Assembly: GCA_037447655.1 (NCBI GenBank)
Contig: JBBHKE010000165.1
Coordinates: 82,001-146,000, forward strand
DNA from: Zygnema cylindricum
Taxonomy: Eukaryota > Streptophyta > Zygnematophyceae > Zygnematales > Zygnemataceae
Direction: 5' to 3'
DNA length: 64,000 bases
This document shows, piece after piece, positions 1-64,000 of the stretch. Below the pieces are notes generated by a model that did no database searches, was not told where the DNA came from, and was given only the letters and a program-made list of their open reading frames with translations. Each line of letters starts with the position of its first letter. The stretch's first letter is position 1. The translations under genes were made by a program, and so were the position numbers.

Positions 1-1019
1 ACCCGATGTTGTCACGAATTATACGTTCTCAGTGTTGTGCATTTGGTCGTGCGCCGATACAGACGACGGTTCGTGCGGTGTCGTGACTTTGAGGTCCATT
101 TGACTCTTTTCTTTTTAAAGAAAAATATTTTATTATCAAAAACGCGAAGGTGAAACCATCAAATAAAAAAAAAAAACAACAACAAAAAAAACAAATTTTA
201 ATAATTTCAAATTAAATAGAGAATTATTGACTACCTTTGAAGGTAGGAGATGAAAACCAAAGCAAATGGTATGAAATATTCAATGGAGTTTTGGTGTGCG
301 TAACTGCGTTACTTTGATATCACCTCATCGAGAGTTGGAATACGTATGAAACAATTTGCGATAATTACGTCACCAAGTATTATTTATGTTTCATGCAAAA
401 ATATAAAATGCATGTGAGGGTCGCATAAACACCTTGATTGAGAACATGGCGGTGTATTCTACTACGCTACCTACTAAATTTTTTGCATATCGAAACATAT
501 CATGTGATTTGGTACTCTCCTCGTCGTCTAAATAACATAATAAATAGGCGGTTTGCTCGTTTTACATTGAATGTATTGGGGTCTACCTAAAAGCGAGTGG
601 TGCCCGAAGCGAAAACGTACGCGGAGTGTTATTAAGCGGGTTTGATAAGATTGTCAAAACAAGGGAAGAATCGCCATATTCGAGGAGCATGCAAAAAAAT
701 AAGGATTGGGGTAAATATTCCAAATCTGGTTATCGATAACATGCAAGAATAACGAGTGATATTTGTAGTGAAAACGTCTAGATAAAATGGAAACTTTAAG
801 AGATAAAGAGGCGATTCAGGTCATGCGAATGATTGGAAGCATATGTACAGAACGGCGTCATTACACGACACTCGTAATGTCGCGCTTAGAGGAGTGTCAG
901 ACCACGCTAACTTTTTAACCTTAACAATAGTGGCGGGGGATTTGACAAGGGCGCAAAATATTTTTTTAGCGGTGAGAGGGGGGGTTGTTGTGTGATGACA
1001 ACTTCCAACAACTTAACTT
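1..1019. other. AT-rich intergenic DNA, no gene seen
   Basis: No coding exon could be supported. The stretch is AT-rich with many A and T runs. A short G run lies at about 977-985, just before the decayed Ty3 fragment, but without flanking LTRs it cannot be called a polypurine tract. Confidence 0.5.
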
Positions 1020-1119
1020 TTGGGAACTACAAGATTGATTTTGTCACTCGTTGGAACGACGACACGCCATACAAACGTAAAGACACATGGTAAAAGCCTC
1101 GCCGGCTCGCGCCGTCAAA

Positions 1120-1275
1120 CCCACAAGGCACAAACTTTTTATAATATTTATCATAGAGAGCTCTTAGTAATGGTGTGGGCTACACAACATGTTAATGTTT
1201 GCTTCTATAAAGTTCATTTCTCGTTGTTTACGGATCATAAGCCTCTTAAAATGGATTATGGGGGCCAACAAACTA
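1120..1275 (+). pseudogene. Decayed Ty3/gypsy RNase H fragment
   Basis: Within an open frame starting near 1020 the translation contains YHRELLVMVWATQHV and then FSLFTDHKPLKM. These match the RNase H block of Ty3/gypsy polyproteins (typically Y-x-RELLA-VWA...F-L-TDHKPL). Sequence on either side in the same frame is not recognisable, and no RT or integrase motif was found nearby, so this is an isolated remnant. It is a different copy from the large element at 25-34 kb, in which the equivalent Lys codon is a stop. Confidence 0.7.
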
Positions 1276-1436
1276 ATCGTGAAAAAACACTGATAAACTT
1301 TAATCTTACAAAAACACATTTTTTAATTTTCAACCAGGTGTACAAAACAATAGATGTCTCATTAACATTAAACGTAGGTATGAAACGCCCCAAAATTAAG
1401 AATTATACACACATAACAAAATGTAAAAGTTTATAA

Positions 1437-3087
1437 AATGTGTTGACTTTTACTTTCTAATGAAAGCAAAAATAATAAAAACTTTTAATCAAAAATATTT
1501 TACCGTTATTTGTTTATAAGGTTAACAAATAATTAGTATAAAACAACAATTATTGTAATTAGTTTAACTTTGGGTTTAAGTGCATAACACAAACAAATAT
1601 TAGTGTTATTTTTTACATCTAACACTAATTTGGGTACAAACTCCCATATCGTAGCCACAATAGTACGTATTCACATATCATACTTTTTAGCGTATGATAA
1701 TAAGTCTATGTGAGTTTCTCTTGTGTTTATTAACGAAATAAAAAACGAGTGCGGTTTTTTGTGGCGTCACACTTTATCTCGTGTTAACGCCTTTATTTGA
1801 CATTTATTTTGTATTTTATATCAATGTGTATTTTTAGTACGAAATTACACATTGTGGTAAAGTACAATACTTAAAAATAGTCAAAATTCAAATAATTAAC
1901 ATTTTGTCTTTTTGGTGTAACTCTTGAACGTTGGAGGATGGCGTTTCCCTCCGTATTCTAACATGTCGTCCATAAATAAAAGTGGTTCCGTGGTCGTAAC
2001 CTCTTTTTGTTACAAAAAGGGAAAATTTGATGGTTTTGGAAAATTTATTAAAAAGATGGTTACGTTTACTCAAGGGGTCTGCCAACACGTACTTATTATA
2101 AAAAAACATGTTGTATTCACCTTGCATTTCGACTTATTGTAATTTCCACAACACTTAACCTTTTTTAATTTACAAATGATTTATTAACATAATGAGGATT
2201 AAGTTTTTTTATGTTATTAACATTTGTAGTATATCGATTCTTTTATGCTTGCAAGTGTTTGGTTTTTGGCGCACAATAATTATTTTCAACAACTTCCAAA
2301 TTCATAAAGCAAAAAAAAAAAAAAAAACGTGAAAACATTTGCCCACTTACACCTAAACCTTCAACATCCGTGCGGTGATTAAAATTTTGAATAAATCGCA
2401 ATGTTAAAGTAAACGAGCTTAGAGTCGGCGTCTATTTCTTATTCATTTTGGTGAGTGTGCGTTCTATTTTTTCAAGAAAGAGTTTCCCTCTCTATCTGTA
2501 AAATTTGCCGAAATGTATGCATCATATTACGTCCACGTTTTAATACGTTCCATGTGGAGTATATGACTCGTATATAGTTTGTTCGTTTATGAAAAAAAAT
2601 GGTTTTTTCAATATCGTTATGCAACCGGTCATTCACTTTACATTTGTAAGGTGTTTAATACTTGCACACAAATATTAATGCAATCTTAAACTATTGCATT
2701 CATAAGTCCTTAGTATATAGGCATTACCTTAATAAGATCAAAGCGATATACTATAACTTTTTATTGTTAATACTTATAACGTTTAAGAGTTTTCCCAAAT
2801 GATATCGAACTTCTTTGGCATGACCTTAATATCGTGTAAAGCAGTAAATTGGGACTGCTGGCTTCTAGTTTATTGGAACTAACAAAGGTGTGTAATTTAA
2901 TTGTATTAGTGTGCGAGTAGAATATACATAGGACAATTTTTCTTTACTTATAATTTAGGTCATCCTAAGTTCATTCCCTAAAGGTTGTTTATGATTAAAC
3001 ATAGTGACAAAAGTACTATATAAAAAAATAGTGGAATGCGAAGAGTTTGAGTGCGAAAGCTTAACCATAACATATCTTTAAGATACT
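1437..3087. other. AT-rich intergenic DNA, no gene seen
   Basis: Long AT-rich tract with short overlapping open frames on both strands (for example 1888-2142) that mirror each other and have no recognisable domain. No promoter, RNA gene or repeat unit was identified with confidence. Confidence 0.4.
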
Positions 3088-3520
3088 ATGAAAGTGTTCG
3101 TTCCCATATGCAAAAGTAAAGGGCTTTTTTTTTTTTTTTTTCCTCCAAAGGGGAGTACAACGAGAAAATATTATGCTTCACTAAAAAAATTTAAACTACG
3201 GTGCAATTTGCGTTACTCCAATTTATCGTCTTTCTCTTTTCGACCTACTAACACATCATTCCACCTCATCTTTAAAATTTTCTCGAAGCCGACCCACGAG
3301 GTGATTCCACTAACAGTAACAGTTGAGCAACAAATAAGAAAACGTCGTCACACGTGTCACGCGTTTTCAATTTTTTTTGCACGAGGGAGAGTACATACTA
3401 TTTTTTTCCTTGCTCGTCATGTGCATTTAAGTAAAAAAATGACAAACATGGGGTCTCAAACCTCCACTTTCATTCACGAGTCTCTTGCAAAAGTCTACGT
3501 GGGAGCGTACCCTAAAACTT
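3088..3520 (+). repeat. Diverged copy of the GGGTATGTCCCC (Q-arm) element
   Basis: The start (TCCCATATGCAAAAGTAAAGGG followed by a T run), then CAATTTGCGTTACTCC, then CGACCTACTAACAC, follow in order the same landmarks in the arm at 50601-50840. The second half (about 3375-3490, with GAGGGAGAGTACA and CCTCCACTTTCATTCA) is shared with 45100-45220. The 154-codon open frame here is therefore repeat sequence, not a gene. Confidence 0.5.
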
Positions 3521-3560
3521 TTAGAAACCTTAATAAGGCCTGTAAACTCTAAAAGTTCCC

Positions 3561-4737
3561 AGGTCACTCTGAAGACCCTTGAAAATGTATAAAACAGAAC
3601 TACAGAAGCTACAGCAAAGACAAAGCCATGTGTTAACAACTCGTTCGTCACGTAACTCGTGGGAATGAATAAAAACGTGGTGTCACGTCCTTGGCGCCTT
3701 TACCTTTTTGATCCGCTCTAAATTCTATGAAATTCGTACATTAACTTTTTGTGTATTTCATAACAGCGGCAATATTCGTATCCTGTCTTGTCCACACTAG
3801 TCACGTGAGTGGACAGAATTACAGTAGCGTCTTTGGCGCTATTTGCGATTCCTGGTGTACTTTCCTGTCTTGTTGTTCACGTTTCGACAGCGAAACTGCT
3901 AACAATAAGTCCGTAACGGAATGTCGCTTACAACGGTGTACGTTATGGCTCACAGGAATCTGGTCGGCGAACACGTGTCCCGTTGTGATGTACAATCTTC
4001 GTACATCCGGCATCATTGTCCGTCAACATTTTCTGCCATTCAGCGCTCTCCTGTTATAATGTTCATAAACGTGTTGTTTACCTCCTCAAGGTCTAGTCAT
4101 GAACTGATACGTTTGTTTCAAGCTTGAAACTTTTAAGATATAGTTTGATGTACCAATTCCGATCAGTTATAATGTCAATTCCAAAACCTAATGCTGTCAG
4201 CGTCAATATTTTTCTATGCCGAAATTACGTTTGACTTGTGCAAAAGTGCAACCCTAATAGCGAAAAAAAGATAGAAAACAGCAAAAAACACAGTCAAGAG
4301 AAGTTAAGAGCAAAAACAGAAAGAAAACCAGGCATTTATAGGGTTGAGAAATCCCCTAGATTGTGAACCATCCTCTTCTGGAAAGCTCTGTAGGCTAAGC
4401 TTTACCAACAATTCTTCTGCTTCAAATTTAATACGTTTTTTGTCAGCTTTTTCTCTTATATATCTATCCACCTTCCTGGTATTTTTTTGGCTACTGCTGT
4501 TGTTACAAACCCGAGGCAAAGCCTAAGCTTGTGGCAATCATTAACGTTAAAGTTAAAACTAGGTTTTTCCTTAAAAGTAATAAAACTTTAATCTGCTTTT
4601 GTTGCGATTTACAACAGAAGTCTGTCCTTCCTCGACAAATTTCATCTCCCTTCCACGACATTTTTTCATTTTTTTCCTTCAACAGATATTTCCGCAGCTA
4701 ATTTCATTTCGTTCAGCAAAACTTCGTTTATTCCACA
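3561..4737. other. Intergenic DNA upstream of the membrane-protein gene
   Basis: Small open frames occur (for example 3751-4059 on the plus strand and 4304-4519 on the minus strand). None has a recognisable domain, and both begin at non-ATG codons. The 200 bases before 4738 are T-rich and would hold the promoter of the gene that starts there; no clear TATA box was picked out. Confidence 0.4.
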
Positions 4738-7056
4738 ATGACGGCACAAAATGAAAATGTGACATTTGACACATTTGTGGATATGAGGTCTGTGGAGGAT
4801 GTGGACGACGAGCATTTGGATGACGTCATCGCAAAGATGCACGGATTAGGCACTACTTTAATGGCAGCGGTACGGTTGCAACTTTGGTCTCTGTTGACTT
4901 TGGCTTGATTTTTGGTTTGACTTTCTGGTTTGACCTTCTTTTTTGTCTTTTCTGACTTGCATGGACTAGATCATACATGGATCAATTTGTATTGGCTTGG
5001 TTTGGTTTTGGCGTATGATGGTCGACTTCAATTGGATCCCTTTTGACTTGCTTTCGCTTTTCTTCATCCGTTTGACATGTAGCGATTTTGGTTTCTTGGC
5101 TCATTCACTATTGACTTGTGAAATTTCATTCCTATGGAGTGGCTCGTAGCGACTTTGAGTTTTCTTTTGGTTTTGGTTTTGAACTCGACGGTCATCCATC
5201 GAACTCGGTTCATTTTTCATATTTTTTTTGTGATTGGTTGTGAAGTTTCTTGTCTCCTGGTGGAATAATTTGGTCGAAATGATATTGTACGAGTCCTCAG
5301 ACTCCTCATTCAATGTGGTTTTGACCTTTTCTTGAAGCACTGTAATATGACGGATTATGTTAAGCTTCACTGAAACCAATCCCTATGTAATTGAATGTAT
5401 GTCTCATCGTGGCCTGAATCAAGCGTTGGTCTACATTGCCCAGCTCTATTAGAGTTTCTATCTCTAATTTGAGTGGGTATTTTTTTAGCCCAAAATCATA
5501 CAACATAAGATGTTAACGCTGATACTTCTTTAGCTCTTTTAGCGATGGACGGTGTAATCTATCAATGCTCGCTGGTTTTTAGATTGGCGTTCATACCAGC
5601 TGGGTTGAGAAAAACCTGAAGAAAAATCATGAATCTCTGTAGTTCTAGTGAACTTATAAGTCCATTAAGGAAACTGTTGAAATATTGTTTCCCTGGTTTT
5701 CTCCATATCTTGCTCGGGATTAGAACCTAACTGGTTTTTTTATATTTTTTCTGGTCTTTTGTCATTCTTTGTCTGCAGCTGCCGGGTGACTGTGAAGAAG
5801 ATCTTATTCGGCCATCACATTCTTTTGAAAAAATGGTGGGTTACATTTCTCATTTAATTTTTTCAAGTTGTGTAGTTTAGATGTACATTCTTACACGTGA
5901 TTTCTGCCAACAGTTCACTGTTTTGGTTGCAAATTATATCCCTTTTTTGAACTTCTTTTGTTTAGCAGCTTTCCTTTTTGTTGGCATAACGTGAGTCGCT
6001 AGTAGTGTTAATGACTAATTTGTAGCCCGCTTTTTTTGCACCCTGAACATATTCTCAATATGGTAAACGACTGAAAATAGTCCACGTCGCTCAGACTTAA
6101 ACGAGAGTCAATAGCACTAAAGTATAGCTTTGCATTTCTTTAACGTGCAGTGTTTTCTATGGTTGTCCTCACCGTGACTGCATTTTTTTGCAATTAGAGT
6201 AAGTGCTATAATGGAATCAAGATCGAAAAATAAACGATTCATTTACTGAAAGTGGATTCAGTATTCTATGGGAACACTGACTGTATTTTGTTGCAATTAT
6301 AGTAAGTTCCATAGTGGAAGCGAAATCGTAAATTGTAAATAAAATATTCATTTTCTAAAGGAAGAGTCAGTGTTCTATCAGAGCTTTGCCTGTATTTTGT
6401 TGCAGCTACAGTGGAATTAAATCAGAAATAATATATTCATTTACTGAAAGTGGATTCAGTATTCCTTGGGAGCATTGACTGCATTGTCTTGCATGCATAG
6501 TACTTTGTACAGTGGATACGAAATTGGAAATAAACTATTCATTTGTTGAAGGAATTTAGTACACAGTGAATTGCTATTGCTGTTAATAACACCAATTTTG
6601 TCCTGGTTTTTTTTTTTTGCCTCTTGAACACAAAACAACTATTGTTATTTTTCGTAACGCTAATCCTTTTTGCGGCTCACTTTGTCCACCTCATTTGTTC
6701 TGAAGACAGAATTATTAACAGTAAAACCGTCCTCGTATCGATTATTTATTATTGCTTAAAGTGTTTTCCGGTTTTTTCCTATGGGAACTTCACAGGTGAA
6801 CTCTCTTGGTGGTGTTGGATATGGAGCTCATAACAACAACTTTCAAACAAAGCTGGGTGCTTCTACTGAGATTGTTGTTCTTCCCAGAAGATACCATTTT
6901 CTTTCTGTACTTATACATATGATTTTGGTGCTTCTTCTTTGTATGTTAGTTGTGTATTGTTGGATGAAATATCACAGGATTGAGTTTGTACAGTTAAGTA
7001 TCCCTCAATCGATTCGAAACTTGATGACAGAACAAGCCGAGACGCCGGTCCTTTGA
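4738..7056 (+). CDS. Small single-pass membrane protein, three exons, unrecognised
   Basis: I do not recognise the family. Three exons join in phase with GT..AG borders: 4738-4869 (ATG; donor GTACGG), 5779-5835 (acceptor CTGCAG, donor GTGGGT) and 6796-7056 (acceptor TTCACAG, TGA stop). All junctions are phase 0, giving 149 residues. The N-terminal 60 residues are acidic and polar (VDDEHLDDV). A single strongly hydrophobic helix lies at about residues 98-119 (LLLCMLVVYCW), preceded by PRRYH and followed by basic residues and a short polar tail ending ETPVL. There is no signal peptide, so a tail-side-anchored protein with a long N-terminal soluble part is likely. Exon 1 could alternatively extend upstream as non-coding. 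Confidence comes from the phase agreement of all three exons, not from homology. Confidence 0.6.
6172..6560 (+). repeat. Intronic tandem repeat, about four diverged units
   Basis: Units of roughly 80-115 bases share the blocks GACTGTATTTTGTTGCA, AGTGGAA, AAATAAA.ATTCATTT and CTGAAAGTGGATTCAGTATTC. Four diverged copies follow one another inside intron 2 of the membrane-protein gene. Unit lengths differ through internal deletions. Confidence 0.7.
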
Positions 7057-8382
7057 AAGATTATGGGACTCTTGTTGTTATTGTACTTTTAGGAACAATT
7101 GTTACTTTTTCGGGAATACGTCGGTTGTTGAAAACTTACAAATTATATGAACTGTCAGGAGACACCAGTTGTTTGAAAATGATTACTGGACTCCTGTTAT
7201 TAATTATTTGTACTTTTTTAATTTCGGCATGATCAGTACTATTCAGGAATAATGAGGTTGTAAACCTAAAACTGAAAACCTAAAACCTAAAACCTTGGGT
7301 AGTGTCTAGGAATTGTGTCCTCAAGACCGAAAACATGACTCAGGCCGAGGTGTGAGCGGTGTACTAAACTTATTTTTATTTTTCAAATAACTAGGATTGA
7401 ATAAGGTCCTCTATCATCTATTTTAACTTGTACGTTTTTCCCCTCGGTTGTACCAGAACTGTTCGATACTGTTAACTTCTATTTTTACTTTTTTTGCACG
7501 AGTAACAGATAATGTCCAAGTGGTTTTTTGGAATTCTGACGGCTTGAAGTTGTGACTGCAAATGTTCTCATCATGAATAATCATTTATTTGTTTATTTAT
7601 TGTTGATGGTCCAAACATTTTTTCTCTCCATTTTCGTAGAGAGTGTATTGAAACTTGAATAATCAACAAACATACAATTTTATGTTGTTTTATTAACATC
7701 TTTCTAAGAATGATAATATTACCCGGAAAGCTCTGAAATGGGCTCTTTAGTTCGGTCGCTAGTAAAGGCGAAGGTTTCACTATGTCTTTCTTCTGAAAGA
7801 ATTAAATATTATGTAAATTAAAATTTCCTATGATATTTTTTTTCACAAATATGACCATAAGGCAACAACAACACGGAGGAAAATTTCAACAGATTATATT
7901 TTGTCATTTTTTTCTGCTGTGCGAATCTGTTAGAATCCAATGACAATTCTTGTGTCTATCGTGATTTTTAGTCGCTTGCTTTTTGGGTTCTTACCTCTTT
8001 CCTTCCAGAGGAACTTTCAGTTTTTGCCCCAAAATTTCGGGTATCAGTTGTTTGCACTATCGAAGTTTTAATCTCGTTCTCATTGGAAACGATACAGTGA
8101 GTGCACTACTTTGAGGAATTTTTATGTTTGTGTCGCATGTAACACTGCACGATTCACCCTCTAGTGCGCATAAATCTCTCTCGTGTAATTGTTCTTTCAA
8201 GTTGATATGCGTCTTTTATGCAAGAAAACATGTACATGTCTAGGGAGGCTTTTTTGTTTAAAGATATCTCATATATCTCGTTGAAAAGTGCAAGGAAGAG
8301 AAGAATTGGAAAATAGAGAACACTTCTGAAAATGTTTTTCAATGTACTCTCCAGACATTCTAAAGAGAAATGCAGGATAAAT
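7057..8382. other. Intergenic DNA
   Basis: No supported gene. Around 7260-7300 there is a short run of CCTAAAAC-like units. The AT-rich remainder carries only short shadow open frames. The 3' end of the LINE copy to the right marks the boundary. Confidence 0.4.
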
Positions 8383-8604
8383 TAAAAAGCACGATGGTAA
8401 ACCATCTGAGTCTGGGGGTACAAAAGGGGTGGCATGACCAACACTGAAAAACAACAATAAAAAACAAAAAGAGCGACAAAAACACACCCAAAAAAAGGAA
8501 ACAACAAAAAGGAAAATAAAAGCACCCTAACTCAAATGAAAAGCACGGCAACTCACAAAAACAAAAATACAAACCCCAATCCCAACCCTAACTTAATTAA
8601 ATAT

Positions 8605-9630
8605 CTATGAAAAACAACCCCGTAAGTCCCCCCAGCCCGGGGGAGCACGTTGAGGGAGTTCCGGAGCACGGCGACAATCCATAACCGCAACAGTCGATCG
8701 GAGGAGAATAGAAGCCTGCACTCGTTGTAGAGCTACAGATAAGCGTTGACGGTAAAAAGAAGTAAGGACCGAAGGAGGAGGGCTCCCAGGTCCTCGACGC
8801 TCGAAAGCACGTCGAGCACAAGTACGGAGAAACTCGTCCAGTGCAACACCCAAACAACCAAAGATCTCGACCGCCATCGGGATAAAGTCATCCATAGGGT
8901 CCCGGTGGGCATAATCACGCTCCTTCGCCTTAGCAGCATCACGAGCTGCCACCCCAAGATGTCGAGCCGCCTGACCAACAACTGTAGCTGAAGTAGGGTT
9001 CGCCAGAACAATATCACCGAAAATGCGACGGGCACCATCAAGCAAAACAACATCGATCCGACGCGAGGGAATAATATGAGAAACCTCTCGACGCACAGAA
9101 AAGCCCCCTTCTGAAGCAATAGTGGCAACGGTGTCTCGAATAGTGTCGTGCACCTGGATCAAATCTCCCCCATGGGAGCAACGAAGCAAATGGACACCAT
9201 CGGGCCCCAAGACACGACCACATGCACAAACAAGAGAGCCAAGTAAAGGAGGATGGGGGAGGCCGAGGCGAAACCGAAGGGCAGTGGTGAACTGAGCTGG
9301 TGAGAATCGGAGAGTGGACAAAATAGGTGTGGCAAAAAGCCAAGACCCAGAACCAGGTCCACCACAAGAGAGAAGACGGGCACGAGAAGAATCGGAGGGA
9401 AGCGCCGTGAGAAGCTCGGATTTAATGGTGGCGACAACCCGGTCGGAAATCGATTCCTGGACACGCTCAACAGATTTTGTAACAAGGGTCGAGAAAATCG
9501 GCACATCCACAAGGGAATGGGGAGGAAGAGAACGTGACGCGCTGTCTGAAACTCGGGGGATAACAGTAGCTAGAACGGGGGTGTCCCCAACCAAGAAACG
9601 GGAAACAAGAGTAGAAGCAAAAGGCACCAA
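8605..9630 (-). CDS. LINE polyprotein, C-terminal part: zinc knuckle and restriction-like endonuclease
   Basis: 341 codons overlapping the RT frame by about 60 bases in a different frame, hence a frameshifted continuation and not a separate gene. Residues about 135-160 contain C-x-CG...DGVHLLRC, a C-C-H-C knuckle placed as in R2-like elements before the nuclease. It is followed by GG and then RRIDVVLLDGARRIFGDI at about 190-210, which fits the R-x-D ... D pattern of a PD-(D/E)XK endonuclease that nicks the target for target-primed reverse transcription. The end of the frame (FERRGPGSPPPS...) recurs in the truncated copy at 13.4-13.7 kb. Confidence 0.75.
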   Translation of the reverse strand: MVPFASTLVSRFLVGDTPVLATVIPRVSDSASRSLPPHSLVDVPIFSTLVTKSVERVQESISDRVVATIKSELLTALPSDSSRARLLSCGGPGSGSWLFATPILSTLRFSPAQFTTALRFRLGLPHPPLLGSLVCACGRVLGPDGVHLLRCSHGGDLIQVHDTIRDTVATIASEGGFSVRREVSHIIPSRRIDVVLLDGARRIFGDIVLANPTSATVVGQAARHLGVAARDAAKAKERDYAHRDPMDDFIPMAVEIFGCLGVALDEFLRTCARRAFERRGPGSPPPSVLTSFYRQRLSVALQRVQASILLRSTVAVMDCRRAPELPQRAPPGWGDLRGCFS

Positions 9631-11687
9631 CTTCCCAAATAGGCAGCTGGAGCAACACGAGCGGTCGATAATAGACCCAACCCCCCAGTAGAGACAGGGA
9701 GGGATGCCTGAATGCGGGCAGATGGGCCAGACTCGCGATCAAATGTCCCGCGACCTAATAGAGAGTGGAGGACGTCCATGAGGCGATCGTTAAAAGCCGA
9801 GAGAGAGGAGAGAAATGTCGAGGTGGGAGGGGAAGTACGAGTGAGGTAAGAAGGGCGGTGGGGGAAACACCTGGTTAACATAGCAAAAGCAACTTGGGGA
9901 TCGGGAAGGTGAGGAAGGTCATCCACTTGGGCTAGATCTGTCTGTAAAGCATCTTGAAGGAATTGGGTCACGAAAGTATCTGAACCAAGGGGGCAACCAA
10001 GCACACGAATGCCATCGGAGGGAGAAGGGGTTTGAAAACCAGGGGGGGTAGTAAACGAAAGTGGAATATCCTGAGGAGACCAAATAACACACTTCGACAG
10101 CTGAACTGAAAGGTTGAGTTCAGCTAAACGTTCCCTGAAAAAATCATATGCCAACACGACTTGTTCTCTCGGCCCAATAATGTGCGTATCATCTGTGACC
10201 GAAGGAAAAAGGCAAGAAGGGAAGGCGGCTGCGGAGGCACGAAGGGCCCGGTAATGGGCAAGGGCGAACAAAGGTCCGCCGAGAGGGTCACCTTGGCGAG
10301 TGCCAGTAGCAGAGGAGAGAGGAATAATATCACCATCGGCCGAGAAGGAAAGGCTGCTTGTCAAAGAATAGAAAGCCCTCACAAAGGGGAACAATTGGAC
10401 AATCGGAGATGGAGCCGCCATAAGCTCTGAAAAAATCACGTTCCGATCCACCGTATTAAATGCATTGGAAACGTCGACTTGAAGGACCAACCAATCCGGA
10501 TGTACATCCAACAAAGCCCGAATCCCATGGACCACGGCCTCACAACCCCCTCTCGTGGCCACTCCAAACTGATGAGGAGAGAAATAATCATGGAAAGCCG
10601 GTTGGAGCTGGAGACATATCGCACGAGCCACCAACCTATATAAAACCTCTCCCACGGCAATAGGGCGGATCCCACCATTAGGTTTGGCGATTGCCACAAG
10701 GCGGGACGCTGTGAGAAGATCACAAATCTGAGGGGGAACATCCCCACTAGCTATAAGGGAACATACTCGAAAAAACACATCGAACCCCCGGGGACCCGAT
10801 TCAGGGGGCAAAACATCGCGAAACAACTCATATACTGTGCCCGAGGGGCCCCCCGCTGAAAGGTGAGGAGAAGAGCTAAGAGCCTTAATGAAAACCTCCC
10901 GATCCAAAGTAAAACTCTCAGAAGGCTCAAAGGTGTGGATGGAAAGGGGTAAAGGGGAAGGGGCAGGGGGGTGGAGAGCTCGAAGGACCTCAATAGTGGA
11001 AGAAGATCCGGGGGCAGGGGTGAATGGCTGTAGGGCCCGAACCGCTCGAGAAAGCTCACCAACTCGGCCTAAGTGAATTGCTCGACGATAAGAGGCCGGG
11101 ACATCCGACGGCTTAGGTGGCCGACGTGGTATGAAAGAGGTGTTCGATACTCGATCCTCATGCTCGGCGTGGAGGGACTTCCAGTCACCCCGAAGGAATC
11201 GGCGACAACGCGCCATAGTTTCTCTAGCCCCACTGCCCCCTCCACGACTTGGAAGGACTAGCACCCAGAGAGAGAACATAAGAAGTAGGTGCCAAGGAGC
11301 AGTGTCCGCCGGGTTTGAAGAAATGTGGGACAAGGGGAGGTGGAGGGCATCTTGTACTATTGTCCTGACGGCCACAGGAATACGGGTGTACAATCGCGGG
11401 CGGGGGGCTCCCAAATCATAAGCTCCCAAAACATCTAACTCACGTACGAAATTCCAATCCTCATCTGTGGGGCCGGACGGGAGTGTGGTCGACAATGATG
11501 GAGGAGAGGTGATAGACAAAGGACCACCCAAGGTTATACAATGTCGACAAATCCGTGTATGAAGGGAAATGCCGGCCCCAGCGGCAAAAAGGTTGTGACA
11601 CCCAGGACATTCCAAACGCCTCGAAGGTTTACGAGGTTTGGGCGGAAGTGGGGGAGGGAGAAGGGAATAAGAAGGGCTTCCGGACAT
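9570..11687 (-). CDS. LINE polyprotein, N-terminal part: zinc finger and reverse transcriptase
   Basis: 705 codons from ATG at 11687. Residues about 25-50 form a CPGC...H....C zinc finger, typical of the N-terminus of R2-like LINE proteins that bind target DNA. A proline-rich linker follows. The RT domain lies at about 290-560: RPIAVGEVLYRLVAR (palm/fingers), LQVDVSNAFNTVDR (motif A, with D), GTRQGDPLGGPLF (motif B) and SVTDDTHIIGP (motif C). Motif C has T-D-D where most RTs have [YF]-x-D-D. A thumb-like region continues to LLSTARVAPAAYLGS, after which the frame is lost; the last 20 residues (LLLLLLFPVSW) are out-of-frame sequence. The continuation is in the next frame from about 9630. It may be a dead copy with a single indel, or an assembly error. 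Confidence 0.8.
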   Translation of the reverse strand: MSGSPSYSLLPPPLPPKPRKPSRRLECPGCHNLFAAGAGISLHTRICRHCITLGGPLSITSPPSLSTTLPSGPTDEDWNFVRELDVLGAYDLGAPRPRLYTRIPVAVRTIVQDALHLPLSHISSNPADTAPWHLLLMFSLWVLVLPSRGGGSGARETMARCRRFLRGDWKSLHAEHEDRVSNTSFIPRRPPKPSDVPASYRRAIHLGRVGELSRAVRALQPFTPAPGSSSTIEVLRALHPPAPSPLPLSIHTFEPSESFTLDREVFIKALSSSPHLSAGGPSGTVYELFRDVLPPESGPRGFDVFFRVCSLIASGDVPPQICDLLTASRLVAIAKPNGGIRPIAVGEVLYRLVARAICLQLQPAFHDYFSPHQFGVATRGGCEAVVHGIRALLDVHPDWLVLQVDVSNAFNTVDRNVIFSELMAAPSPIVQLFPFVRAFYSLTSSLSFSADGDIIPLSSATGTRQGDPLGGPLFALAHYRALRASAAAFPSCLFPSVTDDTHIIGPREQVVLAYDFFRERLAELNLSVQLSKCVIWSPQDIPLSFTTPPGFQTPSPSDGIRVLGCPLGSDTFVTQFLQDALQTDLAQVDDLPHLPDPQVAFAMLTRCFPHRPSYLTRTSPPTSTFLSSLSAFNDRLMDVLHSLLGRGTFDRESGPSARIQASLPVSTGGLGLLSTARVAPAAYLGSWCLLLLLLFPVSWLGTPPF

Positions 11688-11929
11688 GGTTGATAAGTCA
11701 AAGACGACATGGGAATTGGGAGGGTGAGAGGAAGAGAAAGCGTGGGAGAGGAAAATGAACCATGTGGGATGGATGGGGAAATTGGTAGGAACCAGAATGT
11801 AACATAAAGTTTGATGCCGGAAAAGAAAGGGGCGGGGGGAGTGAGGGGGGGAGTGTGGGAAGGAGAGGGTTCAAGAATCGGTTTTGGGTGTGTAAGTGGT
11901 ATAGGTGAGGGGGTGGTGAGGGGGTGGTG

Positions 11930-11972
11930 GTGGGGGGGGGGGGGGGTAGGGTTGAGAGGGTAAAGAAATGAT

Positions 11973-12016
<44 letters not shown>

Positions 12017-12055
12017 ATTTTTGTTTTTTTTTTTTTTTTTTTTTTTTTTTCGAGT
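11930..12055. repeat. Homopolymer tract: G run then long T runs
   Basis: A G-rich run (about 14 consecutive G at 11933-11946) is followed by T runs totalling more than 60 bases, interrupted by AATAATTTTTG. On the LINE strand this reads as an A-rich block upstream of a C-rich leader. It may be the A tail of a neighbouring insertion joined to the LINE 5' end. Confidence 0.7.
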
Positions 12056-12229
12056 GATTGTGTATGTGTTTTTGTGTGCACGTTTGTGCGTATGATTTTT
12101 GGAACTAACTATTTGGGGGGGTGGAGAATCAAGCGATTCACGGGTAGAGCAGGGGAGCTAGTGATGACATAGGGGGGTCACACCTGTGGTTTCGCCAATG
12201 TGCGGGTTGTTGACAGCGGCCGCAGGCTA

Positions 12230-12440
12230 GATCCGGAGGTACATGGTTACCGGGAGGATGTTCTGTCGCGTAATGTAGGAGGAAAAGACAAAAATGTAGG
12301 AGGAAAAGACGAAATAGGTCAGATCCGGAGGTACATGGTTACCGGGAGGGTGTTCTGTCGCGTAATGTAGGAGGAAAAGACAAAAAAGTAGGAGGAAAAG
12401 ACGAAATAGGTCAGATCCGGAGGTACATGGTTAACGGGCT
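12230..12440 (+). repeat. 92-bp tandem repeat, 2.3 copies
   Basis: Copies start at 12230, 12322 and 12414 with GATCCGGAGGTACATGG. The unit contains GTTCTGTCGCGTAATG and a nested 21-22 bp direct repeat (ATGTAGGAGGAAAAGAC twice). The third copy stops after the first 24 bases. Confidence 0.9.
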
Positions 12441-13290
12441 CCATATGTACATGCTCCTCAAATGCAATGATCACGGTGTGGAATATGTTTTAAAATATGT
12501 TCACACTGAAGTTCGTAAAACAAAAGTAAGTTTACACTTAATGGACTCGTATTTAGTATACACTTAGTACGTATGGTAAGTCGTTCAAACTGTTGGGTGT
12601 ACTGGAGTCCTCGTCCCACACTGGAACAAAGTCCAAAAAATCCACAAAGTTCAAAAAGTTCAAAAGGTTCACAAAGTTTAATGTCTTTCTAGGTTTTGAC
12701 TGTGTTAGAAGAGGTGTTGAGAAAGGAACAAAGTGGCCCTCGTCCACTGAAAAACAATGGGGTGCTCTCCAAAGGGAGAGGGAGAGGGAGGGGGAGAGGG
12801 AGAGGGGTGAGGCAGATGATAGGCGGGGTTTTCTAGACTTTGCACCAAGATATATTTTTCCATATCCACGACCTTCGTGATTCTAGACCTTATATTGGGT
12901 GGTCATTTAATGTGGGTATCTTCTCTTTGTGGTCAGTCAGTTGGTAGTTAATAAGGTAGATAATTGTCTTAAATAGTATTGGTGGATACTTGTTTTAGAT
13001 AACATTGGTAGATGTTTTTCCTTGTTAGCGTTATCTTGTTTGTTTAATGTTTTAGACCAGTAGTCCACCTTCTCTCGAATTGTAGCGGGTGTCAATTGTG
13101 AAACTCCTTATAATTTCTGGCCATGATTTTCCATCGACGATTCTAATGCATTGAAACAAAATGAAAGGAAAAGTTACCATCTTCCAATGCGACGCATTCA
13201 AATGCGATTCCGTGATGAAATTGGGAAAGTACAACGTGGATCATTATTGGTGTAAAGAAATTATTAGCCTAGGGAAACAAATAAAGTCTT
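12441..13290. other. Intergenic DNA with simple repeats
   Basis: Holds a short array of AAGTTCAAA-like units (about 12630-12680) and a GAGAGGGA purine tract (about 12774-12808). The 95-codon open frame spanning them (12593-12880) is composed mostly of these repeats and is not supported as a gene. Confidence 0.5.
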
Positions 13291-13295
13291 AATTG

Positions 13296-13700
13296 TAAAA
13301 GGTGCGATGGAAAAACCCTCTTGGTACAAAGGGAATAAAAAAAATAGGAAAATATAAGAAAACAAGCCTAAGCCTACAAAAGTCTAGAGAAAAAATAGGC
13401 AAAGGCATAAAGGACAAATAAACAAGACACCGCGACTCAAAATAAGTAACCGCTAAAGCTAATTAAGAATACGAGACCGACAACCATGACAAAGTGGGGT
13501 CCACAACCTCGAATATCGTGGGGCAACCTCAAACATCGTGGGTGTGGATTGGATCCCCTCTGTGCGGAAGCCAAGGTTTGCACTCGCGGAAGGGTAACTA
13601 ATACATGTTGACGGCGGAAAGCAAGGCTCGGCGGAGGACTCCCTGAACCTTTAGATTCGAATGTGTTTTGGTTTTCATATGATTTGTTGTTTGAAATCTC
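13296..13700 (-). pseudogene. 5'-truncated LINE copy, degenerate
   Basis: The minus-strand translation from about 13660 gives GSGSPPPS...F.RQ..LVTLPRVQ, matching the C-terminal end of the LINE protein (GPGSPPPS...FYRQRLSVALQRVQ) encoded at 8605-8800. It ends at 13296-13340 with a LINE-type tail: CCCTTTGTACC, then GAGGGTTTTTCCATCGCACC. The tail belongs to the second tail subfamily, with CCATCGCAC. This copy ties that tail sequence to the LINE family. Confidence 0.7.
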
Positions 13701-14012
13701 TTGATGCTTCAAACACAAGACTTAGTTAAGAAAGCGCAATGGTTAACATTTGAGTACATGGAAACCAAAAATGTAAACTTCAAAGAAGGAAATGAAAAAT
13801 TGAACACGGAATAAAGAAAGCGAAACAAAATAACAGCGATAAAATTTTATTGTTGGGAAGTAGATAAGTGTTACAAACCTTATTTTGTGTTCAATAGCCT
13901 AGAGCCAACAAGAATTCAAGATTATTTACTATATTTAACACAAATTTAGTATACACATTCCCGTAGTGTAGCCTCATTCCTTAAAATTATAAAAAAAAGG
14001 GGGTCGACTTTA

Positions 14013-14060
14013 GTAAAAAGCACGATAGTAAACCATCCGAGTCCATAGGAACAAAAAGAA
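14013..14060 (-). mobile_element. Very short truncated LINE 3' tail
   Basis: On the minus strand: TTTTTGTTCCTATGGACTC, GGATGGTTTACTATCGTGC and a T run. Only about 50 bases of the LINE tail remain, as expected of severe 5' truncation. Confidence 0.6.
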
Positions 14061-14291
14061 GGAGCATTGCTAAAGCTTAAAAAGCCACATGACTACATGG
14101 TCGACCTTTGAACGTGAGAAAAGGTTTCCGCAATTTCCCCAATGTTACTGTAAAATGTGTAAATCGAAGCTGAGTGCGCTTTCCCTTGTCGACGCGACTC
14201 AATTTCGCGTGACGACGCCGTTACTGAACACTTTTGATGTACTTTTTTACGAATCAAACAAGTGAATGTACGGACTGTCACGTTTCGAATA

Positions 14292-14799
14292 GTACACCGC
14301 GCATCGTAATTAGAGTAATGGAAAAAATAGAGTAAAAAAAGAGAAAAAAATAATTAGAGTAATTTACTCTAGTTTATGTGATATAACTGTTTCAAAAAGG
14401 AATTTACTCTAATTTATGCGGTATACTCTAATTTGGCAAGCTTATATCCTCTACTGTAAATAGGGTATTCGTACAGAATCTGACAAATCGTACAGTTTAT
14501 CGTCACCATGACGTTTGCACTGCGCGGTTTGTTTAAAACGCAGTTACATGATAATGGCCTGTATTAAATCATTATTTGTACTTTTTTACTTATAAAAGTA
14601 CAATTTTGCAAGGTCAGACGCCGTTCGTACTCCAGACTATTTAAAACGAACATATATTAGAATGAAAAACGATAATTAAACCTTACCCTAAATAGCATAA
14701 TGAAAAAATTAGAATAATTTACTCTATTTGATGTGATAGAGTCGAAATTTTGAGCGACCGAATTAGAGTATTTTACTCTAATTACGATTCGCGGTGTAC
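14292..14799. mobile_element. MITE of the GTACACCG family, 508 bp
   Basis: Terminal inverted repeats: GTACACCGCGCATCGTAATTAG at the left, and CTAATTACGATTCGCGGTGTAC at the right. The ends are nearly perfect complements over about 27 bases, continuing into AGAGTAA / TTACTCT. The interior (14570-14700, with TTTTGCAAGGTCAGACG and CTATTTAAAACGAAC) is also present at 20585-20725. No coding capacity. Confidence 0.8.
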
Positions 14800-14958
14800 T
14801 GTACACTTTTTAAAGACCTCATGAAATAGGGTAGGTGACACAAATCAAATCCTACCTGTAATAGCATAAAAATATATAACAGAACTATCGTTTCTATTTT
14901 AGATTCGGGAGGTCATATTTTACGGGTGCCGACAAATCGTAATCTAATCAGCGCTACA

Positions 14959-15172
14959 GTACACCGTGAATCGGTATTGGCGTAATGGACGCTATTTAAG
15001 GTACCTTTTTTTTAATTCTCAAATAGAATTATCCATACTATTTAAAAAACCCTAATTCCTAATTATAATAAACGATTTCGTTGAAAATTTCCAAATTCTC
15101 AATTAGCGTAAATGACGGTAATTGTTCCTACACGCTAAAGAAACCTTTACGCGAATAACGATTCACGGTGTA
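14959..15172. mobile_element. MITE of the GTACACCG family, 214 bp
   Basis: Left end GTACACCGTGAATCGG, right end CGATTCACGGTGTA, complementary. The interior is AT-rich and non-coding. It lies 160 bases from the 508-bp relative. Confidence 0.75.
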
Positions 15173-17635
15173 GTAGCGATTTCCTATGTAAATCATGAAT
15201 CGTTATTAGTGTTCGTAACACTATGTCGGTGCGCCCTTGAACTCGAAATATAATTTATGAATTTAGAATACATGTTGTTCTCTTACGTCAATATGGGTAC
15301 AATTTAACCAGTGTCAACTACGTTTCTTTACCTGAAACTTTATGCGTGCGGTATCTAAATAGTGTTCTGTGCGTAATGTGGCAGTCCGTACATTAAATGC
15401 TCTTTATTAGCTTATTGGTACCAAAGTGCATTAAAAATGTCAGTGCGTCGACGCGGAAATTTAGTGGCGTCGGCAAGTGGAAGCGAACTCAGAGTTATTA
15501 ACTCATAGAATAGACGGCTTAGCAGAAATCACGTGAGCCTGTTCTCATATTTTTAAAACTTCGACCATGTGAACACTGACTAACGCAGCTGCACCAATGG
15601 GAACGTGGAGACAAATTAGTGGTACTAAGTACAATTGCCCGAGCGACGCACGATGTGCTACAAGCAAAAAAAAAATATTGCCCGGGAAAACAAAAAACAG
15701 CTCGCTGTCCGGCACACACGCAGCCAATCAAAACGTCTGAAGAGTCTCGTAGCTCACGGCGGCAGGGGTAATAAGAAAACAAATGACTGACAAACCCGAC
15801 TGCCCGGCACTCGCGCAGCCAAACATACACGTGGAAAAGTTAACGGACAGACAGACTGACCGCGCTTAGTAATATAGACGTACGTGAGTTAGTGTTATTG
15901 TTTTTTTGGCATTGGCTCTTTGAATTCAAAATAAAATGGCAACGCTTTTTTTTTCCCAATTTATATAAATAATTATATATATTTTATTTTATTTTACACT
16001 GAAAAGCAATTCACGGTGTGTAGTGATCCAAATTATCGTCGTTATTCGCTATAGGGACAAACTTGGTTAGTCAAAGTACAATGACAGTTGTCCAATGACA
16101 AGCGTACAACTACACATAAGTCACTCGACGGGCGTCGACGCCCATTGCAAAAAGACAAAATGCTTAGGCAATTTACGCCACGTATGCATCATTTGTCTAT
16201 TTAGGATTTACTGATCGTCTATTTTCTTAAGACCATGGTCCCTCGTACCTGGCCGGCGTACCATCATTTAGTCCGTAAGCGAATCATATTCGGATACGGT
16301 GATGATATGCCACTGTACGGATTCCGTGACTTCAGAGCAATGCTTTGCTATCCAAGTATCCATGATGGTGTGACCGTCAGATGACGTCATCCCATAGCTC
16401 ACGAAGACACGAACTAAAAGTCTATGGTGTTGCCCCGCGAGCGATGTGATATCGTCGCATCGATTGGACGTCTCGTCCTCTGAAATGGCCACAATATGAC
16501 AAAATACCATAGTACGGACGTGAAATGCAGTTGCATACATTTGTGTAAGTACAGTACAGTACTGCATAGTACATTAAAGTACACTGTACTGCACTGTACT
16601 GTTACTTGGATGCATATTCCAATAGTATGCGCGACTCTGATTTCCACTCTAAAAAAGATACAAATGATACAATCTGACAAAAGTTATTCGTCTGGTGACT
16701 GTGACGTGTTTTGGCGTCAGCCTCTCAAAAGTAACCAACTTTTTACAGGTGACTTGCACCTAATTTTTTTAGTTAGGAACAGTATTTCAAAGTCTTCGTA
16801 CAATTTCGGTAAAGTTCGCACGAATCCAATTCAAGTGGGCCTCCTCTTGTCGACGCCGTCATCTGACAACTCGTCATGTACATTTGCAGAAAAAAGCGAG
16901 CATTTATTAAAGAACGGACTGACACATTTTGAAGTACGCTATTCAAATGCCTCCTGACATATGGGGGGACTTACGGGGATACTTTTCGTAGTTATTTAAT
17001 TGGGTTGGGGTTGGGGTTGTAGTTCTGGCTTTGTCAATTGTCGTGCTTTTCATACTAATTAACCCCTAACTGTAATTTGGGTTGTCCTGAATAATAAATA
17101 CCCCCCCTTTCGATATCTACAGTAATATGTGTATCCGTACAAAGCCTGACAATTCGTATGCCATCGCGCTGTTCACACGGTCGATGGACGAACATATGCG
17201 AACGTTATTTTTGTCGACGAGTTTGCATCTCTTTCTTCCAGTGCACATTCACATGTGTGCGCAATAATGTTAAGTGTCTTTTTATGCCTTTGTAATTCAA
17301 AAGTACAATTTCGTACAGATATATCATGTCCGTACGCCACACTATTTCCATCGCAGTGTACTTCCATTATTAACGATAATTGAAAAAAAAACTGAAATGA
17401 TAATAATGGAAAAAATATAATTATGGATTGTATTTCAGGCTTTTTTTTATCAAAAAGGGCACTGAATTGGCACTATTTACTCTAATAGCGATTGGCAGTG
17501 TACTGTGCCATTAAAGGCAAGAACTGGAAAACCAAAAGTAAGTACAAAAGCCTAAAGGGAAAAACTAGTGTTATTAATTGTGTTTTAGGTGCAAGGGTCT
17601 TAGTGTACGAGCGTCAGTCGTAATGAAACATTACT
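15173..17635. other. Repeat-derived intergenic DNA
   Basis: No gene is supported; open frames such as 15519-15830, 16268-16567 and 16496-16957 have no recognisable domain. The stretch includes an imperfect direct repeat (CCGGCAC.C.CGCAGCCAA, near 15710 and 15800), a GTAC-rich hairpin at 16546-16607, and isolated ends of the GTACACCG family near 16000 and 17480. Confidence 0.5.
16546..16607. repeat. GTAC-rich imperfect palindrome
   Basis: AAGTACAGTACAGTACTGCA on the left is answered by TGCACTGTACTGTTACTT on the right, so the stretch can fold into a hairpin of about 18 pairs around AGTACATTAAAGTACAC. Confidence 0.65.
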
Positions 17636-18397
17636 TGTGTATTGGTAAGGATTTGCCGATAACCGATATGGCTCTTTTTTCGGGTTGCCGATAATCGATA
17701 TATTGGTATGATATATCGTAATCGGTGTTATCGCCAATAATTAACCGATAATATTTGTTGTTTATCGGCGATAACACCGATATCGATAACTATCGGCAAT
17801 AACAATACAAAGCGTAAAAGTAAATGTATGGCTAGTACACTCAACTGTACGTGTTATTCCCCGAACGCGCCGCAAACCCCTTTCCCTCGGATTTCAGTGA
17901 AAAATCGCGATATTTCCTTGATTACTTATATTTTTTTATTTTTTAAGTTTTACTTTGGTTCCACACTCCCATACTCGTCCAAAATGCCCCTTTTTACTGT
18001 TATCTTTTTTTTTGCAAGGTTCGTTACACCCTCATATAACTTCCACGGTGGTAGTAAATGGTGACAGTATGACAGATGTGTTCGTCTGCTTTTTGAGAAA
18101 GTTTGATTTACAAATTTACAACGTAATTTTAATATTTCGTTTCGGTACTATAGTTTCATAAATATAAAGTATTGTTTACAATTTGTCAACGTTTATGTGT
18201 TGCGTTGTCCGTAATAAAAATTAGCTAAACAAATACGGAACAAATTATTTTACGTGGCATGCCGTGATATGTAAAGTAAATATTATTATATATGAGAATT
18301 TGTTGGTCTCGTACCGATATACCGGGACCTCTGACTGTTCGATAACCGATAATTATCGGTATCGGTGTTATCCCGATAATTTTTTCACCAATACACA
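17636..18397. mobile_element. hAT-like non-autonomous element, copy 1
   Basis: Terminal repeats TGTGTATTGGT and ACCAATACACA. Subterminal runs of GATAACCGATA / TATCGGT form further inverted repeats. The interior matches 20840-21600 in the same orientation (shared ATCGCGATATTTCCTTGATT, TTATACGTGGCATGCC-like and GGGACCTCTGAC blocks). No transposase was seen. The hAT assignment is a guess from the ends; no 8-bp target duplication could be confirmed. Confidence 0.6.
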
Positions 18398-18458
18398 CAC
18401 TAAATATTACACACGTATCTTGTGGCTTATGTAGTCTTTAAACGTTCATTTTTCTTTT

Positions 18459-18510
18459 TTAACCCCTTTATACCTCGATGGTTTTTTCCATCGCACTTTT
18501 TGGAATAAAT
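18459..18510 (+). mobile_element. Truncated LINE 3' tail, CCATCGCAC subfamily
   Basis: Contains CCCCTTTATACCTCGATGG, a T6 loop and CCATCGCACTTTTTGG, ending AATAAA. Same tail as at 19323, 49850 and, on the other strand, 13296. Confidence 0.7.
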
Positions 18511-18532
18511 CTTTCGTCTTTGCAAACCACAA

Positions 18533-18748
18533 TACACTGTGTATCGCTATTAGTGTTTAATGTTTTATTTGCCACGTAAAACATCATTTATCCGTACATA
18601 CTTATCAAAATATGAATTTGACGCTTGCGATTGAAAGCTAAGATTCTCACCTTCTGATTGGCGGTCTCCACCTGAAAATCGAAGAAGTGTGTATGGAGAA
18701 AAAATGTTTTAAGTGGCAAAAATTTTATTAACACTAATGGTTATACAC
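18533..18748. mobile_element. MITE related to the GTACACCG family
   Basis: Left end TACACTGTGTATCGCTATTAGTG, right end CACTAATGGTTATACAC. The interior shares GAGAAAAAATGTTTTAAG and GCTAAGATTCTCACCTT-like blocks with the element at 50310, so the two are copies of one subfamily. Confidence 0.6.
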
Positions 18749-19322
18749 GCTGAACAAGTTAGAGCGCCTAAAGAGTTGAAGGCAAGACGAGCTCGCCCCC
18801 AAAAGGAAGTTGTGACAAGCTCGTTAAGTTTTCTTATCACAAATTGTACGTCATGACATCATACGTAATGAACATCGTCGTCATCGGACCGATGCGCAAA
18901 GCTCACCTTGCGGTTCTATTCCCACCATTAGGTTCACCTTCATAGAAAAATAATATTGTACCTTAAAGAACGATTTTCAAAACTCCAGCAAAAATGATTG
19001 ACATCTATCGAAAGAGCAAATGCGATATCCGATTTTGGTGCAACATTTATCAATATGATGGCCCATAATGTACCACTAGTTTCTAAAAAGTAAAGGTGAT
19101 GTGAAATGTACGTAAGTTACTGACCGCAAGGAATTTACCGTATATATTATGAAAAGGGTTTATGTCGCACTATCAATATTGACATATCGCGATTATAGAT
19201 GATCCTTTTTTTGATCTGATTTATTGAGCATTAATATCCCTAAAAATACTACTTATCGACTAGCGACAAAACGTGTTTGATATGCATCATCAAAAAATTT
19301 GGTTATTAAGGATTTTTTTTTT

Positions 19323-19375
19323 TTTAATCCCTTTGTACCTTTATGGTTTTTTCCATCGCATATTTTGAAATAAAG
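19323..19375 (+). mobile_element. Truncated LINE 3' tail, CCATCGCAC subfamily
   Basis: AATCCCTTTGTACCTTTATGG, T6, CCATCGCATATTTTGAAATAAAG. The left half of the hairpin stem is altered (TTATGG for TGATGG). Confidence 0.65.
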
Positions 19376-20223
19376 ATCATTTTCCTTTATTGAACCGTCT
19401 TCGATTTCATCGGACTATAAAAGTGGATATCAATTTTTTCACATAAAATGTAAACATCGCATACAAGCCACATTGTTAAATGTGAAGTTTTCAGTCTCAT
19501 ACGGTTTAAACGGTGCTCTATACAAGTATTAAAACGTCAAGCGGCTTTTCCGGCTTCGACTTTGTAGTCGCCTCCACGTTATGGATTCCGCATTTCCGGG
19601 AGCAGTCAGCACATTTTTCGCATGCCTTGCGTGGTGCGAGTATCTAGTACAGAAGTGCTGTCAAATTTGGTCCTGTCATTTGTCATTTATTTTGTACCTT
19701 TCTTTCTTCCGGATTTCTGGCCAATCAGATTTTGCAGCCTACCAAGAAACGTACCTGACGTCAGTAAACTGTTCTGTGAATCCAAGTGGGCAAAGCAATC
19801 AACTCTTTTAATAGTGATTGTACGGCAGAAGCAATTTGCGCATCCATCCGTGTCGGCAACCGTATCTTAACGTCGTTCCGTAGCCATTTGTTTTTGCACA
19901 GCCTATATGGCGTTACAAACGATGCTGCCGTACGGTAATCTCTGACTGTCACGCGTAACGCTCTTAATGCTCTGATTTGCTGCGATTTCACAGGCTTGGA
20001 CAGTAAGGAGTACACTGTCACTCGGAAGGTATATGCTTGTACGAAAATGCGTCAGACATGAAAATGAAATGGAGCGATTTACAAAACCGTACGATATTTT
20101 TTTATTTTTCTTTTTCGGTTGGCAGAAAGTTAGCGAAATAACGGCCTTTAGGACAATAGACCCGTTATTCGAACGGTCAGTTTCCGAATCCCCCGCCATA
20201 ACAAATGGGGATTTCAACAGCGA

Positions 20224-20233
20224 NNNNNNNNNN
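20224..20233. other. Assembly gap of 10 N
   Basis: Ten consecutive N. The true distance between the flanks is unknown. Confidence 1.
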
Positions 20234-20839
20234 TTATAGGTACGGTTTTCAAATATCATTTTGGTAAGTCTGGTTTATTTAGAATTAATATTTACGCTAA
20301 AATAGACGCGATCCTATATTAGAATACATTTTTAATGAAATTGCTACGAAGTTCCCTATTCTAACTGAATACGCGGAACGTCGAACATCAGTTACAAAAT
20401 TATTACGGGAATAAAGGCAAACATGTATTTTCGCCGTTGTACTATAAACTTTTGGCATGGATATTAAGGTAAGTGTTCAGACTGACGACGATGCTGTTGA
20501 CGGACGAGAGTTATGCGAACACCTTTTTTTCGATATGATTCAGTCTTTTTGTTTAGTGCGATTTCACGTGTGAGCGTGACTCTTTTAAATCATTAAATGT
20601 ACCTTTTTACTTAAAAAGTACAATTTTGCACGGTCGGACGTCGTCCGTACTCCACACTATTTAAAACGAACCTATATTAGAATGTTGTTACGCAAATTAA
20701 AACATACCTAAATTAGAATAAATGTACCTTCACGTTTACTCAAATGTACCGAACCGTACCAGACCTACTTGACTTCTCGCTCACGTAACAACTTTGATTT
20801 TTGTCCTTATTAGAAAATGGACACAAAATTTTAACATAA

Positions 20840-21600
20840 TCAATATACGATATATTGTTATTGGTATTATCGCCGATAATTAATCGACAATATCGGTTGT
20901 TTATCAGCGATAACACCGATATCAATAACTATCGGCGATCTTTGTACGAGCTGTACAGATAAATGTATGGCCATTACATTCAACTGTGCGTGTTATTCTC
21001 CAGACGCTCCGGGGACCCCCATCCCCCCGATTTCCGTAAAAAAATCGCGATATTTCCTTGATTGATTCTAATTTAAGGGGGTTTTACTTAGGTTCCACGC
21101 TCCCATACCAGTCAGAATGTTTTTTTGACTTTTATTTTTTTTGCTAGTTTAGTTACACCCTTATATCACTAGTAAATGGCGACAGTCTGACAGATGTGTT
21201 CGTCTGCTCTATTCGTTAGTTCATCTGTTTTTCAAAAAAAGTTTGATTTATAAATTTAAAACGTAATTTTAATAATTTCGTTTCAATACTATAGTTTTAG
21301 AACTATAAAGTATTGTTTTAAATTCGTCAACGTTTATGTGCTGCGCTGTCCAACACAAATTTCAGTCAAAGAGATACGGAACAACTTCTTATACGTGGCA
21401 TGCCACGGTATTTAAAGTCAATAATATAATACTGTATGTTATAAAGCACTATTGTATGCATATTTTTTTTTTGTAAAGTTATTGCCGATATGGAATTTGT
21501 TGGTTTAGAAACAATATACTGGGACCTCTGACCGTCTGATAATCGATAACTATCGGTATATGTGTTATCACGATAATTTTTTCCGATACACAACACTAAT
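20840..21600. mobile_element. hAT-like non-autonomous element, copy 2
   Basis: Same order of blocks as 17690-18400: a TATCGGCGATAAC-like subterminal repeat, GTATGGCCATTACATTCAACTG, ATCGCGATATTTCCTTGATT, TACGTGGCATGCC, GGGACCTCTGACCG, TATCGGTAT. It ends near CCGATACACAACACTA. The left terminus is not clear. Confidence 0.6.
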
Positions 21601-21639
21601 TTTTGATAATCAAAGTTGTTCGACGGATGGACTGTCAAA

Positions 21640-22126
21640 TCTAAACTCAACGGCATCAAGCTTCGTGCGGAGAGCAGACGGCCGGTACAGGTCAAAACGA
21701 GGAGACTCGCGGAGGTCGCGGAAGTTCGAAGAGAGTAAAGTCGACCGCAGGATAACCTCGCAGAGACTCACGGGAATGCCGGTTCGAGACATTTTGAATT
21801 GGCTCGTGAAGACGTCACCGGGCCAGGTATACCAGTTTTAGATGGCAGCGTAGGACGTCTCGCGGGAGGACGCAAATCATAGTACAAAAGTAGGCGCTTT
21901 TTTAAGGCCTTTTGTAGGTCGCCTTTAGCGTAAGTTGTGCTACGGGCTTTCCATGTGATCTTCTTAGATCGTTACTTTGATCAGCGACCGTCTGATCGTC
22001 CGAATCTGACGATGGTCCTATCGTAAGTTGTATTATGGGCTTTTCATGTGATCTTCTTAGATCGCTACTTTGATCAACGACCGTCCGATTGTCCAAATCT
22101 GACGGTTTAAATAAAAAATACCTCAA
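21640..22126. pseudogene. Possible coding relic with a 93-bp tandem repeat
   Basis: The region 21650-21840 is GC-richer than its surroundings and open on the plus strand (VDRRITSQRLTGMPV). Units of 93 bases start at 21929 and 22022 (CGTAAGTTGTGCTACGGGC against CGTAAGTTGTATTATGGGC). On the minus strand the repeat stays in frame, giving a 31-residue repeat with DQSSDLRRSHEKP and DQSNDLRRSHGKP. The product is not recognised. A retroelement gag-pol remnant is possible but not shown. Confidence 0.35.
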
Positions 22127-22202
22127 AACTCACAGAAAAATAATTTTTTGTCCGAATGTTTTTCAAAATTTAGACATTGACGTTTAATTATCCATCCATT
22201 GA

Positions 22203-22324
22203 TGTGCAACTCAACCATGTTGCTTCTTTTTTCATTTTGCGACCAATACAATATGGGTCTTAAGGTCATATTGTATGTTTTGCGTACAATAGGCATATTG
22301 TATGTGCCTACTTTCACCTACTTT
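22203..22324 (+). repeat. 122-bp dispersed repeat, copy 1
   Basis: Over 90 percent identical by eye to 61917-62039 in the same orientation. It contains TACAATATGG...CCATATTGTA, a 10-bp stem around GTCTTAAGG, followed by a second ATACAATA...ATTGTAT pair. Confidence 0.85.
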
Positions 22325-22779
22325 AAAACTATTACGCAAATGGATAAATAAGTGCTTTTGCAGCGGGCAATGTCAAAGCGCAATTAAAACAAAATCAATA
22401 AAAACCAGCGCACGATGGCGTCCCAAAATAAACAAAATAAAAAAACACTCGTGCTCCCCATTGACGCCACGTTACCATTACGCCTATATCGTCGATCTCC
22501 TCGATACGCTGTTACTCAAAATAGAGTAGTTAATCACTCAATTTGTTGTTGGTCGGTTGGTCCTTAACGACAATGAGGCTATTTTAATTAATTGTTTTTT
22601 TGGTCCCCATCGTCAATACATTTTTAATGTTGTTTAATTAAATATATTGTTATAATTGTGGAATACTAATGCATTAATCGTAATATAATACAACATTTAT
22701 ATATAATATAACACAAATATAAAAATAAATACAGTGGCTATCCGATTAAATCTTGGACAATAGATATTATAATAAAAAA

Positions 22780-23760
22780 AAAACCAAATAAAGTATGAGA
22801 ATAGTTAGTCGTTGCTTTTATTTTGTTTTATAGTATCACAAAACAAAAAATATAACAAATTTTACTCCCACCATCGATGTAATTTTTTTTCTATCTTACA
22901 ATGTTTCAAGTCTATTAAGTTTGACAAAAACAACAACTACATTTTTAATCGGCCATAATAGAGAAATTGTATTTGGTTTATGTTAAGTTATAGTTTGTTA
23001 TATATAAACCAAAAACATGAACTAAACATTTTTAATCCAACGTAATTGTTGGTAAAATAATGAAAATATCTGATTAAGTATTCAACAAAAAACATTTATA
23101 AAAAAAAACCAAATAAACAATGATAATATTTAGCCGTTCCTTTTATTTTCTCTTATAGTATCACAAAACAAAATTGTAGGAATTTTCCTCCCACGATTGA
23201 TGTTATGATTTTTGTATCTTACACTGTTTAAAACCTATTAGGTTTGACAAATATAACGACTTTATTTTTTATCGGCCATAATAGAGAAACTGTATTTGGT
23301 TTGTGTTAGATTATAGTTTGTTGTATATACCAAATACATTAACTATTTTTTTTTTATATAACGTAATTGTTGATAAAAAAATGAAATATCCGATTAAATG
23401 TTTGACAAAAAGCATGAATAACAAGACTCCTTACAATAGTCTGTTACGTTCGATGTTTAAAATTTTGTATATTAGGGCAAAGTACAATTACAACTTCATT
23501 TGCAATCTTGCACTAGAAAAAATCAAAATCAAAGAGACACGTGAGTCCTCTCCTAAGCATTCTAATTGCATTTTGCCATCGACGTTTATCGATTGCCTTT
23601 CAACAAACTCGAGCCATGACCCTCTTTCTAATCGAACATGATAGATAATCTATATTTGGTTTGTGTTAAGTTTTAGTTTGTTCTATAAACCAATAAACTT
23701 TAACTAAAACTTTTTAACATAACATAATCGTTGATAAAAATAATGAAAATAAAATCATAT
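22780..23760 (+). repeat. Tandem array of about 320-bp AT-rich units with an internal insertion
   Basis: Unit 1 (22780-23105) and unit 2 (23106-23415) share AAACCAAATAAA, TATAGTATCACAAAACAAA, CGGCCATAATAGAGAAA and TGTATTTGGTTT.TGTTA blocks in order. A third, partial unit resumes at 23636 (TATATTTGGTTTGTGTTAAG). Between units 2 and 3 lies a 210-bp block (23424-23635) that is also found alone at 35553-35755. Confidence 0.8.
23424..23635 (+). repeat. 210-bp dispersed repeat, copy 1
   Basis: Matches 35553-35755 in the same orientation, including GTTCGATGTTTAAAATTTTG, AAAATCAAAATCAAAGAGAC and GATTGCCTTTCAACA. In this copy it interrupts the 320-bp tandem array. Confidence 0.85.
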
Positions 23761-24220
23761 ACATATAGAATTAGTATGTGTACACGATATCCAACTTGAT
23801 GATGTAGGCGACAAATATTAAATAATTTATTTTGTGAATACTAATTAAAATGAACATTTTGTGAAATAGGTTAGAAAAAACATTAACTTCGACAACATTA
23901 AAGGTTACACGTCTGTTTTTATCAAACAAAAAAACAAGTTATGCGATTTTAGGGTTCCTACTAAATAAAGTAAAAAATAAAAAAAACATAAACAAATAAT
24001 GGGCTGAAAATAACAAAACAATAAGCAAACTCGTTACGCGCGTTCAAATTTCTAAAAACATCAGCTTAAATAAGCATTATATGTTTCTACAAAGTTTCAA
24101 AAGCTAAAAAAACACATTTATAACAAAAGACAAAAAAGTCCCACAAACTACATTTTAGTTTTTTTTTGTTTTCAATCGCTAACCTTTTGAAATGTCGCGC
24201 AAATTCAATTTGTTCATGAA
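23761..24220. other. AT-rich intergenic DNA
   Basis: No gene or clear repeat unit seen. Confidence 0.4.
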
Positions 24221-24457
24221 TTAGCAATCTTGCAACCTGTCCATTGACGCACTTAATGTTACACCATTCACCCTTGGTAGTCTATCAACTTCTACCAATA
24301 TGACATTCCACTTATTAAACTTATGAGATTCTTGTTTCCTCCAACTAGTTCCACTTGATTCCAAATCCGCGATGGAAGGGAGTCCACCTATACCATCATG
24401 ATATGCTTTCCACACATCTTTTACCGTGTGTATTCGGGCTCCAATTTTAGTCATCAA
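24221..24457 (-). pseudogene. GCR1_C-like DNA-binding domain fragment
   Basis: The minus-strand frame contains TVKDVWKAYHDGIGG, LPSIADLESSGTSWRK and FNKWNVILVEVDRL. The pattern TV-DVW--Y--G--G-PSI--LE---T-WR followed by a helix with E-R matches what I know of the GCR1_C domain, a DNA-binding module in fungal regulators and in Crypton-type tyrosine-recombinase transposons. Length is about 75 residues, with no flanking recombinase or other domain in the window, so it is most likely a fossil or one exon. The reported open frame starts at a non-ATG codon. Confidence 0.45.
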
Positions 24458-24739
24458 GGAAATTTGATTTTTTTTTCGTGTGATGGAAGAGGAGATGGAA
24501 ATTCTTTAGTTGTTCTTGCCGTTTCTACATGGGTATACAACCAAAAATATGGAATAATATAGAGAAAATGTGACGAACATAAAACACAAAAGATTACCTA
24601 ACACAAAAAGTGATGATACAAATGGTGCGAGTTTTTTTAAACATTTCGCTGGCAGCTAGCATATGTCGTTTTGACCCACGGCCAAAACATAACACAAAGA
24701 GTTGTCATGCCGCATGGTATCGAACGCAGGCGCGAACGA

Positions 24740-24910
24740 CATTCTGCATGCGTGCACGATATTGCGCACGCACGCACAATACTGTGCTCTCGCGCGCGAT
24801 ATTTTGCATGCGTGCACAATGCGGTGCACGCACGCGCGATTTTGTGTCCACGCGCATGATATCACTTACGCGCGCACGATATCATTCACGCACGCACAAT
24901 ATTTCGGCGT
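24740..24910. repeat. 20-bp alternating purine-pyrimidine minisatellite
   Basis: Units of about 20 bases of the form GCACGCACGCACAAT / GCGCGATATT / GCATGCGTGCACAAT repeat about eight times. Because 20 is not a multiple of 3, all three plus frames give similar cysteine/arginine/histidine-rich peptides. These open frames are repeat artefacts. Confidence 0.85.
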
Positions 24911-25199
24911 GAGTGTATGATTTCCAGTCGCACGTGCGACCGCGATTCATTAATTTTTCTCGTGTACACGATTCGCGTACACTTCTAATGGAACAAGTAC
25001 TAATTTCGTGTGTGGAACCGTTTTGTTTCGTGCGCAAGTACACACTTTTCAAGTATTTCGTGCGATACCCTTCATTTCATGCGTAGGTACCGCGATCTTG
25101 AAGTATAGACGTGGAGTATCGTTTGGAGGCGAATCACGATTTCCGTGCGACGCTTTGATACCGTTTTAATATTTAAGTCGCGAACCCATGCAGGTTCGC

Positions 25200-26466
25200 G
25201 CATACATGTAATTAGGGAGGGTTTTTACCCTCGGACGTTGGATTATGCGGAACGTACGGCAGAAAATGTTGGCCGCCTATTGGCCAACATTCTAAGTAGT
25301 TTCATACATGTAAAGTAGACTAGACGTAGGCTAGTTTCGTTTAGGCCTAGCGTAGCTTCTACTTAGACTAATTCTCAAACTTAGAGAATATAGCTTTTGG
25401 ACAAGAATTTTCTCTTGGCGGCTGAGTTTTTTTCTTGTTCTAGCTCTCACCGACTGCTCACTTTTCTCTCTTCCTTTGCTAGCTAGCGATAGAGGCTAGA
25501 TAGGTTAAGGATATTTACCTTATATTTTTGCCCGCGCTCTTTAATCCACACGGCTCAAAGCTAAGTCCGGAAGGTTTCCCTCCAACTTGTGTCATTTTAG
25601 GGAAGTGTTGGAGTGAAGTTCGTGTGGAGAGGCATTCAGATCCGGTTGTGTCTTCTACGGGCAACGAAAAGGTTTGGAGTGTTTGTGCTTGTTTTGCTTC
25701 CATTTCGGTTCGGAGTGGGGAAGTGGATTTTGACCGAATTTTAGGGTTTTTCCTTGTTTTGGTTATAATTATTTAATTGCTTTGCTGCCACTTCGAGATA
25801 ACTCTTGTAAAGAATACGATATATACCCGAGAGCCTAGTGGTTACCTCGTGGCATAGTATTCTTGTCGAAAAGTCTCACTTTTTAAAATATTATTTTATT
25901 TGAATTAAATTAAAAAAAAAAAAATAACAAAAACATTTTGTTATTATATTCCATTATTTCTTTCTTTCAATCTTTGTCTCTTATTTGGGTGCCACTATAT
26001 TTCTTGGCTTTAGTGTTAAACCTTAATTTTGCAGCAAAATTAGGGTTAATCTGCAAAATTAGGGTTTGGCAGCATAATTAGGGTTTTGACTGCAGAATTA
26101 GGGTTGCAGCAGATTTAGGGTTTATTCCTTTTTATTCTAGTCCTTAGGTCGCTATCCTTTTATTCCATGGCTGCAGATTTGGAGTTTTGGCCGTCTAGAA
26201 TTAGGGTTTGGCTTTGGAATTAGGGTTTCCAAGTGAAATTAGGTTTGGCTGCTGGCTTTGGATTATTGTGGTCACGAGTTAGGCTGTATATTTGGAGTTT
26301 GAGCGGCCTCCAACTTTATTCTAACACACTTTCTCTATTTATCGTATTTGTGTGTCTTATTGGTTATCTTTCTCCCACCGAACTCTTTCTTTTTTCCCTT
26401 CCTTTTGGTCCCCTAACATTCCACCAACCACGTCTTCACGGCATGAAGGGTCTCGCGTAAGGTTAA
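25200..26466 (+). mobile_element. Putative 5' LTR or leader of the Ty3/gypsy element
   Basis: Non-coding stretch between the minisatellite and the gag frame. TTTGGCGACACTGC at 26468-26481 resembles a plant-type primer binding site starting TGGCGAC, which would put the end of a 5' LTR just before it. TGTAATTAGGGAGGG at about 25207 is a possible LTR start. I could not match this sequence to the DNA after the polypurine tract (34246 on), so LTR status is unproven. Confidence 0.3.
26020..26240 (+). repeat. Interspersed ATTAGGGTTT units (telomere-like)
   Basis: At least seven ATTAGGG or TTTAGGG occurrences, separated by GCAG/CTGCA-containing spacers of 10-20 bases. The plant telomere unit is TTTAGGG, but here the motifs are not tandem, so this is a degenerate minisatellite in the retroelement leader and not a telomere. 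Confidence 0.7.
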
Positions 26467-27192
26467 TTTGGCGACACTGCTTAGAGCGAATTTGGTAAAG
26501 CGAAATTTATCTTAGGGGGCCTTGGAAAACCCGACTTGCTTCGAACAAGTTCAGTTCACCCTTAGTGCTCACCAGAGTACTAAAGGTGTCTGTAAGTAGT
26601 CGATGCCTCGCGGGTGCAAGAGCCTTTCGATTGAGCGTGGACATTCGTGTATGGGATCGGTGTGGAGTGGTTCCATCGTGAACCTTACTTATTGTGCATT
26701 TGCATTTTCTTCCTTTCCATGCATGCTATCTGGCCCTAAGTGGCCTAGGTTTTTTGGGTGACTATTTGGAGTGGGATTTCTTGCTAGATCTTGTCGTGAG
26801 TGGCAGTATGTAGACCTTTTCTCGGCTGTGTTATTGTAGATCTGCACCCAAGGGTGCCTGGATACAATTTTCTTGTTTTTATAGATATGGATTTTTAGCC
26901 TTGCCAATTGTTTGCAAGGTAAAGATTTTGGTAAACTGGCTTCTTCCTAGATATGACCAGATATGACCAGCGGGTCTTGATAGTGACTGAGTGTGTTGAC
27001 TGGACGAGTGGATTGGTCTAACACGTGTTCCACCTCGGTTAGGTTGTACAAAACATTTCAATATTGTAGTCAGGGTTTTCTCTTTGGTTTATGCCCACAC
27101 ATTGGGATAACCTTCCTTATTTTTCTTGGTCCACCTGAGGTGGTACACTGTATCGTCTTTCGCAGTTAAATCTTTCGGATTTTCCCAAATCA

Positions 27193-28620
27193 TTGACCAC
27201 ATCCGATCAAATTGTGGATTGCATATCGCCATCAGTGCGGTTTGGTCTCCCCTCTATGTCATCATTATCCTCGGTTTCATCTAGGTCATACCTAGAGGGA
27301 ACTGAAGAAGACTTTCTAGAGGAAACCTTTCCAACTCACACTCGTATGTTTTGTGCAAGCCCAATTTTGGCACAACCGGCTCATCCCCCTCTTTACGACA
27401 TGGCTTCCTATACCGAGGGATCCATGGGTAGGATGCAATTCTGCTTTTCTAGATTAAAAGACACCATGTCTTTATCGCATTTCCGGATGTTATACGACAC
27501 ACAAATGAGGGATTTAGCATTTAGATATCAGGATAGGTTTGCCTTTTGTGTCGCCTTTTCCCTTTTCTGTCGATACCTACGTGGTACGGCCCTCACTCTC
27601 TTCACTCGCAAGTACGAAGATGTTCTTGAGATGACAGAGTACGTGGCTCCCTTTGCATGGTTACCAAAAGTCCTCGGCCAAATGGATATCCCATACTAGG
27701 ACGCAAAACCGGCGGTATTTGATTTTAACGAAGATGAGTTGTATCCTGCTATCCCTGAGGTTCCGCATCAGTGTGCGGTGGCTACTCTTGCAGCGGTCTT
27801 AGCAAGAGCGGCGGGAACCATTCATTTACGTGACCCTCTCTCAATCATGTTTGACATCCTCCAAGAGGAGTACCGGATGCAAAATCTGGATCAAATCAAA
27901 GAGTTGATGAACTTCGAGCGTAGGCCGGGCGAAACCGTGCCCGCCTTACGAGCCCGAATGGAAACTTTGCGAGAAGTATTACCGGACCTCATGTCTAATG
28001 CGGAGGCTGTCCAAAAATTTGTGGGATAGTTTCCAGGTCCGTCAAAGAGGTTTATTCAAAACCACCTCAGTCAGATGTATGGACTTAAAATCACATTTGA
28101 GCAAGCGGCTCAATATGCTGTAGAGTATGAGATGCAAACATCTTGGTGGGACGTTCATTAGAGGTCCTAACCTCCTCGTAGAGAACCATTTAATCCATCT
28201 CCTCCTCCACCTAAAAATCCATGGCCTCGGAATAGGCCCCAAAAGACACCAGCCATGGGATCTCCTCCAGCTAGTCATAGTGACCGCATCTGCTTTCGAT
28301 GTGGAATAACCGAGCACGATGCGCGCATGTGTCCGGACAAGGCAGCCACTTGCACTCATTGCCACTAGAAAGGACATTATGTCCATCAGTGCCACATTAA
28401 GGATCTTAATTTCACTTATCAAAATCAGATAAAGAATGGGGGATTTTCGGCCAGTTCCGCGAAACCAATCACTCCGCCTAAGGGGACCGCGAGGGAGGAA
28501 GCTCCGCCTAAGATTTCTCGTAGGGGGAGGGAGAAGGCCGAGCTTCAAGCCACAATGACGGTCATGATGAAAGAGCAATTTGCAGCTTTCATGGCGAAAA
28601 TAGAACCCTAGTTTATTGGC
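27193..28620 (+). pseudogene. Ty3 gag with two CCHC zinc knuckles
   Basis: Open from about 27193 (non-ATG in this copy) to a TAG at 27697. It continues in the same frame from 27700 to a TAG at 28027, and after further stops through the nucleocapsid. The first knuckle is CFRCGITEHDARMC at 28291-28332 (C-x2-C-x4-H-x4-C). The second begins at 28351 (CTHCH, then a stop at 28366-28368, then KGHYVHQC), again C-x2-C-x4-H-x4-C if the stop is read through. Capsid-like helices include FDILQEEYRMQNLDQIKELM. The long minus-strand frame over 28042-28725 is a shadow. Confidence 0.75.
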
Positions 28621-29103
28621 ATGGCTTGGACTGTTGTCCACATTCTGTCGTTGGCCGGGCGAACCCTTCGGGATTCCATTGTTTAACAACGGGCGGCTAC
28701 ATTTGAAAAGGGCTTGGCGGACCACAACCGAGAGGGAAAATTACAAAATTCTCGAGTCCCACTTTCATTCGCAAAGGATCCTCTTCCTCCTCTACCGGAA
28801 ACGGCTTCCACTATCGTTGTGGAAGCACTAACCATATTAGATGGCACCATTCATGAGGCTCATCGGGTGAAAGAGCGATTAAATATTCTCTCAGCGATGA
28901 TGGAGGATGTTCCTAAAGCCCTTTCCCACGCTGATGAGATCGCAGCTGCAGCCGCCTTGTGGGCACTGCAGTTAAACCGCAGCCTCTCGACAGTTCAACC
29001 GGTTACTACGGAAGAGCGTCGTTATCTTGATCCCCATATCAGTTTCTTGGATAACTCCCAGGGATCATTCTAAGGTAACGGTGTTCACCCCACTCTTCCT
29101 CTT

Positions 29104-29649
29104 ATGGACACCGAGACCAAACCCGTGATCCTCGGATCCGGGTTTGCCCTCAAGCTTGGTTTGACGATAGACAAGCTTCAAGCGACCACGACCCGCCTTC
29201 TTACTTCGGCTGGGACCACGGAGCCGGTCCTCGAAATCACAAAGGACCCGCTCATCTTTCGGTTTCAAACAAGAACCGAAAATGAGTCCGTTGAAATTGC
29301 TATCAGGGCATTGTTCAGTAAATGTGACGACTATGAGTGTTTGGTGGGTCAAGACATTATATTCCGAATAGGCGGTGGCGTGGACATGCACGACCAAACA
29401 TTCTCTTACCGACCAACACACTTTCCGGAGCGCAAAATCTGCTACCCTCTCATTTCATCCCGCCGACCTTTGCCCACTATGGCTCACTCGGCTACGACTC
29501 TTCCGACATTTTTGGGGAACTCCGTTGGGGAGGAAATTTTCCACTCTTTTTCGGCCGAAGAAATCCTACTGGATAGTTCTCCCTTACCTGAGCTCTTTGC
29601 GGAACCGGGTTTTCTTATCAACTCTCACACATTTGACAATATTTATTAG
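29104..29649 (+). pseudogene. Ty3 aspartic protease region
   Basis: Starts with MDTETKPVILGSGFALKLGL. Plant Ty3 proteases of this type usually read L-x-DTGAQP-x-[ML]LG, so the catalytic DTG is DTE here, a change expected to inactivate the enzyme. Later VGQDIIFRIGGGVDMHDQTF matches the conserved [LI]GQD flap-side block of the retropepsin fold. A TAG at 29647 ends the frame; the methyltransferase follows about 70 bases on, with a 1-base shift at 29788. Confidence 0.65.
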
Positions 29650-29718
29650 GCCACGTTATCTATTCCATTAATAATTATCCCATTCGTACCTGCAATTGCA
29701 ACTGATCCTTCGGGTTTC

Positions 29719-30847
29719 CTTCCTATCAGTTGGAAGCCCATACAGCTGAGTCCTCATATAGACGGGGTCGTTATTTTAGATTTATTTCGCTGGGATTGGA
29801 ACTTCACTATTGTCATGTTTACTGAATGGTCTCCTCATCCGTCACTACTATGCAGTAGAAATTGATGCATTAGCTAGAAAAACACAACTACACCACTGTA
29901 ATATTTTGCATTCATTGTATCCACTGTTGTTCCCAATGTCAGCCTTTCTACACATGCACACTGCTCTTTCACAAGACATCTACATCTTTAGTAATCATCA
30001 TCTACGGGATGTCGAACCGGTAGACCGTGTTTTTGGAGGGTGGGAGTGTCAAAGCATGTCTCGGGCCGGTAAAGGTCTTGGTTTGGCGGATCCTCGTAAC
30101 AAATTGTTTTTTGAGCATTTGAGGGTCCTTCATTTTCTTCAAACCATGGCCATACCTGTCGGATACATTCTAGAGAATGTTGCCGCTTATAATAATCCTC
30201 GGCTTATAGTTATTGCTGACTATAAGCGCATAGAACACTTTATCGGACACCCGCTAATTATTAATGCCGCTCCGCATGGGTCCTTGGCACATCGGGTTCG
30301 CTCCAAATGGAGGAACCTAATCGATTTCGGTCGTCTTCGTGAGGCTAATTTGTTTGTAAGACCCCCCACTGCAGACATTACGACCGCTTTGCTTCCCTTT
30401 CACCAAGTCCAATCATTTGTCCAAATTGACTCCCCTCCAAATTATAGCATTAATATACCTGACCAGCCACTCAAGGTCCTTCCTACTTTAGTGTCTTACC
30501 CTAATTCCCATGCATACTCTCATAACGGTCAAGGCATGCTTTCGAATAATGTCACTGGAAAGTTAGAGGAGCCTACGGCCACAGAACGAGAGTTAGAGGA
30601 GCCTACGGCCACAAAACGGGAGCATCTCATGCATTTTATTCCACGCACTAGTGCGGCCCCCGACCTTAGAGATAGAGAGCGTTGCACTTTGTTAGGTAGG
30701 GTCATGGATCCTCAGTCTCTATCATTTGTCTTAGGTCTCGGCCTTGCAGCAGGTCGCTACGCACAGAATCAACTCGTGCAACCCGCTAGGAGGGGGGGGG
30801 GATACAACGACTCCTTCACGTCATGTTTCCTCTCGCACCTCTCCTAG
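29719..30847 (+). CDS. C5-cytosine DNA methyltransferase (DNMT3-like) inside the Ty3 element
   Basis: Transfers methyl from AdoMet to cytosine in DNA. The AdoMet motif I is split by one extra base at 29788: VVILDLF lies in the upstream frame and AGIG follows in the frame of the 345-codon open frame (29810-30847). Further motifs in that frame: YYAVEID (motif II-like), DRVFGGWECQSMSRAGKG (motif IV; catalytic Cys at 30047-30049, with Glu where a Pro normally precedes it), LADPRNKLFFEHLRVLHFL, ILENVAAYNN (ENV, motif VI, 30173-30181), SLAHRVRSKWRNL (motif VIII, close to the AHRARYFWGNL of DNMT3), and RERCTLLGRV near the C-terminus. The LFFE...LH spacing and the AHR-R--W-NL block favour DNMT3 over DNMT1/CMT. 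The target-recognition part (30430-30640) holds a 30-bp duplication. A run of G at about 30787-30796 precedes the loss of frame. The start codon of the open frame is not ATG because this is an internal domain of a polyprotein. Confidence 0.85.
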
Positions 30848-31188
30848 TCTCAAGGGAAATCCGTTTAAGTTTTTTCTTTTCCCTTCTGTCACACTTGCGG
30901 TTAAGGACATCTCTATCTATGATTTCCTCAACCCGAGTCATATGTCTTGGGAAATCCCGACCTATACAGCCGTTCAATCCACAATTTCATTGTTTTCCAG
31001 TCTGGCACTTCACTGGACAGCTACATTTATCCACAATTTCATTGTTTTCCGGTCTGGCACTTCACTGGACAGCTACATTTTCGACGCGTAGCTGGCACCA
31101 CTGGGTGAACTGCCTACAGCAGACTCCGATAACATAGGAGTCAGGCCACTCACTCATCGTTGATGAGCAAATTGCATTTGCTCAAGCC

Positions 31189-32196
31189 ATGGAAGCTTTC
31201 ACTCTCAAGAGTCCTCTGATGCCCAAGTGGAAGTTCGGTTCCAGTCTCACAAAGGCGCAACATGCACTATTAAGTGACACTGTCACCCGCCATATAGATG
31301 CGTTTGCTTTCTCCATGAATGACCTTGGCCGTCATTCTACTTACAAAATGTCAATCGACCTTGAAGACGATCGACCTATCTTTAAGCCGAAACGACGTCT
31401 CTCCGAAATGGAATCGGAGATGGTGGACAAAAGATGGGCAAAATTGGAAGAATCCGGTCTATTCTATCGGTCGGATTCCACCTTTGCCGCCCCCACAGTC
31501 ATGCATAGGAAGAAAGATTCCGACGGAAATTTTACTGAGCGAAGAATGTGTGGGGACTACCAAGAGCTCAATGCACGGACCGTTCAAGACCGCCACCCTA
31601 TGCCTCTAGCGGAGGAAATATTTGACCATGTAGGTGGTGCGAAGTTCATTAACATTCTTCACTTACGTTAATGGTTTAACCAGATTGAAATTGAGGAAAG
31701 AGATCGACATAAAATTGCATTTTGGGGCATTGATGGTCGGTGGGAATGGGGAGTCATGCCTTTTGGTCTTCAGAACGCACCCGCCGTGTTTCAAAAAGTC
31801 ATGGATTTGGTGTTGGGTGGATGGAAATTTGCTCGGTGCTACATTGATGACTTGATAATTGCTTCTGCCACGGTTGAGGAGCATGCACGTCATATTGAGT
31901 GGGTTCTCACCGAGTTAAAGAAAGTCGGGCTGAAGTGTCACCCAGCCAAGTGTACTTTTGGTACGGAGGGAGTGCCTTATCTCGGCCATTTTATTTCGGT
32001 TGAGGGCATCACTACCTCGGAAGCTAAGGTAGAGGCGATCGCCAAACTGTTGGCTCCCACCGATCTCACTAGTCTCAGGGCTTTCCTCGGACTAGCCAAT
32101 TATTACCGTCGTTTTGTACTGAATTTTAGTACGATCGCTTCTCCCCTCAATGACCTTCGCAAAAAGGAAGTGCCTTTTGTTCGGGGACCCGCCTAA
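31189..32196 (+). pseudogene. Ty3 reverse transcriptase
   Basis: Contains the N-terminal P-x-x-AAPTV-x-RKKD block (SDSTFAAPTVMHRKKD), MCGDYQELNARTV (RT motif with D-Y-x-x-LN), HPMPLAEEIFDHVGGAKF, then a TAA at 31669-31671 within the LRWGFNQI-like segment. In the same frame it continues WGVMPFGLQNAPAVFQKVMD, RCYIDDLIIAS (catalytic YxDD), GVPYLGHFISVEGI and LRAFLGLANYYRRFV. All are hallmark Ty3/gypsy RT blocks. A TAA at 32194 ends this part. Only one internal stop, so the RT is among the best preserved domains. Confidence 0.9.
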
Positions 32197-32895
32197 GTAG
32201 AAGAGTTTCAAAAACTGAAAACAGCCCTTTCCACTGCTCCAATTCTCCGACCTCCTAACCACAAGCTTCCCTTTTGCCTATAAACAGATTTCGGGAAGCC
32301 AGGCATTGCGGCTATTTTAACGCAAAGAGAGTTGAATGGAGAGGAATACGTAGTGGCATATGCCAACCAGAGAAATAACCGAGCTGATTCCAATTACAGT
32401 AGTTACGAGGGTGAATGTCTCGCCGCGGTATGGGGTATTGTTCATTTTCGACATCATCTTTACAGCAAGCCATTCACGCTCCTAACTGACCATTAACCCC
32501 TTCATTGGTTGATGACCAGCGATAAGATTTCAGGGAAGCTTGCCCGATGGGCTTTAATTTTACAAGAGTACGACGTTGAGATCATCCATCGGCCCGGGTT
32601 GTTAAGTTTGAAGGCCGACGGGATTTCCCGGAATCCACTACCTCATACCACCGATAACGGGGTCTGGCAGGATTCCGACGTAGACGAGGTACCGATCATG
32701 TCGGTTGGTTCCTATATCACTTACTGTCTCTCTTCTATTCCTCACCCTCGGCCGGCCACAGATCCGTGGCGCGACGGCCCAATAATCCTCTTCCTTTCCT
32801 CTCAAGCCTTTCGGTCCGGTATTACCGCCGAGGAGGAAGACCTAGTGAAGAAACGAGCAAAAAATTATCTGTGGCTCGGCGGATCTTTAGTTTGA
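32197..32895 (+). pseudogene. Ty3 RNase H and connection to integrase
   Basis: Same frame as RT after the TAA at 32194. The first catalytic Asp lies in L-stop-TDFGKPGIAAILTQ (TAA at 32281-32283). SSYEGECLAAVWGIVHF supplies the Glu. LLTDH-stop-PLHWL has a TAA where the family has Lys (an AAA to TAA change would explain it). LARWALILQEYDVEIIHRPG and KADGISRNPLP form the tether. The open frame 32509-32895 continues into a linker of no recognised fold. Confidence 0.8.
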
Positions 32896-34050
32896 TTGCT
32901 GGCAGACACCAATCATCCGCATGTCCTCCGGCCAACCGAGCGCTTGTCCTTGATTGAGCAGAAACATACCAAGCTCGGACACTACATGACCAAGCGTACT
33001 TTGAGCTTTGTACATGCGCGCTATTGGTGGTCCGGAATGCGAGCGGATGTGGCGGACATTCTCCACAAATGCGCCACATGCGACCGGTTACGTACCTCTT
33101 TCTCTAATCGTCACATGTCTCTACAGCCATTGCCCATCAGAGGATTGTTTTATCGTTGGTCCATGGATCTCGCCGGACCGTTTCCCTTATCCAGAAAGGG
33201 GAAACAATACATCATGATAATGATTTAAAATTTCAGCAAGTGGGTAGAGGTGGTGGCTCTTCCCCACAAGACAAACTAAATTGACCACCGCTGTTTTTAA
33301 AGAGCATGTTCTCATGCGTTATGGAACTCCTGCAAAGGTTCTCACGGTCCAGGGTACGGAGTTCCGAGGGGAATTTCAAGTGATGTTGGATAAAGTTTTA
33401 ATTGATCATCACTGGACGAGTTGTGATCACCCACAAGCTGATGGCTTGGCGGAACGAGTTGTCTTGACTTTTAAGCGGGCTCTCCAAAAGCATTGTTTGG
33501 AGAAACACATCTCTGTATGAAGGAATCCTTAGGCTATATCACCATGGGATACCGGATGGCCGTACAGGCTAGTTTGGCTAATTTCAGCCCGTACTATATT
33601 CTCTTCGGTCAAGCACCCATGCTCGGTCAGAATATTCAGAAAACAACAAGTTTACCTTTGTCTATAATGTCTGATACCATATTCTTGGAAGAACTAAGTC
33701 GCCGTGCTCTGCTTTTCGCTCGTGAGATGCCCATGGCTTTTGATAATTTGCAAATTGCCCAACATCGAGATACTTTGCGCTTTGCTACCACGGGAAGTGG
33801 CAGTTACAAGCCTCAACGGAAATCTTATCGCGTTGGGGATTACGTGTACCTCCGGCGACAGTTTTTCGACACTTTGGACACGGATGTTTCACCACACATC
33901 CTTCGTGTGGTGGAAATGGATGCTAATGGGATGTTGGGTTTGCAGGGTGCGTATACAAGGATAATTAAAGAGCATTCGAAAAACTGTGCACCTTGTTACT
34001 TACCGGATTTGTCACAGGATATGGATCCGATGAGGATGCCAATCGGAATG
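32896..34050 (+). pseudogene. Ty3 integrase
   Basis: The N-terminal H2C2 zinc domain reads HTKLGHYMTKRTL...HARYWWSGM...DILHKCATC. In the core, the first Asp is in WSMDLAGPFPLSRKGKQYI. The second block reads LTVQGTEFRGEF, where the family has D-x-G-x-EF, so the catalytic Asp is replaced by Val (33347-33349). The Glu is in DHPQADGLAERV. The frame shifts near 33270 and back near 33500. The C-terminal GPY/SH3-like part is KSYRVGDYVYLRRQFFD. Loss of one DDE residue, the shifts and a stop at 33226 mark it as non-functional. Confidence 0.85.
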
Positions 34051-34228
34051 TACCATTTGCAGGCGAGCAGACGACGAGACTTCCATGCTTTTGTGCGACC
34101 ATTGTAACCAAGGGTTCCACATGGAGTGCTTAGTTCCTCAATTGACAGCTGTGCCAGCTGGCCACTAGTTTTGCCATAGCTGTCGTGAGCTGCCGGCGGT
34201 TATGACCAGCTCCTTTGCAGGCTATTGA
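34037..34228 (+). pseudogene. PHD finger at the C-terminus of the Ty3 polyprotein
   Basis: In the second plus frame (the preceding integrase is in the first), the sequence reads CTIC, RRADDETSMLLCDHC, NQGFHMECLVPQL, a stop where the family has Trp (TAG after PAGH), then FCHSC and a TGA just before the polypurine run. Spacing C-x2-C-x12-C-x2-C-x4-H-x2-C...C-x2-C is that of a PHD finger, a reader of histone H3 tails. MLLCDHC and GFH--CL-P-L are the typical PHD core. This would place a chromatin reader downstream of integrase, where chromoviruses carry a chromodomain. The in-frame stop and the frameshift show decay. Confidence 0.8.
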
Positions 34229-35552
34229 GCTTGGGGGGGGGATTTATAGGGGTCACTTCACGCTAGGGGAGTATTCTTCCCTTTTATTCCTTTGGTCATC
34301 TTCACCTTTATTCTTTTACATGTTGTATATACATTTTTCTCTTCTCATTCATTTTCGTTTGTATATATGTCTGGAGCATGACTTTGCTGGTTGGGATGCA
34401 TGTTCGCTCTTGCTTATCTCTCATGCACGACAGAGTAGTAGAGGGTTCCACTTTAGAACGAGGTAGAAATTATTTCCTGGTGTTGTCCTCGTGGCCAGAA
34501 GCTTGAAGTAGAATGTCGGCTGGCAAATCTGTTACGTATGAATAGAAGAAATGTTCGAATGTCCAATGTCCCATCACTTTGATGGCTTCATGATGACCAC
34601 TGAAATATTTAACATAGAAAAAGTCAAACTTGGAAAATTAAAAGATAGATAACAAAACTTCATTATTTCAAATAAATGCATGATAAAAATCAAATTTTGA
34701 GTTTACAAAAACGCACCCTCTTGTCGCCAACATCGTTGCTCCTTGACCACGCCCGACATGGGTTTTATGAGATAGGGAAATATTTTTGGTTTTGAATGTT
34801 TTGTTAATGTACTGCAACTATGTATTATAGCAAAGAGGCTGCATTGACGGTGTTTCTTTTCCTTCTTGGTTTTTGTTAAAACTCTCTTTTCCGTAAAGGG
34901 TTCACGTACCAGATTTCTTTCATCGAAAACTTGGGAATTGCGTTTTTATTTGTAGCTAATTCTTACCTCCAAAAAAATTGTTGGGCCACATCACCTACTA
35001 GGAAAATAAGAAAGTCTAAATGGCGTATGCATCCGATAAATTCTACACGGCCATTTTGCGAATGAAAATTACCATAAAAAACGCTAAAAAATTAGTAAAA
35101 CTTGTTATTGGGTTGTTTATGAAACATGAAAAAAAAATCACAATTTCGTTAAAGCTCTAGGTTTATAGATTAGTTACTATATTAGTTTTCCCATTACTTG
35201 TAACAATTGCCAAAACACAACCCTTATCTGGCCCAAGTTAAGGAAGATTATTTGAAAAACCATCCGCTAACTAAGCATTTTTGGAATCATTGCAACGACT
35301 AAAACACGCATGGTTCATGATAAACTGACTCCTTCAAAAAAAGGTTTTTGGCGCTGTCACCTAAATACACCAATCGTTATAACTTCCTAAATACAACTCT
35401 AATTCGTCCGATTCTTTAGCTGACGTCTACTGAATTCATATCTTTATATTCTACACTTTTAATTACAAATAAGTTCGATCCCTTATTACTGTTATTTATT
35501 GGGTGGCGGTTTTGGACGTTATGGCTTTCGAGGAAAAAGTTTACACTAAACA

Positions 35553-35755
35553 AGACTCCTTACATTAGTATGTCGCGTTCGATGTTTAAAATTTTGTATA
35601 TTAGGGCAAAGTACAATTACAACTTTATTTGCAATCTTGCACAAGAAAAAATCAAAATCAAAGAGACACGTGAGTCATTCTAATTGCTTTTTCCGTAGAC
35701 GTTTATCGATTGCCTTTCAACACGCTCGAGCCATGACCCTCTTTCGACGAAACAC
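35553..35755 (+). repeat. 210-bp dispersed repeat, copy 2
   Basis: Same sequence as 23424-23635 with small deletions; begins AAGACTCCTTACATTAGT and ends CGAGCCATGACCCTCTTTC. Confidence 0.85.
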
Positions 35756-36119
35756 GGTGGTAGTTGGCAGGCGGGGCCTTCCATAATTACCAACATTGGA
35801 TCCGATCCACATTGACGACCTTTGTGGTTGTGGCCATTAACTTGTTAAGGTTGTGGGTTGTCATCACTTGTAGATTTTTGCTCATTATGGGTAGTCATTT
35901 TCAATAATTAGGCAGTGTCCCCATGTGCTAAATTTAGAGTGTTTTTTAGTCATCTTCCTCAAAAACTTTAGATCTTATCGATTAAAATACAATCGTACGA
36001 AAAAAGGGAAACAATTTGAGGCATCGTCAAACTTAAAATGCATTGCATGTTGTCTTCTACTTTTCTACCCACAGCCACGACATGTGATGTCATGTTAAAT
36101 CTTTACCGCAAAACGTGTT

Positions 36120-36370
36120 TAAATTAAAGTATCACCGCACGAAAAATAGAAAAACAACTATGCACTTGTCCAAGGATTTTAAAAGTTCTAGAGGATTTTA
36201 GGTGACGAACACGATTTGTTCTTTTGTCCGTTTGCGTATGGAATTGTTTTTTGCAAGGACGGCGATCCGACAGTAGACGCAAATGCAAAGGAAGCTTCTT
36301 AAACCGCCGGGGCTGGAAGGTTGTACGTTTACAATGCCACGGAAAGGCATGCAAAGTCACAAGCTAATAC
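36120..36370 (+). repeat. Diverged fragment of the GGGTATGTCCCC (Q-arm) element
   Basis: TTTTGTCCGTTTGCGTATGG, the GACGCAAATGCAAAG block and GGCTGGAAGGTTGTACGTTTACAATGCCACGG parallel TTTTGTCCGTTTGCGTTCAA, GACGCAAAGGCAAAG and CTGGAAGGCGGTACGTCTACAATGTCACGG at 50940-51160. Confidence 0.6.
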
Positions 36371-38066
36371 AAGAAATACGATGCGCAACAAATTTATATA
36401 TACTAACAGTTTTTGCAAGAAGAAGTTTCTGGAAGAAGATTTAACATACTTCTCATTTCCAAAATTTAGCAATTTTCGTTCAAGCAATAAAATATTAACA
36501 AATGTTCTCATAACATGCCTTGGTACTGTAAAGAAGTTTGGTCCAACTATTGAAATTTGAATGGTAATGTATATGGACTAACTTCACATTTGAGAAACAT
36601 ATCACCTTAGTCAAGTACGCAAAATAGTTACAAGAATGGTTAGGGAATTTAAGTGCTCATCTGCTCCCAACTTATCAAACAAAGAGTGACTAATCGCTAT
36701 TAGCATCAATTTAGAATTTTGTAGGCAATATGCATATGTCCAGTGAATTCAAAATATGGATTCGATTTCAGCTATAATTGTGACATACTTTCACACTGGC
36801 TGATTCACCTCGAGAAGATTGAGAACCGCCAAATATGTAACGACAAAAGATATCAGTTTTAGCCGAGAAGACGCCATACACGCAGAATCTTCTTTATGAT
36901 ATTAGTCAATTCGGCTTGCAACTATGTAATGGACATTGTAACTGTGTTAAAATGCACAGGCAACAAACTAGACAAAGTAAGTTGCAGATGCTACACAATG
37001 GTGAAGATTTCACAAGTCGGAAGTCACACTAAACGCATTGATACATTAAATTGTAGATCTAAATAGGGAAAGCCATCTATGTTATAATTGGACAAGAGTA
37101 AAGGTTTTTGTCTTTCACTGTAATTTCCCCTAAGGGCTCACCATAGCTTGGCTGTGTGACACTTTGACTTTGATGGACCACAAAGCTAGAACTACTTGCA
37201 TATTATATCTAGTGTGGACTACTCAATTTCTCTACATATACTTTGTGGACACCTCTACCTTTCGGGATTGGTGAGAGAGTCTCTTTATGTTTGCTTGAAG
37301 AGGGGCCCATTTGTGCGTGGTTGTGGAAGTCACCTTCCATTGAATCGAATGGCCTACCTAGAATGTCAAATTCGTGTGCGCATCACTAAATGACAGCCTC
37401 ACACTACCATGCCACAGTAGTTCATTAGTCCAACCAGGACAAAGTCTTAAAGTTAAAAACGTTTGTTGGTGTCAAAACTAGAACATTACCTAAGATAGCT
37501 TGTCTTGGAATTAGATATATTTTTTCGTTTCTTCTTGTTTTGCAACTCGTTATCCATTCTTCCTCTTTTTCTTTGCTGCATATTTATTTTAGGAAATTTT
37601 GTTTTTGTCACAATCTCTAATCCTACCGTGAGGGCGAGGGGGGGGAAGAGGACTACTGCGGCATGAGAGAGAGAGAAAGAAAGAAAAATGAAAAAAAGTG
37701 TAAGATTATTTATTTACCTGCTTCGATTTTTTTTATTTACAGTATTACAATGTCTTGAAATACCATAAGCAATAGTGAGACATTGTTTTGGGAAAATGTT
37801 CCCTCCCAAAGAACACTTAATTACTTTGGGACTACAACAAAGAAATAGGGGAGGTAAACTGAAGCGAGAACTAATCACTCGAAAGAAAGCAGCAAAAATA
37901 AAAATACCTATGAAGTCCAATAAAAATACTAAACTGCTAGAAACCACAACATATAAGAACCGTCTCCCCGTAGGATAGCTGAGTCATAGCTGATCGAAGA
38001 TGTCCGGACAAAGCAGTCAAAAGCTCAGCAAGTCCTTTAACATCCTCTCCCTCTCCTGATTTCGCC

Positions 38067-41000
38067 TCATACCATTATCAATCCTACCATTGCAAATCCT
38101 ACGAGAATGTTTGAAACGACCATCGTAAATGCACCCAAAGCAAATTTGCCCTGTTTATGTCGCCAATAGGAAAATAATGCTGGTTGGATTTGCTTCATCA
38201 TATCATCAATCGCTGTTTTGAGATTCTTTCGGATCTCGGAAGCATCCCATGGCACCTTGGAACATTTGGCATCTGGACATCACAAAACCATAGCGTTAAC
38301 CAACAAGCTAGAAACTGGTTCGATGGGAAATTGGCTATGTGAACTAAGTGTCCACGATAAACCCAGATCACGTCAAGTCAAAGGTGTGGCGTTCTGAATG
38401 ATCTTAGGTAGAAAGAAATGGAAAAAAGTAGGTTTTTGAAAGACATTACCTTCTGCATCTTTGTCAAACTGAGACATGGCCTTCTTCACACTTTTCTCAA
38501 AGATAGACATCAACTGCGTTTTAGTTAAACAGGAAACCATTTGAATATAATCGCCATTCAATGTGGACAGGACACTGTCAGAAAATCTTTTCTTTGCTGC
38601 TGCCATGTGATGGTTTAAGGTTGTCAAATAAGCCCCGTGCAGTTCCTGTGAACAACCATGACCGACAACAATTTGTGACCTTAAAAGTAGCTTCAATAGC
38701 CAAAGAGTTGGACAATAATGCTCGACCAATTAAAAGTATTTTTTTCAGATAGTTACGAAATTAGTGTCAATATACAATTGATTCTGAAAGGATAAAAAAG
38801 AGCAAGAGTAAAAAATAAAAAACAATCAAAGTACCTCGCCAACCTTGGACAATAATTTCTCCCTTTCCTGGTTCCGAACACCCTCGTTAAACATAGCTGC
38901 TTCATTGTCGTACCTACAATCCAAGGATGGATCAGCAAGGTCCGGAGTTAAAGATATATTTGTTGCAACAGAACAAAACATTTAACAAGACAACTATCGA
39001 CCAATCCTCTAGGACAAAGGGCCTTATTGAAAAAAGAAAAGTCATGAGTCTATATGTTCTTAGAAGAGTGGACACCTGAAGTTGTTATTTTGAAATAGGT
39101 TAACAAGAAACCCATGCACTCGGTAATTTCCAAGATACGATTGCTGAATCATTATTAAAATGTGATTGCTTGGTTTGTATCATACCTGGAAATGCAACCG
39201 TTTAATAGGATGTCAACTTGACTTCCAAATCTAGTGACAATACCCACATTTGCAGCAGTGGTAAGTTCAAGCAATGCCTGTGACACAAGAAACAATAAAC
39301 CAACGCCGAATACCAATATTGTCAAGATACGTACGGGGTGTAAGAAAAGTGTTGGATTTCCGCAATATCTGAGATTTGGCATGTCCCACGCTGGGAAAAA
39401 TCGCATCGGCCAGGTCTCGAACCTGAAACCAGTCACTTAAGCCCTAAGACTAACTGCTGTGCCACCAGCTCGATGTTACGCCTGGAGTGGAGTGTGGGCG
39501 CACCATATTACACCCCCGTATTGAACCAACATCTACGTGCCAATCCAACAAAAAGTATTGAAATGTACACTTCAATGTCACAACCAGAAGTAAATTAGAC
39601 CTTATTTGCCCCAAAACTTCAATTTCAGGTGAATTTAAATTCCAGCTTTGAAGGATACGGTGCGTAAACAGAACAGGGTCATACAAATACCTGAGTAACA
39701 TGTTATTTTAAGTATATAGCCACAAGTATTTGTTGAAGAGCCAACGTTCTCATTCTTGCATCAATTTTATTGATTTTTTTCAAAATCCGCTATGAATGGT
39801 TACCACAAACTGGTGTATTAACATAATACACCCTCAACGGGACTGTGGGCAAATAAGGACCATTAGAAGTGGAGATATGGACTCGCCAAGAGTAAACCCA
39901 GGAAATGTTGTTGTTGCTCTACACTGTTAATATTTCAAACTTCCTAAGGGTCGTCGGTCCAAACTCCAGCTCCTTCGTATGCGAACGCTAGAAGTTTCAG
40001 CCCTCCCTTCAGGGAACTCTTTGTTGAGTTATGGCGGGGTTAAGGTATATCTAGTCATCCAGTTTTTGTGTCCACTCTCCTGACCATTACCTTTTCTCCC
40101 CAAAATCGGTTGCGCCGATTTCATGACCCGGTTCCCAAATGGCACTTCAGGTATCCCAAGTCACGTCACAGTTCCGTTCATCCTCCGAGCTTCTACCACC
40201 CACATCCCCTCCGCGTAGAGCGGTTTCCGAATGGCTCCGGCCGCAGTGGACAACTCGACAGAGTTTGCCTTCTTCGGAAGCCCGACAAATTTGAAGGAGA
40301 CATAGTTATATGCGATGCTTCTAACATGATGACAAGCGTCACACAGCTGGTTTTTGTCAAAATCTTTATCAGTTTTCCTCACTATACAAAAAATACTACG
40401 AGGTATCGATTATGAGAACAATGTGGCAGTATGACATTATGCAGGAGACATTAAAAGGGGCCTTACCGCTGACTGAAGAGTTTCCTCTAATATTTTTCGC
40501 ACAAGCTCCCCACATTTCAACTCGGCCACGTTAGCCTACAGCCAGGACATAGTTCATTTAGTATACGGAGACAAAAACAGTTTTTCATTTATAAAAGCAG
40601 GAACGAAATACACAGAAAATCACCTGAAGAGCTTGTGGATCTGAAACGTTGTCTTTGATAACATTCCAAATTCCTTGTGCGTGGGTTGCAAAGGCTCCTC
40701 CAGAAACCACCTTTTTTTTATTTCCAGCAATCCCTCCTGGTGATATAGATTCTTGAAATAGTTCACGGAGCTTGTGTACCTGGACAAAGACGGAAATAAA
40801 TCATCCACAGTTACTTCCAAACCAAAAAGCCTGATTCTTCATTACCAATAAAAATCTTCACAGAAGCGTTGCTACTTTGCAAAAAAAAAGGCGGTATTAA
40901 AAGAAAAATTCTGACCTCCGCATAAAACTCGGGGTTTCTGTATTCAAAGTGGGATAGAGCAATCACTTTAACCTGGGAAACCCAAACGGATGACGTCTTA

Positions 41001-44000
41001 GACATGTAATGTCAGGAGAACTAGCAATAGCAACACCAGCCCAAACTCGTCGCAAAAAACAGCACCCTAGGCTGAAAGCATCAGCAAATAAAGCTCAAGA
41101 TACACTAATAAAATCACAAGTCAGAAGTAGGAGAAGAAAGGGATAGAAGACACCAACATTGAAGAAGTCGCTTAGAGGTTTATTTTCATGGCGTTCGGGT
41201 TTCACTACGGTCTCCCAGATCTGTTTTAGACAAAGATTTCAGGTAAGCCGATAAATTACAACTAAACAGCTGTAATTCCAAAGGCCAAACAAGAAAGGAA
41301 AAAAGAAAGTATTAGCAGTTATAGCTTGCTTTTTGGCACTCTCACCTTCTGTACACCAGCGTTGAGAACATCCGCCAGCTTTGCCAGAGATGTCTGCATA
41401 AACCACATATCCCCAACAACTCGATTGTTATTAAAACCGACATTTGTGGCAGGAAGAAAACACTTGGGGATAACCAACACCAATAAGGCCAAACAAGACT
41501 TTAACGTGGGAAAGTAAAACTTCGATCCACTGAGCCATTGTATTCCAGCAGCGAATCAAAGAAATAGTGAGGGATACTCACGTTTGTCTTGTCGCGGATC
41601 ACAAACAACAATGTTGTCTTTTCCTCGGTGAAGAAGAGCATCATCGCCTGAAAATTAAGAGATACAGCAGTCAGGGATATTTGTTTAAGCCATGTCGGAA
41701 CTAGGACCCCACTTCTTCTGTAATAATTGGGACGAATCCCCTCCAAATAAACATAAAAAAAAACCCCTTTCAAGCCTGGGACTTCTGCAATCTGACCTGA
41801 AACACTAACTTCAGAAGAGGCCAGCTGGCCGCTTCTCGTCGTCCTATATCATGACACCACCTGCATTCCCGAGAAAAGAACAGTAAATATCACAAGCTTC
41901 TTACACATCGTCGAATGCCTTCTGAAGTCGCTTTCATGTTGCATGAACTGGGCAGCTTAAAAAACGATTCCTTCCAAGTGTCACCATTTCCCGCCAAAAA
42001 CAACATGGCGCCCGTTGTGTGAAACATACATGGGACATATAGCAAGTAGGAAAAGACAGTCCGTACATGTTTATAAGAACAACGTCAGCTACCGCCAAGG
42101 CAAAAAGAGAGCTTTTCTTCTCAAAGGCCGTATCCTCCTGCGAGCAACACAAAGTCGAGCTTGATACCAAAAAATTGTGAAAGCTCAATATTGAATCCAA
42201 GACTAGTACCCATCATCCGAATTTGAATCTAACAATGCCCGGTATCGCGATGCTCCGTATGTGAAGAAAAGGACCTAAATATTCTACACAAATCCTTGTC
42301 CCTACATAAGTCAGACAACCCTAGGGGACTTACGGACGAAGGAATACCGGCGGCTAAACGCCCCTCTGGCTTCTTGCGCCCGAGCGTGTAGTTCGCTGCG
42401 TTTTTCTCTCTTCCAGACTTTTCTTTTATCGCTGCTTTTCCATCCCTTCGTGGCTTCGCCTCAACGGCCCTAAGGTATAAAATACCGCCGGGGCGTAGCG
42501 CTACCGGGGTTCAGGCTTATGCTTCGCTTGCGCCCAACGTGCATAATCACCGGCTTACGCCGGGCCCATAGATCTCCCGTGCGCATAATACGCACGAAAC
42601 GAATGCACGAATACTACGCACGATAAGCATTTAACGATGATGAAAATGTTATAAAATGCGTATCTGACTATATGTACCAGTACATTTCCGTACATTTTCT
42701 GATTTTTGAAAGTTTTCAAATTTCAAATTTTCGATACGGCATACGCTAAAAAATAGTGAAGTGAAAAAACCAGCGACGCGGCAACCACGGCGCTGAACCA
42801 GCAACCAGGCTGCTGAACAATTCCATACAGTTTTATAAATTTTCGTACAGTTTTCCGTACAGCAAAAATTAAACGAATTTTACGAAAAATATAAAAATCG
42901 CGAATACTACGTAAAAATAAGAAAAAAGTCCAAATCCGTACGAATTCGACAACTAGGGCCGGGGCCCAAGGTATGAAATACCGGCTTGTAGGCCGGTGCT
43001 ATGCACATCGTCATACCTTATTATTGCATTGCAGCTTTAAGTATCAGTACACTCTAATTACCATGGTTCACTTTAATCAGGGTGAGCAGTGTAAATTCCT
43101 CAACCAATCACCGGGAAGCCATAGTTAAGACAGTTTAACCTGTTGGTCAGATAATCGTCATATATGTTTCTATCTACCATAGTGCCACGTCTCGGCTAGA
43201 TGATCGACTACATGTTTTGCAAATTATCACAAAATCCGTCAAAGCAGTGAGTTGTAGCTTCAATCCTGTGATAAGCAATGTGACATATATAATGTACCTC
43301 GCCTCTTTGGTAGCTGTCTGCCCCCTCGAGGTCGCAAACGAGAGTACATGGGGAAATGTCAGCAGCCTGAGATAGCCATATCCCCTGAGTGGTTTGGCTC
43401 CTGCAAAGACATTTATTTTTGGCATTTAGAAAGCCAGAAAGTCACTTTAAGTTTTATGAGTAAACAACCCAGCGTTGCACAAGAACAAAATCATTTTCGT
43501 TTATATTTATTTTCAAATAAAAACGCACATGCAAAAACAACATCACGCATGACAACTTCAAATGCAGAAGAAAAACTGCAGAGACAAAAGAACCGGAGTG
43601 GACGTTTGTTAAACCAATTAATTGGCCGAAGAGAGACAAAGTTTGTTGTTATTCAGCCACCGATCACCTGAAAACAAACTAAAAAGGTTCGAGAAGGTAA
43701 GGAACACTCTACCGGATAACATTGTGTTTACTATTATTACCTTCCTCGGGTTGCATCCATTTCCGAAAACGTTGTGCCGAAAAGATGGTTTAAAAGAGTA
43801 CTCTTTCCTGGAGAAAGGAAAATAAATTGTCTTAAATTGTAAGACAGGTGGCGTTATGCTTGTAACACAGCGAAAAAAAAACATGATTAACGCTTTGGAT
43901 CCTCACCTGAGCTTTGTGGTCCCATAATCGCGACAACGGCATAAGAAAGGCCACATTTAGAAACCGTCGCAGTCTCGAAGAACCTTTCTACCCCAGGCTG

Positions 44001-44057
44001 GTTATATCGTCCTTCTCTATCAACGAGTTGCACTTTGTGTGAACTCTGTGCTCCCAT
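38067..44057 (-). CDS. RHD3: RHD3/SEY1-like dynamin-family GTPase, compact form
   Basis: ER membrane-shaping and fusion GTPase of the atlastin/SEY1/ROOT HAIR DEFECTIVE 3 family. Fifteen exons join in phase with GT..AG borders to 495 residues: 44057-43907, 43807-43741, 43400-43298, 42137-42067, 41860-41797, 41647-41582, 41393-41346, 41220-41158, 40972-40916, 40779-40624, 40535-40467, 39277-39186, 38913-38835, 38645-38450, 38272-38067. G1 is [14 protein letters not shown] (residues about 44-57), G2 is SQTT (74-77), G3 is DLEG (96-99) and G4 is FVIRDKT. WCHDIG and SPGGIAGN are family signatures. The helical domain is short: after [14 protein letters not shown] the chain runs straight into a hydrophobic hairpin (residues about 471-495, [18 protein letters not shown]) and a TGA. 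Plant RHD3 is near 800 residues, so some 290 residues of the usual helical domain are absent. ATG at 44057 was chosen because it aligns with the family start; an upstream TTG frame is open but non-ATG. Confidence 0.9.
39300..39475 (-). mobile_element. tRNA-derived SINE in an intron of the RHD3-like gene
   Basis: The minus strand reads GAGCTGGTGGCACAGCAG (A-box-like TGGCACAGCAG), then CAGGTTCGAGACCTGG, where GGTTCGAGACC fits the pol III B box GGTTCGANNCC at 39423-39413. Spacing between boxes is about 35-45 bases, as in tRNA-related SINEs. It lies in the intron between exons 11 and 12, in the gene's own orientation. The 3' end is not defined. Confidence 0.5.
42335..43020. other. GC-rich insert in an RHD3 intron
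   Basis: Intron 3 contains a patch of different composition. ATACCGGCGG, ATACCGCCGG and ATACCGGC recur at about 42341, 42481 and 42978. GGTATAAAATACC (42473-42485) and GGTATGAAATACC (42970-42982) are short palindromes 497 bases apart. CCGGCTTACGCCGG and CCGGCTTGTAGGCCGG are two more. It has no coding capacity and I do not recognise the element. Confidence 0.5.
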
Positions 44058-44224
44058 GGCTGGGCCGCAATTGGCGCACAAATCTCAAATTATAGACCTT
44101 TGGTTGCCGTTATGTAAACCTTTAAATAGGCGTTGTTTGTCGTTCGGCGCGCTCTGTCTGCAGTACGGAAGAGTATGCATGACAGGACGCGGTCGGTTCA
44201 TGTCCGTGTAACGGGCACCAATCC

Positions 44225-44560
44225 GGAAAGGTACAGTACTGTACCCTGTTATCTCTTCCTGATTGGCGTATATCAACGGCCAATCCATCGCGTTTGAAAC
44301 CGGACGGTCAACGAAAAAGGTACCGTGGAGTCGCTTCCTGATTGGTGTAACAAGGGTTTTGAATGTTACGGCTTAAATTTTCAATTCCATCCGTGGCATC
44401 GATTCCTGATTGGAGTATGTAAACGGCCACAAATAATAGTCGTTTGGTCGCGTTCGTCAACGAACGGCCAACCAGAACGGTACCTTGGCGTCGCTTCATG
44501 ATTGGTGTATGTCAACGGCCAATCAACGCGTTCGTCAGCGGACCGCCAGCGGGAAAAGTA
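44225..44560 (-). promoter_or_regulatory. Tandem CCAAT-box repeat upstream of the RHD3-like gene
   Basis: About four diverged units of 80-95 bases, each with CTTCCTGATTGG.GTAT and usually TCAACGGCCAATC, lie 170-500 bases upstream of the ATG at 44057. Each unit so presents CCAAT boxes on opposite strands (GATTGG and CCAAT), plus GGTACCGTGG/GGTACCTTGG. CCAAT is the binding core of NF-Y factors. A regulatory role is inferred from position only. Confidence 0.5.
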
Positions 44561-44565
44561 CATAA

Positions 44566-44770
44566 AGGTATGTCCCCATGTATTAAAGTGTCTATTTTTT
44601 TCCTGTCGTTTTAGACCAAAACGTAGTTTCGTACAAAAAAAACTTTAGTCGTACAAAAAAAATATAGTGAAAAGTACAGCAAACGTCAAGTCAATACTTT
44701 GAATGTACTTTATGTTTGTCTTCATGTGAACGCATTTTAGCGTTTTACTTTTTTTCGACCCCCGGGCAAG
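44566..44770 (+). repeat. Left end of a GGGTATGTCCCC element
   Basis: AGGTATGTCCCCATGTATTAAAGTG, then a T run and CCTGTCGTTTTA, matches the left end of the arm at 50601. Later TTTTTTTCGACCC also corresponds. The right end is not recognised. Confidence 0.5.
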
Positions 44771-44830
44771 AGAATACAGCCCGTCAGAAAACTTCATCAG
44801 AAATCGCTTCGTGAGTGTATTTCAGGGAAA

Positions 44831-45035
44831 GTACACCGCGCATCGTTATTAGCGTTATGAACTCTATATCGGCGCCCCAAAATTTTGACATTATTACCTT
44901 AAATAGAATAAACTACACTATTTAAGGACGTGGACCATAACTTGCCACGTCTCCTGGCACTAAATTAGAATTAATGACGCTAATTTTTTCTTTACACTAA
45001 TAATTTCTCAACGCTAATAACGATTCGCGGTGTAC
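44831..45035. mobile_element. MITE of the GTACACCG family, 205 bp
   Basis: Left GTACACCGCGCATCGTTATTAGCG, right CGCTAATAACGATTCGCGGTGTAC, complementary over about 24 bases. Non-coding, AT-rich interior. Confidence 0.85.
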
Positions 45036-47445
45036 CACCCAAACAATGAATGAAAAACGGTCCACGCACGCGCCACACAAGTGTGAAAAATTTAGGACGA
45101 GGGAGAGCACTCGCCATTTTTTTCACTGCCCGTCACGTGCATGTACGAAAATGACGAGCATGTACGGAAAACAATCTGCAGGGTCTCGTACCTCCACTTT
45201 CATTCATGGGTCCTTTCCAGAATCTTGCGCCGTCGTCGCCTCTCCCCTATCCCTTTTACACTATCGCTTTTATCTCACGCTTTTTAGAATAAGGCATGAC
45301 AATACTGGTGTATTTGAAAAATATTTATTTAGACTCCGGTTATGTATATTTTTATGCCAAGTCAAGTGAGAAAAGTAAAAAAAAGAGATCGGATAGCCAT
45401 GGCTGAAAGTTCTTGAATTTGTGACGTCGACGTTGTCATAAGTGAGCATGGCATCACAATGCCATAAAACCCTAAACGACTACAATGTCACAAACTACAA
45501 AAACCTAGACGTCTATAACTGTCGCTAAATTTGTTGGCGTCGCTAATTGTTGAAAGTTTCGTAGTCGTCTTCATCAATCACAAAGTTGTACCTACGTCTA
45601 CAACCGTCACATGTAAAAGCTCCGATTTCATTTTCGCTGAAGCTCTGTAAAGTATTAAGGAGAATCTTGCTACAGTCCAAAATATTATTAGCGTGGGGTT
45701 TATATGAGTGCTATTAATTCCAGTTCAATTTCGAATGACGTGGCTGGTTAGATTTTTTTTTTTCAAATAGAGATTAAGAGATAAACAATTTTCATTTTTA
45801 ACGCTAGTTTGTCGTCTGACGACAAAAAAAACTTTAGTAAAATTAACTCTAGTAGCGACTCGAGATGTACTTGCTTTGTACCTGACAATTGACTTTGTGG
45901 CAAGCCTTCTAATAGGTAAGGTTTGAATGTAGAGTATGATGATTTGCAATTCAAGTAGCACAAGTCCATTGATCTTAATGACTTTGTTGACGATTGTCCT
46001 CCATGCACTGATTTTTATAATTTAACCATTATGCTTCACTGTAAAGACCCTTGTTAAAGTTATCATTATCACTGGTGAATTGCAGTCCGTTTAAAATGTA
46101 GCATGGAAAAACGTTTGTTGACAGAGTTCCGAGTGGAATGCTGATTGTGCTCCACTCCAATTGCAAAAAAATAGTACTAAATACAAAACAAAAAGTTCGA
46201 ATGTTGTGCAGTTTTGATGTGCATGAACCCACTATGGGATGTCTTTTGTGCTTCAGAAATGGCAGGGTAGATTCCCGCTCATTTTTTTCATCTTCATCAT
46301 TATCAACATTCTACTTTTTGTGCGTGATTTTGTTCTTTTGCTTTTTGTTATTTTCCGTGCCCTTTGTTAGTCTGCCCTTTTTCTGTGTTAGTTTCTTCCG
46401 AGTGTTTTTCATTTTAGATTGTTTACTCCCGTGTTTGTCTTTAGTTCCATGTACTCAGATGTCGCCTTTCTTAATAAAGTCCAGTTCTGGTTTTCCACTT
46501 GAATGGAGACGAATCTATTCAACAAAGGCTAAAATTTGGCAATGGCTGGTAGGAATCTTTGATTTCTTCATTGCTATTTTCTCCAACAAAATTGAAAGTT
46601 TGGATCTGGAGGATCGTGGAACATTTGAATTTCAATCTGTCAGATAAAACTGAAAGCGAAAGCGAGAACCGAAAACCGAAAACTGAAAAGTGAAAGGTGA
46701 AACCGAAATTGTAACCGAACCGAAAAGTGAAACCGAAAACCAGAACCGATGGAGCCCGAGCAAAATCAACAACGCAATCTGAACACAATCTGAGCACATA
46801 TGTTCAATCTTGTTCTTTATTGCAGATGTGTACTCAAACCTTGTAACAACTGTTGATTAATGACTTTTCTAAGTCCATATCGGCATCCACATCCTTTTTG
46901 TCCTTCCTCCTGTCCATCAAGACACGTGTAAATGGCACTCCGCATGTGTAAACTGACATTTAGAGCGGTCCAACAGTCTGGTTATCACTGAATTTTAAAT
47001 GTGCAAGGTCTCTGGCAGAGTACCATATCACAAAACTGTTCCAACCATAGATGTTGCTGTGGAAAATTATGATGGTTTCATTGTTTATAGAGAAAAATTA
47101 AACCGGAAAGAAAAAATCAATTTGGTGCAATTGACATTCTCGTAACTTCTTTCAAACTTACAATATTTACGCATTGCAGTAAAACAGACAATTGGAAGCC
47201 AAAGTCAGTTTTACTTTCATCAAGTGTTTTTGTGCTCTACACTATATTCCCTCCTATACCTCATTCCAGTGAGTCTTGCACCACAGTGAGGTACTGTTTC
47301 TAGACCTAACGAGCCCTTTAAAGCGTTAAGGGATGTGCTCATTCCGCTCGAGAATACTTACTTCTGTGACTATGTTATATCGCCTGAGCATTTTTTACCA
47401 TCGAGTCAATTACAATAGTTGCAGTCCTTATCTTGAGCTTCTAAA
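45036..47445. other. Intergenic DNA
   Basis: Contains a repeat shared with 3375-3490 (about 45100-45220), a LINE tail (46310-46480), and a run of AACCGAAA-like units at 46650-46755. The open frame 46138-46647 spans the LINE tail and is not a gene. No coding exon is supported. Confidence 0.45.
46310..46480 (+). mobile_element. Truncated LINE 3' tail
   Basis: TTCTTTTGCTTTTTGTTATTTTCC and the end CTCAGATGTCGCCTTTCTTAATAAAGT match the tail of the LINE at 8383-8600 (reverse strand) and of the copy at 54290. The hairpin (GATGG..CCATC) is lost in this copy. Confidence 0.55.
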
Positions 47446-47737
47446 TTTAGAAGGTTAGAGATGCTGGTCAGGCGGTCTTCCTTAAGTGGACCAATAGGAA
47501 AGGATCAGCAATCACTGGCTTTCTGCCAGTATATTGTTGAATTTGTGCTTTTATTTCTGTTTTGAACATGCACTTTCCTGTCTCATAAACCTTTAGAAGG
47601 TTAGAGATGTTGGTCAGGCGGTCTTCCTTAAGTGGACCAATAGGAAAGGATCAGCAATCACTGGCTTTCTGCCAGTATATTGTTGAATTTGTGCTTTTAT
47701 TTCTGTTTTGAACATGCACTTTCCTGTCTCATAAAAC
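47446..47737 (-). repeat. 146-bp tandem duplication of a terminal exon end
   Basis: TTTAGAAGGTTAGAGATG begins both copies (47446 and 47592). The copies are almost identical over 140 bases. Copy 2 covers the last 41 or so codons and stop of candidate exon b; copy 1 lies downstream of that stop and repeats the same codons, so it is an untranslated duplicate. Confidence 0.9.
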
Positions 47738-48215
47738 CATTCTGGCTCTCTAGTGGAAAACATATTTCTAAGATAAAGATCCACAAAGTCCATTCTTAAC
47801 CCACAAAAGCATATTGCCGTGTCAAGGGGAGACAGACCTAACATGAATCGCTAATGTCCCTTTCCCACCTTCTCTATAATTGTTTTGGTTCTTCTTACTT
47901 TGTTGCGATTATTTCCCACTTCCTTCTCTATGGTTTTCTTTCTATTCTCCTTACATGCTGTGATTTTCATGCCGGCTTTACCTTACTGTTGTGACGGATA
48001 AAAATCTCTCCACCCACATGCTTGAATTGCTATAATGGATCGTCACTACTGGATAATGCGACCAATTGCAGATTTCCTTAGTCATTAAAAGCATTGTTGA
48101 TGCATGAAGAATTTCACTACAATGGTTCTCACATAGGAAAATTTGACTCCCAAAAGAAAGAACATCGGCAAACACAAGATCAATGGCTGGAATCACTATT
48201 TGTAATAACTCGTGA
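47614..48215 (-). CDS. Two candidate exons of an unrecognised protein
   Basis: Exon a is 48215-47987 (acceptor TTGTTCAG, donor GTAAGG). Exon b is 47850-47614 (acceptor ATTAG, TGA stop). They join in phase 0 and give about 155 residues, including HELLQIVIPAIDLVFADVL, SPLDTAICFCGLRMDFVDLY and GRKPVIADPFLLVHLRKTA. I recognise no domain. Exon a starts with one base of a split codon, so coding sequence upstream is needed. The F-box frame ends 270 bases upstream, and a non-standard GTTCTC donor near its stop would fit the phase, but this is speculative. Otherwise the exons belong to a gene whose 5' part is missing. Confidence 0.4.
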
Positions 48216-48482
48216 CTGAACAAAATTGTTTCCAGAAGACAATAAAATCTGTTACTTCAAGAAGGTCGAGAATTGGATACATAGCATCCGATTTTAAAAC
48301 ACTACATTTCTTCAAAAATATTGCGCTCAAATCAAAGTTATTTTGCTTATATTTACATTGGTAAACTAGTTTCCATTAAAGTGTAGGAAACAACCCTAGT
48401 TAAACCACATATCTAAGAAACTTAATTGCGATGAACAAAGAAAATCTCATTACAAGGAACAATTAAGCTAACAAATTTGGTG

Positions 48483-49754
48483 TCAAGAGAACCTAAACTC
48501 AACTTTTGGATACAAAGGTTGCAAACTTGACATGGCAACCAACAAGTCGCAAGAGTCAACAGATGAGTGAAGTTTCACTTTAACTTTATTGACTGTAGGA
48601 CACAGCTTGAGCCATGACTCTATTTCAGATACCAAAGACCTGTTAGTGGATAACGCCTCAGTTGAGAACTCCAAAAAATCTTCAGTTGAAAACTCCGAAA
48701 AATCCTCGGTTGGTAACTCCAAAAAATGGATTTCTCCCATAAGTGGAAAGGAAGGCATTGAATAAGGTGGAGGCACATTGCCCCGTACCACCAAAGTTTC
48801 AAGACACGCATGATTACTCCACACTATTTTCCTAATAAATTCTGAACTCCTATGTATCCCAAGGTCTAGGCTTCTTAGCTTGGTTGGTACAAAGCTTTCT
48901 TCATCCATAGAAACCCTAACATTTTTGAGCGAATGGGAGGGGCGGACACAAAGAGAATGCAAGTTGTTTGCTTCTTGGAGAAGAATATGGGCGTTAGACT
49001 CACATATGATAGATAGCTTGTGGACATTGGGAACTTGAATCGCAAACTCAACCGCTTTCAAATAAATTGTAAGTGAGGTGCTTCCCTTTGAAAGGACTAC
49101 AGGGATAGGAGGGATAGGAGGACGAGATCTAGTAGGAGTTTGTTGAAGTTTACTTTTATACGTCAAGAACTCAAGACTTGGGAAAAGGTTTAGCAACTTT
49201 GTTAAAAAATCAACATCTTCAAATTTTGGATCAACTAAGGAGAAATTTCTCACCGTCCCAAGGTAGGAGCTTCTTTCTATTGAACCACTTGATGGGAATT
49301 CGCAACATAGTAGTGAGAGTGACACGAGAGCTCGCATTTTCCCAAGAGCGTTAAATTGAACGGAACCGAAACTGAAACCATATGCGGTGAAGGACTTCAG
49401 AGTGGATCCTATCACCGTCGACCAGAAAAGAAGAATTGCCGAAGAAAGGAATCGAACCGGCGTTCTTTGATCCACTACTTCAAGTTTTTGGACCGCGGGA
49501 GTGGCGCAAATAGCACGAGACATTAAGAATTCCCAATCATCACCTTCATAATTTGCAAGCTCTGGATCGTACATATTCAAGTATTGTACACCCTGGACCG
49601 CTTTCCGAAATTTTCTTGAAACAGAAGAAAAGAAGACGAGACTTCGAAGGTGTGCACAGTCAGATTTGCGCCCAAGGTGTGACGCGCGACAGAGTATGCC
49701 GGACAGAATGTCAACGGGAAGATCCGTCAACCTCGAGACAGAAACGGAAGCCAT
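48483..49754 (-). CDS. F-box protein with leucine-rich-repeat-like region
   Basis: Single-exon frame of 423 residues from ATG at 49754. Residues 8-55 (RLTDLPVDILSGILCRA...FFSSVSRKFRKAV) form an F-box, which binds the SKP1 subunit of SCF ubiquitin ligases. The rest has irregular leucine-rich segments (LRSLDLGIH, LSIICESNAHILL, NLHSLCVRPSHSLKNV, CLETLVVRGN) as in plant F-box/LRR or FBD-type proteins, so substrate choice is the likely role; the substrate is unknown. Residues about 346-372 hold three tandem copies of a TEDFSEFS-like octapeptide, encoded by a 24-bp repeat (48655-48720). A LINE tail sits about 95 bases upstream of the start codon, within the promoter. Confidence 0.75.
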   Translation of the reverse strand: MASVSVSRLTDLPVDILSGILCRASHLGRKSDCAHLRSLVFFSSVSRKFRKAVQGVQYLNMYDPELANYEGDDWEFLMSRAICATPAVQKLEVVDQRTPVRFLSSAILLFWSTVIGSTLKSFTAYGFSFGSVQFNALGKMRALVSLSLLCCEFPSSGSIERSSYLGTVRNFSLVDPKFEDVDFLTKLLNLFPSLEFLTYKSKLQQTPTRSRPPIPPIPVVLSKGSTSLTIYLKAVEFAIQVPNVHKLSIICESNAHILLQEANNLHSLCVRPSHSLKNVRVSMDEESFVPTKLRSLDLGIHRSSEFIRKIVWSNHACLETLVVRGNVPPPYSMPSFPLMGEIHFLELPTEDFSEFSTEDFLEFSTEALSTNRSLVSEIESWLKLCPTVNKVKVKLHSSVDSCDLLVAMSSLQPLYPKVEFRFS

Positions 49755-49849
49755 AGCTGCGAGACCTTCTGTTCACATGTCTTCACATGTTTTCTTTACC
49801 TTAGTTTCCTTTGGCTGTTTTTTAACATTAAGCGCTTATTTCCCTTTTT

Positions 49850-49900
49850 TGAATCCCTTTGTACCTTGATGGTTTTTTCCATCGCACTTTTTGAAATAAT
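49850..49900 (+). mobile_element. Truncated LINE 3' tail upstream of the F-box gene
   Basis: AATCCCTTTGTACCTTGATGG, T6, CCATCGCACTTTTTGAAATAA. The hairpin GATGG/CCATC is intact. Confidence 0.75.
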
Positions 49901-50309
49901 TTTTTTTATTCTGTTCAACTCCACCATATGTAGAAGAAGATTGTCCGAGTATTGATAAATTTTCAAATTGTATCAACTAGAGAAGCTTCCTTTTAAGGAC
50001 ACTCGGACGTCGTCACTAATTCTTGTGATACTCCATTTTACAGACCTCCAATCGGCGAGTCCCTTGTTGGCTTAGGGCGGCGCTATTTCACGCTTTTGAA
50101 TTTTTATCGATGTTTTGAACTAAAAGCTGCGCGGGCTTTGCGGCGACATGCAGCATTGGATCGCAAGGCACGTGTCGCGCATGCAGAATACTTCGATAGT
50201 TCGATTTTATCCCATGTTGGCGAACGCGCATTCGGTTCAGTAAACAGTTTCAACTAAAATTTTGGGACTGGCTGCCGTCTCCGGACACAAAAAGATTTGT
50301 TGTGAACAC

Positions 50310-52086
50310 TACACACTGTATCGTTATTAGTGTTGAAAAGTTTTTCGTCACTTAAAACATCTTATCTCCGTACACTTTTGTCCAATTTTCAATTTCAGAC
50401 GGCCAATCGGAAGCTGAGAATCTCACCTTTCAATCGCAACCGTCAGATCCACAATCCGACATGTGTGTACGGAGAAAATATGTTTTAAGCGACGAAAAAA
50501 GCATTAACATTAAGGGTATGTCCCCATGTACTTGTAACTTAGCGATCTTATTTGGAATTTTAGCGCGGATCCGCCGGACCTGGTTTTCAAGTGTCCCTAT
50601 GGGTATGTCCCCATGTGCATAAGTAAGGGTTTTTTTCTGTCGTTTTCCTGTAAAACTTAGCCCCATACTGCCTAAGTTGCAACCGTACGAAGCAATCGCA
50701 AATTTGTAGAGTACAATTTGCGTCATCCTTGAACTTAGGATGTAGGAAAATTTGTCGTCTTGTGTTTTTCGACCCACGGCGTCGACAAAAAACGTCATCT
50801 TCAAACCTATCTTTAAAACACATCGGCGATGTGTTTTAAAACTAGGTATTTTCGATAAACAAATAGGAAGTTATGTTCGCACGTGCCGTAATTTTCGAAA
50901 ATTTTCATACGATTTCAAAGGACAAGAAAAAGTACGAAAATTCGCTATGTTTTGTCCGTTTGCGTTCAATACGACGAAGAGAAGTACACAATTTGTTTGG
51001 TTTTGTCCGTTTTCGTCCAGTTCGGATATTTTTTTGCAGGGGTCTCGAAATTCCGATGCCATTTCACGTCGACCGGACGGGCGACGCAAAGGCAAAGTGC
51101 ATCTTCTTCAACCGTGAAACGGCACAAACTGGAAGGCGGTACGTCTACAATGTCACGGTAAGACATGCGACGTCACAAGCAGTTCCAAAAAATAACGTGC
51201 GACCACAGATTGTAGACATTGACAACCGTCACAGGTATTGTCGACGTATACAATCGTCACAAGCGTAAGTTACGATTTCGTCCTTACACACATAAGGACA
51301 CTTGAAAACCGGGTCCAGCGAATCCGCGGTAAAATACAAAGTAAGTTCGCTAAGTCACAAGTACGTGGGGACATACCCTATGTATGTCAGGACGAAATAG
51401 TAACTTACGCTTGTGACGATCGTATACGTCGACAATGCCTGTGACGGCTGTCAGCGTCTACAATCTGTGGTCGCACGTGATTTTTTGGAATTGCTTGTGA
51501 CGTCGCATGTCTTACCGTGACATCGTAAACGTACGGCCTTCCAGCCTGTGCCGTTTCACGGTTGAAGACGAGGCGCTTTGCTTTTGCGTCTCCTATCCGG
51601 TCGACGTGAAATGGCATCGGAATTTGAAGACCCCTGAAAAAAAGAAATCCGTACTGGACGAAAACGGACAAAACCAAACAAATTGTGTAGTTTTCTTCGT
51701 CGTATTCGAACGGAAACGGACAAAACATAGCGAATTCTGTACTTTTCTTTGTCCTTGGAAATCGTATGAAAATTTTCGAAAATTACGGCACGTGCGAATA
51801 TATGCTCCTATTTGTTTATCGAAAATACCTAATTTTAAAACACATCGCGCATGTGTTTTAAACGTAAGGTTGAAGATGACGTTTTTTGTCGGAAGTGGGT
51901 CGAAAAACACAAGACGACAAATTTTCATACATCCTAAATTCGAGGATGACGAAAATTGTGCGTTACAAATTTGCGATTCCTTCGTACGGCTCGACTTAGG
52001 CAGTACGACGCTAAGTTTTATAGGGAAACGACAGAAGAAAACCCTTATGCACATGGGGACATACCCTAATAGCGATTCACGTTACA
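50310..52086. mobile_element. MITE split by a nested insertion
   Basis: The left part (50310-50513) starts TACACACTGTATCGTTATTAGTG and shares its interior with 18533-18748 (GAGAAAATATGTTTTAAG, AGCTGAGAATCTCACCTTTC). It stops at AACATTAA. The missing right end, TAATAGCGATTCACG, is found at 52067 after the nested element, so one MITE is split by the insertion at 50514-52066. Confidence 0.75.
50514..52066. mobile_element. Interlocked palindromic element with GGGTATGTCCCC ends
   Basis: Ends are GGGTATGTCCCCATGT and ACATGGGGACATACCC, flanked on both sides by TAA (50511-50513, 52067-52069), a 3-bp target duplication as seen with PIF/Harbinger-type elements. Internal order is P (50514-50600), Q (50601-51291), inverted P (51292-51378), inverted Q (51379-52066). 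Q and its inverse pair over about 690 bases with few mismatches. No transposase was recognised; the 229- and 153-codon frames inside are mirror frames of the two arms. Confidence 0.75.
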
Positions 52087-52638
52087 GAACACAGATCCAC
52101 CGAGACACGCGAGAAGTACAACTTGCGACAAACAGAGACAACTGTTGCTACAAGGTTGTACTATATTTTAAAATACTACCGTATTCTGTACTTTAACGTC
52201 GTATTTAATTTTCAGTTCTGAAAGCGCGAGATAGGATCGTATCTTACGACGTTCATGACAAACCTACCAAAGTGTACCACAAAAGGAACAGCGACCAAAA
52301 AAGAATTTTGACTCTGTAGAGCGTGAAAAGGATACGAAAATTGTTTCTGTTACGTACGGTATCCTTTTGTCAGACCTTGCATGTAACTTACCATTAAAAA
52401 ATTGTTTTCAAAATTTTCATGTGTACTGTCCGATGGTTATAGACATTCCCGATTTGTTTTCATTCTGATTATTATTACCCGGTCATTTCGCAATTCTAAA
52501 AAAAAAAAAAATAGAAATTATCTTATTTTAATTCATGTTACCTCTTGTTACACTGCGGTTCCATCAAAGTTGACCTTATGATTCTCAATGTCGCGGCACT
52601 GGTGACCATGAAAAGAGGTGGAAGTCGGTCTCTGTCGT

Positions 52639-52690
52639 GTACACCGTTTATCGCTATTAGTGTTAAACACTAATAACGATTCTTGGTGTA
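52639..52690. mobile_element. Minimal 52-bp MITE of the GTACACCG family
   Basis: GTACACCGTTTATCGCTATTAG runs directly into TGTTAAACACTAATAACGATTCTTGGTGTA: two terminal repeats with almost no interior. The whole forms a near-complete palindrome. Confidence 0.8.
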
Positions 52691-53451
52691 GCATATAAAA
52701 TGAAACTACGATACGCGGTACACCCTTGTGATGCTATACAATCCTATGGTATATCTAAAAATGTTGTAAACACATAATAAAATATGCAACTGAAGTGTAG
52801 ATCATGTAAATTTATAAATGTATTTCAAGCGTAGATACAAATTTTCTATCATAGTTTAACTGTTACAAGTTACATAAGTATCTATTATTGTTGTGCTCCG
52901 GCATTTATAACTTTAAAGGGTTTAGTGTTTCAGAGTTTTTGACAAAATTTTACATATAACTTGAATGGATTCCATGTCTAAAAGTCCGATGTTGTTATTC
53001 ATCGCGCACTTTTATGATATAGGTAATTATTGTTAAAATTATGTGCAAGACTTAAAAGGTAAAAAATAGTTCTTCTGTGAGGTCTTCATTAAAACTCTCC
53101 CAATAATAAATTAACTGACACTTTGGTCTATCATATTTACCCAACGAATAATAAAACGGTGAACAAAATGATCACCTCCATGGTTTAACATATTCACATT
53201 TCTCAAAGCACTTGACCGCCAATGTAATTGCCATCATAACGTTTGTCCTCCACAAGAAAAAATGAACAGTAGCCAATAGCAATTGACTATATAAATTACA
53301 CCAGCCGAGTAAAATATGCTGGATAAAAATTAATTACAATAAAAGAAGCTGTCTAGTCATACAAAAAGTGCATTCCGAGTACATAGACCTCAGGTTCAAC
53401 TTAAATGGCTTCTAATCCCGTTTTTAGTCCCTCCAACTTTTTACCCTTTCA
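52691..53451. other. Intergenic DNA downstream of the dehydrogenase gene
   Basis: AT-rich; no coding exon or repeat recognised. It would contain the polyadenylation region of the minus-strand gene. Confidence 0.4.
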
Positions 53452-56400
53452 TCAGTTTTCCAATCCCACCAATTTCGCACTCTCTTCCCACCACTCGTTT
53501 CCGAGAGAGGTATCAAAAGCCACGGGATTGGCCGGTCTGGGAGCACAATCGGCAAAATATCCTAAAAATAAACACACCCGAAACAATAAATAGTGTTGAC
53601 TGTGAGTGGCTTCATCTAAACAGATAAAAGCTCAGATGCTGGTAGTTTCAAAACCTCTAAAATCTAAAACATTCCTTCGCATTATCACTCGTAAATAGTG
53701 TTAATGCCAATGGTTTGATAGTCTCCATAAACAATATCCTTAAAAAAAAAAAACTCAGACAAAATTCCTTTCAGAATCAAATGTTTTACATTGAAAGCCA
53801 GGCAATAACTGTATGCTACTTAGAGTTGCCTATCGGGGACTCCCGAGTATTATTCATTTCGGGCGGCTGGATAGGCCCCTGATATTCAATGATATCGTCA
53901 AAAACGTACCGTATTGTGATACAGCGATATTATTGGGATGCAACTATATACGATATGCAACAATTTACGATATGCAACAATAGCAGAGAAAAGAAGTATA
54001 AACTAAAAGGAAATATGCAGAGTCGGAATCTACCTAAAATTGTAGAGTTTTTATATCACTTCCCAGTGTAGGGCATTCAGTTTGTTTTCTTACTTTATTC
54101 GTATTACATTATGGTTATTTTTACTATAATTATGATTATTATTTTACTTGCTTTTTATATATATATATATATATATATTTTAATAATTCGTTCCACTCTT
54201 TTAAGATTCGTATTTTCGTTGCTTTTGCCTTGCTTATCCTTTTTGTTTCTTCCCCGACATGTAGTTTTTCCGTTTTTGCCATGCTACTTCCTTTTGTTCC
54301 CATGGACTCAGATGGTTTACCATCGCGCTTTTTTAATAAAGTCAGCCATTTTTTTTTTTTTTAAGATATCAATGCACTTAATGTGTAGCGTTTGTTCAGC
54401 AGAGTTTAACAATTCAGAGTTTTAGAGTTCAGAACTCAGCTAAGAGTTCAAAGCAGTTCGAAAGGACGAAGTAGGTGTAAAGGAGGAAAACAATACTATA
54501 TGGACAAGGGAAGAGAGGAAGCTACGGGAAAATAGAAACTGGAGGGCAACGACAGGGCAAAGGGAGGACAAAGGGGCCATGGTAGGGGAAAGAAGAACGA
54601 GGACAAGGATGTCATGGAAGGAGCAGATATAAGGTGAGAAGAAGTAACGAGGGCAGGAGAACTAGAGAGGAGAGGAACGCTTATTTCCTAAGCACATAAA
54701 TCATGTACTTTCGTACTCGACGGCAAGGAGAATAGTAGTTATTGTACTTATTGTGTTTCGCGATGCAACACGCTTTGATGCGCAGTGCGCTACATCACAG
54801 AAAAATGAGGTTTTTCCTCAATACGCTATCATACAAATATATCGTGCGGATATCATACGGATATATCCTGCTCTCACACTAGGATACGCAACACTAGTGC
54901 GACTTATAGGGGGATATAAGAGCCCAGTAACTGGCATTACCGGCGCAGCAACCACAGTACTTGTGGATTTTGTATGACAATTAGGAATTTTCTGTATGAT
55001 TGTTGATTACTGGCCACCGTAATCACCGTAATCGGTTACTCGGCCGATCGGTAATCCGTCACTGGCTGGTTATTGGCCGGTATAATATTTATTTCGATGA
55101 GTAAAAATACATTTAAAAATGAAATAAGTATTTATGTCCTTGTAGGAAAAGGAGGTTGAAATGAAAACTTACCACCACTAGAAGTTCTCGTCGAGGGAGC
55201 CGTGGCAAGATATATAGCCGTAGAGGCTCCCTGAAAAAGAAACAAATTATAGAAATAAAAAAAAAATCATAAGTTTTTAAAAATTGTCCAGCTCAAATAA
55301 TACTTTAGTTTTATTTCTTTGAAATCTGTCCATGCAATATGTAACTGGAATCAGGACAATAGAAAAAAAGAAACATATCCACCAGCAGCGGCAAAACATC
55401 GAAATGTAAGTGGAGATTAGCATCTTGAGAGTCCAATGCAAGAAAAAGAAAACAAAAAAATATACTTTTTCAGGTGTATACACAACTCCTGCAGTTGACA
55501 TAGCCCATCCAAGAGTACCAACAAGTGAATTCATCAAAAAGTTCCCGTTCCTGCCCCACCCACAGCCCTGATTCAATTTGGCTGCCCTAGAAAAAAATAA
55601 AAAAGAGAGAGAGCGAGGGAGGGGAAGAGGAGAGAGGAGAGGAGAAGAGAGGAGAGGAGAGAGACGAGACGAGAGAGAGGGGAGGAGGTGAGAGGAGAGC
55701 AAAGAGAGGAGAGAGAGGAGAGGAGAGAGGGGAGAGGGGAGAGAGGGGAGAGAGGAGAGAGAGATAGAGAAGACAAGAGGAGAGGAGAGGAGGAAAGGGA
55801 AGGGAGGGGAGAGAGGCGAGGAGAGGAGAGGAGAGGGGAGGAGGGGAGAGGAGGGGAGGGAAGGGGAGAAGAGGGGAGAAAACATAACACATGAAGTAGT
55901 GTAGATTAAGAAAAAAAGAAATGGAAGACCAACTTTTCAGTGTAGTGACATAAAAAGTCCTATTTTACTGTCCATAATAGTGCTGAATACCGAAAGAAAT
56001 TGCAGTCTTTATATCACGATTTCGGTTTATCGTAATTTCAATGAGTTAAAAACTCGACATTATTGTTTTTGTCTATAAATGTAGAGATCGTGATAACTGC
56101 CAATCTGAGTGGCCGGATGTAAAAAAACATGAATGGAACGCAGAAAATATTACAACGACAAAAACCTGGGAAAATTTAACTTAATTGGCTCTGATTGGCC
56201 AATAGCGAATTTTCCAGCAACAAAAAAAATGGAAGAATATATAACTTAGATTGGACCTAATTGACAGTTCTCACATATCGGAAATTCTGAATGTGCATAG
56301 GCTTTGCCTAACCCATAAATCGTCTAAAGCCGAACAAAAAGTGAACTAAGAAGCTCATCTTGATTAAGAATTTCCTTGACAAGAGTTGCAATTTGAACGC

Positions 56401-59400
56401 CTATAGATATTGACAAGATCGCAATATCGATGCCAATACATCGCGAAAATCGCCGGTATCGGTTATCAGCTCGGTATATCAATTATCCGCACGATATAGC
56501 AATTATTAAGGACTGAAAAAAAAGTACACGGTGATTGTCGGCAAATCCTGATCGTTGTACAAAACTAATTCATAAACCACAGTAATAACAATAAGCGGAT
56601 GTTACTAAAAAGACAATTGGTCTTTTTCTCAGAAGCTATTCTTTGACAACTCAAGAAGAGGATCTTTTTCTTGAAAGGTTTTTCTTCGATTCCAGATAAA
56701 AATAGTTACATCCAAGAAGCATCTCAGCTTATTCCAGGAATCCGAATTACTATAAAGTAAAAAACCCAGACTATGACAATCCAAAAAACTAGACCCCATG
56801 TTTTTAGACCCCGTTTCTCAACTAAAGAAGAACACACTAAGAAAGGAGAGTTTTTAAACTGACCGATTGAAAAGTTCGGTGTTCACAATTCCAGGGTGCA
56901 CAGAATTGACTGTAATGCTTTCTCCAATTCGTCGATTCATTTCAACAGTAAACAGAACCTGAAATCCAAAAATATCATCAAATATGATATCAAATTAAAT
57001 ATCAAATCAAAACAAACAATTGTACTAGACATGATATCACTTATTACATATAACTACATCAAATAAACAAAAGATAATATTGAAATGCAATACCAACTAA
57101 AAGATGATAGTTATATCAAACATAACACATTACGAAACAAAATATTTGTAGCGAACATAATTTCAGGTAAAACATAAAAATAATATCAAATCATCATACA
57201 TAAACATCAATCAAAATACTAACTATGTCAACTTTCGTTGGTTCATTCCAACGGTAAACAGAACCGGAAATCCAAATAAATCATCAAACATCATGTCAAT
57301 ATATACATAATAATTTCAAATAAAATATCAAATTAAGATATTTCCTCTTTCCCGAACTTGTCCCCAACAACCGAAACGTTTGAAAATGTTGATTAGAGTG
57401 GAACTGTATTTTTTTTCTTTTAAAAAGCCCAAAAAAAAATCTTACCTGACCTAACTTGGAGTAACGATACGCCTGAAACGCATTATACTCCTCTGGTTTG
57501 CATCTTGCAATATTATTAAATTCCCCCTGAAGTCATTAAAACAAAAACAAATAAAAGTAAACTCCCATGTAGCCATAACTGAAAACCGTAAAACTGGAAA
57601 ACTTGATTCGTTGAAAATACCTTTTTGAACAGTTCTGACGTTTCTGTCCTATTTGCCTCACTTTAGACGAGCTCTAAGGTCAATTTTCAGCGGTGTTAAT
57701 AAAAAGGAGAAAGAAAGACAAAAACGAAAGAAATGTAAATAAACATATGCTGTTAGGGGTTTCTTTCTTTATTCAGGAAATTCACAGAAAAACAGATGTT
57801 TCGAGGAATGAAAACATTCCTTCAGAAAATGGCTTTTTCTTTGGGTATTTAAACTTACCTTTGAAACTGCGACATTTTCGCTTGCGAGAGAGGAGACATG
57901 GATGACTTTTGGGCTTTCGGATGTGGCTTGCATCACGGGCGCTAAAAGACGAGTAAGGAGGTAGTGGGAAAGGTAGTTCACCTGCCAAAGCGAAGAAAGA
58001 AAATCAAAAATTAACTGATTCGGACATTGACACACTTCACGTTCCCATTTTACCCTTTGATATTACGAGTTTTGCTAACAAATCACGACTGCATGGAACA
58101 GCTCTCGCTCTCTCTCTCTCTGCTTCCTCCTAACCCCAGCTTCCCTCCTCCTTTTCCTCCCTCTCCCCTCCTCCCTTCCTCCCTCTTTCACTATCTCTCC
58201 CTGTGTAACCTTCTCAGGAAATATAAAGTGAATTGTCAACAACTATTGAGTTTCTCCAAAAGCATAAATTGAGGTAGAAACAGCGGTTACCACAGAACCT
58301 TCATCAAAATTAAAAAAGGGATACAATTACAAATAACACATTATGGGATCTAGACTTGACTTGTTCTTTGGAGAACAAAGAGCTTCAAAATGGCTTTCTC
58401 CCAAAGTCCAACTCAATTAAAGCTGCCATTCAAATCTTACGATTATGCTTTTTGTAGAGAGGAAATACCTGAAACTGCAATGCAAATCTTTAAAATACCT
58501 GAAAATGCGATTCAAATCTTAAGACATTGTGTTTTTGGTAGAAGAACAAAACCTGAAACTGTGATTAAAATCTTACCATTATATTTTTGTTACAGGGACA
58601 ATACCTGAGACCAATATTGTAATCTTAGGATTATGCTTTTGGTAGAGGGAAAATACCTGAAACTGCGATTCAAATCCATCCGGAGTGTAGTTATGAGGGG
58701 GCACCATAATACCCGCATTGTTAATAAGACAGTCAAGATTTCCATGACGTTCCTTAAATGAATCCACAAATTCTCTGCCACGTCAAAAAAAAAATGAGAG
58801 TCAAAAATCTGGAATAGAGGGAAAAAATAACCATAAATTGGTTTAAATACTAGGCAAGTCACTCATTAAAGAAGTCATCATAACACACAAATAAAACACA
58901 TGACAGCGTATCATAAAACTCACGATATATTTCCATACACAAAAAAATTGTACCGTGTCACATTACACAAGAGTACACCGTGAATCATGATTAGTGTTAA
59001 TAACACTAATTCCATTCCGTCTTTTTGGCCCTCTGAACACAACAGTGTTATTAATACTATTTTTTTTCCTTTACGCTAATTTTTTTTGCAGCTCAAAACC
59101 GTCCAAATAGAATTATTAACACTAAAACAGTCCTTGTGCTGATAATTTCTTTACTCTAGTAGCGATTCACGGTGTCGTGTTCTGTAAATGTTTTTTTGCG
59201 ATACAGGAAATGTATCGCGATACTCGATACACAATACAACATAAAGCACTCGTATTCTGGGCTTTTCCAATTTAGCCTGTTTACAGTAAACATTACACAT
59301 GTACACTTCAAAACTTACTGATTGAAATTCCGTCAAATTCAACGGGCACTGACATTGTGGCTATGATGTATATACAGTCTTTTATCTATAGTAACCCATT

Positions 59401-60551
59401 TCTTGAAGCTCTTCGTATGTATTTTTCCACACAGCAGTGTATGATTGTATCTGATATCGAGGATCTTTTTTGACCCTGTACAACGCTTCCAGAGTTTCAC
59501 TCCTTTCTTTTCTCTTCTACTAAAAACAACGCAATTTGATCAACCATTGAGTCTCCCTTCCCTCAAACTAAAACAACCTTTCAACCAAAATTCAGTCTGC
59601 AATTCCATTAAAAATCCACAAACTTTAAACTCACCCATGCAAATCCAGACATCATGCGACTAGTCAAATCTAAACCATCAAAACCAACGATAACCAACCC
59701 AAACTTTAAAAATCCAGATCATACAACTCCCACTGATTCCCTCGAGTTCTCCAGACCTCACTGAAGATAGCTGAGAGAGGTCCAATGCAGCAAACTCAGC
59801 CACTCCCGGCCCTCCCTGAGCTTTAACTTCTCGCCAAACCTTTTCCTCAGCTGCCTTTCCTTTCTTCTCTGACCGGCAGGCCATGATGACTTTCGCTCCG
59901 CGCAGAGCCAGCTCTTTGGCAATGATGACACCCATACCTGAACGGAATTTGATGCATAAGAGAGACAGAGGGAGATTAGGAGAGAGAGAAAAAGGGAGGG
60001 AGGGAGGGAGGGAGAGGGGGAGGGGGAGGAGGGAAGGAAGGGAGGGAGGGAGGGAGAGAGGGAGATGGAGACGGAGGGAGCGAGGGAGGGAGGGAGGGAG
60101 GGAGGGAGGGAGGGAGGGAGCGTGGGAGGAAGAATCTGTCAGCATCACTCCATATTTCAAGTCCAAGCTCACCTGTATTGGCTCCAGTAACAATCACGGT
60201 TTTCCCCTCCATGTCAATCTTGCCATCTTCACCAACTGCTGCCATAACTGGAACTGAACCGTTCGACCGAACTGAAAATGGCGCCTGCTCTGAAACAAAA
60301 CGTCTTCTTCCTCGAAATCCTACCGATCTTGAAAAGAACAATGGCTTCACTTTTGCCGCCTCAGGACTTCCTTCTTCATGTCCTTTCCTGTTTTCCCGGA
60401 AGAGCATGCCATAACTGAAATCAGAAGCTTCACATGTACCCGGCAGTTTTACTGAAAATTGTTTTCTCTCCGTTACAGGAAATGTAGAAATTTTAACCTT
60501 GAAAGAGGCGTGAAAACGACAGGCAGCGCCCTGAGAGAGCAAGAGAGCCAT
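53452..60551 (-). CDS. Plastid-targeted short-chain dehydrogenase/reductase, retinol-dehydrogenase-like
   Basis: NAD(P)H-dependent oxidoreductase of the classical SDR fold; substrate not identifiable. Nine exons join in phase to 421 residues: 60551-60173, 59937-59757, 58774-58657, 57981-57859, 57526-57446, 56958-56864, 55586-55466, 55230-55173, 53561-53452. The first 100 residues are rich in Ser, Arg and Lys, lack acidic runs, and end VPVMAA, as in a chloroplast transit peptide. The cofactor loop is TGANTGMG (122-129), NNAG at 205-208, catalytic Ser in VIHVSS (about 256), YRYSK (Y287, K291), then VHPGIVNTEL and TPEKGAST near the C-terminus. It resembles the family that includes protochlorophyllide reductase, TIC32 and WW-domain oxidoreductases, but the RDH-like VNYLSHYLLTRLL argues against POR itself. 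Introns carry a MITE, a LINE tail and long purine tracts. Confidence 0.9.
54156..54345 (+). mobile_element. (TA)n and truncated LINE 3' tail in intron 8 of the dehydrogenase gene
   Basis: A (TA) run at about 54156-54178 is followed by LINE tail sequence ending CCTTTTGTTCCCATGGACTC, GATGGTTTACCATCGCGC, T6, AATAAAG. It lies antisense to the host gene and has an intact hairpin (GATGGT/ACCATC). Confidence 0.7.
55600..55880 (+). repeat. GAGAGG purine tract in intron 7
   Basis: About 280 bases composed almost wholly of A and G (GAGAGG, GGAGAG units). On the gene's strand this is a pyrimidine tract lying directly before the acceptor of exon 7 (55586). Open frames over it are serine/leucine/proline artefacts. 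Confidence 0.95.
58973..59175. mobile_element. MITE of the GTACACCG family, 203 bp, in intron 2 of the dehydrogenase gene
   Basis: Left GTACACCGTGAATCATGATTAGTG, right CTAGTAGCGATTCACGGTGT. Non-coding interior with AATAACACTAATT and GCTCAAAACCGTCC blocks. Confidence 0.8.
59990..60125 (+). repeat. GGGA repeat tract in intron 1 of the dehydrogenase gene
   Basis: Runs of GGGAGGGAGGGAG, with GGAGACGGAGG interruptions. The plus strand has many G3 runs spaced by single A, a classic G-quadruplex pattern; the gene's sense strand is the C-rich one. Confidence 0.95.
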
Positions 60552-60617
60552 GGAGTTCTCTTGTCAGTAAGAAAAGTTCGTAAGAATTTTCACTATATGT
60601 AACTATGTACGATTGTG

Positions 60618-60735
60618 CGCATTATTTTATAATGTGCGAAAATCGGTGCGCAGAATACGAATGATTACGGTATCACATTATTTTATAATGTGCGGAAATC
60701 CGTGCGCAGAATACGAATGATTACGGTATCCTCTC
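60618..60735 (+). repeat. 56-bp tandem repeat, two copies
   Basis: CATTATTTTATAATGTGCG ... GTGCGCAGAATACGAATGATTACGGTAT starts at 60620 and 60676. Each copy contains the palindrome ATTATTTTATAAT. It lies just upstream of the dehydrogenase start codon. Confidence 0.9.
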
Positions 60736-60978
60736 TTGTAAGAGGTCGCAAAAGTCAAAAAAAATCATACCCGAAACCAACCGTTTTTTTTTTTTCAAAA
60801 TCTGATTAACCGACGCCCGACCGAGTTTTGTCACGCTCCAAAAATTTTAACCGTTAACCGACCGTCGTTTACGAAAAAAAAAATTAACCGAATCTTGATT
60901 TTTCGCGACTAACCGTGCTCGCCCGTAACCGAAAAAATACAAAATTAATCAATGTACGACGGAATAAGCCAATAATTA

Positions 60979-61335
60979 CGATTTGTCGCGTTCCCTAAGA
61001 TTTGCGAAATGAATAGTGACTACCGTGTCAGATTTGCGACGCTTTGTCGCGTTCCTTAAGATTTGCAAAATGAATAGTGCACTACCGTGTCAGATTTGCG
61101 ACGCTTTGTCGCGTTGCCTAAGATTTGCGAAATGAATAGTGACTACCGTGTCAGATTTGCGACGCTTTGTCGCGTTGCCTAAGATTTGTGAAATGAATAT
61201 TGACTACCGTGTCAGATTTGCGACGCTTTGTCGCGTTCCCTAAGATTTGCGAAATGAATAGTGTACTACCGTGTCAGATTTGCGACGCTTTGTCGCGTTC
61301 CCTAAGATTTGCGAAATGAATAGTGTACTACACCG
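60979..61335 (+). repeat. 61-bp minisatellite, about six copies
   Basis: The unit reads TTTGTCGCGTTCCCTAAG, ATTTGCGAAATGAATAGTG, ACTACCGTGTCAGATTTGCGACGC. The last copy runs into TACACCGTCAATCGCTATTAG, a GTACACCG-family end. Confidence 0.9.
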
Positions 61336-62538
61336 TCAATCGCTATTAGAGTAAAGGAATAAATAGCGTAAAAAAAAAATTAGTGTTATTAACACTAATC
61401 GGGAATTATTTTTTTTTGAAAAAAAATATATATACTAATTAATCCCTAACTGTAAAAAAAAGCAAAAAATTTCACGGGGGTAAATATCCATACGATCTTC
61501 CGTACTATCTTCCGTACTATGGTTGTACGGAAACCCATTTTTTTGCGATATATATCGCGATAATCTATGTTGGTCCCGGTACGATATATCGAGGAATCTG
61601 CTCGATCGATATTCGATATATCGAATATCGCAATTATCGCGATATGAATTTACCCGATACCCAACACTACTGTACTGTCAAGAGCCAAAGCCACAACTAT
61701 ATATCTGAAAATAGTGTGGATAATACCCTGTTGTAAGGACCAATTCACTTTATGATGATATAAGAACGGGAAAAATAAATATGTAAACCATGAGACCATC
61801 ATCAACCTATGTTCAAAAATTATTTTAATACGATAAGAATATAGTATTTTATAAAAACTAATTATATGGTGGGGAGGCTATTGCCTTCCTTATTTTGCTA
61901 TTTTCGCCTTCCTTATTGTGCAACTCAACCCTGTTACTATTTTTTTCATTTTGCGACCAATACAATATGGGTCTTAAGGCCATATTGTATGTTTTGCATA
62001 CAATAGGCATATTGTATGGGCCTACTTTCACCTACTTTTGAACTGAACTATGAGGTGTACGTTTCATTAACAAAACCATTCTGATTTTTATTCGACCATT
62101 TTTCGCAATTCTCAGAAAAAATGACTGTTGGTTTCTGTCCTATTCGTGGTACACTCGGTCTGTCGTAACTTCCTTTACGGCACAAACGTATTTAACGCTT
62201 TCATTTCGAGCAGAAAATAAAATATGACAACGTAGACTATAGAATACGATAGTATTTTAAAACTTATAATCTTCAACTTTCCTACTTATGATTCCATTTC
62301 TGAATCATTATTTCTTCCTCTCTCTTTCCCTTTCCATTCAAGTTACGAATGTGTCATCTCCAACAATATTTTATTCTCCGCTGCGATGTCGCTAGATCTG
62401 CCTAACAAAATACAAATATTTCACATCAGAAACCTAATTTATCAAACTAAGAAGCTGGAAACTTAGCAACTTTTGTTTTTGTTTTCATCCATTTAGTCTT
62501 CCTGGTAGACCAGTCAGTGCAATACAACACAGTAGACC
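61336..62538. other. Intergenic DNA upstream of the COG5-like gene
   Basis: Holds a left MITE end (61326-61350), palindromic ATATCG-rich sequence (61535-61670) ending CCGATACCCAACACTA, which resembles a hAT-type terminus, and the second 122-bp dispersed repeat (61917-62039). No gene. Confidence 0.5.
61917..62039 (+). repeat. 122-bp dispersed repeat, copy 2
   Basis: Nearly the same as 22203-22324; both begin TGTGCAACTCAACC and end CTACTTTCACCTACTTT. It lies about 500 bases upstream of the COG5-like ATG. Confidence 0.85.
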
Positions 62539-62814
62539 ATGGCGACATCTATCAGTTCTCCGAGAACACCAAAAACCCCTCGACGAGTAAGTTTTTCCAG
62601 TAGATCGGACGAGTTAGCGCGCTCCATCACCGTCGGATCTGTAGGCCGCAGCTCCAGCTTGCGCCATGTGTCATATGCTGAGTCGGAAGTTTCTGAAGCT
62701 GCCACCGAGGCTGCTGAGCTGGCGTCAAAAGCAGCATTAGAAGAGATTGAACGAGACGAAGTCTTTTCAAAATTTCTCGCCGAGGATTTTAATGCCACAG
62801 CATTTGCCAGCCAG
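62539..62814 (+). CDS. COG5: First exon of a probable COG5 (conserved oligomeric Golgi complex subunit 5)
   Basis: 92 codons from ATG at 62539 to a donor at CAG|GTGGGA. The first 60 residues are Ser/Arg/Pro-rich (SSPRTPKTPRR). They lead into an Ala/Glu helix and the segment RDEVFSKFLAEDFNATAFASQ. COG5 proteins begin with a comparable D-x-x-F--FL---F----F-S stretch after a low-complexity leader, which is the basis of the call. COG5 belongs to the COG tethering complex for retrograde vesicles at the Golgi. The remaining exons are beyond the window or were not recognised, so other vesicle-tether subunits cannot be excluded. Confidence 0.45.
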
Positions 62815-63270
62815 GTGGGATAGAAGGAAAATAATGACTTGTTTCCTTGCAAATCTGTGAAATTTGTGTCAAACTCTTTCAAACGTTGCGTTTACTAAAC
62901 TTTTTGAATGTGGAATGGCCTTCAAAACCACAAAAAATCAAATGTAGGTTTCGAGAATCAGTAGAAATGGTGAGAGTTCCAAGGGAATCTTAAGAAACCT
63001 TCATTAATTGTTCAATGGTTTGCAAACTTTTTGCAAACCTTGAATTTTACTACAGAAACCATTCATGGCTTGAAACAACTGATATTGTTGGAACTCTCTA
63101 GGGAAACTCCTATGGACTTCTACCAAACTCTAGAAAACAAATGAAAATCCTAGAAAACAAATGTAAAACTGATGACGAGGTCTTTTGTTTTTGCTTTTAG
63201 TTTAGAGTTGCTTGTAGAGGTTTTGTTATGCTTCCTGGACATCATAGCCTAGCAGCTGCTGACACTTATT

Positions 63271-63449
63271 ACACTATGAATCCTCATTAGCGTTAAGTAA
63301 TATATAGCATGGGATTTATTTTAGTGTTTTAATTCTAATGTGGTCCAAGCGACATGTTCGATTTTCAAAAAGTTAGTGGTAAAAAAAGACATCAGGGTCC
63401 AGAAAAACCCGAACTAGTATTATCAACGCTAGTAGCGATTCACAGTGTA
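63271..63449. mobile_element. MITE of the GTACACCG family, 179 bp
   Basis: Left TACACTATGAATCCTCATTAGCG, right CGCTAGTAGCGATTCACAGTGTA. It lies in the first intron of the COG5-like gene. Confidence 0.7.
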
Positions 63450-63732
63450 ACACGTTCCCTCCAAGAAGTGTGATTTGAAATATATTTGGTGGTAGTTGAA
63501 CATTTTGTGTTCCGAACTTATATCACTGCTCAGTAGTCTCAAATAATAGATGAACCTGGAATGTACTGGCCAATGTGTTTGTTTTGTAGCTTGTCTTGCC
63601 TAATGTGCCGCTATGTGTATCAGTGTGTTATTTATTAATATGTTTTATAATAACTACAGCGTTGTGTAGTGTGAAAGCATGCAAGCAAGTCCAAGCTAGT
63701 CCAAGCATGCAAGCAAGTGCATGATGCACAAG

Positions 63733-63829
63733 CACATGTGCATGCTAGTGCACATGTGCATGCTAGTGCACATGTGCATGCTAGTGCACATGTGCAAGCT
63801 GATGTGCTTTGTGTGTGTGTGTGTGTGCT
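63733..63829 (+). repeat. 18-bp palindromic minisatellite and (GT)n
   Basis: CACATGTGCATGCTAGTG occurs three times and a fourth, altered time. CACATGTG and GCATGC are self-complementary. A (GT) run follows at 63811-63827. Intronic. Confidence 0.9.
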
Positions 63830-64000
63830 TGATGCATGTCCAAGCTAGTTTTTTTGAAATCCGTTTGGTCCACATTAGTATACAGAGCAAAAGTTCCATC
63901 TAATGAAAGTTGTGGTTCATGATAGTGATGATGAGCAGCATACAACTTTAGATCATTTTGCAGTTTCACGTTCATGAGAAACTATGCGAAAACATGTTAC

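What the first reader, a model, noticed from the sequence alone, without database searches (positions are those of the whole stretch)
27190..34245. Ty3/gypsy retrotransposon that carries its own DNA methyltransferase and a PHD finger
The sequence shows gag, protease, a DNMT3-like C5-methyltransferase, RT, RNase H and integrase, with a PHD finger downstream. Retrotransposon-borne DNMTs are known from charophytes and dinoflagellates. A PHD finger in the same element would pair a methylation writer with a histone reader, suggesting self-methylation of new copies and chromatin-guided integration. The functional link is inference.
Basis: partly seen in the sequence, partly recalled or inferred. Interest (0 to 1): 0.92.

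Follow-up and report, generated by a model that had tools for sequence, protein, structure and literature searches.

The report
Jumping gene with methyltransferase and PHD
The window holds a decayed copy of a Ty3/gypsy retrotransposon that carries both an enzyme of the DNA-methylating kind and a PHD finger, a domain that in other proteins reads histones, on its integrase; the same pairing occurs in an intact relative, so it is a real feature of the family and not an accident of neighbourhood.

Summary
On the + strand, 27.1-34.24 kb, lies a decayed Ty3/gypsy element in the order gag-PR-DNMT-RT-RNaseH-IN-PHD, broken by 15 in-frame stops and several frameshifts; no LTR pair is detectable. The DNMT is DNMT3-like, the PHD genuine (PF00628 1.5e-10). 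Of 68 relatives of the integrase C-terminus, 26 run 55 aa or more past it; all 26 show a PHD-like finger, 17 with all eight zinc ligands. P0074 and P0075 hold DNMT, integrase and PHD in one ORF. L001, an independent contig, has the window's order with intact ORFs: gag-PR-DNMT, one in-frame UAG, RT-RNaseH-IN-PHD. That UAG lies in a tobamovirus-type readthrough context. The DNMT has two positions in the clade, matching two integrase branches. The PHDs lack the H3K4me3-cage tryptophan (0 of 33). Retrotransposon DNMTs and LINE-borne PHDs are published; I found no report of a natural integrase PHD or of the pairing. Function is inference. The window's own genome could not be searched.

The parts
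27139..28686 (+). gag-like tract (frame 3), broken by stops; CCHC zinc knuckles at 28291-28392
   Evidence: no Pfam hit on the pieces 27139-27699 and 27700-28029; collinear with P0072, tblastn 27415-29787; knuckles read directly
29074..29649 (+). retropepsin-like protease region (frame 3)
   Evidence: no Pfam hit on the window piece; aligned with P0072, whose residues 605-700 match PF13975 at 1e-6, and with P0001
29762..30847 (+). DNMT3-like C5-cytosine methyltransferase domain (frame 1 from about 29786; motif I split by a frameshift); motifs GGWECQ, ENV, HRVR, LLG; internal 30-bp tandem duplication at 30558-30617
   Evidence: PF00145 1.4e-8; homologues P0001, P0002, P0072-P0076; profile best to DNMT3A; duplication
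30977..31080 (+). 52-bp tandem duplication in the DNMT-RT linker (decay)
31138..32196 (+). reverse transcriptase (frame 3, one internal stop)
   Evidence: PF00078 2.9e-20 on 31672-32196; best solved structure Ty3 RT 4.5e-32
32197..32580 (+). RNase H
   Evidence: PF17919 1.8e-26 and PF17917 1.3e-20 on 32197-32496; tail in the next ORF, PF17917 0.015, below cut-off
32731..33228 (+). integrase N-terminal zinc domain (H2C2) and start of the catalytic core
   Evidence: PF17921 1.6e-13; tblastn of P0002 on 32731-33270
33248..33565 (+). integrase catalytic core, second part (frame 1)
   Evidence: no Pfam hit on 33248-33517; P0004 residues 1-77 at 57% identity, 33308-33565
33526..34044 (+). integrase C-terminal domain (GDYVYL...CAPC)
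   Evidence: 68 homologues; P0004 at 55% identity
34049..34183 (+). PHD finger (C4HC3; one stop codon inside), one frameshift after the integrase
   Evidence: PF00628 1.5e-10; P0004 PHD at 60% identity
34233..34241 (+). run of nine G, the expected place of a polypurine tract (inference)
   Evidence: read directly; no LTR could be shown

Best explanation
A decayed member of a Ty3/gypsy clade whose integrase ends in a PHD finger and which carries a DNMT3-like methyltransferase. In the window's half of the clade the layout is gag-PR-DNMT, then pol (RT-RNaseH-IN-PHD). In the relative L001 the two are parted by one in-frame UAG with a tobamovirus-type readthrough signal, so the DNMT would be made at Gag level and pol as a minor extension (inferred from sequence). 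Proposed mechanism: the DNMT travels in the particle and methylates the cDNA or the fresh insertion (inferred). The PHD, of the kind that reads H3 unmodified at K4, tethers the integrase to H3K4-unmethylated, mostly silent chromatin, much as chromodomains tether chromoviruses to heterochromatin (inferred). Shown: domain content, order, co-occurrence in an element with intact ORFs, congruent splits in DNMT and integrase trees. Not shown: activity of either domain.
For: Domains and order. PHD on 27 of 68 integrase relatives by Pfam, and PHD-like on 26 of the 26 that run at least 55 aa past the conserved CAPC (24 by motif, P0018 and P0019 by eye; 17 of the 26 have all eight zinc ligands). DNMT, IN and PHD in one ORF: P0074 and P0075. 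gag-PR-DNMT / RT-RNH-IN-PHD in L001. UAG-CAA-UCA between DNMT and RT is the only stop+CARYYA among 299 stop triplets of any frame on the + strand of L001; chance of CARYYA at a given site 0.0012-0.0015; UAG-CAR-YYA is the published type I readthrough motif (PMC3542737, passages). DNMT tree: the two positional classes separate at 100/99; integrase tree splits at 100/99 into halves that hold them. PHD class: tryptophan two residues before the zinc-binding His in 0 of 33 PHD cores (glycine in 31); close matches to BAZ2A/BAZ2B and ATXR5 PHDs among the structures and to Lid, BAZ2B and ATXR5 by sequence.
Against: No activity data. KnitGypsy-Dnmt3, the published gypsy DNMT, gave no methylation in yeast, called inconclusive there (PMC5890265 section 10). 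The catalytic Pro-Cys-Gln is Glu-Cys-Gln in 8 of 9 retro-DNMTs examined, the window included; only L001 has the usual Pro. L002 may lack a DNMT. Readthrough rests on one contig. No LTR was found in the window, and the window's genome could not be searched, so copy number and intact sister copies are unknown. PHD specificity is inferred: the model is good only in the PHD part (mean pLDDT 57.9 overall); the top-ranked fold hits were PHF1/MTF2 Tudor-PHD structures with poor superposition (rmsd 13-15), and the list also holds acetyl-lysine and H3K4me1 readers.
Confidence: 0.7

Rival explanations
1. The DNMT and the PHD are separate passengers: the PHD is a fixed, perhaps structural part of this integrase clade, and the DNMT was picked up by some lineages for its own reason (for example to mark cDNA as self or shield it from deamination), with no working link between the two.
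For: A PHD-like finger is present in 26 of 26 relatives that reach it, while L002 shows PHD without a DNMT between RNaseH and IN. The DNMT sits at two different places in the polyprotein.
Against: Both are kept together in the window, L001, P0074 and P0075. The retro-DNMT sequences that reach the integrase C-terminus (P0074, P0075, and L001 as an element) also have the PHD, 3 of 3; the other retro-DNMT proteins (P0001, P0002, P0072, P0073, P0076) end before that place.
Confidence: 0.4
2. The DNMT domain is no longer a DNA methyltransferase: the Pro-to-Glu change in motif IV and its Gag-side position point to a non-catalytic or RNA-directed role inside the particle.
For: GWECQ in 8 of 9 retro-DNMTs against PCQ in L001 and in the bacterial-type P0077; KnitGypsy-Dnmt3 gave no methylation in yeast, inconclusive.
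Against: The nucleophilic Cys, the EN of motif VI and the motif VIII HRxR residues are invariant in the 8 aligned DNMTs and present in L001; L001 keeps the usual PCQ.
Confidence: 0.2
3. Chance neighbours or a nested insertion: a gypsy element that happens to lie beside a DNMT gene and a PHD gene.
For: The window copy is split into many ORFs and frames.
Against: Relatives from independent records hold the same joints in one ORF: PR-DNMT in P0001, P0072 and L001; integrase C-terminus-PHD in 26 proteins, in P0074 and P0075 and in three loci; the whole order in L001.
Confidence: 0.02

Closest known systems
KnitGypsy-Dnmt3 of Klebsormidium nitens (de Mendoza et al. 2018, PMC5890265; outline, sections 9-11 and passages read)
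   Same: Gypsy-type domain set with a Dnmt3-related DNMT in the Pol polyprotein; the closest described system.
   Different: The main text never mentions a PHD (0 occurrences) and calls the domain composition typical of Gypsy; its repeats are DIRS-like. Figures and supplements were not readable, so a PHD drawn in a figure cannot be excluded. Its sequence was not recovered here, so common descent of the DNMT is untested.
SymbioDIRS-Dnmt3 of dinoflagellates (same paper)
   Same: Retrotransposon DNMT3 with two domain orders in the polyprotein; shown there to methylate CG in yeast.
   Different: DIRS class with tyrosine recombinase; no PHD in the text.
PHD-bearing ORF1 of CR1 and L2 LINEs (PMC4120745; abstract and passages)
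   Same: A PHD in a retrotransposon; its authors suggest general targeting of the genome during integration and found no functional study.
   Different: Non-LTR elements, PHD in ORF1 (or at the start of ORF2), no integrase; no DNMT in the passages seen.
Chromoviruses (Ty3/gypsy with an integrase chromodomain; targeting role recalled)
   Same: A histone-reader domain fused to the integrase C-terminus; this is what the PHD would work like.
   Different: PHD in place of a chromodomain; no chromodomain hit in the scans.
Host DNMT3 enzymes with an ADD (PHD-like) module (recalled)
   Same: Couple a reader of H3 unmethylated at K4 to a DNMT3 catalytic domain.
LEDGF-IBD fusions with the ING2 PHD or HP1alpha chromodomain (review PMC8149907, passages)
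   Same: Engineered proof that a histone reader tethered to an integrase redirects integration.
   Different: Artificial, retroviral, and with an H3K4me3-type PHD.

Membership tests
Ty3/gypsy retrotransposon | RT closest to Ty3 | tested here: met
   Ty3 RT/RNaseH 4ol8 at 4.5e-32, first of the 12 distinct sequences listed
Ty3/gypsy retrotransposon | Order PR-RT-RNaseH-IN with H2C2 zinc domain and DDE core | tested here: met
   the core of the window copy is broken and seen by homology to P0004
Ty3/gypsy retrotransposon | Flanking LTRs | tested here: inconclusive
   none detectable in the decayed copy; L001 closes on itself with an exact 127-base overlap, as a collapsed LTR element would
Chromovirus | Chromodomain at the integrase C-terminus | tested here: not met
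   PHD there instead
DNMT3 family methyltransferase domain | Best profile match to DNMT3 rather than to other C5 methyltransferases | tested here: met
   A6 profile: DNMT3A 1.3e-17, DRM2 or DRM-type chains from 8.6e-12, HaeIII 7e-9. Single sequences were less clear: window HaeIII 2.2e-6 and DNMT3A 2.5e-6; P0001 DNMT3C 1.7e-5
DNMT3 family methyltransferase domain | Catalytic motif IV Pro-Cys | tested here: not met
   window GGWECQ; 8 of 9 retro-DNMTs have E, L001 has P; so I call it DNMT3-like
KnitGypsy-Dnmt3 lineage | DNMT descends from the same capture | not tested
   none of the 7 hits is named as K. nitens; a K. nitens integrase fragment (P0026) falls inside the IN clade
H3K4me0-type PHD finger | No aromatic cage residue two before the zinc His; close to PHDs solved with unmodified H3 | tested here: met
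   (sequence and fold only); that the cage tryptophan sits at this place is recalled
H3K4me0-type PHD finger | Binds unmodified H3 tails | not testable with these tools
   needs a binding assay
Type I stop-codon readthrough (tobamovirus type) | UAG-CAR-YYA between two in-frame ORFs | tested here: met
   L001 3489-3497; motif from PMC3542737; not shown for the window copy

The most novel reading that the evidence does not exclude
A whole clade of retrotransposons carries both halves of de novo methylation logic in one element: an integrase-borne reader of H3 unmethylated at K4 picks the landing site, and a Gag-level, particle-packaged DNMT3-like enzyme methylates the incoming copy, so that each insertion arrives in silent chromatin already marked. 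The element would thereby write its own silencing, and the balance between the two would be set by stop-codon readthrough.
Probability: 0.3. Interest if true: 0.92.

Novelty: new variant of a known kind. Interest (0 to 1): 0.77.

Why it matters
Why a transposon should carry an enzyme of the host's silencing system has been open since the 2018 report. A clade in which the writer goes with an integrase that has its own putative histone reader makes the question testable: mutate the PHD and the DNMT separately in a natural intact copy and follow landing sites and methylation. It would also add a second kind of chromatin reader, beside the chromodomain, to the ways in which gypsy integrases may choose sites. 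The relatives in environmental data (one integrase-PHD cluster, P0021, stands for 916 sequences) suggest that the integrase-PHD fusion is not rare.

Tried and rejected
Own-genome copies: the genome search did not complete, so copy number, intact sisters and host identity stay open. Viral contigs: 7 scans found no relative. First genome-contig scan with the DNMT: none; the second, with the integrase-PHD alignment, gave L001-L003. DNMT structure: model too poor to use (pLDDT 35.7), not searched. Integrase H2C2 tree: weak, with long branches meeting, not used. LTRs: the 23420/35549 repeat rejected as part of a satellite-like array. DIRS-like inverted repeats: none found in 26400-35200. CpG depletion as a sign of methylation: observed/expected CpG 0.85 in the element against 0.79-1.35 in five other stretches, no signal. 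tRNA and Rfam scans of the window: nothing. Papers whose listing held 'phd finger' beside gypsy and that I checked by passages: PMC3286476 (a mosquito gene near an element) and PMC7602945 (a pine gene), neither an element-borne PHD.

In one search only the 7987 candidates sharing most words were scored, and P0002, found, did not reappear for a reason I do not know; the lack of liverwort or K. nitens names among the DNMT hits is therefore weak evidence. The length filter of the protein search also hides full-length relatives.
Full report
WHAT IS THERE. The + strand between 27139 and about 34241 carries, in order, a gag-like tract with CCHC knuckles, a protease region, a C5-cytosine methyltransferase domain, RT, RNase H, integrase and a PHD finger. 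Pfam hits on the separate pieces: PF00145 1.4e-8, RVT_1 2.9e-20, Integrase_H2C2 1.6e-13; RT_RNaseH_2 1.8e-26 and PHD 1.5e-10 (stops read as X in those two pieces). Gag, protease, integrase core and C-terminal domain gave no Pfam hit themselves and are identified by tblastn collinearity with relatives. The copy is dead: 15 stops in five of eight tracts, frame changes at the start of the DNMT, between DNMT and RT, in the integrase and just before the PHD, and two short tandem duplications. No LTR pair can be shown; a nine-G run at 34233-34241 stands where a polypurine tract would be (inference).

IS THE PHD PART OF THE ELEMENT? A search with the integrase C-terminal ORF found 68 proteins. 27 match PF00628 at 0.01. 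26 of the 68 run 55 aa or more past the conserved CAPC, and all 26 have a PHD-like finger there: 24 by motif search, P0018 and P0019, both degenerate, by eye. 17 of the 26 keep all eight zinc ligands; the other nine have lost one or more or are cut. The other 42 end earlier; a few, such as P0007 and P0047, show the first part of the finger, some run off frame, and most say nothing. In P0004 the integrase core from the second catalytic stretch on, CTD and PHD are one ORF, 57%, 55% and 60% identical to the three window pieces. Members with an organism's name are from Marchantia polymorpha, Calypogeia fissa and Klebsormidium nitens; the K. nitens fragment ends without reaching the PHD place.

IS THE DNMT PART OF IT? 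The DNMT ORF alone found two proteins, P0001 and P0002; a three-row profile found seven: P0001 again, P0072-P0076, and a weak bacterial-type enzyme, P0077, used as outgroup. P0002 did not reappear there, for a reason I do not know. P0072 and P0076 have protease then DNMT by Pfam, though the protease match of P0076 is below cut-off; P0001 has the same by alignment. P0073 has RT-RNaseH-DNMT-IN and stops in the integrase core. P0074 has RT-RNaseH-DNMT-IN-PHD in 1829 aa. P0075 has DNMT (from motif IV on)-IN-PHD in 1209 aa. P0002 has DNMT-IN. In P0074 Pfam did not call the DNMT at 0.01, and in P0073 it was below cut-off; both were found by the retro-DNMT profile, at 1.1e-73 and 1.5e-88, and are placed by sequence.

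A RELATIVE WITH INTACT ORFS. A scan of prokaryote assemblies with the integrase-PHD alignment gave three contigs, which I take for eukaryotic contaminants of MAGs. L001 (9285 bases) holds ORF 3-3491, gag-PR-DNMT (PF00145 6.8e-12; protease 7.8e-4, below cut-off), and directly after it in the same frame ORF 3492-6635, RT-RNaseH-IN-PHD (PHD 4.3e-10). This is the window's order, unbroken but for one UAG and for the contig ends, which fall inside gag: the gag start lies at 8582-9283. The ends overlap by exactly 127 bases, so it is a closed assembly path, as expected of a repeated LTR element. L002 has RT-RNaseH-IN-PHD without a DNMT between RNaseH and IN, but begins shortly before RT; L003 has IN-PHD and begins shortly before IN.

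EXPRESSION. The stop between the L001 ORFs reads AAG-UAG-CAA-UCA. UAG-CAR-YYA is the type I readthrough motif of tobamoviruses and others (PMC3542737, passages). It is the only stop+CARYYA among 299 stop triplets in any frame of the L001 + strand, with a chance of about 0.0012-0.0015 at a given place. If used, DNMT is made with Gag and pol as a minor extension. P0076 also ends after its DNMT and before RT; P0072 runs on into what looks like the linker before RT, so the stop is not general. In the window this joint is scrambled.

TREES. DNMTs split by position at 100/99: before RT (window, P0001, P0072, P0076, L001) against between RNaseH and IN (P0002, P0073, P0074, P0075) (10 rows; the outgroup branch is very long, so the root is unsure; without L001 the second group had 96/94). 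For P0002 and P0075 only the side towards IN is seen. The integrase C-termini split at 100/99 into halves holding the window and L001 on one side and P0074, P0075, L002 and L003 on the other (24 rows picked by me from 74). A wider 52-row tree, made before the loci were found (19 of 71 rows dropped for length), also separates the window's group from P0074/P0075, with weaker support at the deepest fork (94/60). DNMT and integrase thus look long associated; whether the DNMT moved once or was caught twice is open.

WHAT KIND OF DNMT AND PHD. A profile of eight retro-DNMTs ranks DNMT3A first (1.3e-17), then DRM-type chains (8.6e-12) and HaeIII (7e-9). PHROG phage methyltransferases also match (P0072, 5.3e-20; a different library, so not comparable), and NCBIfam dcm matches below its cut-off. 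Motif IV reads GWECQ in 8 of 9, the window included, against the usual PCQ in L001; the Cys, EN and HRxR residues stay. The PHD resembles Lid, BAZ2B and ATXR5 fingers by sequence, with WSTF, DPF2 and others near by. In the fold search the top hits were PHF1/MTF2 Tudor-PHD chains with poor superposition, followed by BAZ2A/B, DPF, MOZ and ATXR5 fingers with rmsd mostly 1-2 over about 50 residues; BAZ2A and ATXR5 are listed with unmodified H3 or H3 peptides in their titles, but readers of acetylated or K4me1 H3 are in the list too. The tryptophan that H3K4me3 readers have two residues before the zinc His (recalled) is absent from 33 of 33 cores (27 of the 68 relatives, P0074, P0075, the window and the three loci).

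HOW IT MAY WORK. Shown: content, order, co-occurrence, congruent splits. Inferred: the PHD steers the integrase to nucleosomes unmethylated at H3K4; the DNMT methylates cDNA or new insertions. Engineered tethers support the principle that a PHD can redirect integration (PMC8149907, passages). SymbioDIRS DNMTs methylate CG in yeast, while the gypsy one tested did not, inconclusively (PMC5890265, section 10).

WHAT IS KNOWN. Retrotransposon DNMTs, one in a gypsy element of K. nitens, are published (PMC5890265: outline, sections 9-11 and passages read; figures and supplements not). PHDs are known from ORF1 of CR1 and L2 LINEs, where targeting was suggested but untested (PMC4120745, abstract and passages). 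PHD has 0 occurrences in the main text of PMC5890265, of the plant LTR survey PMC6317226 and of the accessory-domain review PMC6338049. Searches of 5.39 million open papers for PHD with gypsy, integrase or retrotransposon gave no report of a natural integrase-PHD fusion in what I saw: 2 of 2 papers listed, 15 of 511, 0 found, 12 of 148, 12 of 41. The unlisted rest of those lists and subscription papers were not seen.

VERDICT. As a kind it extends known DNMT retrotransposons. The functional story remains untested, the window copy is a fossil, and the genome it lies in could not be searched.

Noticed in passing
P0074 residues about 1650-1829 (source JGI): After the PHD the polyprotein has a stretch with DPFAGAG and TDAPW, which look to me like a second, adenine-type methyltransferase (motifs recalled); Pfam lists nothing beyond the zinc finger in that piece at 0.1.
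   Followed up: partly
C-terminal tails after the PHD in L002 (ORF 3-3818), L003 (ORF 1-2082) and P0075: A shared short tail (L003: RLGVVRYLGARAGLKCFEAKMEDGT...SAAEVRHRLMP) in the other half of the clade, perhaps a small barrel domain; no Pfam family above cut-off in the P0075 tail and none at 0.01 in L002 and L003.
   Followed up: no
DNMT motif IV of the window (about 30050) and seven relatives: Pro-to-Glu change in the catalytic PCQ motif, shared by both positional classes but not by L001: parallel change, or a clue to the root.
   Followed up: partly
window 8605-11870, - strand: A second retroelement: a long ORF with RT (PF00078 1.7e-17) and an overlapping downstream ORF, probably a non-LTR element.
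   Followed up: no
window 1017-1433, + strand: Fragment of another gypsy-type RNase H (PF17917 9.6e-9).
   Followed up: no
window 50601-52066: The stretch matches its own reverse complement at 87% over its whole length, an imperfect palindrome of about 1.47 kb.
   Followed up: no
window 24731-24901: Direct repeats with a 20-base spacing, rich in CG and CA steps.
   Followed up: no
L001-L003 records: Contigs filed under cyanobacterial, Mollicutes and Halorubrum MAGs that carry a eukaryotic-type retrotransposon; likely contamination of those bins.
   Followed up: no
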